Source: Umbilicaria muhlenbergii
Taxonomy: Eukaryota > Ascomycota > Lecanoromycetes > Umbilicariales > Umbilicariaceae
Length of the DNA: 64,000 nucleotides
NCBI GenBank assembly: GCA_000611775.1
Contig: KK106985.1
Coordinates: 2,740,648-2,804,647, forward strand
Direction: 5' to 3'
Numbering within the stretch: position 1 is the stretch's first letter; every line of letters begins with the position of its first letter. The position numbers were made by a program, and so were the translations under genes. Below the pieces are notes generated by a model. It was given only the letters and a program-made list of their open reading frames with translations, did no database searches and was not told the DNA's origin. Shown piece after piece: positions 1 to 64,000 of the stretch.

Positions 1-1262
1 TTCCACCGCACCGCCCGGAGCACCGTAGAGTAGACTTTCCTCCGGAGTATAGCCGAACGATACGATGAGTTGACTGAAAAAGTTCGAGATACCTCCATTG
101 GGAATATCGGCCGTACAGGCGTAAAATGCGAAAGCCCACGTCATAGGGTCGGTCAGCGCCTCTTTCAATTGATACATCTTGAAATGTTTGTTCCCTATGC
201 CTTGTTGGTTGATGCGCACGCGCTCAACTGCGAGTCTGCGATCGTCTTTGCTAAGCCATCGAGCATTAAGTTGATTGTCTGGCATCACAAAGAGGAAGAT
301 ACATCCAACCGCGGAAGTCAGGAGGCCAGTAACAAGGAAGACGATCTTCCAAGGAGCAATGGTGGAGCCGTGCAGGCGCGTGCCTTTGGCGATGGCATAA
401 GCTACTAGGCCTCCGAAGATCTGCGCGAAACCATTGAAGCTGAACCAGGTGCCGGTTCGTAAACCTTGCTCTCTCTTCGTGTACCACTGTGGAGGATTAG
501 CCCTTGTGGCTCCGGGTAAGCTCAATCATTTAGACATGCCTGAGAGGTAAAAAGCGCGAAACCAGGTGTAACAGCCGCCTCGAACACACCCAGGAAGAAT
601 CGAACCACGACAGCTCCTGCAAAGTTCTTGACTGCCGCCATGCAACAAAGTACCAAGCCCCACATTATGATACATAGCGAGGAATACTTGGCTAAGGGTA
701 GGCGTTGTAACAGTCTGTTGGTCGGGTATTCCCAAGCAAGGTAACCTATACTATTGTAAGCTCCAGTTCGTGTTCAATTGTGGATCGGAGGACCTCCATA
801 CCGAAGTAAAACATACTGCCAAGCCATTGGTAGTTATCACCCTTGAGTCCAATGTCCTTGCGAATTCCCATGACACTGGCATACGAGAGGGTGGTCTCTA
901 GAGCGTTTATCAGCTTATCAAGCCATTGACAGTGTGAGACATTGCACATACTGTCCAAGTAATTGAGACCATAGATCACACAGAGAAGCTGTACGAATGT
1001 TATCAGCATCATCCAGCCCAAAATTCCTTAACCTTGGGTGTAGATATACTGGCATGAGATTCAGGTCAATCTTCCGCAACAGCCTCTTATTCGTTGCCTC
1101 GTCCAAGACCAATATTTCGCCCTCACGGCCAGCAAACGCCTTCATAGCCTCGTCCGCATCATTGGCATGTTTCAGCACCTTATCGGGAGCGGTGCCAGTG
1201 ACCTTGGGGGATATGGTCTCCTTCTCCATATCTAGTGGGATGGCAGCCTTTTCCGAAGCCAT
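1..1262 (-). CDS. Dal5-like MFS anion/allantoate transporter (5' part, gene runs off left edge)
   Basis: The first 346 residues of a member of the anion:cation symporter family of MFS permeases (allantoate/nicotinate/vitamin type), expected in the plasma membrane. Exons read 1262-1050, 988-952, 897-802, 745-540 and 486 to the window edge; all phases agree. The start at 1262 gives a cytoplasmic N-terminus ending in the family signature LLRKIDLNLMP. It continues with LLCVIYGLNYLDKTTLSYAS (helix 1), then the family motif with GYLAWEYPTN, then RFFLGVFEAAVTPGF (helix 4 region) and QWYTKREQG. The last visible residues are GYTPEESLLYGAPGGAV, so roughly the final third is missing. The fourth intron (487-539) begins with GC rather than GT. 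The specific substrate cannot be told. A second family member lies at 26.4-28.3 kb. Confidence 0.9.
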
Positions 1263-2236
1263 TGTCCTTAACTTCTGGAGGAGGCTTCAGCGATGGCTAT
1301 ATAGCCACGGCGTGGGAGGTGAGCAGGAAGACAGTATCTCCCTAATCTTGGACAATCGCAACTCGTTATCAGTACGGTATCGGCTTGCGGTTCGGCCTTG
1401 ACGTAGCACAGCGCGCATGCTGCATATCAGACCTGGTGTGTTCGAGCCCATGCAAGTAGACGCCATGATCGGCAGTTGTTATGCCTGAAGGCAGATAGTC
1501 GTGGCCCTCGTTGGTGGAAGAAAGAGGGGAAATGTAGGTGTTCGAGGTATGGCCAAACAGGAAGGTCAGGGACAGCTTGGCAGCATTAATAAGCAGAGTC
1601 GTCGATAGCATGGCTTGACGCGGCGAGGAGGAGCGTCTGTACTCTTTCAAGCTCGCCGTGCGTAAGGATCGACTCGTGTAGTTGAAATTGGCACCCCAAA
1701 CCTGCGATCATATGGTTCCTCAAGGAGCGGGATACAGCACTAGGAGACGATGGATATATCCCGTGTAGCTCTTTCCATGGCCATTACATCTGTCACTGCG
1801 TTTTTCTCGAGCGTTGAAACAGCCACCTTCGAGCTACTGCTCCCTCTATCGAGTCAGGTTTCTCCATCGCATGCCAAGTCACGAGCAGGAGAAGAGCTCG
1901 CGGGCATTTATGACGGTGCTTTGAAACGGAATCGGAAGAAACCCACCGCATATCGCGTTTCGAAGGAACTGATTTCGCCGTATGTGAAAACTTTCTTTGC
2001 GATCATGATACATTTCAACTGTATCTCAAACAGATCACATTGATATGCGATTTTGCGGTTGTGATTGATTAGTGCTCATAAGTTCTGTGAGTTTGGTTTT
2101 GTAGCAGTGTGCTGCATCATCCCACGTTCTTCGCAGATACGTGTAGAACAATGCATATATGGTCTCAGCATGGCACTGCTGCCCAGAAGGAGGATTACCC
2201 TCAAGTGCTGGTCCCAAGGGCCCGAAAGTCGGCATC
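1263..2236. other. Intergenic region
   Basis: Between the divergent MFS gene and the secreted-protein gene. Open frames at 1369-1650 (-) and 1750-2043 (+) show no recognisable domain and no splice partner, so no gene is called. It should hold both promoters; no clear TATA box or repeat was seen. Confidence 0.5.
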
Positions 2237-2906
2237 ATGCGGTCCTTCGCTCTACCACTCATGTCCGTCCTCATGCCGCTCATTGTTCTGAGCCAGGCAG
2301 CTCCGGTCTCGACTGCCAGCAGTCCTGCGTCGGTATTGTTGCCGCGAAGCCAACTCTGCTACGGATCTACCACCAAAGCGGGAACGTGAGTCTTCCGACC
2401 TGCACCACGCCCGATGCAATCAACGACGTGGAGCGATGATCTCTAACACGTGACCGCTCAGTCGCTTCGAACCACGTGACCTCAACTTGCCCGAATCCGC
2501 GCCGCCTATTACCCGCCTCATCGCCCGCACCCCACCCCGCATGTTCTTCTGCACGCCTGGCACCACCACCTACGTTGCCGTAGACTTCGCCTATCGACTT
2601 CCCGACCATCTTTCAACCCTGCACTTGATAATTGACGCTCACCGTGACGTCCTGGACTGGGTCTCCCAACATGGTGACGGCGTGCTCCCGCAGGGTTACT
2701 TCACCTATCACGAGCTTGGCCTTGAGCTATATTATGAGAATGCGAACAACCATCAATTAACGTGGGGTGTAGTCGGTAGTGCGAGTTTTGCGCTCTGGAA
2801 TTATGTGAATTGGTTGGCGAGTACTTGGGCGGCCGTTGGAGCCATCACGTTTGCGGTGTTTGATGGGCCGAATCAGGTGGGGACGGGGTATGTGCAACTG
2901 CAGTGA
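2237..2906 (+). CDS. Small predicted secreted protein, unknown function
   Basis: Two exons, 2237-2385 and 2462-2906, joined by a 76-base intron with a GTGAGT donor, a CTCTAACAC branch site and a CAG acceptor. The product is 197 residues. It opens with a strong signal peptide (MRSFALPLMSVLMPLIVLSQA) and probable cleavage near residue 20. The mature part has few cysteines (two seen: in SQLCYG and FFCTPG) and is rich in aromatic residues. A middle stretch resembles a folded domain (WVSQHGDGVLPQGYFTYHE), followed by a hydrophobic helix-like run near WNYVNWLASTWAAVGAI. The mature length and pattern are like many conserved fungal secreted proteins, but I do not recognise the family. Splice consensus and frame retention support it as a real gene; effector or cell-wall roles would be guesses. 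Confidence 0.6.
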
Positions 2907-4270
2907 TTTCTCGATTGGTGATAAGGGAGCCATTGACGGGGACTTGGGATCCGTGGAACGTCTATCATGGAGTTATCGTCCTTAAGGTTCTTTTAAAGGA
3001 GGTTATATCGTTTTGCAGTCATCACCTTGCGTTCGAAACGACTAGCGAGTCGGAACAGCATTCATACCACGGCCGAACAAATAAATGTGGACAAGGCCTG
3101 CCTCTCTTCAGAAACCGTCCTCAAGTACTCCATCATGGCCGTAATCTGCCGTCGTAATCTAAAGACTATCCCGGCATGGCGGAAGGTTCAACTGGAGATG
3201 CGGTGCGCTACCTCCCCTCACATGCCCAACACTTAAACAACTTCGTCCCAACAACTGACGTTTTGACCAGACAGCTTGCGTCCTGCTATAGCTGGGGTAT
3301 CCGTGCTATGCTCTCGCCTCAACGTTGTGTGGTGTCGGGGCTCTCGCTGGACCATGTTCGTGGCAAACCCAACGCAGTTAGTGTTACCAGTAAGCGGGCG
3401 CTTCTCTACAACGTCCTACGAGTAGCTGGCCGCTAAAGCTTCTACTCTGTATTTCGGAGCAGTTGATGTTTTCCAGCAACTATAAGACCTGGAACAGCTC
3501 TTTCTGAGCCATGTGCATTTGCATCGAATCGTTGTGGAGCAGCCAGAGCCGCTCGCTACACTCAAATCTTTGTTACCTCGCTTTGAGCCCATAGAGTCGT
3601 ACAATACAGCTGACTGCATACAATTACCCGACCAGACACTCTTGTAGCCTTTGGAAAACCTTGACTTGTGATTGCACGGCAAAGACTGCTGTGTTATCTA
3701 GAATGTCTTGCACTTCTTTTCCTACGAGCAAAAATTGTCCCAAGATCTTTCCAACGTCGTCTCCTGCTGCGGCTGAGTATTTCCAGTTGATCTTGGATTG
3801 AACACCGTAGTATCGAAGAGTGTACACTGTTTCGGGTGTATTTTTCTCTTTGCTATCTTCACGTTTTGCAGATTGTTATTTGCTCTCATGGATGGATACC
3901 ACTATCAACGACTCCTCAGTGACGCTGCAACTTTTGGTCCCTTAACCAGCCTTCACTTCGTGGAGGTTTGGAGATTTGAGGTACAAGATTATGCCCACAC
4001 GTAGACGGCTAGGAGCTGATGGTTCAAATAGGATTCTACGAGAAATGTCTTTTCAGAAGGGACTATCCTCCCAGATGATGTTCCAAGCTGGCTTCAAGAT
4101 ACAGTAAGCTGGATCTCTGATCGCAGGGCTTTCTAGGTATGGTTTGCTGACGAGGACGTCAAAGAATCCTAGGGCATCAACAAGAGAAGGGGATTCTCCT
4201 ACCGAGGGCCTGAGGATAATGTGAGCGGTCCTCTGGATGCACTCTGAGCGGGGCTGCATCTTACGCCTTG
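2907..4270. other. Gene-poor stretch
   Basis: No convincing gene. A possible upstream exon of the next gene lies at 3888-3980 (begins MDGYHYQRLLSDAATFGP and is followed by a GTACAA donor), but no join through 3981-4270 could be made. An open frame at 3624-3827 on the minus strand looks mildly protein-like and may be a relic. Confidence 0.4.
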
Positions 4271-5896
4271 ATGGATAGAATGTTGGCCGGATCTCCCATA
4301 GATCGGATGACACTATTACCGCTACCAACACATCGAGAAACATTTGAGCGGATCATGACTGCTTTCGACTTACCGCGTTCTTATCTAGAAGTACTCTATC
4401 AGGGCACGGCAACATTCCTAAAGATACCGTCAGGCCAATGTGCAGTAACGGGCGGCCTTCAAGGTAAGAACACAAGCCACCCAAAGATGTGTGCCAGGCT
4501 CACGTAGAGGTAGCGGGTTTCATCTTGCAGGAAAGCTTCACAACATCAGCGCACTTTGCTGCAGCCTTGAACTTCAACTCTCAGCAACATCTTACTTCAG
4601 CCCTGGTCGCTGGGCTGCAACAGCATGAGATTCTCAATGCCTGTGCCAGACTCCGGCACTCCCAGGAATACATTGCATTACCTATGCTTCTTCCGGCTCT
4701 ACTCCTAGAGCTCAGGGTCGGCTCCGTCACAAGGAAAGTCGTGGACTCCCATCAAGAAATCTGTGACGTTGAGTATGAAACAGGACTATGGACGGATTCG
4801 GACCACCAGACGGCCTCTGGGAGAGAACAGGGCAGTTCGGGCCTCTGGGAAACCAGCGACTTCAATCGCATCTCGCGGCAACTGACAAGCGTTTCTGCCA
4901 AACTGGCCTACTGCACTTATACGTGCCAGGTCCATCTTCCAATGCTTGACGAGCTAGACCAGGTGAACCATGAAAGTGTCAACAGCGCTTCACCTGGCCG
5001 TAAGCCTGATCTGCAACGCGTCAATGCATGCCTCCAGGCTAACAACGCACTCCTACGCGGCTGGCTTCAAGCGAGTTCCCTTCGCGCTACGTATCTCTCA
5101 CAGCGGGCCCAGGCCCAAGTCCAAACAGTAAGCAAGAGGCGATCGCATAAGCCAGGCTCCATACTAAAGAGCTTCTTACTGCTAGATCTATAGCCGGATC
5201 GCCCAGAACGACAACATGCTCAACGTGCAGATTGCGGAAGTCAGCCAGAGAGATAACGCAGCCATCAAAGCTATCGCCGAAGACTCGAAAATGGTTGCCC
5301 TCGCCACGTCGCGCGATAGTGCGGTCATGCGCACGATTGCGGCCGTGACTATTCTGTTCCTGCCTGCGACTTTCACGGCGGTATGTTAGCGGCCTCCCGG
5401 CCATTTCCTACATCGGATATAGCAGTCCCAAACACAATCCATACTTCTGAAGCCCGGCCGAGTGTTCCGGATGCCCTATTGCCCTCCCTCGGGCTTTCCT
5501 TGCGCGTACCATACCCTACCCCAGACTCCTGGGCTAGCACATGTCAGCGCAATCGGAACACCGCGCCACCCTCCCGCCAGAAATCTCCACCACCACTCAC
5601 GCACTTCCTCCTCCCGCGCTTCCCCACCCCTCTCTTGACTCCCCAGGCTAAGACCCACCTTCCTTCCTCACCGTACCTTTTAGACTCATTCACCCCGGTA
5701 ATAGACCCTCTTCAGCACCACCTTCTTCAACTTCCAAGCCCCCCAAACCAAAAACGTCGTCTCCTGGTGGCTCTGGCTCTACTGGGTCGTCACCGTCGCG
5801 CTGACAGTTGTCATCCACACGGCTTGGTACGTCACGAGCAAGCGGCGAGAGCGCCGGATGATGCGGGATTTGGGGCGGAGGGAGCGGGAGTTTTGA
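4271..5896 (+). CDS. CorA-like two-helix membrane protein (fungal expansion family)
   Basis: Exons 4271-4463, 4508-5127, 5186-5380 and 5705-5896 give 399 residues with consistent phases. It belongs to the large fungal group of proteins ending in a CorA-type magnesium channel fold: a long helical cytoplasmic part, then RAQAQVQTIYSRIAQNDN, then the first membrane helix (AAVTILFLPATFTATLFS) and a second helix (WWLWLYWVVTVALTVVIHTAW) with a basic tail. In true CorA proteins the first helix ends in the GMN selectivity motif. Here that place reads FSTTFFNFQ, so metal transport is not assured. The last intron is unusually long for this window (324 bases). The N-terminus is uncertain: 4271 is the first ATG in frame, but an exon near 3888-3980 may belong. 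Function unknown; many relatives act as membrane anchors or sensors at most by guess. Confidence 0.78.
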
Positions 5897-6251
5897 GTTG
5901 GGGGGGTGGGATGCTGGGCGATAGAGTAAAGTCAAGTAGGATAGGGTAGGGAGAGGTGGACGAGAGGGCAGAGAAGGAATTTGGTGGGTTGTTCTGGTGG
6001 TTGGAGGCCCGGTCGAGTAAAGAAGGGGTAGACGAGGAGCTCCCCCTCGCCCGTAAGGCGTGGATTCTATAGGCTAAGCATCTGCTCGGCATGTCCATCG
6101 TACCCCTTTCTCTCTATCTGCAATCGCCCTCGCCATCACACTACCCCGACTTCCACACCAGTCGTCTGTCATAACGGCGTTGCGCTTCCCATGTCTATCG
6201 ACCCGAACTCGAAACCCAAACCCGCTGATGCATCTACCCAAGCCCGCTAAT
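5897..6251. other. Convergent 3' intergenic region
   Basis: Short non-coding gap between the ends of the CorA-like and NIPA genes. Nothing recognised. Confidence 0.5.
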
Positions 6252-8590
6252 CTATATAAACGCCCCCGCACCTCCACCTCCACCGCCACCTCCACCCCCT
6301 CCACCCCTCCCATTCCCTCCACCATCCCTCTCCCTCTCCCTCTCCCTCTCCCTAAACCCCAACAAAACATCCCTCCCCTCCTTCTCCCTCTCCCTCTCCC
6401 TCTCCTCCACAATCGGCACCACCCCCGCCCCCAACCCCAACCCCGACACCGGCCTCGCCGCCGCCCCGCCCGTCACCCCCCCCCAATCAATCCCACTACC
6501 CCCATCATCCACATCCGCCTCCGCCTCCCCATCTTCCCCATCGTCCTCCTCACTCCGATACCCCGCCCCCCCCGGCCCCGCCCTCCCATCCCCCTTCACC
6601 AACCCCAGCCGCTCCTCCTCCGTCGCCGTCTTCAACCCGGGAATCCCGTCGCGACTGCCGCCGCTGCCGCCGCGCAGCCCGCGCCGACTGCGACTGCCGC
6701 CGAGACCGGCCCGGCTGGCGGGCCGCTGGTAGCTGAAGTCGCTGGGGGAGGGCGACGACGGTTTCTTCTGGTGGTGGTGGTGGGGGTGGAAGACGTTTTG
6801 GAAACTAAACTGCCGCTTCGCACTCGCCGGCAGCGGGGGGCGCGTGTTGGGATCGGGATCGGTATTGTCGAACGAGGCGGTCGAGGCGGACCCGGCGGAG
6901 GGGAAGCGCGCGCCCGACGGAGCGGCCGGGTGGGCGGTGGAGGACGGGTCGGCAGCGCCGTCGTGTTGGAGGGAGGGGGGCAGGCCGAAGACGTGCGGGG
7001 TGCGGAGGGGGTCGTCGGCTTTGTAGCTGGGGGGGAGGGTGATTTCGGTCAGGGCGACGGGGTGCGTGGGGTTGGATGCCGGGTCGGAGGCGTGGGTCTT
7101 GCGTTGGCCGGGGAGGAGGGAGCTGTGCGCGCGGCGGCGGACGCTGTCGAGGAAACTGCCGTGGAAGGCGCTGTGGCCGCTTGTAGGGCGGTTGTCGTCG
7201 TCGGCGTCGGCGTCGGCGTCGTGGTCGTCGTCCGTGGGGAAGTGCGTCAGGCCAAGAGGGGGGTGGAGGGTTTTCCGTCTGACGATTGTGCCGCTGACGC
7301 CTGGGCCGAGGACGGTTTTTCGTCGGCGGAGGCCGTCCCATTCGACTTGCTCGTTTTCGCCAATCGGCTCCATTTGGTCTTTCATGCGCTCTTCGTGCAC
7401 TTTTTTCGCTTCGGCCACTTCCATCTTTTGCCGTGACATGGAGATTCTTCGGATGATGGCGGCGGTGCCGCGGATGGCGTCTGCTTTTGGTTCCGACTCG
7501 GGTTGCTCTTGCTCGGCGACTGTGCGCACTTGGTCGAGATCACCGGCGAAGACGGCGGCGTCGGGGACGTCTTTGGCGGATTTGGAGAGTTGTAGTAGGA
7601 TTACACCGGCGCAGATCTGGAGAAAGCCCATCACGACTGTGGCAATGGAGGTGGGGGTGCCTTTGAAGCCCCTGAAGAGAATTGCGGATGTGACGATGGT
7701 GGAGCTGGTGAAGAAGACATAGTAGGTTGGCGTGACGAGTGCGGCGTTGAAGATGTTGAGGGCTTTCTGATAGGGTGTTAGAATCCGCTTCCGTCTGGAG
7801 GAGGAGCCTCACTCACGTTCAGATAGATAATTTCCGTAACAAGCGTAGTAACGACAAAAACAAGCAGAACATATAGAAACCATTGATTGAACTGCGGTGT
7901 CCCTCCCGCTTGCGCCACGACCGCTGCCCCAAGACCCTGGGTGGCAACGACACTCAGTCCCCCAATCAAGCTGCAAATGCTCAAATAGACCAACATACTC
8001 CTCTTGCCATACCTCGGCCCCGCCCACAATGCAATAAAGACACATGCAACGATGACAACCCCCGCATAACTCAAGAACCCTGGTGCAATGACAAAATGCT
8101 GCATCTCTTGTATCGTAGCCGCCGAACTTTCCGACGGCGCGTTCATAACAATAACGACCGACCCAATGATGCAGTTGAAACAGCCAGTCTTGCCCACAAA
8201 GCTCAAACGTTCTTTCAGGAAAATGGCGGATAGGATGGTGGTGATGACGACGGAGAGGGCGCCTAACGGGGTGACTAGGATGGCGTCGACGAAGGCGTAG
8301 GCGACGAAGTTGCATATTTCCCCGACAATCATCAGGGTCATGCCGGTCCACCAGTAGGCGTTCTTGAGGTATCCATAGCCTTCACCGGCCTCTTCGTTGT
8401 ATTTGACATTGGCCTTGAGCAGCCCCACCTTCTTCAAGACGAACGACACTCCGATGAAAACGCCGGACGCGATTGCCAGGGAAATGCCAACAGCCTTGTA
8501 GGCCGGCGGTCGAGTTGCAGTGTTGGGATTGCTGCTCGCCCGGGCGTACAGCTCGTGGGCGGTGGAGAGGACATCGGCGGTTGCATCCAT
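6252..8590 (-). CDS. NIPA-type magnesium transporter with long cytoplasmic tail
   Basis: Two exons, 8590-7817 and 7766-6252, split by a 50-base intron (GTGAGT donor, TTCTAACAC branch). The product is 762 residues. Residues about 30-325 form the NIPA/DUF803 core of roughly nine membrane helices: GVFIGVSFVLKKVGLL, WWTGMTLMIVGEICNFVAY, the strongly conserved LVTPLGALSVV and IFLKE, then LNKALNIFNAALVTPTYYV across the splice site. NIPA proteins move Mg2+ and related divalent cations. The remaining ~440 residues are a low-complexity cytoplasmic tail with Arg/Glu dipeptide runs from a CCCTCT microsatellite (about 6300-6410), an Asp/Ala repeat near 7200-7225 and a poly-Gly run before the stop. Such a tail is common in fungal NIPA proteins but this one is long. 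An upstream in-frame extension exists; 8590 was chosen because the conserved part begins just after it. Confidence 0.93.
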
Positions 8591-8653
8591 GTCGGCGGGG
8601 AGGGCGAGGTCGGCAGTGAATGCTGCGAGTCGGGGAATGAGGGTGAAGGAACA

Positions 8654-8709
8654 GGAGAGGGACGAGGGTGGTGAGATGGTAGGAGAGGGACGAGGGTGGT
8701 GAGATGGTG
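8654..8709. repeat. Tandem duplication, 2 x 28 bases
   Basis: Two copies of a purine-rich unit beginning GGAGAGGGACGAGGG, differing at the last base. It lies 60-120 bases upstream of the NIPA start, probably in the 5' leader or core promoter. Confidence 0.75.
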
Positions 8710-9123
8710 GAAGAGAGGACTCGTTGTCGTTATCGAGGGAGCATGAGGATTCGAAGGTGGCAATTGCTCGACGCTCCTTTCGAATGGCGCCACAAGGGTG
8801 CGAGCCTTGACGGGAAGGGCTCCCTGACTGCTGAAGAGGCAAAAGGTGCAGATAGATAGGGCTGCAGCTTTGTTCGAGCTACGAAGTGCAAGTGCTCAGG
8901 CTCGTCAGGCTCCGCTGCACGGTCAGTCAATCAGAGCCGCGCGGTCTGGAAGGCTGCTCGCTACGGAATGGCCTAGTGACGTTGGTTGAGGCTGAGGCTG
9001 TGCCGGCGGAGAGGCTTGATCCGATCAGGGATTGCGGTCGCAATCGAAGTATTCGGCCTGGATGGATTCCGGGGATGCTCGAGGACACAGGATGTAGGAA
9101 TAACAGTGCGGTTGGAGAAATCA

Positions 9124-9163
9124 ATGAAGAATGATGAATGATGAATAATGAATGATGAATGCT
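9124..9163. repeat. ATGA-type microsatellite
   Basis: Imperfect tandem of GAATGAT/GAATAAT units, about six copies, in intergenic DNA. Confidence 0.7.
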
Positions 9164-9838
9164 GATGGCGGCAAAGATCGATCAACAAAGTGCCGTACCC
9201 CTGCTGCAGCTTGCAATCTACACATCAAGGCTTTCACCACTTCACCTGAGCCCGGGGGGGAGGGGGGGGGCGTCGCGTCTCGTGCGCCCAGTGGCCAAAG
9301 GGCATCAGTGGCCCGGAGTGTGTGTTGAGCCGACATGCTGCTATTTCGGGACACGTGCTCGGCCTGGCCTCTCCCCAGCAACGAATCAAACAAGCGGGGC
9401 ATGAGACTGCCCGTGTGTCACGTGCCGGGTGTCGTTTCTCCAGTCCCTTCCTGTACCACTCGATCTATGCTTTGCGCCTGTCACTCGAACTTGTCCTCCT
9501 CTACGAAAGCTTTCAAGGGGCGTGCTGTATAAGGTCGTGTTCCTATTTCCACCAGTAGAAAGTATGTGCTATGCCGTCACATCTACAGTAACTCATGAGG
9601 CCAGTCGGAGACTTTATGATTCTTGATATGAGCGCAATCACAGCCCATTAGATCCCTTCAAATCATAGATTACATCCGCAAAAGCCACCGGAACTCCATC
9701 ACCATCTTGCAAGTGGATCTTGCAAGCGATGGTGTCGCAAGAGAAATTCCAAACCCCCAGATAGTATCACCAAGCATTCCCCACATACTCCCCCCCGCCC
9801 GCCATTTGAACGCCAGCAACCACGGAAGACAGTCAGCC

Positions 9839-11761
9839 TCATCTCATCGGGTATTCTGGTTTTCTCGCAAAGTTCACCACCGGCGGAGGTCCGTCGTTGT
9901 CCGGATACGGCAATTGGATCCGCCCGTCCGGCTGCCTCATCTGCTCCGTCCCGTCCGAGAAGCGCCGGATGGGGTTCTTGGGCGGCAGAGGCGGAGGAGT
10001 CCCCGTCTGGTACCCCTCGTGGCTCCTCCGCGGTGAAGGCGCGTATGAGTGGTTCGAGTATCCGTCATCTTGGTATTGCTGCTCACCGCTCACCCGATAC
10101 GGCACGTCACCGCTTGGTTGTGTTTGTGTTTGCGGGTACTGGTCCGGAGCGATCACGATGAACTTGTCTTCCTCCCTCGACTGTCGTTCGTATGGGTGTG
10201 TTGGGTTGACGGGATATTGTGGACCGGGCCGTGGTCGCGGCTTCAGTGGTAGCACCACGTCTGCGGGTAGCTCGACGGCCAGGGGGTTCAGCGGTGGCGG
10301 GATATCTGGCAGCGTCTTTTTCTCGTATGCATCGAGTTCGCCCGCCGTCGTGAGCCGAGTATGCCTCCTCCGAGCAAGCTCGATTCTAGCCATCTTCGCC
10401 GCTGCGTCCTGGTTGATCTTTTGCACCTCGGGCTTGGCTAGATATTGTCTGGTGTTGGTGCTGATCTCTGATACTCGATTCCATTCATTCATGCCGAACT
10501 CCCCAACACCGACCTCCACATTGAGCCGGTAGTAGTTTTCCGGGTTCACCCCCCTCTTAGCTAAATGTTCCGTTCGCATGTATTGGTGTGTTTCTTCGCA
10601 TCCTTCAATCTTCATGACCAACCTCCGCTTGGCCTCTGCGAAACCACCCAAACTGCCTCCAAGGAAGCCTTCCCACCACTCCGATTGCTGGTGGTTTGTT
10701 CCACTCGGTCGCTTGCCGGTTCCGATACTGACAAAAACTCCAACCTCACGCCCGGGCCACTCGTTCACCGCAGCTTCGTCCAGAATCAGTGGTGCCGGGT
10801 TGTATTTCCCCACCCCTTCATCGATGAAAACCGATTGCCCTATCTGTATCGGCTTGAACGCAAGTCCGATCGCGGATGTGGCGCGACCCGCTTGCCATAT
10901 CGTGCAATTAAACTCAGGTGCAGGCTCTTTTCGGGAATCATAAGACCGTAGGAGAGCTGACGAGCCATTCTTCGGGGTGCCTTTGTACACAGCTGTTACA
11001 GCACTGTCTGTCCGTTAGCAACTCCCCATCAAAAGTCCGGCGTTTTACTCACGTCTTGGTTCGGTTCTCCCGGTTGTCGTACAAGTAGGCATTCGCATTT
11101 CCCCATCGTGAGCCGACAGGGCCATGTGTAGACACAGGGCTAAACCCACTTGAAACGCTGATGCTTGAAGACCTGTCCGGCATATTGGGATACCCGCCGA
11201 TGCCACTGGTGGGTGTATTTGGCGTCATGGGGTAATAATATTGCCCTCCTTCAGGCGAACCGTCATTCCCCTCATCCACAAATATCGTATGTTCCCGAAC
11301 ACAGTCCTTTATCGCCTCTTCCAACTTTGATGCCTTGAACAGAGTTGTCGTGTAGGGGATGCCCGCGATTCTCTTGTCTGTTTCAAATACCCTCCGTGTC
11401 ATGCGCACATACACCTGCTTGCACGTCTCGATATCTAACCGTAACCGCCCTAGCATGATGGCGATGAGCCCTCCCGTGCCGGTCCCAGCAATGAGATCGA
11501 AGTGGTCGGCTGGTTTGGGTATTTGGTCTCGCTTTGGCGCCTTCCCTTCGCATTCGACATATGTTCGGTGCATGAGTTCTTGGAGTAAAATGAGCATCGA
11601 GTAGCCTCGAACGCCTCCGCCATCTGCGCGCATTAGCTTAGCAGTGCTCGCGCGCCGGTCAACGAGAAGACGAGTCACCAAAAGCACTTACCGAGCGATA
11701 GGATGCGCAGTGGCGGTCCCTTTGTGGTATCTTTGCGACGGAGCCGCGATGATTCATCCAT
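9839..11761 (-). CDS. Patatin-like phospholipase-family protein, nucleophile Ser replaced by Gly
   Basis: Exons 11761-11692, 11623-11053 and 11003-9839 give 601 residues. The start sits in a perfect GCCGCCATGG context. The patatin domain begins LRILSLDGGGVRGYS (oxyanion loop, Asp24-Gly-Gly-Gly), followed by FDLIAGTGTGGLIAIMLGRL. In active patatins the elbow reads GTSTGG; here residue 72 is Gly (codon GGC). The partner Asp-Gly motif appears as FIDEGVGKYNPAP near residue 275, so the second catalytic residue may survive but in DEG rather than DGG/DGA. The rest of the fold (RATSAIGLAF, VSIGTG) is kept. The C-terminal ~190 residues are Pro-rich with a PPPLPPKNP stretch that could bind SH3 domains. 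The conserved fold with a missing nucleophile suggests a lipid-binding or regulatory pseudoenzyme. Some fungal patatins share this variant from memory; not verified. Confidence 0.92.
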
Positions 11762-12470
11762 GGCGGCGCCTGTGCCCTGCGATGGCGGGGTCGTCGAATG
11801 TTGTACTGATTTCACCGCCGTTGTCTCCGCGGAGAGACTCGTTGCAGTGTTATACAGTACGGATGCTGTGAGGCTCGACTGTCGAAGTGCGATGGTGATG
11901 TTGAGTCAAGAAGGAAGAGAAAGGCTGACCAATACGAGAATGTGAGGTCAGACCGAGCGTGCTTCAGCTTTGGGCAAGGCTGCACTACGGAGCCAGTAGA
12001 ATACCTTAGTCGTTCCTCGTACCTTATAACGTTCGGGGCTGTGCAGGGGCTGGTTCCAGTTAGCGACCAGGTTCGTGGCGGCAATAGATCGCCCCGAGGT
12101 CCCCTACAGCCCCGCTTGACTGGCCTTCCGTGCCGATCTCTTTCGGTCCTCGGTTGGAAGCCAGGACGGAAACTGGATTGGATTAGGTAGGTCGAGGTCG
12201 GTAGACAGTCACAGATGATGGAGACTGCCACTACATCCGGAAGTCAGTACGAGTACGTCGTGCTCCACACTGTGGGGTGGTTCACATCCAACGTGAAGAG
12301 AGTTAGACGGCCCTGTCAGATGGAACGGCGGGTCGAGCCTACGAGGAAGGATTGTTCGTGGCGAAGCAGCGTTGTCTATCATGTTTGCTCCCGTTTTCCA
12401 GGCCGTGTAACCTGATCCACGTCAACAAACTTCACGCTTTCCCATCACGTTACGCGCATAAACGAATGAA
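11762..12470. other. Divergent promoter region
   Basis: Between the patatin-like gene (minus) and the metal ATPase (plus). Non-coding; both promoters should lie here. No specific motif can be assigned by eye. Confidence 0.5.
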
Positions 12471-15400
12471 ATGGACTCTGGCTTGCGGTTGCGCCCTTGC
12501 GTAAGCAGGGCGTGTGAAGCCCGCCGTGAAGAATCTTCGACGGGTTCATGTTGCGACGGTATTGTAATCTGCTTCCGTAGTTAAAGAGCCGCCACTAACT
12601 GTACTCAGAGAAATGCCTCGAACTCATCGCAAAAGCATCTGAGACGTGGGTCGCCGACAGATCCAATGGCGCGGCTCGTTCAACAACCCGCACAGGGATA
12701 CTGCATACTCTCGCACAATGGAGAGCAGCCCTCGAGCGAGCGGACTGCCTCTGCGCGGAAATGCGGAAGATGGGTCTTCCTTCTTGCTGTACCGAAGAGG
12801 TCCCTGGAACCTTTTCTGCAAAAGACCAGCCAACGGCCAATCCGAAGAATGACTTTTCCACTGCGGTTTTTGAAGGCACTACGGCTTCGGTACTGGAGAC
12901 TAAAGCCTGCGACCAACGATCAAACCCTAGGGTTACACCCAGCGTAAAGGCACGCTGTTCCACTTCCCCATCATCAAAGAAACCCTCCACGTCTGGCCTG
13001 AAGATGGTGTACTCTCCTGCGCTTGGTGCCCAAAGTTACCATTGCGATTCCTCCGCGCCTATTGTACAGACCTGCTGCTCCTCTGGCCCCAGTGCCAACA
13101 GTGCTCAGTGCGACTCCGCCACGCCTACGCCTAAGAGGTGTTGCTCTTCTGCAACCAGTACGAATACTATCGAGACCCAAGGCGCCCTGCACGTAAGCTC
13201 CTCACATGAGAGCAGACCTGTTGGTGGTCACCAGCCCATCGCACCCGCTACCATCGATCTCGAGAAAGGCGCGGTTCGGGAGCATGCCTTGGCCCAGATT
13301 TCAGGCATGACGTGTACTGGATGCGAAAGGAAGGTGCAGCGCGTGCTCTCCAGCATTGCAGGAGTTTATAATATCAAAACCAGCCTTGTTCTAGGCCGAG
13401 CTGAATTTGATATTGATGCGGCTTTGTCAATTGCGGAGGTTGTCTCTTTACTGGAGAGACAGACCGAGTTCAAGTGCGTTATTTATCAAGGAGGTCACCA
13501 ACTCAGGGTTCTTGTTCCAGAGCAACCGTCTGTTCTGGCATTGAGAGCCGGAATGCCAGTGGTTACCTCCAAGGAGGACCCGACAGTGCTCCCTTACGGT
13601 CTTGCAGGTCCCAGGTATCCTCCCGGAGTGGAGACTGTTAAGATTCTCGATAGCACGGGGCGAGAGCATTCCTCATTGACCGCTAAGAGTCGCCTTCAGC
13701 GACTATATAGGTCAAGGGCTTCTGCACCCAGTCCATATAAATACACCGTGTGCATATCTTACAATCCTCGTGTGGTAGGAGCTCGGGAATTACTGAAGAA
13801 GAGTTTTGACGCTCCGTTATCATTGGCACCACTTGGTTCCGTTGATTCAACTGGCGCTGAAACCAACCACCTTCGCCGAACTCTTTACATGACTTTGTTG
13901 TCGGCTGTTCTGACCATACCTGTTCTCATCATGGCTTGGGCTCCATTACCGTCCCATAGAATCGCTTATGGATCCTGTTCCTTGGCCCTGGCAACGCTTG
14001 TTCAATTCGTCGTTGCTGGTCCGTTTTATCCTAATGCGTTGAAAGCTCTGCTCTTCTCGGGAATGATTGAAATGGACCTTTTGATTGTCATGAGCACTAC
14101 TATAGCCTACGTTTACTCACTGACCGCTTTCGTGTGCGAGACCAAAGGCAAGCCATTGGTGACAGGGGAGTTCTTCGAGACCAGTACTCTCTTAGTCACA
14201 TTGATTATGTGCGGTCGACTTGCAAGCGCCTACGCACGTAAGAAGGCCGCAGAATCTATTTCAATTCAAGCCCTACAGCCATCTACCGCTCTTTTGTCTG
14301 AAGACGGGATGGAGAGACTGATTGATGTCCGCGAGTTTCAATATCATGATGTGTTCAAGGTTCTACCAGACAGCATTGTCCCTACGGATGGAATCATTAA
14401 GTCTGGTCAGACCGAGATCGATGAATCGATGATCACGGGTGAGGCAGTTCCTGTACCCAAGTCTTCCGGCTCTCGAGTTGTAGCCGGATCTGTCAACGGG
14501 CCTGGGACATTCCTCGCTCAGTTGACGAATCTGCCGACTGAAAATTACATTAGCAGGGTCGCAAGTATGGTTGATGAAGCCAAGATGTCGAAACCAAGGG
14601 TCCAAGAGACTGCCGACCGAGTGGCATCTTATTTCGTGCCCTGTATTTTGGTTGTCACTGTTACTGTTTTCTCAATTTGGACTGCAATAGGAATTGGAGC
14701 ACCGCATGCCTCCACATCGGATGCCATCGTCACTGCTATAACATACTCTCTTGCCGCACTGATTGTGTCTTGCCCTTGTGCGATAGGACTAGCTGTGCCC
14801 ATGGTGATGGTCATTGCAGGCGGCGTCGGGGCCAAGCATGGCGTGATCTTCAAATCGCCGGAGGCAATTGAGAATGCGAGGAAAGCTTCTTACGTTGTCT
14901 TCGACAAGACCGGCACGCTTACACAGGGAAAATTTGTTGTGGTGGACGAAATCTATCGTGGAGATATCCGCACTAAGGTAGCTTCAATAGTCAAACAGTT
15001 GACCTCCAGCAGCAAGCACCCAGTCTCACAGGCTCTAGCGAGACACCTCGAGTCCATCGAAACCGCGTCCATCAACCTCGAAAGTGTCTCATCCGTCATC
15101 GGAAGAGGTATGCAGGCGACCCTCGAAGGACAGAGCGTGAGAGGTGGCAATCCTCTCCATGTAGACGCCGTCAACGACCGTGACGTCCAACGTCTCTTGT
15201 CCCAAGGCTTAACAGTATTCTGTCTCCGCCACGGCTCTGCCCTCCTAGCAATCTACGGTCTGCGCGACACCCTCCGCCCCGCCACCGCATCCGTCATCTC
15301 CACGCTACAGGCCCGAAATATCCTTATCTCCATCGTCAGCGGCGACTCCTCCACTGTCATCGAAAATCTAGCAACGGAACTCGGTATTCCCCTCTCCCGC

Positions 15401-15850
15401 GCCAGAGGCCAATGCACACCCGAAGACAAAGCCCGTTACATTTCGTCACTCTCTCCCGCCCCGGCCCGTGGACAAAACAACGCTTCCAACACCATCATCT
15501 TCTGCGGCGACGGCACCAACGACGCCCTGGCTCTCGCCCAAGCTGATATTGGCATTCACATGGCGGGCGGCACTGACGTGGCCAAGAGCGCCGCCGATGT
15601 CGTGTTCACGCATCCTTCGCTATCCGGAGTCCTGACTCTCATGGATCTGTCAAGCGCAGCTATGCGGCGCGTCTATTTGAACTTTGCCTGGTCTTTTGTA
15701 TACAACCTCTTCGCTATACTGCTTGCTGCTGGCGCCTTCGTGACGGTCAGGATTCCGCCGGCGTACGCAGGGCTGGGAGAGCTGGTTAGTGTGCTGCCGG
15801 TTGTTGCCATCGCGATGCAGTTGAGGTGGGTCAAGTTGAAGCGGGAGTAG
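12471..15850 (+). CDS. P1B-type heavy-metal ATPase, Pca1-like (Cu/Cd)
   Basis: Main open frame 12761-15850 encodes 1029 residues, but the frame is open without a stop back to 12611, where a TACTCAGAG acceptor and an ACTAAC branch lie. A 30-base first exon at 12471-12500 (donor GTAAGC) joins in phase, giving 1089 residues; this start is the best guess, 12761 the fallback. Counting from 12761: Cys-rich N-tail with CC pairs (TCCSSG, RCCSSA); a heavy-metal-associated domain with GMTCTGC at 182-188; the TGE actuator motif; the metal-site CPC at 671-673; the phosphorylated Asp in DKTGTLT at 715; SSSKHPVS in the nucleotide domain; GDGTNDA near 917. All catalytic motifs are intact, so an active Cu+/Cd2+ exporter is expected, in plasma or endomembranes. 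The Cys-rich N-tail fits the Pca1 group rather than Ccc2. Confidence 0.93.
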
Positions 15851-16631
15851 GGGATGCGCGGATGTTATGGGCTGTCGGTTGAGGGAAACTTCGGGGGTGG
15901 GGAACTGGGGGTGAAGAGGAATTTGCCGGAGAGAAAGGAGGAGATTTTCTTGTCACTGTCGGATTTATCTAGAATAACTCCCTTCGTCTTTTATGTACAG
16001 TTGGCTGGAGGTGGATCTTACACGCAAAAGTCCTATTCTTACTATTTCCATACGCTATTCGAATATGACATTGGGTATCTGTAGACATTACATGATCATC
16101 AAGAATGCCAAGACTGCGCAACTGTGTGACGCTTGAGGTATATCCAGTCTTCCCCAGCATTGTGGAGGACTGCAATTCCATTACTGACATCCTTCAACGC
16201 CAAATCGTTCGTCCTGTTGGCACACCGGAAATGACAATGGCACGATCTCTTCTCGTGACATCGATTGCGACTGTTCATATGGAGTTAACGGTACTCATTC
16301 TCGGTTCCAATCGGCGCCTTGGCCAGAATCCTGGACAGTACAGGCGATAGGATACGGAACACATTGCCTGTTCGAGATGAATCTCGACACTAGAGCGCGA
16401 ACGGCCAAGCCGCCGCTCTCCCCACCTGTGTCCCCATACCCCCCACCTGAAGACTCGGTCCTTATCTGCTTCCTGGGTTTTCTTTACAGACCGATTGGCA
16501 CGGATAGGATCTCATCGCCGTCTACCGTTGAAGAGAGGGTGCCTTACGCACGAATACTACGACTATCCCGATAGCACCCATACGGGCGCCAGTGTAGCTT
16601 TCCTGCCCTTTGTACTGGATCAATCGCCACC
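15851..16631. other. Intergenic region
   Basis: Tandem-oriented gap between the ATPase and MOSC genes. Short open frames (15854-16084, 16105-16350, 16377-16574) have no recognisable features; nothing called. Confidence 0.5.
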
Positions 16632-17846
16632 ATGAAGATCAGTCAAGTGAGTGAGCTCTCTCTCTGCTTGCTCGAGACGCAGTGACTGACGATACCAGCT
16701 CTACACCTATCCCATCAAATCCCTTCGCCCCGTCTCCCTCACCACCGCAACGCTTACCCGCCACGGCTTCCCCTACGACCGCCGCTTCATGCTCCTGAAA
16801 GTGCACCCGGCAGATCCATCAACTGGCAGAGAAGCTCGCCTGGAGAATATCCACGTGGCCTATTTCCCTGAAACAGTTCTGTTTCTACAAGAGATTTTCT
16901 TTCCTAACAATGAGGATCCCTCGACCGGCCAGATCCTCGTTACATTCAAGCCTCCCCAAGGCAGCGAAGGGGAGATGCGGAAGTTGGAAATCCCATTAGT
17001 ACCAGACACCAAAGGCTTGGAAGTTGTCGATGTGGTGATGCATAACAGCCCCGCCAAAGCCTATAACATGGGCTCATCCTATAATTCCTGGTTCTCGGAA
17101 TGCTTCAAATTCCCGGTCGTCTTCGCATACCTTGGTCCTCATCTCCGTCCCGTGCTGGGCAACCTTTCCCCAAACGCTGCCAGCCAGAATTCTGGTACTG
17201 CGGGCTCTTGGCTCTCAAGTATAACGAAGAATATCCCTGTGGTGCTCGGAGGGACGAACAAAGAAGAGGAGCAAGGGATTACGTTTGCGGACTGCGCCGC
17301 CTACTTGGTCGTTACTGAGGAGTCGTTGAAGGATGTTTCTTCCAGGCTTCCGGAGGGCGAAGAGATGGATATGACGAAGTTTCGGCCGAACATCGTCCTC
17401 ACTGGATCGCCGACGGCTTGGGACGAAGACTTTTGGGGTGAGGTCACTTTCGCATCCTCCCAGCGCAGAGGAATCGGTATTTTCAAGGACGATGAGACAA
17501 CACGCAATGAAGAGACCAAAATCATCCTGACCCAGAATTGCGCTCGGTGTCAAAGTATCAACATTGATTACGCCACTGGCAAGCCGGGAAAGGGAGAGGC
17601 GGGGACTATTCTGAAGAAGATGATGAAAGACCGGAGGGTTGATGGGGGCATGAAGTACAGCCCTATCTTTGGGCGGTATGGGTTCTTGAAGGCTGGGACA
17701 AGTGAGGGGCCGAGGATTGCGGTGGGTGATGAAGTCACGGTTTCGAAGAGGAATGAAGAGAGGACGAAGTTTGGTATGTCATAGGCACTGCTGGAACTAA
17801 CTCTTAAACTGACGATATGAAAGATTGGCCAGGTTTGAACAATTGA
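16632..17846 (+). CDS. MOSC-domain molybdoprotein (mARC/YcbX-like)
   Basis: Three exons, 16632-16646, 16699-17773 and 17824-17846, give 370 residues. The tiny first exon encodes MKISQ and joins to LYTYPIKSLRPVSL, the usual start of the MOSC N-terminal beta-barrel. The last exon supplies DWPGLNN; without this splice the frame would end four codons after the donor. The MOSC domain follows with TKFRPNIVLTG, AWDEDFW and the Cys-containing NCARCQSINIDYATG. In mARC and YcbX the equivalent cysteine binds the molybdenum cofactor. Such enzymes reduce N-hydroxylated compounds with electrons from a cytochrome b5 system. The specific substrate is unknown. Cofactor binding is inferred from the conserved Cys, not shown. 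Confidence 0.93.
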
Positions 17847-17981
17847 ATGCTTGCTTTAATCGAAAACGACCTTGATCCATACTACTACAATTACAACGCA
17901 CGATCGCGAGCTACACCCCTTCACAGTTTGGGTCAATACGCTAGCGGATGTCAGCCAAGCTGGTTCTAAGTCGTTCTGGTA

Positions 17982-18815
17982 TCACCTACCTGGCTCACCC
18001 TCCTGGTATTCATCTGGATCACCTCCATCCCGACCTTGCCCCTCATGGTCCTGAAAACCTCGGCCATCACTCGAATCTTTTCCACCTCGTGGATCCCACA
18101 AGTCTCTGCTCTTATCCAAGTATGTCAACACAAGCTCCGCCTCCGTTATCAACGCTTGTGTATCGCCGCTGTGTTTTGAGGCACATGCTGAGAGCTCTAT
18201 GATGTCTTTATAGGCATCATGTAGCTTCTTCTTCAAACGCTCCAAGCTCGTCGGATCGATCGAGGAGCCATGGCCTGGCTTGCTGGATCTGGAATTGGAG
18301 CTGGGCTTTGCCGTCAAAGCCAATCCGAAGCTCTCGGAGAGCTCGTGATACATGGCCATGAAGTTGGTCTCCGGTGAAGCTCCGTCTTGGTCGTATTGGT
18401 CGTCGCCGGGCATGTTGGATCTCTGGTGACCTCCACCCCGACCTTCGAGGCTATTCGCTTTACGCGCCCAGAGCTTGTTGAGCAGTTCGGTGCCAGCATA
18501 GGTTCGGATGCCGCGTGTCTCGCCGTCGAAGTCACGCTTGAAGTTGACGTAGAAGTTCAGAGCGCCGGTCAGCGTGTCGAAGAGTCCACCAATTGCGTCT
18601 TCGATGGACACCCTCGGTGGTTTGCGATTACCGTTCGGTCCAGCATACTGATGACGCGGAGCTCCGTAGCCTTCGCCGCCTCTGTAGCGCCGTCCCTCAA
18701 GGGACCTGTGACTCCCTTGTCTGTCTTCGTATTCTTCGCGAGGACCATGGTCTCTGCGGCCGTGGTGGTTTCCAGGAGTTCCTCTGCCGCCGTGCATGTT
18801 TTGATCATACGACAT
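17982..18815 (-). CDS. Conserved-looking hypothetical protein, Arg/Gly-rich N-terminus
   Basis: Single open frame of 277 residues, starting MSYDQNMHGGRG. I do not recognise the family. The first ~65 residues are disordered and rich in Arg, Gly, His and Tyr, like RNA-binding RGG tails. A compact middle part (VSIEDAIGGLFDTLTGALNFYVNFKRDF, then RTYAGTELLNKLWARK) and a helical stretch (LERLKKKLHDAYKDIIELSACASK...ALITEAELVLTYLDKSRDLW) look folded. The C-tail is Asp/Gly-rich. No signal peptide or membrane helix. It is convergent with the MOSC gene, 135 bases apart. A long antisense open frame (18387-19130) is taken to be a shadow. Real gene likely from length and helical pattern, function unknown. 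Confidence 0.65.
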   Translation of the reverse strand: MSYDQNMHGGRGTPGNHHGRRDHGPREEYEDRQGSHRSLEGRRYRGGEGYGAPRHQYAGPNGNRKPPRVSIEDAIGGLFDTLTGALNFYVNFKRDFDGETRGIRTYAGTELLNKLWARKANSLEGRGGGHQRSNMPGDDQYDQDGASPETNFMAMYHELSESFGLALTAKPSSNSRSSKPGHGSSIDPTSLERLKKKLHDAYKDIIELSACASKHSGDTQALITEAELVLTYLDKSRDLWDPRGGKDSSDGRGFQDHEGQGRDGGDPDEYQEGEPGR

Positions 18816-19661
18816 GTTGGGTCAATTATTTTCTTTGGTGGGGGAAAGGAGTTACAGTCGTCGTTACCCAGCGTAGGGCGCAGCAATGTCAGAAAACGAA
18901 AGTTAGGGCTCGATACTTATATCATGGGTAAATGGGAAACACCCCGGATGGGCAACTCCGATGACATCTTGTTTGCGATGCAGGGTCTTACGGGCATGAC
19001 CATTATATCTGTTGTACTTACTGTTCACGGCTATCAATCATTGCTTGCGTGCTTGCTGCTTCGTCGAAGGTCATGTTGCACTATAACTGCCTGCGGATAC
19101 CCGCGTCTGGGTGGTGTTGGCAACGGGTGATACCAGATACACCCGGAGACTTGAGGGATAATAGTCTGTATCATACACTTGAAACCAACTCCTTGGAGCA
19201 CGATAGGCCTAGACGGCCCTACTGGTTCGGGAACTGCTGTAATTTCTTCGTGGACATCTTGACAGCACTCATCCGGGTCGTGGCAGCTGGCATCCGGGAA
19301 TGCACCGAAGAACTCGGGTTTTCTGCCATTATGTTCCAGGACTAAGGAAGTTGTCGCACACTCGGCCACCCATTCAGGAACTCCATGGAATCTTGCTGAT
19401 TCGGGCTTCGACCGGATTGAGTTTCAATTTCTTTCGCGGAGATAAAGTTGTAGAGCCGCCACAACCCCCACGTCATCGTGCGCTGCCCCACCCCTGGCCT
19501 GGGGTGATGCCCCACACTCCGCCATACTCCGCGTTCATTGTCTTTGAAGCCCAATGATCACTGGCGTCACCCTCAGATCATGCACCAAGTCCACAATCTC
19601 TGCTAGCTTCTAAACGCACCTGTTCAACTACAACATTCCCATACGCAGAGCCCTCGCAACA
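18816..19661. other. Divergent promoter region
   Basis: Non-coding gap upstream of both the hypothetical gene and the CinA-like gene. Nothing else recognised. Confidence 0.5.
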
Positions 19662-20467
19662 ATGAGCTCCTCCTCTCCTTTCCCACCCCCCTCCATCCGG
19701 CCCTTGGTAGCAGAAGTCGCCTCCCTCCTCAAGGAATGCAACCAAACCGTCTGCGTCGCCGAAACTGTTCGTGCCTCTCCAATCCCCACCCTTATTCTCA
19801 CCTCCTATTCCACCCCTAGTCCCCTCCCCTTCCCCTCTCCCCCATCAGCCCCCCCTTGCCCTGCTCTATCCACACCACTAAACCTCACCCACAGGCAGCC
19901 GGCGGCATCATCTCCGCCTCCCTCCTCTCCGTCCCCGGCGCCAGCCTCTTCTTCCGCGGCGGCCTCACGCTCTACACCCTCGAATCGCGCGTTTCCTTCG
20001 CCGGCTGGACGGAGGAAAATATCAAGAACTACAAGGGTCCGAACCCGGATGTTGTGAGGGGCTTAGCTGAGAACGTCCGCTCGAAACTCGGCGCCGCTTA
20101 TTGTATATGCGAGAGCGGCACCGCGGGACCGGGGATGGGGAAGGGGAGTTCGCCGTAAGTTTTTCTCGTGCTCCTTGGGAAAGAGGATGATGGGAGGGGG
20201 GAAGATGGGAGGTGGGATGGGAAGAGGTGGGAGAGGGGTGTGCGGATACGGATGCGGAACTGTATGGGGGGTTGGATGTAGGGTTTGTGTGTGTGCTGAT
20301 GGGGGAGTAGGGGATATGTGGCGCTGGCGGTCGCGTCGGAACACGGCACGGTAACGAAGGAGGTGGATACGGGGTTTGGGGGGGATAGGGAGGCGAATAT
20401 GGTAAGGTTTGCGGTGGAGGCGTTGGGGTTGTTGAGGGAGGTTTTGAGGGGGGAGGCGAGGTTGTAG
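19662..20467 (+). CDS. CinA C-terminal / PncC-type nicotinamide-nucleotide amidase-like protein
   Basis: Exons 19662-19766, 19895-20154 and 20311-20467 give 173 residues. It is a stand-alone CinA C-terminal domain: VCVAETAAGGIISASLLSVPG, FFRGGLTLYT, ESGTAGPGMGKGSSPGYVALAV. Bacterial homologues hydrolyse the amide of nicotinamide mononucleotide (NAD recycling), or act in DNA-damage responses; the usual bacterial ES-CTGG reads ET-AAGG here, the form I recall from fungi. Both introns fit family alignment exactly: the first joins AET to AAGG, the second joins SSP to GYVALAV. Donor of intron 1 is GTTCGT, a weak but usable form. Enzymatic role is inferred from family only. Confidence 0.88.
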
Positions 20468-21096
20468 TGGGGGGGTTTGGAGAAGGGGATCAGATCAGCT
20501 GAGGGGGCGGGCTGAGGGAATATGTGGGAGTAGGGGGTTAGATAAGGTCAGTTCAGATCTCTGCAAGGATTTTGCAGTTTCGTCTTTCGTCGATTCTGCG
20601 TAGCGCTAGGTCTCAGGGCAGCGTAGCTAATGGAGTGTGTTAGAATTGCGTCCTGCCCGCTGGGATCTCTCGGTCAGCACTGCCACATGTGGGATTCGAA
20701 ATAATGGTGCCACGCAACTGATGATTGTTCGCTTTTTACGAACGCCCAGTAGTTGCGTACACGATTACTGGAATACTCCAGCATACTATTATTACCATGC
20801 AGCTTCGCGAATGCTTAGATCACTATCATCACCGCAGTAGGCATCATTCCACATGGCCCAAATTAAAGACAGAGTAGGTAAGTACTCCTTCATTTCTGGG
20901 TAAGGTAAGCTCTGGCAACGTTTCAACGCTGGGAGCCTGGCGCCGTGACGCATGGCGGCAAATTGCGGCGTAAACATGTGGTTGTACCCCGCATTGTGGC
21001 ACAGCTGCACAGAAAAGCTGCTTGAACATTCAGTCGCATTATATCACAGTAACATCAGTCTATCTGAGCTGTCCCTACTGGGCCGATTCTTTCGAA
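20468..21096. other. Intergenic region upstream of the NLR
   Basis: No gene called. A short ATG-led stretch at about 20852 followed by a GTAAGT donor could be an additional first exon of the NLR gene, but no matching acceptor was found. Confidence 0.4.
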
Positions 21097-24000
21097 ATGG
21101 CTTGGGACGCCGCAGTCGCCAAGCAAAGGGGGTTGTTGCCCGGCGCTTCCCCCGGAGGCACCAATATGGTAACAATTGCCCAAATTGCCATGACCAAGCG
21201 TGCTGTCCACCGAGTCAAGGCTGCTAAGAAGTATGTCGGCTCTCAACAAAGCTCGTCAATGCTTCGGTCGCTAACAATGCGACAATCATTCAAGGGCGAA
21301 TCTGTCCCTGTGGGATCATGCCTTCAAAAACCTGAGCAAGGACATCAGACAGCAGCTCGATTTCGACAGTCTCAATGCCAGCATTGCGCCTTCGGAGATT
21401 CTAAACGCCATTCAATTGAAGAAGGATGAATGCATTCGCAAACGATGGAAATACACCAAAAGTAACGGCGAGGAGGTCGTCATTCGCGAGATCTTTGAAA
21501 GAATGGTCGGATGGATTGAAAAGTTCAAGGCATTGGGTGATATTGCAATACAGTACGATACAGCTCATGCAGCCCTGCCATGGGCAGCAGTCCGTTTTTT
21601 TCTTCAGGTATGTGAGATGCACGATATATTTCTTATCGTAGACTGACGACCCCCACAGGTTGCAGTAAACGACGTTGAAACCTTTGGGGCAATGATTGAA
21701 GCCCTTGAGCTCGTAACCAAGATTCTAGCCATCTACACTGAGGTAGAGAGGAAGCAGTTAAGGGGGTCTTCTGCGATGAAAGCCCAACTATCAGCTGCCC
21801 TTCTTAAGTTATACAGTCTTGTTCTCGAGTTCCTTGCAAAAGCCCGTGTATATTACAGTCAGAACACCCTCAGTAAGTCCCGTCGTGTAGTGTTGAGAGT
21901 CAAGACGCTGAAAACCATTATCAGAGAGATTCACCAAAGCCATAGTGCAACCTGCGGAGTTGAGCGTGAACGGCTATCTCGGACGAATATCGAAGCAAGA
22001 CGATGAAGTCCATAAGCTGGTGGAGCTCGTCGCTATAGAAGGTGAATGGGTTTTCTCTTTTCGGCAGATGAAGCTTATTCGTTGAACCAGATCAACAGAA
22101 CCAGTTAACAAGCTTGCGAAATGCCATGTCAGGCGTACAGCAATCCCTTACAACACCTAACGTTTCCATAGAAGAACGGCGTGAAAAACTTCTCCAGTGG
22201 CTGAATGCAGTCTTCACCGACAATAAGTACGATACAGCGCGAAGAAGTCGTCATGTCAAGACATGTGATTGGATACTTCAACGTTCGCAATATCGGGATT
22301 GGGAAACACCTGATACCAAGAAATCGAAGCTTTTATGGATTCATGGTCCACCTGGGTTCGGGAAAACTGTGCTCTGTTCAAGACTTGTCGAGCACCTGAC
22401 TATGAAGAGGCCGAAGCAAGTAGCTTACTTCTTCTGTGTTTCGGAGAATGAGGCAACGCGTGACCCCTACGCCATTCTGAGATCGTGGATTGCGCAACTC
22501 ATCGCGGTGAACGATAATTCAATCGTTCCTGCAGAGAAGGTGTACAAAAACCATGAGGTGCGCGCACCGACTCTCTCCGAGCTCTGGCTGCTGTTCACTT
22601 CAATCAGCTCGAAGATCCCCCAGTCTACGTTCGTGGTTGATGGATTTGACGAATGCACCCAAGCCAACTCCACAGCTGGTTTTAGAACCAGTGATGGCCG
22701 CTCGCAATTCCTACAAGAACTGCTCAAGGCTACAACACAGACAAACACTCAAGTCCTACTGGTCAGCAGGGATCTATCTGACATACGATCAGGGATCAGC
22801 TGCGAATCTCTGGACATGACATCGGTTATGCTTTATGAGTATGCGATTACGGGAGTAGACACTAGCGAAGACGTTTCGAGTTTTGCTGTAAGCATGGTGG
22901 ACTTGAAACTACCCAAAAAATCAAAGGCGTTGAGACAAGACATCGCTGAGGAGGCAACCCGGAAGTGCGACGGCATGTTTCTCTGGCTTCATCTACTTCG
23001 CGATGAACTTCGTCCGGGCGAGAATGCCAAGCAATTGCGGCGGACAGTATCGGAAATGCCGGCCGGTGTTGAGCAAGCTTACGAAAAGGACCTCGAAAGA
23101 ATCTCGAAGCTGAAGAAAGACATAAAAGATCGCGCCATTGCAATATTACGTTGGATTCTGTTTGCTATACGGCCTCTTACGGTGCGAGAGATGTGTGAGG
23201 CCCTCGCTCTCACCTTTGACGATACAGAGGCATCCTATCCGGAGGATGACTTACCCGACTCTTGGCTGGAAAGCTATGTTGATGAAGACTATGTCAATGA
23301 TGTGATTCGACGACCATGCGGCTCTCTTGTGGAGCTACGTAGCAAGTCTATCAGTGAGCCCTTGGCTTATCAGACGGTGCATTTCGTCCACTTTTCTGTC
23401 AAGGAGTACCTTCTAAGGCCTACTGCAGATGGGGGGCCTCGAGCGGAGACGTTGTGTTTTCTCGATAGTATATCCGAGCATAATCACCTGGCAAGGCTGT
23501 GCCTCCAATACCTCTGCTATGATGTTTTTGGGGGTGACTTAGGTCAACACGAAACGGCCCTGGAACAGAGACTCCGCGCCTATCCTTTTCTTACATATGC
23601 AGCTCGATCTTGGTACAAGCACGCCTCTCAGCATCATAGCGTATCTGAGGACATTATGCGCTATGCAGAGAAGCTCTTCAGCCCTGTCACATCGAACTGG
23701 ATCATGTGGTCTCAGGTATTCGAAGCTGAACAGCACGACACCGATGATTCGGATAGTGACGGCTCCGAGTCTGAGTCGGAACCTGAGATTGATCTCCGTG
23801 GCGAGGCATTTGATACAACAGATGATACACCGCAATTGGAAGGCATAGCAGGACAGGTAGTTGACGAGACTGAATCGGAAAGTCAACAGCAGGCGACTGC
23901 TGCGGCCTTGCGATCCAAGGTATCAAATCCCGTGTACTATGCAGCGCTCTTGGGCCTTACAGATATCATCAAGGCTCTACATGCTCAAGGCCTTGACTGC

Positions 24001-25872
24001 AACGAAACCGGAGGAAGGTACGGCTTTCCGTTACAAGCAGCCATTGTCAACGGTCAGCATGCGGCTGTGGACATCTTACTGGAACTTGGTGCAGACGTTG
24101 CTTCTCAGGGCGGAGTGTATGGATACGCCATTATCGCTGCTGCAGCTTTGGGATCAGAATCTGTCTTCGAGGTTCTGATCAAAGCAGGTGCTAAAGTTGA
24201 GGTTCAGGATCAAAATGGTACCACCTGCCTACATATGGCCTGTTCAAAAGGTGCAATTGCCATTGTTAAACGGCTTCTGGACTCCCACATGGATGTGGAT
24301 GTCTCAACAACTTATGGAGAGACGCCGCTTTACTCTGCATGCTCTACTGGACATGGTGAAGTTGTACGCCTTCTTCTTCGTCACGGAGCTAATGCGGACG
24401 TCAAAACCAGCAGTGGGTCTTTCCCACTGCATACCGCAACTCAAAATGAGTACAAGGAAGCAGTGGAGGCTCTCTTAACAGACGATGTCGCAGATGTCAA
24501 CATCTCATGTTATGGCGGCATTAGATGCTTACACCTGGCAGCAGCAAAGGGAAATGAGGAGATCACAAAGTTACTATTGGTCCATGGAGCTGATCCAAAC
24601 GTAAAGGACGCCGACGCCTGGACCCCACTACACCTCGCGGTTAATTCGAGTCATACATCTATTGCGAAGCTTCTGCTTGACAACGACGCAAATGTCAATC
24701 AGGCGAGCTACCAAGGATGGGCTCCAATACATCTAGCTGTAGGTTTGGGAGATGAGGAGACAACGCGGTTACTGCTGGACTATGGTGCGAATGTCAATGC
24801 TGAATCTTCTGGAAGCTACACAAGTCTTCATGTGGCGATTTGCAATGGACGATTACCCCTCATCAAACTTCTGCTGGACAACTCTGCAGATACAAAGGTA
24901 GCTGACATCACTGGTGACACTGTGCTTGATCAGGCAGTAGAGCAGGGCAATCGAGAAGCTGTCTTGCTTCTCCTAGAGTACGGTGCAGGCAGTGAAGAAG
25001 ATACGTCCAGACCAAAGTCGACCACCGGTCATGCAACATCAAATCTGCAGACTTTGAGCAGGGACTTACACAAAGCTGCCTTCTCTGGCCTTGAGACAGA
25101 GGTTATTCATCTCTTGGAGAGCACAACTTTTCGCGACCTACAAGACGCTCTAGACTCGTCACTTCATATGGCAGCGGCTGGAGGTTCCGAGACGACGATT
25201 CTACTTCTCCTCGACCGAGGTGCAAACGTCAACTCGAAAGGAGCCAATGGTCGGACCCCATTACATCAAGCCGCTGCTCGAGCTTCATGCAGCATATCAC
25301 GGTTGCTGCTCAATTACGGTGCGAAGGTCGATACTGAAGATTTGAATGGTCGCAGAGCTGTTGACCTGGCAGCACGCCGTGGACTCTTGTCTTTAGAGAC
25401 TGTGGAGCTACTTATACAACACAGTGGCGCATTTGGGAGGACTGACAGCGACCTCTCTACACAAATGGAAGCCATTTCTCTTGACAAAGCATCAAAACTC
25501 CCTGCTCCCTTGAACAGCTTCCAGAAGTTCGATGCGCGTGCTTTATCTGGGAAGTGGCTTGGTACATACACATACATGAGATGGCGGGAAGGTGTACAGG
25601 ATCCGACAGGATTCGATATCCTTCCCGGGAACGAGAAGTCACCAGCTGCTCGAAATATTCTGAGAGGCCAAGGAAAAGACCTTTGCGGTGATTTTCAAAT
25701 TCGTGGTCATCTCCTTGATAAAACAACAGTCCGTTTTGTAAAACTTTACGAAACGGATGGTTGGTTGTATCACGGCCAAATAGATTGGACGACTGATACT
25801 ATCGCTGGGCATTGGGGTCGGAGTAGCCAGCTTTGGTGCGGCACATTTACACTCACCCGTCCGAAGGATTGA
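21097..25872 (+). CDS. NLR-type protein: DUF7708-like N-domain, NACHT ATPase, ankyrin repeats, C-terminal beta-rich domain
   Basis: Five exons, 21097-21230, 21295-21607, 21659-21872, 21925-22041 and 22091-25872, give 1519 residues with all phases consistent. Order of parts: N-terminal helical domain including GDIAIQYDTAHAALPWAAVR (typical of NWD2-like fungal NLRs); NACHT with P-loop GPPGFGKT at about 345-352, Walker B VVDGFDE at about 441-447 and a sensor LLVSRD; winged-helix region with VHFVHFSVKEYLL; acidic linker (about 810-840); about 14 ankyrin repeats (about 870-1365); a separate ~110-residue C-terminal domain starting SGKWLGTYTYMRW and ending WCGTFTLTRPKD. Fungal NLRs act in non-self recognition and regulated cell death; ankyrins are the likely ligand sensor. 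The extra C-terminal domain is unusual in position and may be a second sensor or an effector. Start at 21097 is the first ATG consistent with the domain; an upstream exon is possible. Confidence 0.92.
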
Positions 25873-26394
25873 TTTAGCCTCATAAGATCTGGTCATTCAA
25901 CATAGAATATCAGCGCCTAGGCATCGGTGTTGAAAAGAGATGGCTGGTAGTGAGGCCTGTATAGGATCGAATTATAGGGGCTGTACATAAAGAGGAAACC
26001 TGTGACGCACCACTCATATTCTCGACCCACGACAGTGGCAAAGGCGATACACTAGCCAGGCGTCCCATAGAAACAAGGGGGCAGTTGCCAGACCAGGAGG
26101 TTCACAATGTTTTGACAGCGGAGAGAAAGCCTCTAGGAGGATCAAGTATACAGACGCCAGAGGTAGAATTCACCGAGCACATCCACTTGCAGCACTGATC
26201 CTACGGGACGACAATGTCCTTCTGGTATCGACGCGCTGCTGAGGATTCCTCCGTATTGCTCTCCTCAAAACTGCGCCTACGACGCAAATCATATCCGATA
26301 AATCGACCAAGAGATTGATATTCCCATACATTATGTTTTATAACAATCCATCATATACTATATACCATGTACATCTCATATTTTGAACATAAGC
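25873..26394. other. Convergent 3' intergenic region
   Basis: Gap between the ends of the NLR and the second MFS gene. AT-rich toward 26300-26390, as in 3' untranslated DNA. No gene. Confidence 0.5.
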
Positions 26395-28271
26395 TTAGTG
26401 TGTATACTTGAAAAACACATTCTTCCTATCCGTCTGATCCGCAAACGCCATCTTATCTCTCAACTCGTCCTTCTCCGCCTCGCTCATCTCCGCCAACGCT
26501 CGCTCGTTCTTCCGGTTCAGCCAGTCGTTGTACAGCCGCAGTCCGACAACCACGAAACACAAGGCTGATAACGTGGCGATGATGCTGATCTTGCCGGATA
26601 TATACCCCGGCGCCTGCTTCGCCTGGAAAGTCTGCGTTCCGAGGATGTTGCCCACGCAGAAGGAGACGAGGGTAAGAGCGTTCGCGGTGACTTTCTTGGA
26701 GTGGCCGGCTATGTTCGAGGCATTCCACGCCAAGAGTAACATGAACGCCGCACCAAATGTGCCGGTCAAAAACGATGCTGCTAGAAGACCGGCTTTGTTC
26801 TTCGGTATGCCCTTGGGGTCCAGACCGATCATGAGTCCGGCTCCTAGAATCGTGGGGAAGATGCATATCAGCATGACTAGGGATCTGTCTCGCCATTTGT
26901 CCGATAGGTATCCGACCGAGAGAACGCATATGGCTCCTATGGCGCCGCTTGGAGCGCTAAGTATCAGCGCTTGCTGAGATGTGTAGCCGAAGGTCGTTAG
27001 CAGGATACTGGAGAAGTTGGAGAGACCTCCGTTGGGTATGGAGCTGAGCAAGGTGGCAAGGCAGACGAGCCAGACGCGGACGTCTTTGAAGGCTTCCAAC
27101 ACCTGGTCTTTCTTCAAGTGCGAGTTTTGTGTTCCACTGCCTTCTGTCAGCGCCATAACCTCCCTCAATCGAGCTTATCAGAGGGTCCTCTAGCTCATAC
27201 CTCTGATTCCCCTTCACTCTCAACAGCGCAGCAACTTTCTCCGCATCCGTGAATCTCCTCGCTTTGACCGGCGAGTCTGGCAGGAATATGCAGACTACAA
27301 GCCCGATCACCATGGTCATAGCTCCGATCGCAATATAGAAGATCCTCCAACTAGCAAACTTCCCATGCGTGAAGCTCACTCCGTACGCAACCAGTCCGCC
27401 AAAGATTTGTGTGAGCGAGTTGCACACGTAGAACCAGGATACACGCCGGCCTTGCTCTTCTTTCTTGTACCACATCGCGATGATTAGCACCAGGATCGGT
27501 GCCACGCTGTAGGCCGTCAGCAATCTGCCTCCGTTGCAGCAGTAGAGATGGAAGTAAGGGATTATACCAGCTTTCGAAAACCCCAAGCAACGTCCGCACA
27601 ACCGCCAGCCCCGCAAAACTCGTACAAGCGCCGTGAAACCCGAGTATCAGCCCCCATATCATGATGTTCACCCCCAAGTACAGCCCTATGCGCGAGAGGT
27701 GCTGCGCCAGATACTGCGTCGGGAACTCCGTCACGAGGAACCCTATCAGACACGAAAGCAAAACCACATCAGCATCACCCAGTTGACCCCCTTTGCTCTC
27801 CCCCCCAACTCTCCTGTGATATCCACCACCCCTTCCCCTTTTTTCCCCAAGCAAGAAAGGAAGGACACTTCACATACCGATATAAAACACCATCCCCAAA
27901 TCCGCATACTCCTGCCCCACTAAATGCGTATCCTTCCGCACCCCCATCACCGCCGTATACGCCAACGTCGTCTTGTCCAGAAACTGCAGAAAATACACCG
28001 CCGCCAACAACGGCGCGATCGTCATGTCGATCTTCCGCACTAGTTTCGACAGCTGGATCGGGTCGTCCAGGATCGCGGCGCCGGCGGATAGGATTGCGGC
28101 GCGCTGCGGGTGGGTGGAGAGGAATGAGAGCGCTTCGTCCGCGTCGTCGAGTGAGGTGATTGTGACTTGGGTGGTGGTTAGGGAGGGTTTGCGCCCGTCG
28201 AGGGGGGCGAAGGGGTTGGGGGGTTCTTGGTCCTTTTCCTTTTCGGGAGGGCCGGTGGCGTGGGAGGACAT
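26395..28271 (-). CDS. Dal5-like MFS anion/allantoate transporter (complete)
   Basis: Exons 28271-27878, 27742-27568, 27506-27201 and 27136-26395 give 538 residues. Same family as the gene at the left edge: LVRKIDMTIAPLLAAVYFLQFLDKTTLAY, GFLVTEFPTQYLA, LLGVFESCVAPILVLIIAMWY, QGRRVSWFYVCNSLTQIFGG, then the second half with IPNGGLSNFSSILLTTFGYT and SVGYLSDKWRDRS (the loop after helix 8). The C-terminus ends in the usual charged region with NRKNERAL. Introns: 135, 61-62 and 64 bases; branch sites such as GCTGAC lie near the acceptors. Likely a plasma-membrane proton symporter for an organic anion (allantoate, vitamin or dipeptide class); substrate unknown. It shares no close identity by eye with the first copy, so it is not a recent tandem duplicate. 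Confidence 0.93.
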
Positions 28272-28682
28272 GTTGGCTGTGGTGGTTTGGGGGTTGGGCC
28301 GCGGGCAGTGAGGAGTGGAGAGGGGGGAGGTGCGGGATCACGGTGAGGATCACGGTCACGATGGTGGAGGAGCAATGGAGGGGAGGGGAAAGGTGGTGCG
28401 ATTGTTATGTAGTGCTATGGATTTATGTCAATGGAGCGAATTGGCAGGCGCTGCTGCATGGGCTTGTTTGGTGGGTAGATAGGCCTATCGTAGGCATGAG
28501 TTATCGCACTCTTGAGTTATCGCGCTGGGTTATCTTATCCAAAGAACCAGCAGCGATTGCGGGGGATTGTTGCGTTTATCGGTCCTATTCGATGAAGATG
28601 CAGGCATCATCATGGCTTGAAGGGCGATCTACCGTCGTTGATGTTGTCGATCTTTTGGTCACCTTCCTTTCTTGGCGGGCTA

Positions 28683-28930
28683 ACGTGCCAATTGGTGTTT
28701 CTTAAGTCGACGAGTTAGATAAGCGCATACTTTGTTTTGAGCCCTAACTGTAACCACCTCGACGTCCCGATATGGGAGTTCTCTGGAACGGTAGTGTTCA
28801 AGGTGAGTGGAGCATTATCGTTGTAGGAGCACGGAGTAATCAACTCTCCGTCCTAGTGAGGTCGTAGGCGTATCCTTAACCGAGGCTCTAATGTTTTGGG
28901 AGTGGATCATCAAATCTAGAGTAAGAGTTA
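28683..28930 (+). repeat. Dispersed repeat, copy A
   Basis: Aligns by eye to 30884-31143 over about 240 bases, roughly three quarters identical. Shared blocks include AAGCGCA, TTTTGAGCCCTA, CTCGACGT, GGAGCATT, CCGTCCTAGTGAGG and CCGAGGCTCT. No coding content is visible. Probably a remnant of an old mobile element of unknown class. Confidence 0.7.
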
Positions 28931-29611
28931 GCAGAGGATTGCTAGAATCTACATACAGCAAGGCGAACTCCGCGTCTTGCTTGACTGCCTTCTTCATCTG
29001 GAGCTGACCCGTGAAGAGTATTGGTGCGGTTTTCGGACTGTCCAGAGAGATAGGTGACAGCCTCGACATTTGCATCAAGTTCACTGAACATCACAAGGGC
29101 TACTGAAGGACGTGGAAGATGGAAGTAGTTGAGGGATACTGATTGATAGCGTCACTGCCCTCACAGAACGCGCGGCGAATAAAATGATACTCGCAGACAT
29201 CAGATACAACGCAGAACGTACAGTGGCTAAGGTATGTAAAGAACCAGCACCGGACTTGATGTCCAAAATGCCCGACAGGATTACTTGGTTCGGCCAGGGG
29301 GTGACCCGTGGCAATTCGGAAAATTACGGTTGATATTGAAAACAACCAGTCCATGATATCGCCAGCCATGAAACCGCCAGCCGTGACATTGCCGGCCGGC
29401 AAAGGCCGCAACAATTTGTTGCAGGCCCATGGGACGAGGTACTGGATCCAGGAACCCGGAACATGATGAGCAAGTCAAGGTCAAGAAATAGAGAGTGAGA
29501 GTCCGACGACTTGACAGGTTGATCGCCGAGGGCTGGAGCCTGAGATCGGAGTAGGAGGACTCCAGGGTACAAGGAGTTGTGAGGTCGCATGTAGTACCAC
29601 AGGTTCAATTC

Positions 29612-29769
29612 TGTTGAATTTCGCCGATTCACCGTCGAGCAGACGTCATTGGGGCAGGGGTTTGGGGCGAGGGGGCGAGGGTTCTAGCGAGAAAAGCAGT
29701 GACGTCATGAGTAGGCTTAGCGAGAAGCTCCCTCGGCTCCTAAACATGTATATAATGTTGATCGCAACA
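29612..29769 (-). mobile_element. Ty1/Copia-type LTR relic with a stub of internal sequence
   Basis: A 158-base segment bounded by the inverted ends TGTTG...CAACA typical of Copia LTRs, with a TATATAA-like box inside. In the minus orientation, sequence after the inner end (below 29612) resembles a primer-binding region and leader that continues to roughly 29300 without a recognisable intact gene. No second LTR was found, so it is a broken fossil, probably old. Boundary of the internal stub is uncertain. Confidence 0.45.
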
Positions 29770-30883
29770 TCAATTATACAAGTAGGCAAGTTTCTTCAAA
29801 GTCAATGCCAAAGACAGGTATCAATGCACATTCGATGTCAATGCAGAACGTTGCGGCTATGGCCTTTGCGGCCTCAAAATGCATCCAATAATCTTGAGCA
29901 GGCGGTGCAGAAGCCAAAACCCCCGGTGTTGGGTTGAGTCAGACACTGATGAGGCGTAAACCGGACGGTTTGGTGCGTAGGCATATGCACGTGGCTCAAC
30001 ATGACTGTTCCACGGGTGTATCTTTCAGGTCCTAGGAATCAGTAAAGCGCATGGCTCCTTAAGAGTGAAACGGTTGAGAGGAGAAACGCATCAGTAATGG
30101 CTGATGTCAAAAGATTTTTAGTGTTTTCTATTCCTTAAATGAGAGATCGTATTGCTCTTACGTGCTCACCGCACTCTCCATAGTCGGAACAATCAAATGT
30201 ATTGGTATCGTATACACTTCCCTTTTGTAAGTATTTGGAACGCCACTTGACAGACAACAAATATAGCGGGCCGGCATACGAACTTTGAGCACTGATGATG
30301 AGATCACTTTCAGAGACGTCTTGAAGTTCATCGCCAATGTATCATCCGACAGCGGCGTACCTGCCGGTACCGATACTGAACTACCGTAGTTGAACGGCCT
30401 GGCACGCCCGCCAGCAAGGCTGAGCTCACTCATCCACCTTACCACATGCCAGGTAAGCCATTCAAAATAAGTGGCAGTCTCAAGCTGAGATATCTGGGCG
30501 ATCCTCAGCAGCAAGTCAATGATGAAAAGGCACCTTCTTGTTAAGTATACCTCGACTGCGGGTGAGAAGGCCCAGTGAACCTCTAATAGCATTTGCGCGG
30601 CTTGAAACCTGCAGTCACCGTTCAGATACTGAGGGGCCTCCCCGGGTGTGAAGTGCCACTTGTTTTGATGGTACGCCTGATGCCTACCCAGTATTCTGTC
30701 ACTACAACGTTATCCGCAGAATTCAGCGTTGAGAGTGGATGTACGAGTTAGTGAGGATTAACATGTCCACATTTGTTAATGTTGACTTTTGTTGAGGATT
30801 TAGGGAGGCCTCTAACCGAGTGTCCTATGTTTTAGGGGGTGGGGGGTGGTCAACGTATGAAATAGGGGTGTCATTTACGAGGA

Positions 30884-31143
30884 CCCGTGTCCATTGGCAT
30901 CTTTGAGGTTGACGATTTAGAGAAGCGCACACCTAGCCCTAACCACCTTATTGCGTTCGGCAGGTGATTTTGAGCCCTAGCCGTGATCAACTCGACGTTC
31001 TAGTATGGAAGTTTTCTGGAAGTGTTAGCGTGGAGCATTTTGTACTCCGGAATAATTAATTCTTCCGTCCTAGTGAGGCCCTGGAATACCCTTAGCCGAG
31101 GCTCTGGGGTCTGCGCCATTATTAAGTCTATAGTGAGATTTAT
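30884..31143 (+). repeat. Dispersed repeat, copy B
   Basis: Partner of copy A, same orientation, 2.2 kb downstream. Contains an insertion of about 35 bases near 30933-30967 relative to A. A short A-tract follows at about 31189. A third partial match (CTAACCGAG...TGTTTTAGGGGGTGG) lies at about 30805-30850. Confidence 0.7.
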
Positions 31144-34100
31144 CGGTATCATCTCACGAGGCGCTGCTTAAGCGTTGATGTTTCCACAAAAAAAAAGCCA
31201 GAACAGGCAATTATTTGGACCATGTCACACAATGCCGTTGGAGGACAAACGATAGAGATAAGAAATAAGGAAGAACCACAGTTTCAGATCGATGGAATTC
31301 CCTCTTACAGAACAGTACCGCCGCCAATCCTGTTTGGGATCTAGAAGGCCAGTCTCCATTTCGATTATCGAGTTGGTGCCGATATCATTGACGCTTGGAA
31401 TTCTCGTGCGATGCGCGCGTTATACCTAGCGAGGATCTGGATGGAAAAGTCGAACCTACGTAGTAGATCCAGGAGTGTTAAGCTTACTGGGGGTACTTCG
31501 CCATTTTCTGCTGCATTAAAATTGACGTGCTGAGATGTGCGAGCCATTTTCTGGCAAGGAATCGCATTTCACCGCACACAGCATTCTAGGAGATATCGAT
31601 CCACACAGATTCATTCTTTTGACTGCTGGCCAGCTACAGTGTCGACGTATATTATGGTTTGAAGTATAATTTTGTAGTGTAGTTTTCTGTTGCGCTACTT
31701 CGGAGTACATAACTGATCTGGCAGTTGAGGCGGTGGTGTGAGTGGCCGGCAGTCACGGCAGGCACGATTGTACCTTGGCGACCAGTTCAACGTGTAAAGA
31801 CAAGTCAGACCAAGCTTCGGAAAGCTCCTGTCACTTTAAAAGGTTCAAGTGTAGATTAGGTGCGAGTCAAAAACGGTAAATCGAAGCTTCGCTAAGACTT
31901 CATGGACGTGACTAGACCTTGATTAGCTAGTCTCCAGGGCCCAGAGGCTTTGGGTTGAACTAAGGTCCAAAGTATGACCGCTGACATGGATTTTACATTG
32001 ATTCAAAGTGGACCTGTCTGAATCATGGTTCCTAGGACTAGGTACTCTGTATGAGCTGTGGTAACTTTAATATACCGGTTACCCCTCAAATATCTGATCA
32101 AATTAAACAACGGCCACATATCAGGTTCGGCCATGGTGAAACCATTGAGGCTGCTGACGGAGGACTAGTAGAGTACTAGGTAGGTTACGACGTACAACTA
32201 CAGCTGCTCACAGTAACATTTCCCTTCACTCAATCATCAGTACTCTGTACTTTTGCTACTTTCATTTCTCCAGATCTCCTGCTCGAAGGCATGCGGATAA
32301 TGCGGATGCATCTTGGGGCGGGCCTAAACAAGGGTGAAGCTTGGGACCCGCCGGCTACATTAGAAACGTGCCCCTAGCGGCCGCCGTTAGCGCTGCATCT
32401 GCAGCTTGAGAGCACGAGGTAATATGCACCCTCGTAGCCGAGCTTCTATTGGGATTTCATGGCTCTAGATAAGGAGGACTTTACCCACCTTCTCTGTGCT
32501 TCGTAAGGCACTTACTTGTCTTGAGCATCTTGAAATTCCTGCTCTCGCTTTCGTTGCTTGCTAATGAAAAGTACGAGTGTAAGTAGGGTGGGCGTGCTCT
32601 CTCGATTTAATGTGTATTTAGCCAGAATGTCTTTGCAAGCGTAGAATCTAGCGGGAAGCCAGACATCCACCACAGAACAGTCACGCCGCAATGATGCTAA
32701 CGGTTTCCTCGGCTCCAGTTACGTAAAGCAGGGGACCGAGTTTCCGCAGGGTTCAGTCTACAACGGCAATAAATTGTACCAGTGACCAGTCTCCCATCAC
32801 CACTACGACCGTCTCTTCCAGCCACCAGCTGCAGATATCACCATTTATATCGCTCACTTTTCCAGAGACGGCGGCAAGCGTTCTCATTCGACCGCTCACC
32901 GTAAGCATTAATGTAGGTACTGCCAAGGCGAGATCAGGCTCGCGCACTGTTGTCAGCTTGGGTTGGCTTCAATCGTATAGAGTATGCTTGCAAGCCTAAA
33001 TTCGGCCGCATGACATCTGTCCACGCTCCATGCAGTTTGCTCCTTTGTCGTACTCAACACCACACCTGACCGTTTGCCTCTCCGTCAAAAAGTGATAATG
33101 ACAAGAACCAGTGGAAAGCTCAAGCTGACTACTCCACTTCGCGCAGCGTGATCGAATGACGAGTTAGCATTGGGTTTCATCGTCGAGTTGCATTTGTGGC
33201 GGAGGAACACAGCCTATCAGCGCTATTCCGAATAAGCTTCCCTGGCCGAAGCTTGTCCGACCCAGCGAGATGCCAAGCGATTTCGCACCTGATTGGGCCT
33301 GTGAAGGGCGGAGATGGCCGGTGCGGGCGCTAGAGTAAGGGTTCAACGTGCAGCAGACCGCATTCTCTATCTCGCGGTAACTTATCACCGCATTCCTTAC
33401 GATACCATGGCAACTGCGACTCCAAGGGAGGACCGGCATCCTCAAGGACGCTTGGTACATCACCATCTGCATTCGCATTCGCATCCACATTGGCTGTCAT
33501 GTCGGTGCTCTTTGCCATCTCACTTGCACGGACTGGAGTTTACAATATGCCGCGTCTCAAACCCTCTCTGAAGCTTCCTTAGCTTGGGGTAGAGTATTCC
33601 GGATGGTGAGAGGTGTGACTAGGTGGAAGCCATGGCCGAGATTGCACCAGTCACAGTCGTCACAAGCATGCTGTTGTTGCCCGCTAGTGACCTGCAGAGC
33701 GGGGAAAATGGGGATGGGGATCCTTCCTGGGCTTAATTGGAATTCCAGCACAGCTCCTTCAGCGTAGTACTCACCCAGCTAGAGCGGCGTGGAGCCTCCA
33801 GCAGTGCACGCTAGGGGTACCGCTCTGCTAGCGACTGCCAATACCGTATTGCGCAGTAACGGGAGTAACGGTACGAGTACGGCACCAACAGCTAGACCAT
33901 GCCACTTCCGCATTAAATACCAAGGTTCAACCTGCAGCCTCATCCAATGGTCGTCCGTGCTCGAGCGGACGGCGTACGAATGGCGACCTGAACCATACTG
34001 TCGACACTCGATCCTACGATACTCGATACGACTGCATTCGTATCCATCCGTTGCGACCATGTCATCTTTCAACCCTGCTTACGGTCCCACGCCACATGAT

Positions 34101-34356
34101 CTCGGAGCTCAGCTTTACGAGGTTACACGCTCCGCTGCTGCCCCAGTGCGGCGTCTCACTTTCTCCTTGGCGGGGTCTGGCCGTCTGGCCCGCCCTGGCA
34201 CGCTCGATTCGTCCACGACATGTAGTCGATAATCCTATAAGGTCTGCGCTGGCCCCCCCCGGCTTGGACTCCCCTCTTCTCTCCCTCTCTCCTTCACAAC
34301 GTCCCACACTTCAATCGTCACCCTTCCGCGGTCCTACGTACTCGACCGTCGCAATC

Positions 34357-36311
34357 ATGCCTGGAGGCGGTGTCACCATGATCACCGGCACGACCGATAC
34401 CGCCCGTATCGAGGCCCCCATCACCGTCAAGGCCTACCTCATCTGTGCCTTCGCAGCCTTTGGCGGCATCTTCTTCGGCTATGATACTGGCTGGATGGGC
34501 GGTGTCTTGGGCATGAAATACTTCATTCGCCAATACACTGGCCTGCCCTATCCGGACCCCTCGGACGCGAAGGCCGTCGCCGCTTTCCATCTGCCCGCCA
34601 GCGACCAGTCCTTGACGACGTCGATCCTCTCCTGCGGCACCTTCTTCGGTGCCATCATCGCCGGTGACTGCGCCGATTTCATTGGTCGCCGCATGACCAT
34701 CATCACTGGCTGCGCCGTCTTCTGTGTTGGATGCATTCTCGAGACCGCCTCCACTGGTCTCGGTGTCATGGTTGCCGGTCGTTTGATTGCTGGCTTCGGT
34801 GTCGGCTTCATCTCTGCCATTGTCATCCTGTACATGTCCGTAAGTAGATCACAATCCCCCCACCGCATTATCTATGGGCATCCTACTGACAGGATATCTT
34901 TAGGAAATCGCCCCGAAAGCGGTCCGTGGTGCCGTCGTCTCAGGATATCAGTTCTGCATCACCATCGGCATCCTGCTGGCCAACTGCGTCGTCTACGCCA
35001 CCGAGAACCGCAACGACACGGGCTCCTACCGAATCCCCATCGCCGTTCAGTTCCTGTGGGCCATCATCCTGGCCGGCGGTCTTTTCTTCCTCCCCGAATC
35101 GCCGCGCTACTTCGTCAAGAAGGGCAAGCTCGACCAGGCCGCCATGGCCCTCTCCACCGTTCGTGGACAGCCGCCCGATTCCGCATATATTCAGGACGAG
35201 CTGGCTGAGATTATCGCCAATCACGAGTATGAATTGAAGGTCGTCCCGCAGACTAGCTGGATCGGCAGTTGGGCCAATTGCTTCTCCGGCAAAATCACGG
35301 ATGGCAGTAGTAATGTTCGTCGGACTACCGTTGGTGAGTTCACCGCCAAAATACACACTCTCGTGGTGATGGAATTTACTAACGATTACGTTGCTAGGTA
35401 TCCTGATGCAGATGATGCAACAATTGACCGGCATCAACTTCATCTTCTACTTCGGCACCATCTTCTTCCAGAGTCTCGGCACCATCAAGAACCCCTTCTT
35501 GATCTCCCTCATCACCACCCTCGTCAACGTCTGCTCCACCCCGCTGTCCTTCTGGACCGTCGAGAGGTTCGGCCGCCGCAAGCTGCTCATTATTGGCGCC
35601 ATCGGCATGATCATCATGCAGTTCATCGTCGCCATCATCGGCGTTACGGCGGGGAGGTTTGAAAAACATAACAATGCGGCGGTCTCGGCCATGATTGCTT
35701 TCATCTGCTTCAACATCTCCTTTTTCGCCACGACGTGGGGGCCGTGCGCTTGGGTCGTTATCGGAGAGATCTTCCCGCTTCCGATCCGCTCGCGGGGTGT
35801 TGGTTTGTCGACGGCTTCGAATTGGTTCTGGAACTGCGTAAGTCTGGAATCTCTCCATGCATTATATCTCTCTGGACGATGTCATCCTTCGGTGACTGCG
35901 GCGGCTAATCTTGGCTTCTTATCGTAGATCATCGGCGTCATCAACCCCTACCTCGTCGGCACCGGCAAAGGCGACGCCAACCTCGGCCCCAAGGTCTTCT
36001 TCCTCTGGGGCTCCCTCTGCTGCCTCTCTCTGACCTTCACCTACTTCCTCGTCGTAAGTTCTTTCCCTACCAGCCAGAACCCATTCATCTGCTCTACAAA
36101 GACTCACCGACCCTTTTCTGTGTAGCCCGAAACCAAAGGCCTCTCCCTCGAACAGGTCGACAAGATGATGGAGGAGACCACGCCTCGCAATTCGGCCAAG
36201 TGGAAGCCCCACTCGACGTTCGCGGGCGAGATGAATCTCGCCAACCGCGGCCTTTCCATCAGTGCGCCGGGTGAGAAGGGCGCACTTGATTCCCGGACGA
36301 CGGAGGTTTGA
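34357..36311 (+). CDS. Hexose/monosaccharide transporter (MFS sugar porter)
   Basis: Exons 34357-34839, 34904-35333, 35398-35837, 35928-36053 and 36126-36311 give 554 residues, phases consistent. Sugar-porter marks in order: GIFFGYDTGWMGGVLGM (helix 1), DFIGRRMTI (the GRR loop), RLIAGFGVGFIS, EIAPKAVRGAVVSGYQ, PESPRYFVKKGK, QQLTGINFIFYFG (helix 7, sugar-binding QQxxGxN), ERFGRRKLL, GPCAWVVIGEIFPLPIRSRGVGLST, and the terminal PETKGLSLEQVD. These fit a fungal glucose/monosaccharide proton symporter or facilitator in the plasma membrane. The frame is open above 34357 to 34051, but 34357 was chosen because the conserved N-terminus starts there. All five introns are 64-90 bases with good consensus. 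Confidence 0.95.
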
Positions 36312-39046
36312 GGGCGCGGGTGGGGGTGGAGGGGGGAGGGGGGAGGGGGGTGTTGGATAGATGATGGATTGGACTTGTAGAATCAACAATGTGGATAGTG
36401 AATTGGATTGGCAAATTCTATATTTTGGATTTTGCTGTCTACGAGGTACCTGGGGTTGCTATAGCAGTCTTGGTATGCTATTGTGACGTGCAGTGTCCCC
36501 CACTTGACAACGGGAAGTACAGTCATGGGGGACGCTGCCGGTGCCGCACCATCCGTCCCCTTCCTTCCTCCCTCCTCTCACGGCCATGGCTATCTCGCGG
36601 ACGTGGCATTCTTGCCGCCGAACCAGACGGTCATACGGACCTGGTGGTGTCACGCAGGACACGGGTTATTTCCCCGGCTCCTCCGGTATATATGTGGGAG
36701 TATACTGTGGTACTTGGAGGTAGCGGTACGCCCAGTCTGCAGAGGCGCGCTTTTCCGTCTCGTGCCGTGGGGGTTTGGCCCACACTGGCGTTTACGAGTC
36801 GGGGAAGGGAAGTCATTTGGATTGGAGATGTCTGGATGCAGTTGTAGAGATGTGGTGAGGTCGGACTGACTTGGATGGCTGTTTGTTTCGTCCCTACAAC
36901 TACTATAGTTGCCCCATGGACTAAAGTCGATGTACGGTCGAGTTGTCCTACTGGCCGTCAATGCGGCGGAAACCCACAACTACCTCGTGCATTATAGCCG
37001 GCTGGGCGGGAGAGGGGGGAGAGAGAGAATAGAACGAAGATCGAACATCCTACGACTACTACTACATCCTTTGGCCTACAGAAGGCCCCGACTCCAGAAG
37101 GCTCGGGTCCATTATTGGGAAGGGCGACTGACTGTTCGCCTCCAGGGACGTTCTTAGGTCCGAGGCACCAAACTGGCAACATCAAGATGTTCCGAGACAT
37201 GACAGACCTGTAGATACAGGCTGCACGGGAGAGCGGGGACGGGGTTCGAAATCCACCAGCCTGTTTGACAGATATGGATCACTTGGCTCGAGTCACGGGC
37301 GAAATGTATCTCGGGGTTTGAATATCGTCGATGAATGGTCGAGCTGGCGTTGCCAGGCAGCACCGGTTCGTGCTATGGTGCGTTCGGGCGCGGCGAGCGT
37401 TGGTGTCGGAGTCGACGTCGGACTTATCGCACGAGAGGATTTGTGGATGGAGAAAGCGAGAGGAGGGTACGGAGGCCGGTACGAGGAGGTAGTCTTCCCC
37501 AACTGGTCTCGGTGACGGACGGGTGACAGGACAGCGGTGATGGAGTGCTCTTGCATGCCCTGTTATAAAGACGAGTTGGAGGTCACAACACCTTTTGCCC
37601 AGCGGGCCCCGGTTGCTAGACTGACATAGCTCCTCTATCCACGAGACTAGATTATCTCCCCAATGGTTCGTGAGCGCGAACTCGGGTTTCGGGTGGCGAT
37701 GACGAGCTCTCGCGCGAACATAATGGAAGATTGTCCGTCTCCGACTGTTGAGTTGAGCTACCGTCTTGGGGAGATTTCTTCCGGGTCTGGATGGCGCGCT
37801 CGTGCTTGCTTGCTTGGTGGCGTTTGCGCATCGCCTCATGGATGCTCCTTCTGCGCTATCCAAGCTGTGGGCCTCGCCACACAGCTAGATCAGTTCTTGT
37901 CGGGCGCGTGTTGGCCGAACGTTCGTGGGAGGGGGTGGGTGGCTGCTGTTTCTTGGGCCAGAGGGCGGAGTAGGGCTATGATGGGATGGGCGACGGGGTA
38001 GCTTGGGGATGGGTTTCCACAGCTAACAGGTAAGGAGCGCTCGGTTGAGGGAGTTTTGAGGACAGCTTCCTTCTACCCTCTCCGTGACAGCGACAGCGAG
38101 GTAGGCACTGCGGCATGGCGAGATGGAAGAGCCTGGAGAGGGGTGGTTGGGGTGAGGCAAAGGATTAAGGACGGGATCTTGTTTCAACTCCACAAGAAAG
38201 ATCCCCCCCGGCGAATCTCCGAGGTCACAAGCCAGACATGGGGTCCGCAGCGTACCTGACATCCTCAACGAGGGTACGCCGTGGTCGTTACCGATCGAGA
38301 ATCGCAGCTGGTCCGAGCGGAGGAACAGCCAGCATCTTGAACTGAGTTGAGAGAGCACAAGAGACGGGGATTCTATCGACATCCGACCGCATTGCGTTTC
38401 TCGTACCTGACAGCGACCTGAGAACTTGTCCCCGTCCGTGCGATGAAACAGGAGCCCGGGATGAGGGTAATTCTCCGTTCACGTGCATGCAGCGACAGGT
38501 ACTCGTAGCAATCGAGCAGTCTCGTCGATCCACGAGTAAGCAAGGTACGTGGCAAGACACGCAACCCGTTTCAGAGAGACCTTGCCCCTGCACGCCCCTG
38601 CCCAAAGGGCAAAGCTTTCAGTGTGGGAGTGCACGTTGGCACTTCTGTAGGCCCATGTGCGTCATCGCCTCTAAGACTGCGGGGAAACATTGACACGACA
38701 CGTTGGCAGACTTGGACAGCACGAGCGGAGCAAGAGAAGATAAGAATCACGCTATCAGGCGAGAGGGAGGAAACATGAAGATCATCAAGCTCCGATGCAA
38801 TCGCACAGTGAAACGTGAAACCCTGCCACTGCGACTTCCCTGATCTGACAGATCGACGTCTATCTTTCTGGTCAACTTGATCTACGAGTCAGGCCCGGAG
38901 CAGTTCGGTCTGAGTATGAAGGCGAAAGGGCAGAGGAAACGGGCAAAGAGCAGCGATGATGGACGCGAGATGTACCTCGTCGATGGTCCTGACTCTCTGC
39001 CATCCGGGGTGGTGGGAGTGTCGAGCGTACCTACAGTCGGAAGCAT

Positions 39047-39150
39047 GTACCTTGTACGATGTACGATGTACGATGTACCGTGTACGATGTACCGTGTACG
39101 ATGTACCATGTACCATGTACCGTGTACCGTGTACCATGTACCTTGTACCC
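39047..39150. repeat. Heptamer satellite, about 15 copies of GTACNNT
   Basis: Fifteen consecutive 7-base units, each starting GTAC: variants GTACCTT, GTACGAT, GTACCGT and GTACCAT, interleaved. The spacing of exactly 7 bases is kept throughout. The GTAC core is self-complementary. It lies in non-coding DNA about 1.4 kb downstream of the acyltransferase gene end. Confidence 0.9.
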
Positions 39151-39216
39151 AGGCGCTGATGCCGCGCATTAGCTCCATCTTGCTTTTTCGGGCGGGACGC
39201 CGACGCATCGGAAGCC

Positions 39217-39259
39217 TACCTTACCTTACCTTACCTTACTTATAGTACCTTACCTCAAG
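39217..39259. repeat. TTACC pentamer array
   Basis: Five or so copies of CTTAC/TTACC, with one interruption. The reverse complement of the same pentamer is arrayed at 39780-39800. Confidence 0.85.
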
Positions 39260-39677
39260 GTACCAGTACAGCGTACGAGGGTACCCAGATCATGCAGCTG
39301 TGGAGGAAAGCGAAACCTTCCAATCGTCTAGGGGTTGCAATCTGGTAGTCTTGCATTTTTGGCACATGGCGCTCACACGTGCGAAAGATCGCGAGCGCAC
39401 AATACAGCATCGGACAGAGCGGTACGAGTCCCTGGATGGATTTACTCACGGCATGCCAAGTCTCACCTCGATGGGTGGATAGGCGCCGGCGCATCGCCGA
39501 AAGAGACGAGCGCCGACACGCCCCATTGGGACTGGATTTGCCGCGCGTCCCCCGGCGGAGATGAGCAATGATCAAACAGAGTCAATCAGAGTCGATCGAG
39601 AACGCTTGCGCCGTTGATGGCCGGACCGACTTGCATCGTTCCTGTCGTCGGGTCCCAAGGCGTCGAGCAGCTTGTCA

Positions 39678-39728
39678 GCGGGCACGAGCGAAGCGGGCAC
39701 GAGCGAAGCGGGCAAGAGTGAAACGGGC
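39678..39728. repeat. Tandem 15-base repeat, 3 copies
   Basis: Unit GCGGGCACGAGCGAA, two perfect copies and a third with three changes, followed by a partial unit. Confidence 0.85.
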
Positions 39729-39779
39729 ATTTCCAATCTGTCGGTGGACGGAACATTGGTCAAAGCACTCGAAACAGAC

Positions 39780-39800
39780 TAAGGTAAGGTAAGGTAAGGT
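39780..39800. repeat. GGTAA pentamer array
   Basis: Four copies of TAAGG/GGTAA, opposite in orientation to the array at 39217-39259, about 520 bases away. Confidence 0.85.
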
Positions 39801-40471
39801 AGTGCCGACGACCCTGACGGAGATGAGGCCGGAGCCGAGGCCGGAGCCTTGCCCGATGCAGACAAGTGCCACGCGCCCAGTTTGGCCCGACGTCGAAACA
39901 TGTCGGGGCGCGTCGTACCTTCAGGTATGAAAGGGCCGAGCCGAAATGCCGGGCTGGCCAGTCCGATGCATGCAATGTGAAACGTGGTGGTGATCTGGGA
40001 GTTGCCCTCGATTGAATTGGAGAAACCCTGAGGGAGAATGTCGGTTAGTAACGTGGCCCAAGACGAAAACCTGGTGGACATACTGTTTCTTCCTTCCTTC
40101 GTTGCGACGATGCTGGGGCAGCAAAGCTCTGATGGTGTGGAAGAAGGGAAGCATTGTTGAAGAGTCACCGCAATCTACGATCCTCAATGGAAAACCCGGA
40201 ACTTTGTATAATGCATGTATACCTGAAAAACTGCAACTGTATACCATGAGCATGCCCCGGTCTAACTGCGTCTCCTTCACTTCCCTTCTGGCCATTTCAT
40301 TTCACCAATCGAGCCGGGCATGTCCCTGCCATCTCTCAGCATTATATAGTACACACCGGCAAGCTGCCTGAACCTTCACCATTCCCTCCCTCCCCAAGAT
40401 GTATGCCTTTGAAGTAATGGACAGTAGATGGTGAGCGACTGTGAGATCTGTGCGGCCGATTGCGGCATCAA

Positions 40472-41934
40472 TTATTCCCGGATCCAATCGAAGAGTTTGT
40501 GCGCCAGAGCCAGCGACGGGTAGTCTAATACGCGATAAAAGATCTCGGCGCCGACGGCAGAGGCCGCCAAGCAGGACACCAGGCAGGCGATGACCGCACC
40601 TCCGAATTGCACGTGCTTCTCCACGCTCAAGTGCATGAAGAGTCGGATGCCGATCGTGTAGATGATGGCGCTTTGGACGAGAAACCAGCCTGTAGGAAGA
40701 ATCAAATCAGCATGTGCTCGAATGACTTTGAAGCTAGTGGCGTGCAAGGTATTCCCTGTCACCCCCAATCGTCTCCGAACGTGGCAGCGACAGGGGCGTA
40801 GATGACTAGGACAATGACGTCCGCGACAAGAGGAAAAGGATGGAACGTACTCAGTGATCGACTCCCGAGGTAGTAAAAGAACCTGTTCTGCAGCATCCAT
40901 TGGAGGATGTCGGATGACTCGAGGATCAAGAAGAAGCCCAGCAAAAACACATAGTTGTCCACTCTGGCCTGAGGCTGCTTGACGTCGTACTGGTAGTTGA
41001 GCCCACCGGTGTAGTAGATGCCGGTGTGGACTTTCAATTCGTCATTCGTATCTTGTGGCTTCCACGCGGCCCAGATGTACATCATCGTCAATCCAGCGGT
41101 CATCAGGAGAACAGCAGGGACCCAAGTAGGACACCGGATGGACCTCCAAATCTTGAAGCCGCGCTTCGATTTCACCTTGTAATCCATGTTCATCACCATG
41201 TCGCCGAGGAGGAGACCCGTGATCGAGAACCATGCCCAGGACTGGACCCACCAAGCCGTGATGATGAAGCAGATGAATGCTTCGATGCGCCATCTACCTC
41301 GCGTGTAGGGGATGATCACCATTGTCATATAAATGGTGTAGCTCTGCTGATATATGACGTTGACAATCCATAGTGTTTGCGAGGGAAATGCTTTGCTACC
41401 GGCTTGTCTGGCGAATCCATAAGTTGTCCAGAACAACATGAAACCCGAGTTGAAGCAAGATATGGCGTTGACCATGTAGTACGGCGTCTCAAAGGACTCA
41501 TTGTTAGTGTATGCCTTGAAGCTCTCAATGGCCGCGAGACCTGTTCTAGAGCTTGTAAGTTTGATGATGATTAGAGCGATCGCTACTGGGAAATAAAGAC
41601 GGATTCCTCGGCGGAAGCAGGCGCTGGCGATTGAGGTTTTGGTCGGGTCTCTGAAAAAGGGGATGCATATCGTTCGCGCGGACAGCAAGATGAAAGCCGA
41701 GTAGAGAAGATTGTCGTTCCAGAAGATGACAGAGAAGGTCTTGCGAAGAATGACTTGATACGTCGGTCCTGCAATGTTGTTACCCTTTACGGCGGCAGGG
41801 ACGAAAGTTTGCAGAAAGACCCAGATGAAGGCTTCGAGGGTGAGGAGGCCTCGCAGGCCAAGGAGGTATTCCTGCTCGGACACAACATGATACCGCTGGT
41901 GGAAGAGACTTGTCAACGAAGTCGAGTAACTCAT
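40472..41934 (-). CDS. Acyltransferase-3 (OafA-like) integral membrane O-acyltransferase
   Basis: Two exons, 41934-40851 and 40689-40472, give 433 residues; the 161-base intron joins GSRSL to SWFLVQSAIIYTIGIRLF, matching the family's LGRRSLSYFLVQS pattern. The start at 41934 is the first ATG; the frame is open slightly above it. The N-terminus shows the family entry (EQEYLLGLRGLLTLEAFIWVF) and about ten membrane helices follow. The active-site His-Arg pair usual in bacterial OafA is not evident at the N-terminus, where LRGLL precedes EAF rather than an HH/R motif. Members move acetyl or other acyl groups onto extracellular sugars or lipids. It lies beside a GT2 synthase and faces a second acyltransferase-3 fused to a GH16-like domain at 48.5 kb, which suggests modification of the same polysaccharide. 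Confidence 0.88.
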
Positions 41935-44262
41935 CCTGCCTTTGTGTTTGTGTAGCGGCTTGCTCACAGTGTGCAGAAGTGTCGCCTAACAGTCTCTGCG
42001 GTGTATCTTCATAACATTTTCCCATCCAGGTACGTGACCGGCTGCGCTCTTGATAGATAGGCCCGACAATCCCTACCGAACACGCCGCTGTCATTCGAGG
42101 ATTTAAAAATAGGCCGGCAGACCCTCTGGCAAGCGATCCGCCACGGAGGAGGCGGGCGCAATCCTGCTTGTCCCTGCACTCTGTCTCGCCGCTGGCTCCA
42201 CTCCTACACCGTGAAGACACAAAGTCGCCAGCAGGACCCCACGCGCGCTGCTGTTCGAGCAGGCATCGACGAGGGCTAAGAATCAACGTTCCCAGCTTGC
42301 ATCTTGATAAGGGTCTCGACTGGTCGATAATGTCGATGAGGCAGGGCGATTCTCTCAGCTTCGTTGACAACTGGCTCTGTTGGGGGTTGGGGACGCCCTC
42401 TGTCCTGAGTCACTTGGTAGCCGCTCCAGATAGGGAGCTGGGACAGACAAATCGGTAATTAACACTGCACGTCGTATGAGTTATGCAAGCCACGTTGACC
42501 AGGCCCTCGTTGCCTATGTGCCGTTGGGCTTTTGGGGACTTGGTTGTTTCCAGAATACCCTCACCACATCCACCGTCGTCCCAAGTGGTGGGGGCCGGTG
42601 CCAGCATTAGATCTCGATAAGGCGTTGCGGCCTCATTGACGGGCTTTAATCCGCCAACCACGTGCGGCCAACGGAACAGCGCCTCAATCAGAGATGCCTG
42701 TCTGCCCGGATGCCTGTACGCCCGTGTTCCTGTAGGCCTGTCCGTGGATTTAGGCGGCGGTCCGGCCTGAGGCAGGATTGGCCATCGCATCGGCCTCGTT
42801 CCGGATGAGGGAGCGACGCTGCAGGGGGGCGGGTGCTGCGGCATCTGTCGACCTGACAGACAGCGGATCTTGCCCATGGGCGGCATCGCCCCAATCACGT
42901 CCGGCGGCCGACCGACTGCAGATAAGCTTAGATACCCACAATGCCCAAGACAGCAAATCGATAAAGAGACTGGGACAGGCATGATCCTTGTTTGCGCTTA
43001 AGCTTTTCTGCCGCACCGGTGATGGGGCGCCGCTGCCAGGTCTTCTGGTCTTCGATCCCTCTCCAATCCCAGTGTTACACACGAGAGGGTGTGCTTGTGC
43101 TTGGCAGTCGGCGGTTACAGGGGGGGACGGGCAGTTCGGGTGAAAGAAGAGCTTCCCCAGTGGCAAGCAGATGGACGGAGGACGAGGACGAGTACGGGTA
43201 CGGGTGCCTTGGTACACCGCGTCATCGTACTGGCACGATAGACATGTTGATCATGTCACACATTGGACCCCCATTGACCCCATTCGACTCCATTCGACCC
43301 CATTTCACCCGACATGTCAGCAATAATAGGAGTGGCAACGCCAATTGCATGAGATGTACTCCGTGGGATATATGTGTGTCTCATGTAACGGAACGGGGGA
43401 CGGGTCTGATCAGCTCTGTAGGGTACAGTTACAGCATATTAATAATTGTAAATGCTCTCAGGTCGTACGAATAAAGTTGCACGTCGCGCGAGACGGACGT
43501 GGCACCAAGGCCAAGCTTCTGTACCACGTGTACCTGAGCGGAAGTACCCCCAAGTACCTTACTCCGATCCTCCTAGCTGCCGTAATGAGAGTCGCCCCCC
43601 GGTCGGCCTCTCCTCGCCCTCCACGCTTCTCTAGCTTTCCTCAGCTCGACCAGTGGCCATCCTGACTTCACTGCGAATGCGAGACGTGTTCAGGTTTCAA
43701 CGCTTGGATGCGTCATGATGATCTGTCCCCAGGGCCGTTCAGCTCCCTGGACGTTTATCTTCCGAGTCTCCCTGTCCCGCCGTTGCAGAGATCTACCCTC
43801 GAAGCCTCGAGCTCAGGTACACGACTCAGGTACACTATACCCTATCCTCCGTCGCCAAAGTAGTGAGCTCCCGCCTAATTTAGCTTCCCGCTATCCGGTC
43901 CCAGCGATGCTTCCAACCATGCTCACACTCCGTAACTAAGGTAAGACATTAACCTGGCGAAGCAAATCTTGCACGACAGTCCAAGCTGACTCGGGTTCCA
44001 AACACTGGGGCGCATCGTGAGAGCGTCGAGCGATTCATTATCTTGCTACACGTTGCCGCCGCCCCTGACATTCTATTTCTCGCCTAAAGCCTGTATGTAC
44101 ATTCCGAGATGCAACTGCTGCACAAGAGACTGCTAGAAGACCAATATTTCAACTACCGCATATGTAAAATTATCATTATTCGTGCAACATGTGCCATTTC
44201 TGGGATCTCCCGAAACGTAGATGCGCCGACAACGAGCGGCAGCAGTGCGAGATTACGCGACG
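41935..44262. other. Intergenic region between acyltransferase and GT2 genes
   Basis: 2.3 kb, non-coding as far as seen. It contains a decamer array at 43261-43310. Open frames here (e.g. 42410-42982 minus) lack domain features. Confidence 0.5.
43261..43310. repeat. Decamer tandem array (CATTCGACCC-like), 5 copies
   Basis: Five adjacent units of 10-11 bases, CATTGGACCC, CATTGACCC, CATTCGACTC, CATTCGACCC and CATTTCACCC. Located in the promoter-side gap between the two synthesis genes. Confidence 0.8.
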
Positions 44263-45849
44263 CTATGACCTGGGCGTAGGGTTCCACGAGGTGTACTTGC
44301 ACACTTGTCTCGCGTGACCGTAGAGCCCGATAATGGCCGAAAGAATCAAGTAGAATGGAAAGAGAATGGAGAAGATGATGATCATCCGTGCTGAGATGAA
44401 TTCTGACTTGACGCGATCTGTGATCACTAGAGTGCCAATGAGACAGATGAGACTAGACAGGTTAGCTGCTGCTCACAGTCCAACGGGCCGAGGGAAGTGC
44501 ACAACACACCTGATGATGAAAAGCCAGTAGGCCACTGGGTATTGGAAGAAAAGCAAGCGAAGGAGCGCGGACGCGGTTGTTGGAAAGTTCAACATGATGA
44601 TGCTAGCCACCAGGCAACAGTACTGAGAAACGAAGTAATAGCTGAGTTCCCGGATACCGAGCAGAGATAGCAAGCCGAATCGCTCGGTGAAATTGCGTTT
44701 ACCGTTGGCCGGCTTGTTGATTGTGAGGCGGAGATGCTTCAAACTAGCCTGCGCCCAACCCTGAGCCCACCGTAGACGCTGCTTCCAAAATGCCGGCATC
44801 GTCGTAGGTGCAAGCTCGTAGGAGACAACATTCAAGTCGTGGACGGTGTGGGCACCTCTCGAAACGGCCCTTAGAGACGAGTCGATATCCTCCGTCAACA
44901 TCTCGCCATCCATCTTGAGCTCGCGCAGAAGCGGAGCCCGCCAGTAGCCGTTGGAGCCGGCAAAGAGCCCAAAGCCCCAAGTAGCCGCTCGACCGGGGTG
45001 GGACACGGCGTAGATCTTGTCAAATTCGACGGCTATCATTGCGGCAAGGAAGGAGGCCTTGGAATTGAAGACCACACAACGACCTTGGACGATGTCAATC
45101 TTCGGGTTGGACATGAATCTCTCGATGGCCCATCTGGGACCATAGGGATGTGTGTAATGATCGCAATCAAACACTGCGATAACGTCCGCTCCTGTATCGA
45201 GAGTAAAGAAATAGTTGAGATTATCCGCTTTCGAGGTGGAGCCGGGAACTTTGATGACACGCAGGTGTGAGTGGACAGCTGCTAGATCGGCGATTTCGGT
45301 TTCCAACGGTTCTATCGCTACTGGCGTGTTGTAGACCACATTTATTCTGATCTTGTGCTTCGGATAGACAATCTTTTCTAGTGCATAAAGTATACGATCC
45401 ATTATGATGCCTTTTTCGTTGGGAAGATAGGCGACAATGAGCAGGTCAAGTACTAGCAGGTCGTCATCTGGCGTTGGGAAGACCCAGTTGTTCTCTGCAA
45501 CTTTCCGTACGGCTTTGCGGGCCTCCCTGCATGGCGTTATGCTCATGACCGCCTCCACAACCGTCGATGCCGCAATGTAGAAGTTGGTCGTCAGGTAAAT
45601 GAACCAAAAACACGAGATCAGGCCAGGGGTACAGATCATGTAAAGACAGGTGGAAAAGACGAAGTAGGATACGACGAGGAGGAACGGGGACCAGTCCTGG
45701 ACCAAGGCTTCAATTCGGGCGAACCCAGTCCGGAGTACATCGAGAAGTCGACCCAGGCTGGACGAGATGCTTCTTTTCGACGGCGCTGGACTGCTGCATG
45801 GGAATTTCAGACTCGGCTCAGTGACGGGTAGCGTCATTTCGTGGGCCAT
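44263..45849 (-). CDS. Processive GT2 glycosyltransferase (cellulose/hyaluronan synthase-like)
   Basis: Exons 45849-44510 and 44452-44263 give 509 residues. The start is the first ATG (MAHEMTLPV). Two N-terminal membrane helices (FLLVVSYFVFSTCLYMI, LISCFWFIYLTTNFYIA) precede the catalytic domain: LLIVAYLPNEKGII opens the Rossmann-like fold, VFDCDHYTHP carries the DxD metal site (near 45170), LTEDIDSS the catalytic TED (near 44900) and QRLRWAQGW the QxxRW acceptor motif (near 44770). Four or so helices follow, the last ones in exon 2, ending LSAIIGLYGHARQVCKYTSWNPTPRS. All residues for activity are present, so it should polymerise a UDP-sugar and extrude the chain across the plasma membrane. 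The polymer is unknown. Related GT2 proteins in plant-pathogenic moulds affect hyphal growth and surface coats. Confidence 0.92.
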
Positions 45850-48505
45850 CTTAGAGAACGTCGGTGCTAAAAGTGGCCGGTCTCGAGCGAGGAGCAAAGA
45901 GAAGAACGAGTGAGGATTCTAATTCAAACAATGGACATTACTTCAACGAGAGTTGTGTATGCTTAGGGAAGCAATACTGGGGGAGGACCGATCTGGAGAC
46001 TGATGGCGGTACTGGAGAGGATGTGGCACCGGAGGCTCTGAGATGGGCTCCAGCCTTCCCGTGAAAGATTCCATTCTTAAGAAGAGGAGGAAGTCGCACA
46101 CCCCTGTTGTTGCCAATTAGATTAAGGCGCATTGGGAATGATTGAGACGCCGGGTCATATTCCCTGTGGAGGGCAACAGTCCCAACGGGGTTAGAGGGTG
46201 CTACTGGGGGGGCCAGCTGAAGACGAAAAAGGGAAGCAGGCTTTTTTCAGTACGAAGCAGGTACGCGAATGCACCAGGGAACGACCGAGACCGAGGACGG
46301 AGACAGGGAACAAGGGGTGCAGGGTGCAGAGCCAGAGATAGAGAGATGCATTTCGCATATCGCGATAAGGGTTCACCACGGGCCTGTCAAGCGTGCCGGC
46401 TGCAGTTGGTGCCGGCGAGGATGAAAACGCTCGGCGGACGATTCGACAATCGAGATTTCGAGAATGATGGAATGGAATTCGTGTAATTGACTTTTCTTAC
46501 CTTGGCCATTCTCTCAACTGCATGAGGAGGTGCAGGCTGGAGGGAGCAGCCTGCAGGATGCAATGACGCCGCAGCCTGGCTGCCACCCTGGCAGTTGAGC
46601 ACGATGGAGATGGACGAGTTACCCTGGCTCCACACGCCATCGCTCCAGCCATGGCACGCCATTACTGCCATCGTGGAGCATCGCTCAACGCCATTGCCAC
46701 GCCATTTGCACGCCATTGGTGGTTCGTCCCGCTGCCCGCGTCGAACTCTGTTTGGCGACTTGGCATCGACGGAGCAGCTGGGAGGCGTGACGGAACACGC
46801 TTGGGACGAGCCTGGGACGAGCCTGGGACGAGCCTACAACGAGCCTGGGAAGAGCGTACAACTGAGATTCGCCCGGCCGGACTGGGCAGGCTCTTGGCAG
46901 GGCCTTGGCGTCCCATTGGGGCTCGAACGGGGCGTGCCGGGGCGTGCCGGGCACGTCACACCTCAGCTTCTCGCATGCGAACCCCCCCCCGGCACGCCAG
47001 GCGTGCTGTGACAGCCGTGTGGTGATAGCCGGCACTGTGTAGCCACACCAGTAGTCCATTCCTGCCATCCTGATCCTGTTAGTCCAGTGCTGCCCCAGCT
47101 GGACACAGCTGCCGACTTGCTCCTGCCCACTCCTCCTGCCCACTTCCCAGCTGGCGAACCTCCATCCGACACGTGCGGGTCGAGATACCAACTGCGCAGA
47201 TAAGACATCGAAAAGCGTCGGGCCTGGCCCAATCAGCGGCCGCGCTGGCTCCACTGGGGACATGATTGACACTACGAGGAACACGACTAAGCAAAGTACA
47301 CACGAGGCGCACCCACATCACCCGTCACCATTCGCAATCATCCGGGACACTAGCACCTGCTCTGGGTTGAACTTTGTTGAGTACAATCCGCAAGACTGCT
47401 GAGTCTTCACCACCACGACTCCGCCAGTTGCACGCCGGCCACAATGCACAATGCAATGGCCATGCTCGCAGATGTGCCCGTTGGCGTTGGCATGTACTAG
47501 GTACTGGGTCAATGTAGGCAGAGGTCGAATGTAGGTAGATCGGCCACGGCCTGCCGAGTGAAACGCCGAGTGGTACCATGGCATCTCTGTTTGGTTTGGC
47601 CCTTCGGATGATCTCCCTTCGCTGTGGCCTGATGCCTGAACCGAGCACGATCGCAGTCTCAGTCTCCATCTCGAATTGCATCCTCTGCTGAGCCGGGAGC
47701 ATGGACCCAAGCACCCAAGGACCCACGACGAGGCTGGGGCTTCGACCAAGCGGGTCTTCCGTCGTCCGTGGGTGCCAGGCAGAGGGAAATGGGAAACGGG
47801 GAAAAAGCTGACGGGCATGGCTGGAAGGGGAATCCTTCGAACTGCAGGCGACCTATATTTAGCACGCTTCCATGGTGTCACCGTTCCTGCAGCATTGAAG
47901 GTCAAGCCTGTTTGCACGTGTAAGACCATTTGCTCGGAAGGGCAGGGAGGGTGGCGGGCCCGCTGAGTCGCTGGGTCGCTGGGTCGCCGCGATTGTGACG
48001 GGTTGTCTCTCCACGCCACCCCAACCCACCCAACCAGGTGGTGTGGACGTGTGGACCTGGATGGCGATCAGCGCTCTTTCCGCTGAACGCACTTCCGTAA
48101 TCGTACGGGGTTGCATACCCAATCGTCCAGCGCTGCCACACCTGCGACCGCGAAGTGGATGGGCGACTCGGCCTGATATGGCCAAGACGGCGCTTGGCGC
48201 GCAGGGCCAGCGAGACGTCTAGGGTCGAGGGGTGCCCGGACGTGCCTGTACGGGCCTGTACGCCTGGACGTGCCTCAGCCTGTGAGTGCCTCAGCCTGTT
48301 CAGAAAACGCTCGCCCTGACCTAATTTCAAAGGACCACAAGGCCGGATAAATGACAGTGTCAAGCCTGCGTGAAGACGTCCCGTCTCCCCTCCTCCACTG
48401 TCCCGCCCTCTCGAGTGTGACGACTGGCTAATCCTTTGACCCGTTCCTGATCCTCAATTTCTCGGTCTTGCAAACAGCCACCATCCCTCAGATCCCTTCC
48501 CAACA
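45850..48505. promoter_or_regulatory. Long shared promoter between GT2 synthase and GH16-acyltransferase genes
   Basis: 2.65 kb between divergent genes, with no gene recognised. It carries unusual short repeats: about four copies of GAGCCTGGGAC at 46801-46851, a GGGGCGTGCC duplication near 46929-46950, several CGCCATT words at 46660-46715, a GTCGCTGG run near 47967-47985, and GCCTGTACG copies at 48244 and 48254. The direct 5' leader of the fusion gene is pyrimidine-rich. Assigned as regulatory because of position only. Confidence 0.5.
46801..46851. repeat. 11-12-base direct repeats in divergent promoter
   Basis: Successive units of GAGCCTGGGAC(G), four copies with one diverged (GAGCCTACAAC). 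Confidence 0.75.
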
Positions 48506-51500
48506 ATGGATGGCTGCTTCGGACCCCTACTCGGCCTCATAACGCTCTTGCTGCTCACCATCTCTGCCTCCAATGCCTCCAACGTAACAGCAACGACCAT
48601 GTCGTCGAACTGCCCATGTGGCTACTATGATGCCGCGGCGGGGACACTCTTCACCGAGTCCCTCATTGTATACTTCAACGAGACGGCAGCCCCGCCGTTC
48701 AACGGCTTTGACATACAAGACTACGAACACAAGTACGAGAAGGGCTGGAACAGTCAGTATCGGATGGGCGCCAGCTCTTCCAATGTCCAGATTGGGAACA
48801 ATTCGCTCGAACTCCACCTCAATCCACCTACGTCGCAGCATCTTGTGGTCGGTAGCGATTTACGAACTTCGAGACAGGATATCCACTTTGGCTCCTTCAG
48901 GTCGCTGTTACGCTCACCACCCGCCGGCGGGGGAGGAAGCGTCTTGTCCATGACTGTCAAATACAATGATACCGAATCGACCGCGCTGAACCTGATGAAT
49001 ACTAATAAGCCGGAAACCGCCTGGGCCAGCATGTTGCTTCACGATGACTTCCCAGATCGTTCGCAAGGGGCCGGTTACGCCAACATGACCAACATTACCA
49101 CATCACCTTGGGATTTTACCGAATATCGAGTTGACTGGACTCAGAACGAGACCAAATACTTTATTGATGAAGTCCTATACCGTACAATACCCAGGGAGGA
49201 AGACAAGAAGCTCCCCAGCGTTCCTGGAGCCTTGTATCTCACACACTGGTCAACAGGGAACTACTTTTCTTCGCAAGGACCCCCCCCAAACGAGACCGTC
49301 GCCAGCGTCGGCTGGGTACGCTTGTTCTTCAATTCTTCGGTGATGACGAAAGACGACCACGCAGACTTCGACTCGCGTTGTCACGTCTCCGACGCCTGTG
49401 CAGTGGCTGATATGACGCTCCGAGGGTCGACACCATACTCCGCGGCGTCAACGCTGAAATGGAAGCAGGTGAATCCTCCAAGAAACACACACACGCCGGC
49501 CCTGGTGATCGTCATCATCTGCAGTGTAATATCCGGGTTCGTTCTCTTCAACGCAATAGTGAGAAGGATACCGTTTGAGAAGCTTCGAATGGCCAAGTAC
49601 AAGTTAAAGCCCTTCAGGGAGTCGAAGTCCAAGTACCACAGCTCACCGTACGCGCCGTCATTACAGCTAGTATCAGACGATGCCACATATAGCCCGCCGA
49701 CGCCGTCGATATACTCCTCGCACGCACCAAGGTCAGAAGCTCTCAGCCTCAACGAAGCAATGCGATCATCCATGTGGCCGGATGCGGAGAGACTTTCCTC
49801 TGCATGGGCAACTCCTGGAAATGGGATGACGCCCACATTGAGGCATGCATCACGCGAAAACCTCTCCATTCGAATGTCGGCGGCTACGCTAGAGACAGCA
49901 ATCACTCGTCATCCCAGCGTGGCGGCGAGTACCACTACAGATCCTAAAGGGTCTGGCATCAGAACACTTTCGAAAGACCTCCACGCTTACTTTTCCGAGC
50001 ATCCACTGGATCCAAGAAGCGACTCACCGGTTGGGGCCTCTTCTGGGAGCAGTGTCGCCAATGAGTCTTCTGGCAGACACACAGGCACTTCCACAACGAA
50101 GGATGTAGACGCGATCGAGCAAGTACGAGATGAGCCTCCTCTTTACACAACTGACGTCATCGACTACGGTACAGACTCAGGCAAAGGCTTTGTCCCGATT
50201 GTCGCTGTGGCACCACTGCATCCCCAACAGGCCCAGTTAGAGGACTTTCACAACGATGAAAGCGTCAGGAAGGGTCCAGAACAGATCGAAGAGAAACAGC
50301 CTGTCCCGCCCAAGACAGAGGGTTTGGTAAACCTGCCGGTTGCCGCCAAGCGCGTAGACTACCTGGCCGGATTGGTCGCTCTGAGTTCGCTACTCGTCAC
50401 AGCCATCCATTTCTCTCTGACCTTTATCCCAGCAGCGGTTAATCCCGGTGCGTTCTACCACTACAAGAGTGAAATCTGGGCCAAGAAGATCATCGATCCT
50501 TACCTGCTCAACTTGATCTGGATTGGCCCCTTCCTGATGACTTCAACACGCTTCCTTGTCGCGAGCTACCTCAGGAGTGGAAAGCTCCTCGGTGTCGCCG
50601 AGAAGACGGTCGGAAGGCCGTTCCGTCTGCTCATTCCCATCACAGCTATTGCGATGCTGGAATATTTCTTCATGGATTCCGGCGCCCTCACTTGGCTTGA
50701 GTACCTTCCGTCGGTTACATGGTCGACCTGGCCTTTCGCAGTCGTGCCCACGACGTTCGGCAATTTTATTAGTGAGATCTTGGAGCTGGCATACCTGATC
50801 CCCAACGCTGCGCCGCAGATCACTACGAACTACTGTACCGGTGTTCTATGGACAATCCCGGTACAACTTCAAGGATCCTGGGTTACCTTACTCGGTGTTA
50901 TTGTCATCCGCGAAATCAGGACCCCTTGGAAGCGATTTGGTTACTACGCGTTCTGCTTTTTGATGCATTGGTACGCATTGTCTTGGGGAACATACTTTTA
51001 CTTCGGCATCATGCTCGCGGACCTGGACCTCACCTACAAGTGGAAGACATGGCTCTACGCTCGTCCTTTCGCCTACTATCCTCTGGTTGCGCTGTGTTTC
51101 TGTGCGGGCTTTGGCGGCCTTACCATGGACCTTGTTACCCAGTGGACCCAAGTCAACTATTCCACGTTTGAATACGGCGTGCATCCCGACATTCCTACCG
51201 GACTGCCCATCATGTTCACCGGCGCGAACACCTACCCTGAATACTTCGTGCCGAAGTTAAACGGCCTTGTCTTCTCCATGGGCTTCCAAGCTCTCGTCGA
51301 GCTGAGTCCGCTTGTCCAGAAAGCCCTCTCCTTCAAGTTCTTCGTCTACGTCTTCCCGCACATCTTCACCATCTACTTGATCCATGGCTTCATTTACTGG
51401 AGCTTGGGTGCCATGATTTGTGTTTACTTATCCGCCCATGGCTTCCCGTACTGGTTGAACCTGCTGGTTGTCGCCATCTGTTGCTATTCTACGCTCGTCG

Positions 51501-51904
51501 CATGCTTGCCGCTGCTAACGCCTGTGGTGGAGACTTTGGGCAAGAACGTCACGTTGAACATCTGGCTCTATGCCTCCCAGAGACCCGCTCCGCGAAGGCC
51601 TACACTCTTCCCGTTCCCGGACGACCTACTTGCGTGCCGAGGTACGACTGCTTTGGACGAAAACTTGAGCAAGTCGGACAAGAAGCATGTGGAAATGATG
51701 GGCAGGAAGGATGTGGAGAAGGCAGAGGTACAGGGCCACATCGAAGATGAGGAGAAGGCTGAGGTGGTTGCGCACGACCAAGAAGTGGCGCGGAAAATGA
51801 GTGTGCAGATTGAAAACGATGCGCAGGAGGAAAGGGCCCATGCGGAAAGGGCTCACGAGGAAAGGTCACATGAGGAACGGCCTCATGAGGAAAGGATAAT
51901 ATGA
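48506..51904 (+). CDS. Fusion: secreted GH16-like domain + acyltransferase-3 membrane domain
   Basis: One exon, 1132 residues. Signal peptide MDGCFGPLLGLITLLLLTISAS (cleavage near 24). Residues about 30-300 resemble a GH16/concanavalin A-like beta-sandwich (NSLELHLNPP, SRQDIHFGSFRSLLRSPP, TEYRVDWTQNETKYFIDEVLYRT, HWSTGNYFSS), with many Asn-X-Ser/Thr glycosylation sites. The catalytic strand, which in GH16 reads E-x-D-x-E, here reads NDTESTALNLMN: the catalytic acids are absent, so a lectin-like role is likely. One membrane helix (ALVIVIICSVISGFVLFNAIV) and a ~260-residue disordered cytoplasmic linker follow. Residues about 615-1040 form an acyltransferase-3 domain with about ten helices (KRVDYLAGLVALSSLLVTAIHF, ... 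TIYLIHGFIYW). The tail has a run of AHEER/PHEER repeats. Predicted to bind a cell-surface glycan outside and acylate it or its precursor. Upstream gene, across 2.65 kb, is the GT2 synthase. Confidence 0.88.
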   Translation: MDGCFGPLLGLITLLLLTISASNASNVTATTMSSNCPCGYYDAAAGTLFTESLIVYFNETAAPPFNGFDIQDYEHKYEKGWNSQYRMGASSSNVQIGNNSLELHLNPPTSQHLVVGSDLRTSRQDIHFGSFRSLLRSPPAGGGGSVLSMTVKYNDTESTALNLMNTNKPETAWASMLLHDDFPDRSQGAGYANMTNITTSPWDFTEYRVDWTQNETKYFIDEVLYRTIPREEDKKLPSVPGALYLTHWSTGNYFSSQGPPPNETVASVGWVRLFFNSSVMTKDDHADFDSRCHVSDACAVADMTLRGSTPYSAASTLKWKQVNPPRNTHTPALVIVIICSVISGFVLFNAIVRRIPFEKLRMAKYKLKPFRESKSKYHSSPYAPSLQLVSDDATYSPPTPSIYSSHAPRSEALSLNEAMRSSMWPDAERLSSAWATPGNGMTPTLRHASRENLSIRMSAATLETAITRHPSVAASTTTDPKGSGIRTLSKDLHAYFSEHPLDPRSDSPVGASSGSSVANESSGRHTGTSTTKDVDAIEQVRDEPPLYTTDVIDYGTDSGKGFVPIVAVAPLHPQQAQLEDFHNDESVRKGPEQIEEKQPVPPKTEGLVNLPVAAKRVDYLAGLVALSSLLVTAIHFSLTFIPAAVNPGAFYHYKSEIWAKKIIDPYLLNLIWIGPFLMTSTRFLVASYLRSGKLLGVAEKTVGRPFRLLIPITAIAMLEYFFMDSGALTWLEYLPSVTWSTWPFAVVPTTFGNFISEILELAYLIPNAAPQITTNYCTGVLWTIPVQLQGSWVTLLGVIVIREIRTPWKRFGYYAFCFLMHWYALSWGTYFYFGIMLADLDLTYKWKTWLYARPFAYYPLVALCFCAGFGGLTMDLVTQWTQVNYSTFEYGVHPDIPTGLPIMFTGANTYPEYFVPKLNGLVFSMGFQALVELSPLVQKALSFKFFVYVFPHIFTIYLIHGFIYWSLGAMICVYLSAHGFPYWLNLLVVAICCYSTLVACLPLLTPVVETLGKNVTLNIWLYASQRPAPRRPTLFPFPDDLLACRGTTALDENLSKSDKKHVEMMGRKDVEKAEVQGHIEDEEKAEVVAHDQEVARKMSVQIENDAQEERAHAERAHEERSHEERPHEERII

Positions 51905-52383
51905 GCAGGGCGAGGGAACGGCTCGGGCGCACCCACTTTCGGAATCTTCTCGATCGATCTCTACAAGTGGTAAGAGCGTACATTTTCAGCGAAGTACATA
52001 TTAATGTATCAGAGGTTATAGATAGTCTTGACGAGCGATCCGCGGTGTTGTACAACGTAGAGCGAGCATTCATGGATTGGACCCAATACCAAATAATGTT
52101 CTATGACCGTTCCTAATACTTGTTCCTACTACCATGTACTTGCAGATTTTGGTGTGTCGCATGGCCGCGTACATGCGGAATAGCGGTGCCACGAGCGAAG
52201 GCATATACAGGTGTGCTCATAGGTTGATCGCTTATCATCGACCATGTGCTTTCAAGAACAAGAAAAGTATTTCTCATTGATGGCAGGATAACAGGCGCTA
52301 CATCTACTCTCATAATCGATCCATTCGACCTAATCATACATCCAATCCCTCTCGAGTCACTCCCACACACACGAAAACCCTCT
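51905..52383. other. 3' intergenic region
   Basis: Non-coding; short open frames only. Confidence 0.45.
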
Positions 52384-53605
52384 TTACCCCGACGTTTCCC
52401 TCCATTGCCCGCAATACCTATTACTTACCGTTACTACATCCTCCACATCCGTCAGTCCCATCGTCCAGTAATCCCCTATCGGCTGGCTCGGGTCGCAAGC
52501 CCCCCCTGAATACAGCGGCTGGCACCCCACCGTCGCGCCCTCGTCGTCGTCGTAGTTGTACCCCGCGATCGTCGCGCCGCAGCTGCCCCAGTCCGTCTGC
52601 GTCATGCACTGCACGCAGCTGTCGTACGCTGTGGGCGCCGTGAAGTATCCGTAGTACCGCGGCGGCTAGTTGTTGCACTCGACGGTGTTGATGGGGCTGC
52701 CGGAGCCGGATTGGTTCATCAGGTTGGTGGGGCCGTAGGCTGCGTAGTAGGTGGGGCCGGGGAGGGTGACGGTTACGGTGGTGGTGCTGGTGGAGATGGT
52801 GGTGCTGGCGGTGCTGGCGGCGAGGGTCGAGGTGGTGGTGAGGGTGGTGCTGAAGGTTTGGGTCGTCGAGGGATTAGGGTGTTGGTTATGGCCTTGGAGA
52901 TGTAACTTCGGATCGTCACTGTGGAGCGGGGGAGTATGCTGGTGGATGTCCTGGTGGTGATGACATTTGTTTTTGTGGTGGTGAGGACGATCAAGTCGTT
53001 GCAAGAGACTGTCGTCGGGTAGACCGCTTTGTTGGACGTGGTCGGATGGTTGATGATCACGCGGGGATCGATATGAGAGCCAGATATGGGCTCATCCCGC
53101 TTCTCAGCGGCACCGTGAGCCGCATGTTGGCTTCCAAGCTCCTCACTGGACTGATCGCGCCTGTTCTTCACCGCCCCAGACACGCCGACGGGTACGAAAC
53201 CTAGAGAGGGTTGAACCGTTGTGAGTGGCGCTGTCACAGTAGTTTCTCCGGCCGAGATTGTGACTGTAGCGTTCTGAGTGACCGTGGGCGCGACGGAAAT
53301 CGCTGAGATGAATGTGGTCGTGGTTGAAAAGGTGTCGGTGGCCGTATTGGGTAATACTGTTGTTGTGGTTATGAGCACCGTAAAAGTTGTGGTGGTTGTC
53401 GCCGGTGCTAACGTCGTTATGGTGAAAGGGGTGAAAGTTTTCACTACCACCGCTGTTGATGTAATAGTCCGGAAATAGGTCGTCGTTGGCAACCGGGCTG
53501 GCTTCGATTTGCCAAGCTTTGTGATGCAAGTCTCGCGGACACGCCCAATGCAGAAGACAAGAAAACTGAGAAGGCTAAGATCTGAGGCAAGATGAAAAGC
53601 TGCAT
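52384..53605 (-). pseudogene. Thr/Ser-rich secreted cell-surface protein, probably broken
   Basis: Reading the minus strand from 53605 gives a signal peptide (MQLFILPQILAFSVFLSSALG). A 41-base candidate intron would join it to PARLPTTTYFRTITSTAVV, a long Thr-rich mucin-like region to about 52870. The coding signal then moves to another frame (TTQTFSTTLTTTSTLAAST ... VTVTLPGPTYYAAYGP) with no usable splice sites, passes one in-frame TAG at 52666-52668, and ends in a Cys-rich module (SCVQCMTQTDWGSCGATIAGYNY) near 52400-52630 of the kind seen at the C-termini of fungal surface proteins. A GTAAGT donor at about 52430 hints at another exon. Either a decayed gene or one with errors in the CAC-rich tract. 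Host gene, not a mobile element. Confidence 0.4.
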
Positions 53606-54844
53606 CGTGAATTTTGAGAAGGACTGAAAGTGAAGGCCTCTCTCGGAAACGGTGAGCTCACGTACAAGGCTTCGTCTCGAAGATATATCAAACCGTCCGG
53701 CTGCCCTCGACCGCACAGCTCTCGAGACGGTTCACTAAGGGTGGTCATTGCGAATACGACCTCGGACAGTTATGTCTCAAGCAGATACGGACGGTGAAGA
53801 GCTTTGAAATGGCCAAGTTTCAGACAAAGCGTTGCTGTCTGTGCTTGTGAACAGCCCCGCCTACAACGGCTCCAGTAGCACCACAGGTTAATTCTTACAG
53901 AAGGCGGACTTTACTCTAAGGAAGCAGGAGCTGCATCGACAACGACGCTCTGGGCACTGAAGAACACGCCGTCTTGCGTACAGGCCAGCATGGCATGAGG
54001 GTCGTCTCTGCACTGCAATGGAATGACTCGATACCGTGACTTTGCTCACGGCCCGATGGAGGCTGTCCAGGCCTGCGCTGGTGTAGCATCATCATACTCG
54101 GAGTATTCCGTCGAGCAGTCGAGATGGTCGCTTTGACATGGGATCGGCGGCCCGATATGACGGGATGAGATGGCCTTGGTCGAGAGCACGTGCACCATTC
54201 GATCGTTCCCCAGATGCGGTAATGCCGTGGTGCCGGACGGGCAACGTGGCTTGGCTTTCCAGCAACGTGGTCGATTCTCGGCACGCTTGTAGCGGCGTCG
54301 TCAAAGCTTTCAGGCTTTTCGGCAGAGGTCAATGCAGAGAATGTGGCGTTGGCCTCCCACGATTCCCTTGCGCAGTGGTGCGGCCCTTGCATATTCAAGG
54401 TACAACCTTAGTAAGGCGAGGTGCCGGTAAGGCACAGCTCCCATGTTCAGCATCCCACATCCCATACATCTGCCTAAAGAACCCTGCGGCAGCAAGGTCT
54501 CGTATTTGTCACTGTCTCTAAGAAGTATGATATCACCGCCCTCGAGTCAACGGGGCCTACCCCAGTTCCTGCCGACCGACTTCGCTGCCGAGGTCACATC
54601 GAATGCGCCACAAACGACCAGTGGACGAACTACGAGTCCTCGTGCGTACATGTGCGTCGCCCAATGGGGAAGAGCAATATCAACCCGCCATGTACTCCCG
54701 ACAACGTGAACACTACTTTTCGTATGATTCGTGTGTGGAGTTGAAAGCCCTTTTCATGATTGTTCGTCGTCTCATCGTAATTATGTACTAAGGTAGAGAT
54801 GAAATGGTAAGAAATAAGAAGTGAGAATGAAATATCCCATTCGC
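53606..54844. other. Intergenic region
   Basis: Non-coding gap between the mucin-like gene and the NOS-like gene. The open frame 53916-54398 (minus, 160 residues) shows no domain and is not called. Confidence 0.45.
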
Positions 54845-57800
54845 TCAAAAGACCTCTTCCACGTATCGTGATCCCAGAACATTCTGAACTTCTGCACCCA
54901 ACATCCTACTTAAAACCGCGGCCGTGGACTTTACCATGGATTTGGCCCCGCATACGTAAACAGTAGCCTCAGCCAGATTGGAGCGCACCCACGCATTCCC
55001 CTCCAGAACATCCTGAACCCGCGTCTTTTCCGGATTGCTGGGGACCATTACTAGCTCGTCAACCAGAGTGCCGCAGCGACCCGTGATTAACGTCTCTTCG
55101 AACATGGCACGATCCTCCACTTTATAGCCCGTAAATAGACAGAGGGGAGAGGAATTGGAAAGGCCTAGTTCCGGCTGCGCGATGGCAAGGCTGAGATCAT
55201 GCTCCACCTGCGATAATCGCATGCCTGCGTTTGTGCTAAGAAAGCGTTGTTGGAGCAAGCCGCGGATAGGAGCGAAACCAGAGCCCGTGGCGATGGCAAT
55301 CAGAGGCCTGTTCTCCAGTCTAATTATATCAAGACTTGGCGCTGAAGGCATCGCGCAGAACTTTACTGTATCGCCGGGCTGTACGTTTGACAGGAAGATA
55401 TCACTTAATCGCCCCTTGGAGTGGAACCGGATCAGAAGTTCCAGGATATTGTGTCCCAGAAAGCCTGGCGCAGAAGCGACGGAGAAGGTGCGCGGCCGAA
55501 GAAGAGGCATATCTAGACACACCTCCAGTAGGATCTTCTCATAGTCTGCCGTATCATCGCATCCAAGGATACCGCGAGCGGAATAAAGTTCAAGTACTTC
55601 AATGACTGGTGCTTTTCGTACGCTATCATCCGGCGTATGGGCCGGGAGCCAGTCGAGACTTTTGAAGTGGCCTTCCAGGTCAACAAAATCGGCAAGAAAA
55701 CTGTCGAATGTAGGAGGATCCTGGAAGCCGTTGAATTGCACGGCCTTTTGACCATCTGTAACCCCTAGAGCAACGAGCGCTCTTTTGATGTTACCTTGAG
55801 AGTTGGAAGGGAGTATTCGCAAATGGTCCATGACTTTGTAACTAATCCCCTGTAGATCCAATTGCAGGGAAAGGATCTTATCCATTGGTGGGTCCTTAGC
55901 AACAACAAGGGCTTCTTGGAATTCTCGGATCATGTGTTCCTGATCACGGAAGCAGTCTTCTCGTGTTTCCTTGGCCACCACTGCTCCAGCTAGATTTGAC
56001 TGAACATTGTCCCACCATCGATTGAAAGCTGTCGTTGGCAGTATCTCCATTGTGACGTCTCCCATGGTCAGGCCTCCAGCGATCGGCCGGGCTCCTAATT
56101 CAGCAAACAAGGCATTGAGCGCGATTGATGCAGCGTTGTAAGTAGCGCCATATCCACTGTCGCCGACCCCGAAGATAGAGTAACTCGCTCTATGCTGATC
56201 GGAGGAATAACGCTTCCTAAGGGCGGGCCACTTATTTTCAAACGTGCGGCCGTTCGCTGGAAGCGTTCCATTACCGGTAGTTGAGGCAACTATCACAATG
56301 ATTTCATCTGGCTTGATGGCTTCTAGATCGATGGCGTTCAAAGAATCGAATTTTGCAAGGTGATATTTAGGAATTTTGACGACGCGTTGTCGTAGCTTTT
56401 CGGCAAGCTTCAGAGCGGTCGTCCCGGTGCTGCAGAAGTAGATATGTAGCCTTTTACGGACGTCCACAATCTCCTGAAGCCTTGGCCATGTCCCGCCTGC
56501 TGCTGGTATGGCAGTCGCAATGGCGGTCGAAGTCTCGAGGTGCTACACGAGTTAGCCGCGGAGCTTGAGAGGCTTGAAACTATCATACCCAGATGCCGTT
56601 CAAAAAGCGTAAGGACACTGGTAGAGCCTTCGATTTAGATTTCCGCCTGTGCCAGACCTTGACCGGATCGCAACGGTGCTTGGTTATTAGCGGTTTCGGT
56701 TGATAATTTGGTGCACCCCCTCTGTGCCAGAGAGGGATGATGGACCCTTGAGGGGGAGCTATCCAATATGGATCTGCGTTCAGCCTATAGCCCTTTTCTC
56801 GAAAATGATCGTCGTCGAACCGACACCAGTCGCTCGAGGCTGCAAGGGTTCCGATGCAAGATACACCTTCTTGCTGGAACGACCATCGTACAGCATAGTT
56901 GAGCTCAGCTTGAGCTTTGGACTGTGCACCGGTACTAAGCATGGGAAACGGAATACTGGAGACTTTATTACCTTCCAACGCAATTGCTCATAATCGGGCA
57001 GATCGTCGATTGACTCGACCGATTTGTACGCATCTTGTTTCCTGTAAGCATTGATGTCAAAGCCAATCGCTTCTACAACAGACGGCAGAGCATCATAGCG
57101 AAATGGGTCAGCAAGGTTTCGAACGCCAATCTCTGCGTCCATGAACCTAAGCGCACAAGTCAGCCAAGCAACGACCAAGTTTTTGATGTGACCAACCATC
57201 CTATGAATGGAGCTGCGGTATACTGAACCCCGCCAACGTCGAACCCAAAACGCGACAAGGCGGGAAATCGACCCCATCGCAAATCTAGCTTCTCGAACTC
57301 TGCAGCGTAGTCAGGATGGGAGATCTTAATATGCTTGCTGAGACTGTGTGGAATATCCGTCATCGCGGGAGCATCGCCCTCAGCCAGAGCAACAAGTGGA
57401 AGGAAATCCCATCGTGATTGGGGTTCTGGTGGCGTCCATCCGAGCTTGATAATCTCGTCCGTCAAATCGACATTGGCTGGGTCACCGAGGATTGAGCCAT
57501 CTGATTGCCGATACTAAAAAGCCGCACCAAGTAAACATGACGAAATGGCGTTGACTCAATATCTTGGGGGCACATACCCCTGCAAAGTTCAGCACCTGTT
57601 GACTTATGAACATCGGACCTGTGCCTTGGGTTTGTCGAGGAGGAAAGACGAACACTAGCCATAGTTCAGCGGCCGACTGGATCAAGACAGACGAGGGTGT
57701 TACCTGTTGGCACAATCTTTCCACAGCCATAGGCGTTTTCAAGGTTCTCTAGCAGTGTACTAACCATCCCGGCGCTGGTCGTCACAGCCCTCAGATCGCA

Positions 57801-58414
57801 CAGTCTGTTGCCCATTAGACTACGAAAATGCAGTCGACATAGAAGAAGGCTCACTGGAGCTCATCCCAATGTGAGCGCATAATACACCTCCGGGAGTTTT
57901 TCCACGCTAGCCGAACGCCATGCAACAGCTCTTGGTATGTCTGTGTCCAGGTCGACGTTGTACCGAAGTCTTTTCGTTGCATCTCCCACAGCGTCTCCTC
58001 AACAGCTCCCTGGTCCAACTCAGCCAAGACTTCATCAAGCCTTGCACGATATTCTTGCTTCGTATAAATCCCGTCGCGCTGCAGCTCCCATAGAAACGCA
58101 CTTGCTTCTTCTTTGACTACCTTGAGACTGCGACTCTCTCCAACCTTTGTTTCCCTAGAGTGCATCATCTTCGCCCCCTGGCAGATTTGCGCGGTGCATC
58201 CTGTGTCGGCTAGAACCTTCGTCTCTCGGAGGATAAGGTCGACCTCAGGGGAGGTAAATGGGCACTTGGAGTCTGAGACTGCTTTGATTGGGCATAGATC
58301 TGCTAATGTCATTTTGGTGCTCCGCAGACCGTCATCGACCTCAGCCGTAGTATGCGTGGTGAGGGCCAGTGATGATCCCGCAAACCTGGACTGATCTTGT
58401 AGTATACCGGGCAT
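54845..58414 (-). CDS. Nitric oxide synthase-like fusion (oxygenase + FMN/FAD/NADPH reductase)
   Basis: Seven exons, 58414-57855, 57804-57704, 57654-57578, 57513-57197, 57146-56972, 56921-56589 and 56542-54845, give 1086 residues; six introns of 46-64 bases all fit splice consensus and phase. Oxygenase (about 1-520): zinc-type CTAQIC; heme ligand Cys177 in HGVRLAWKNSRRCIMR; LCDLRAVTTSAGM; VFPPRQTQGTGPM; YRQSDGSILGDP; APFIGWFMDAEIGVRNLADP; AELNYAVRWSF. Reductase (about 540-1086): FMN domain with CSTGTTA, VASTTGNGTLP and GVGDSGYG; FAD motif RPRTFSVAS; NADPH motif GSGFAPIRG and a terminal VYVCGAKSM. Family enzymes oxidise arginine to citrulline and NO, with electrons passed from NADPH. Changes: the arginine-binding Glu is Asp338 (FGFDVGG), and the V-DHH-T and FHQE pterin/heme-side motifs are replaced. 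Substrate and product may therefore differ. NOS-like genes occur patchily in moulds. Confidence 0.9.
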
Positions 58415-58560
58415 GTTTGCTGCTTTGGAGATGAACAGATATAACCTATGGGTGATTCAAGAAATGAAGAATGGTGATTGTAGCTATGTACAATACTCGA
58501 GCACGAGAGACTAGGAATAAACATTTGAGGGGAAGCACTCAAGCACTCATCTTAAAGGGT

Positions 58561-58770
58561 GCGAATCGGATGGTGCACATGAGCACTCCATCATGTGAAG
58601 CCCTTACGTACTCATTTACTGACTTGGGTGCGAATCGGATGTTGCACTGAGCACTCGTGTCATTGTGAGGCGCGAATGAAACGGTGCACTGAGCACTCGT
58701 GTCATTTGGAAGCGCGAATCAGATGGTGCACCGAGCACTCGATGTCGATGTGAAGCACTTCAAGCCGCTC
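58561..58770. repeat. Minisatellite, 42-base unit, 4 copies
   Basis: Units begin GCGAATCGGATGGTGCA at 58561, 58630, 58672 and 58714; the last three are 42 bases apart, the first 69. Each contains a GAGCACTCG block. It lies about 150 bases upstream of the NOS-like gene start. Confidence 0.85.
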
Positions 58771-58860
58771 TTTCTGGTTCATGTTGCAGTCTGCAATGTT
58801 GCGCGCACGGTGGTACAACGCACGGTGCTGATTCTAGATCAACGGTAGCTCATGTGTATA

Positions 58861-58985
58861 TGTCGCTGTCGGCTTCGGCAGTCGCTGTCGGAGTCGCTGT
58901 CGGCTTTAGTAGTCGCTGTCGGCTTTTAGTAGTCGCTAGCGGCTTTCAGCAGTCACGGCCGGCTTTCGGCCGTCGCTTGCCGGGG
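58861..58985. repeat. Minisatellite with AGTCGCTGTCGGCTTT-like unit, about 6 copies
   Basis: Imperfect units of 18-24 bases, variants of GTCGCTGTCGGCTTTAGTA, decaying at the right end into GGCCGGCTTTCGGCC. A likely replication-slippage array. Confidence 0.8.
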
Positions 58986-59929
58986 TGTGTTTCGGAGTTC
59001 AGGCAGTCACAGCAGGGCGTATAGTTAGGCCGTTCCCACCCCGTTCTCAGAGAGTTAGTCGTCTCTGTATCTAGATTTGCCCCTAAAAGCGATCTAAAGT
59101 CGGTGCCAGGCCTTGAATAAGGTACTTAGCATGGTGATTGGGAATTTAGAGCGGGGTTAGAAACGGGTTGAAGTTAAGCCACAGCGTCAACGGATGCAGA
59201 GCTGAGTCCATATGTGACACGAGCTAAGGATTATCTGTGCTCAGCGTAAGGTTTGTTTCGAGTCTGTCGCTGCGAGTGTTGACCAAGTGGCTGGGCGGGA
59301 GGTGGCAGGCTGGAATAAATGACAGCTCTAATGCTATATCGAGCTTAGTCGTCACGGGGCGGATTAAGTATAACCCGCCGAACCACAGCGAGTGAGATTC
59401 GATCACATCACTCACCTTGAGCAGGAGGGCTTTGTAAGAGGCTGGGTGTACAACGGTCGTCGTATAGGTGTTGAACGGGGTGTCGTAGGCAGTATAGTCA
59501 CGATAGGGCCAATGCAGTGGTTATACGTCTTCTATTTTGGTGAGAAAACTGATCGCTGAGGAAGCAGGTTTCTGAACCTCCTTGCGAAGAGTTTTCACTT
59601 GATGCCAAGGCGCTAGGCGCTGAGTCATCATGTCTATAATGTCGTACTATAGTTGCCTCAGCTAGCTCAGACCTCATTCTGAAAAAGCTTGCTAGCGCGC
59701 ATCACGCTGGCAAAACCATGAAGTTAACCTGTTCAGATAACTTTTCTCCATAGGGTCTGAGCGTGTTATTGATAATTACAGGTTGAAATCACTTCCAGAC
59801 ATGTAATTTAAGTTTAGTGCAATGCTCAGATATTTCTGCTGTGTACATCTGAGAAATACTTTGTAAGCATTCAGTGTACGGAGCTCACCAGGTGCTAGTT
59901 CAGAATAGGAAAGATTATGCTTAACAACA

Positions 59930-62900
59930 GCATGACCTTGTGAAGGTAACTTTCATTAATGAATTAACCTCATGAGAGAGCTCAGTCAATAAACATCACT
60001 CCTGACACTTCATAAAAGTGATTAAAGGAGTTAACATCATTGATGACATCTCATGAAAGTGTCATTCAGCAATGAATACCTCATGAAGACAGCTTCACTG
60101 AGGTGATTACTTCATGAGACCTTCCTCAGGCAGGTGTTATGACTTAGTCAGGACAGTACTTGAAAGTATGCACTTGCAGTGAACAGCTGATATCAATTGA
60201 AGTGATCAAGGTGATCAAGGGCATGATCACCTTGATCATCTCAATCAGGGTGATCAAGCTGATTGAAGTGATCAAGGGTTCAATCATCATAATCACCTCA
60301 ATCACATGAGTCTCCTAGAGTCTATATAATCACAAGTAGATTTATAGTTAGGAGCTCATACTCAACTCATGTATTAAATGCAATCTCTTAGATTTATGAT
60401 TATTAGTTCCCTCACTTGATTTTAACCTTAAGGTCATATAGTTCATTGAATCTTGTCTAGTTCATTGAATCATACCTGTAGTTCATTGAATGACAGTATT
60501 ACTTCAGTCACTATGACATCACCTGTTACACTTTGAGCATCAACTTACAGGGTATCAGTTGTGCAATGAATTGACTCATCAGTCTCAAGATGTTTAAATC
60601 CTCTGACAGAGAAAAATCAGTCATTGAACATTCCTTTAATAAAGTAGTCTGAGTTAAGATCCTGTTACTGAATAAGTTTCTTGATGAGAGAAGAATGTTA
60701 AATTTGTTCTTCACTCAGCTTGACATGTACCTGTGATTCAACAAGACTCTATTCATTTTGAAATCAGAGAAAGTGTTGTTCACCTTTTCATTTCTGAGGT
60801 TGAATGCTTTGAACTGATTCAAACCTATCCTTTGAGATTACCTTGACAACAAAACTGAAGATCAGGATGACTCAATTAATGAAATCTTTCATGATTTAAA
60901 AAAGTTCAAGAAGCAGATAAGAATAATGTTTAAAACAGTTAATGAAAAGAAAATGATGAAGTGAGAGATCTGCAACATTCAGCAGAAAGAAGCAGCTGCT
61001 ACATACACAGTAAACTTTCAAAGACTCATCTCACATATGAATTAAGATGATATTGCTTTGACAGCGCAATATTATAAGAGACTGAAAGATGTGATGAAAG
61101 ATGAAATCTTTAAGACTGAACACCCTGTCATGCTCTCAGAAATGATTGAATGATCAATCATCATCAACAACTGAGCTTATGAATAAAGTTTAAAAAAGAG
61201 TCATAAGATTCTTGTACCTTGAAGGGCTGAGAAGAATCATGAGTGTCAGTATAATAATTAATTTTACTATGAACCTCAACTCATGAAAATTGATGCTGTT
61301 ACTCAAGTGAATCAATTTCAGTGAGGGAAAGGATCAGGGAAGAACTCAGAAAAAAAAAAAAAGCTTCATGAAAACAATTATTATAATTATGAAAAATCAG
61401 GATACTTCACCTGAGACTGTTGAAATCTTGAAAAAATCATTCAATCAAAGAAGACATATGCTGCCACATAAGAAGTAAAAGGCAAAGATAATCATAATGT
61501 TATGTCTTAAACAGCATGTTATGATGATGACTGTCACATACATCAGAGTGATAAAGATGGCTCTGAATGATTTTCACATCAACTTAAGAGTATAAGAGAA
61601 TACGTCACTGCCTCTCACTTAAATCAAGTTGCAGACTTGAAGAAACAGCAAACCTGATGAGATTAATTCAGTCAAAAAGACAATTATGTTGACAGTGATG
61701 AAACAATGCCCTCATCTAGTGAGGAGGAAGACTTCATGAAAGTAACAAACTCTGATGACTCAAAAGAACTCATTGAGAAGAATGATGATATTTAAGCATT
61801 CACTCATGAAGAACAGTGGCTGAAAACTTATGAAGAAGTATTTAAAATGTTGAAAGAATCTCCTGAGAATTATGAAAATCATGTAAATCAATTGCAGGAA
61901 CAAATTCTGTGAATAATTAAAAACATGTTCACTCAGAAAGATGAAATCAAGAAAGTGAATTATCAAGATATACTCAGAGAAACATCATCAAAAGGTTCAA
62001 AGTTCATCATGAAAGAAGGATACATTACTCTTGATGAAGCACACATCTCAAGGAAACTACACATGAAAGTTTAAGAACTCTGAAGTGAATACTTAAAGTT
62101 AAACCTGATACAGTATTCAGACAAGAAAGTCAACTCAAAGAACTTCAAGTATGTGAGAGAGAATCTGAGATTCCTCTCATCTAGTTCAAAAAATTAAAGA
62201 GCTTTTCAGGTCAGAGACCTCTGAAGACACCTGAATTAAAGTCTTTAAAAAAGGTGATTGCTAAAGAAATCACTGTCACAGAAGACATGAGCAACTTCTG
62301 TGTTTAAGTTAAAGTAAAAGGTCACTCAGTCAGACTGTTAATCAACAGTGACTGTACAGAAAATTTCTTGAATTCATGATTCACAAAAATGAACAGGATA
62401 GAAATTCAGAAAAAGCAGAATTCTTATTCACTTTAAGAGTTTAATGAAACTCTTATGAAACATAACAATGATCATGTGAATGAAGAAACTGTACTGACAC
62501 TGATTCAGATAAGTTGACACTGAGAAAAAATCAATTTCAACATTACAGAGCAGTCAGGAAGTGACATAATTTTAAGCATATTTTAACTTCAAGCAGTCAA
62601 TCTCATGATTGATTGAGCTGAAAATAAGATATACTTCATTAAAAGTAGTACTTTTATGAAGTTATATTCAGTTCTACACTCACCTGAAGGAGTGAAAGTC
62701 TTCACTATGACAATGAAAGAGACACATGAGGAGTTAAAAAATTCTGATGCAAAGATACTGTGAACTAGGTGAGTTGATGATGACTGAGACCTTATTATCA
62801 AGTTATTTATCCCTAAAGAATACAAAGACTTCAAAGAGTTGTTTACAGCAGTAAAGAAACAAGATGCCTTGCTGAAACATTAAGAATGAGATCATAAAAT

Positions 62901-64000
62901 CAAGATCATGAAAGAGTGCAAACTGATGAAGTAACTCATATACTCATTGTCACCTCAGAAGTTAAATGCATTGTGAGAATATTTAAAGAAGAACTTACAA
63001 AAAGAATTCATTCAGAAATCTTAATCTTTAGCAGGATATCTGATATTGTTTATCTTAAAATCTGATGAATCATTGAGATTGTGTGTTGACTACAGGGTAT
63101 TAAACAACATAATGATAAAAAACAATTACTCACTGCTGCTCATATCAGAACTGCAGGACAGATTTCAGAAAGTATAATAATTCATGAAATTCAACATCTC
63201 AAGAGCATTCAACCAGATATAAATAAAAAAAGATGATGAATGAAAAACAACATTTCAAACATGCTCAAGACTATATGAGTACTTGATAATGTTGTTCAGA
63301 TTAATCAACACCCCTGCAACTTTTCAGGCTTTCATCAACAATATTTTATGATAATATTTAAATCAGTTCATGATCATCTACCTTGATGATATACTGATGT
63401 ACTTGAAAATGAAAGAGTAACACATCAAACATGTTCAGAAAGTTCTACAAGCGCTAAAAGACACTGACTTGTGAGTTAAGCTTAAGAAAAGTCTTTTTCA
63501 TGTCAAGGAAGTTCAATTCCTCAGATTTATCATCACATCAGAAGGTCTATGAATGAATCTGAAAAAAATCAGTTTCATGATTAAATGATCAGTTCTGATG
63601 AATGTTAAGGAAGTACAATTCTTCTTAAGCTTTGCAAACTTCTATAGAAAGTTCATTAAGAAATATTTTAAAATCACAGCACCTCTAATGAAGTTGATGA
63701 AGAAAGACTGAAAGTTTGTTTAATTTACTGAAGCACAAAAATCCTTCAAAGAGCTGAAGAAGCACTTCACATCATAATTAATTCTCATGAGTTTTGACCC
63801 TGAGAAGCTTATTATGCTTGAGATGAATGCATCAGACAGAGCTATAGAAGCATGCATTAATCAATCAGATGATAAAAAATGTCTGTGATTAATAACTTAT
63901 TACTCACAGAAGCTTTTAAGTGCTGAACAGAGTTATAAAATACACAACAAGAAGCTGTTAACTATTGTTGATGCATTCAAGCAATGACATGTATATCTTG
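59930..64000 (+). mobile_element. Ty3/Gypsy LTR retrotransposon, decayed fossil, continues past window end
   Basis: AT-rich block whose broken reading frames carry, in order: a non-coding leader or LTR-like part with a TATATAA box near 60324; gag-like region about 60,850-61,450 with a zinc-knuckle-like remnant; aspartic protease remnant near 62,330; reverse transcriptase about 62,950-63,530 (YLDDIL active-site signature near 63,385); RNase H about 63,790 to the edge. Order protease-RT-RNase H supports Ty3/Gypsy. The frames hold dozens of breaks, so it is inactive and probably old. LTR ends are not defined. Almost no CpG remains (see findings). Confidence 0.88.
60203..60238. repeat. Perfect 15-base inverted repeat, 6-base loop
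   Basis: Arms TGATCAAGGTGATCA (60203-60217) and its exact reverse complement (60224-60238), within a cluster of TGATCAAG words across 60187-60308 in the leader of the fossil element. Could form a hairpin; probably part of the element's LTR. Confidence 0.85.

What the first reader, a model, noticed from the sequence alone, without database searches (positions are those of the whole stretch)
40472..51904. Candidate extracellular-polysaccharide locus: GT2 synthase, free acyltransferase-3, GH16-like/acyltransferase-3 fusion
Sequence shows a catalytically complete GT2 synthase (DxD, TED, QxxRW), a second gene for an acyltransferase-3 and a divergent gene fusing a secreted GH16-like lectin/glucanase fold to another acyltransferase-3. 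Established: GT2 synthases extrude polysaccharide, acyltransferase-3 proteins O-acylate surface sugars. Inference: these act on one polymer and form a co-regulated module. Two distinct acyltransferases with one synthase suggests two acylation positions or substrates.
Basis: partly seen in the sequence, partly recalled or inferred. Interest (0 to 1): 0.78.

Follow-up and report, generated by a model that had tools for sequence, protein, structure and literature searches.

The report
Fungal sugar-polymer synthase gene cluster
Three neighbouring fungal genes look set up to make and chemically decorate a sugar polymer outside the cell, and the polymer-making enzyme has close bacterial relatives whose genes usually sit next to a sugar-decorating enzyme too.

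Summary
The three genes are real, consecutive and end exactly at the given coordinates. The GT2 (509 aa, one intron) keeps DxD, TED and QxxRW. It is neither the known fungal Cps1/ZtGT2 type nor a chitin synthase. It belongs to a bacterial-type synthase family (37-49% identity to 80 fetched bacterial loci; nearest named models PgaC/IcaA and cellulose synthase, both far below cut-off). In 61 of 81 bacterial loci an acyltransferase-3 (AT3) gene follows this GT2 directly. Two details of the reading fail. The GH16-like domain has lost its catalytic motif, so it is more likely a binding module than a glucanase. The free AT3-like protein has lost both conserved histidines, so "two acylation positions" is unlikely; it is probably a degenerate helper. 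The free and fused AT3 domains are related to each other. Best reading: a synthase-dependent extracellular beta-glycan locus with one acylating, polymer-binding fusion enzyme. Product, co-expression and conservation in other fungi could not be tested. New variant of a known kind (ica/mat-like synthase plus AT3 loci).

The parts
40472..41934 (-). Free AT3-like membrane protein, 433 aa, 2 exons (41934-40851, 40689-40472; intron 40850-40690). Keeps the TM1 Arg and RxxR, lacks the TM1 His (V39) and the C-terminal His (Q367).
   Evidence: model; no Pfam match; related to the fusion's AT3 domain; motif columns
44263..45849 (-). Bacterial-type processive GT2 synthase, 509 aa, 2 exons (45849-44510, 44452-44263; intron 44509-44453)
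48506..51904 (+). Fusion protein, 1132 aa: signal peptide, GH16-like extracellular domain, one TM, about 260-aa linker, AT3 domain, charged C-terminal tail
48572..49480 (+). GH16-like domain (residues 23-325), catalytic ExDxE replaced by STALN; 10 of the protein's 15 N-glycosylation sequons lie here
50330..51640 (+). AT3 domain of the fusion (about residues 609-1045): keeps H635, RxxR (704, 707), W782, H960, E1009; the TM1 Arg position is V624
45850..48505 (.). 2.66-kb intergenic region between the divergently transcribed GT2 and fusion genes; no clearly coding ORF by codon use

Best explanation
This is a small locus for making and modifying one extracellular polysaccharide. The GT2 uses a cytosolic sugar nucleotide to build a beta-linked homopolymer and passes it through its own membrane helices, like PgaC/IcaA, BcsA and hyaluronan synthase (motifs and fold computed here; product inferred). 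The fusion protein holds its inactivated GH16-like domain outside the cell, where it likely binds the emerging polymer, and its AT3 domain carries an acyl group across the membrane and places it on that polymer (domains and residues computed here; activity inferred). The free AT3-like protein comes from the same AT3 branch but has lost both conserved histidines, so it is probably not a second acyltransferase but a helper, for instance in polymer passage or assembly (inferred). The GT2 gene is of a bacterial-type family, and synthase plus AT3 is the usual arrangement of its close actinobacterial relatives, although the fungal AT3s were apparently not inherited together with it.
For: GT2 motifs identical in the fungal protein and 81 of 81 bacterial relatives. 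Sequence-profile matches in the PDB to cellulose synthases (1e-19) and PcManGT (1.5e-13); AF2 model of the first exon pLDDT 79.5 with Foldseek matches led by BcsA, hyaluronan synthase and PcManGT, then chitin synthases. NCBIfam nearest models PgaC_IcaA 2.8e-19 and CelA 2.2e-15, far below their equivalog cut-offs. Best match in 72,556 plasmid records: a Streptomyces megaplasmid, 219 bits, against 87 at most among the other 24 of 361 records that were listed. Among 81 bacterial loci, 61 have an AT3 domain directly downstream on the same strand (starting 0-164 nt after the GT2 stop), one more 2.4 kb away and none elsewhere in 1.07 Mb. In 7 Gram-negative loci the GT2 shares an upstream neighbour gene that in the one scanned (L062) has TPRs and a PgaA-like barrel, as in exported PNAG systems. 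Fusion and free AT3 domains are homologous over nearly their whole length. The three genes are consecutive.
Against: The fungal AT3s do not match the bacterial operon AT3 profile (free E 0.16, fusion E 4.8; an unrelated short ORF of the window scored 0.045), while two other AT3s of the same fungal genome do (1e-8, 5e-5); profile-profile comparison also failed (probability 1.8). So the shared GT2-AT3 neighbourhood is not visibly the inheritance of one operon and could be coincidence or separate recruitment. Gaps between the genes are large (2.3 and 2.7 kb). 20 of 81 bacterial loci have no AT3 directly downstream; for 2 of these the held DNA ends too soon. The fusion lacks the TM1 arginine that pairs with the histidine in OafB, so its activity is uncertain. 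No expression data, and no other fungus could be searched.
Confidence: 0.55

Rival explanations
1. Chance neighbours: the GT2 makes its polymer alone, and a pair of related AT3-like genes (an old local duplication) happens to flank it and serves other glycans.
For: The two AT3-like genes are related to each other, so their joint presence may be one event, not two. Intergenic gaps are kilobases. The fungal AT3s are not visibly of the bacterial operon AT3 group.
Against: A GT2 of this particular family beside AT3s is the pattern seen in 61 of 81 bacterial relatives. Only two other PF01757 matches were reported in the whole fungal genome (a lower bound, from 4 scored candidates).
Confidence: 0.27
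2. The GT2 is not a polymer synthase but a monosaccharide transferase acting on a lipid or protein, like the archaeal mannosyltransferase PcManGT.
For: PcManGT is among the top fold matches and a profile match at 1.5e-13.
Against: QxxRW and TED, typical of processive synthases (recalled), are present in 81 of 81 bacterial relatives and the fungal protein; cellulose synthases score higher in the profile search; PgaC is the nearest named model; a Gram-negative relative neighbours a PgaA-like barrel.
Confidence: 0.12
3. The GT2 is the known fungal Cps1/ZtGT2 cell-surface synthase (or its Cps2 paralogue), so the locus is already described.
For: Also a fungal GT2 with DxD and QxxRW and membrane helices (PMC6731526, PMC9500679; passages).
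Against: The genome holds better candidates: MoGt2 has D156 and Q301, 145 apart (PMC6731526, passage); L027 has 145 or 146 (by which D of its DDD is counted), L028 142 or 143, L029/L030 143 or 144, the window GT2 129. The GT2 ORFs of these loci do not match the window GT2 (BLASTP E <= 1, phmmer only chance-level hits to other ORFs).
Confidence: 0.06

Closest known systems
ica operon of staphylococci / mat cluster of Streptomyces (PNAG synthase plus AT3 IcaC or the acetyltransferase SCO2961)
   Same: A processive GT2 of the PgaC/IcaA type next to an AT3-type membrane protein; extracellular polymer that aids adhesion (PMC4391728, PMC5972031, PMC9558356; passages read).
   Different: No deacetylase gene was seen among the three fungal genes; the AT3s are divergent; one is fused to a GH16-like domain; eukaryotic genes, two with introns; product unknown; far below the PgaC_IcaA equivalog cut-off (69 against 422 bits).
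Bacterial GT2-AT3 gene pairs (L038-L118 set, mostly Actinomycetota)
   Same: GT2 37-49% identical in the best segment, AT3 directly adjacent in 61 of 81 loci.
   Different: Of five bacterial GT2 proteins scanned, L038 and L118 carry response-regulator and GGDEF domains, L039, L054 and L108 show neither; the fungal one has neither. The bacterial AT3s are canonical PF01757 proteins (three scanned: L038, L054, L108).
Cps1/ZtGT2/MoGt2 fungal synthases
   Same: Fungal membrane GT2 thought to make an outer polysaccharide (PMC5653360, PMC9500679; one section and passages read of each).
   Different: Different subfamily by motif spacing and by lack of detectable similarity to Cps-like genes of the same genome.
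AT3-SGNH fusion acyltransferases (OafB, OatA) and Cas1p
   Same: An AT3 domain joined to an extracytoplasmic carbohydrate-related domain (PMC9833829, PMC9558356, PMC2824669; passages read).
   Different: Here the outer domain is N-terminal and GH16-like without its catalytic motif; Pfam found no SGNH or esterase domain.

Membership tests
Processive GT2 synthase (PgaC/BcsA/HAS fold) | DxD, TED and QxxRW motifs (recalled as defining) | tested here: met
   D228, D230, T319-D321, Q357-W361; same residues in 81 of 81 bacterial relatives
Processive GT2 synthase (PgaC/BcsA/HAS fold) | GT-A domain followed by membrane helices, like solved synthases | tested here: met
   AF2 pLDDT 79.5 for the first 446 residues; Foldseek E 2.9e-15 to BcsA, 1.3e-14 to hyaluronan synthase, TM-scores about 0.5
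Processive GT2 synthase (PgaC/BcsA/HAS fold) | Makes and extrudes a polymer | not testable with these tools
   needs biochemistry
PgaC/IcaA PNAG synthase | Score above the NCBIfam equivalog cut-off | tested here: not met
   69.4 bits against 422.3 (first exon)
Cellulose synthase BcsA/CelA | Score above the NCBIfam cut-off | tested here: not met
   55.7 bits against 699.1 (first exon)
Fungal Cps1/ZtGT2 | Sequence similarity and DxD-Q spacing as in MoGt2 (145) | tested here: not met
   spacing 129; no match to the GT2 ORFs of L027-L030, of which L027 has 145-146. Named Cps1 sequences themselves were not at hand
Acyltransferase-3 (PF01757), fusion protein | Pfam gathering score | tested here: not met
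   17.3 bits against 31
Acyltransferase-3 (PF01757), fusion protein | TM1 Arg and His, RxxR, Trp, C-terminal His and Glu | tested here: inconclusive
   H635, R704, R707, W782, H960, E1009 kept; the TM1 Arg position is V624
Acyltransferase-3, free protein | Conserved TM1 histidine | tested here: not met
   V39 where 28 of 28 reference sequences have His; second His position is Q367 (27 of 28 have His)
Glycoside hydrolase family 16 | Pfam PF00722 gathering score (fold membership) | tested here: met
   35.6 bits against 22
Glycoside hydrolase family 16 | Catalytic ExDxE motif | tested here: not met
   STALN; the paralogue L004 has EIDLE, L016/L017 (overlapping loci of one gene) EIDFE

The most novel reading that the evidence does not exclude
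A fungal exopolysaccharide machine built around a bacterial-type synthase, with a split acyltransferase: the fusion keeps the TM1 histidine but has lost the TM1 arginine, while the free protein keeps the arginine and has lost the histidine. The two AT3-like proteins might therefore work only together, as one acyl-transfer unit guided to the polymer by a dead GH16 lectin. The synthase-AT3 partnership would then have been assembled independently in fungi and bacteria.
Probability: 0.08. Interest if true: 0.8.

Novelty: new variant of a known kind. Interest (0 to 1): 0.48.

Why it matters
To my knowledge few fungal extracellular polysaccharides have known genes, and the fungal GT2 papers seen here follow Cps1 and chitin synthases. 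If right, this gives a compact candidate locus for an acylated fungal polymer, with a synthase of a family whose relatives found here are all bacterial, and makes the synthase-AT3 pairing directly testable. The complementary residue losses in two related AT3-like proteins are a concrete biochemical question.

Tried and rejected
Cps1/ZtGT2 and chitin synthase identities for the GT2 were tested and rejected. Starship cargo: 21 DUF3435 matches in the genome, none in or near the window (those on contig C5 lie at 0.86 Mb, the window at 2.74 Mb). Co-transfer of the bacterial AT3 with the GT2: not supported. Direction of gene transfer: the careful tree (50 rows: the fungal one, 46 of 81 bacterial, 3 of 5 outgroups; bootstrap not fully settled) puts the fungal GT2 beside two Nocardioides sequences (94/88) on a very long branch (3.32); a bacteria-only clade is not rejected (p-AU 0.067), so nesting is unproven (the quick tree of 87 rows agrees with support 85). 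A first genome scan with the fungal GT2 alone found no relative (34 stretches); only the scan with the two-sequence alignment did. AF2 of the AT3 pair failed (pLDDT 35) and was not used. Viral contigs: no relative among 92 stretches. Tblastn of the fusion AT3 domain against plasmids: no match. PDB searches for the AT3s: no match. Print: the searches listed no paper that I recognised as describing this gene set or a GH16-AT3 fusion; for most listed papers only title and start of abstract were seen. Passages searched for terms in the Colletotrichum HGT paper (PMC4320630), the Actinoplanes EPS paper (PMC13390465) and the Starship paper (PMC12134995) held nothing that decided the question. My first motif count rested on 43 rows picked partly by those motifs; it was replaced by a count on 81 of 81 loci.

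Full report
What is there. The coordinates of the finding match three genes exactly. The free gene runs on the minus strand from ATG 41934 to its stop ending at 40472, with a 161-nt intron (433 aa). The GT2 runs on the minus strand from ATG 45849 to 44263, with a 57-nt intron near its 3' end (509 aa). The fusion runs on the plus strand from ATG 48506 to 51904 without an intron (1132 aa). The splice sites were chosen by hand (GT-AG and open frame), not from RNA. A codon-use score trained on eight other ORFs of the window gives the three genes 0.056-0.063 per codon, and no ORF of 70 aa or more in the gaps between them exceeds 0.009. So they are taken as consecutive genes, 2.3 and 2.7 kb apart.

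The GT2. Pfam gives PF13632 (1e-18) and PF13641 (5e-14). DxD, TED and QxxRW are all present. The window lies on contig C5 of an unnamed 34.8-Mb genome in 7 contigs. In that genome the GT2 has no detectable paralogue by protein search. Family searches gave 10 PF13632 matches (E <= 1) and 11 PF13641 matches (E <= 10, 8 over the cut-off). L010-L013 carry the QRRRW of chitin synthases (the naming is recalled). L027, L028 and the L029/L030 pair look like the Cps1/Cps2 type: L027 has 145 or 146 residues between DxD and QxxRW, as MoGt2 has 145 (D156, Q301; PMC6731526, passages), against 129 in the window GT2. BLASTP (E <= 1) finds no match between them and the window GT2, and phmmer only chance-level hits to other ORFs. 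The window GT2 is therefore not the described fungal synthase (PMC5653360, passages and section 8; PMC9500679, passages and section 3.1). No named Cps1 sequence was at hand, so this rests on motif spacing and mutual dissimilarity.

Its relatives are bacterial as far as these tools can see. Tblastn against 72,556 plasmid records gave 361 records with matches; the best is a Streptomyces megaplasmid (45.6% over 272 aa, 219 bits); of the other 24 listed, the highest has 87 bits. A scan of 84,980 prokaryote genomes with the fungal GT2 alone found nothing. A second scan with an alignment of the fungal and Streptomyces proteins found 441 stretches, 217 of them relatives; the best 80 were kept and examined (37-49% identity in the best segment). 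With the plasmid locus that makes 81 loci, mostly Actinomycetota, with Ramlibacter and related Burkholderiales, Chloroflexota and one Acidobacteriota. The motif residues are the same in 81 of 81. No fungal collection could be searched, so 'bacterial family' means 'with bacterial relatives', not 'only in bacteria'. The tree cannot settle direction: long fungal branch, 94/88 support for a join to L054 and L108, p-AU 0.067 against a bacteria-only clade (46 of the 81 bacterial rows used). Those two Nocardioides GT2s, like the fungal one, show no response-regulator or GGDEF domain in Pfam. Of the three others scanned, L038 and L118 do and L039 does not.

Neighbours of the bacterial GT2. A profile made from the AT3s found in these loci shows an AT3 domain directly downstream on the same strand in 61 of 81 loci, 0-164 nt after the GT2 stop; one more (L073) lies 2.4 kb away; none elsewhere in 1.07 Mb. 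Because the profile was built from these AT3s, distant AT3s elsewhere could be missed. In L038 stop and start overlap. Of the 61, 36 are Streptomyces, counting the plasmid locus, and the rest fall under ten other genus or order labels, so they are not independent events. Of the 20 without, L046 has no downstream DNA and L080 only 261 bases; L073 has its AT3 further off; the other 17 are Pseudomonadota (6), Chloroflexota (4), Acidimicrobiia and kin (3), Cryobacterium (2), Mycolicibacterium and Acidobacteriota (1 each). Seven loci (Ramlibacter 4, Polaromonas, Oxalobacteraceae, Acidobacteriota) share an upstream ORF, each matching the six others; the one scanned, in L062, has TPRs and a PgaA-like barrel (7.6e-7). 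Other neighbours scanned were response regulators and histidine kinases in L058, L062, L087, L095 and L098, and a GH30 in L040. These surroundings fit regulated, synthase-dependent export of a polymer. The closest described arrangement is GT2 plus AT3 in the ica and mat loci, where the AT3 IcaC has been proposed to O-succinylate PNAG or to transport it (PMC9558356, PMC4391728, PMC5972031; passages).

Structure. AF2 with 42 aligned sequences gave pLDDT 79.5 and pTM 0.74 for the first exon's 446 residues. Foldseek's best PDB matches are cellulose synthase, hyaluronan synthase and PcManGT, then chitin synthases. A profile search of PDB sequences found cellulose synthases (1e-19) and PcManGT (1.5e-13). 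NCBIfam's nearest models are PgaC_IcaA and CelA, both far under their cut-offs. So the fold is that of a processive synthase, and the sugar is open; GlcNAc or Glc polymers are the likely candidates (inference).

The two AT3-like proteins. The fusion's domain scores below Pfam's cut-off; the free protein gives nothing. Yet the two are homologous over nearly the whole domain (23% over 417 aa, E 6e-12 in a five-sequence comparison; Smith-Waterman 190 against at most 92 in 1000 block shuffles). In an alignment with 26 of the 62 bacterial AT3s and two other AT3s of the same fungal genome, the TM1 Arg and His are present in 28 of 28 references. At these places the fusion has Val and His, the free protein Arg and Val. 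Both keep RxxR and the Trp. The second His (27 of 28) is kept in the fusion and is Gln in the free protein; the Glu (28 of 28) is kept in the fusion and Asp in the free protein. [quoted passage not shown] The free protein is therefore probably not a working acyltransferase, and the fusion may be.

The two are not close to the bacterial operon AT3s: profile E 0.16 and 4.8, within the noise of unrelated window ORFs (best 0.045), against 1e-8 and 5e-5 for the other two fungal AT3s; hhalign probability 1.8. Synthase and AT3 were apparently put together separately in the fungus, or the AT3s diverged beyond recognition, or the neighbourhood is chance.

The GH16-like domain. It matches PF00722 above cut-off and is 27% identical over 220 columns to a paralogue in the same genome (L004, E 5e-21), which has EIDLE where the fusion has STALN. 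It is preceded by a signal-like segment and followed by a TM helix; 10 of the 15 N-glycosylation sequons fall in it. It is most likely an extracellular carbohydrate-binding part (inference).

How it most likely works. Shown here by computation: intact synthase motifs and fold, bacterial relatives paired with AT3s, a fusion with an inactivated GH16-like part and a mostly intact AT3, a degenerate second AT3. Inferred: polymer, acylation, and a helper role of the free protein. Not testable here: product, co-expression, other fungi.

Noticed in passing
window 54845-58456 (-): Gene fragments for a nitric oxide synthase: oxygenase domain PF02898 (2.7e-31 and 2.8e-10 in two ORFs) and a flavodoxin/NAD reductase part in one large ORF, near the cluster.
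   Followed up: partly
window 22072-25872 (+): 1266-aa protein with NPHP3_N/NACHT and many ankyrin repeats, NLR-like architecture.
   Followed up: no
window 12599-15850 (+): P-type metal ATPase with HMA and PCA1-type HMA domains.
   Followed up: no
G000 C1:1487160-1487858 (L029) and C2:4078126-4078824 (L030): An identical Cps-like GT2 ORF on two contigs, in opposite orientation; the 3.7-kb loci agree at about 80% of positions without gaps. Looks like a recent duplication.
   Followed up: partly
window 41910-41941 and 42339-42370: Imperfect 32-nt inverted repeat (78%), one arm over the start codon of the free AT3-like gene; may be chance.
   Followed up: no
window 60001-64000: GC falls from about 0.5 to 0.32-0.34; perhaps a repeat-derived AT-rich block.
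   Followed up: no
window 52387-53657 (-): ORFs with coding-like codon use, the larger one Thr-rich and without a Pfam match; probably the next gene beside the fusion.
   Followed up: no
G000, 21 matches to DUF3435: Many Starship-captain-like fragments, most with in-frame stops, none near the window.
   Followed up: partly
L040:2808-4466: A GH30 glycosidase gene upstream of the bacterial GT2-AT3 pair in a Marmoricola genome bin.
   Followed up: no
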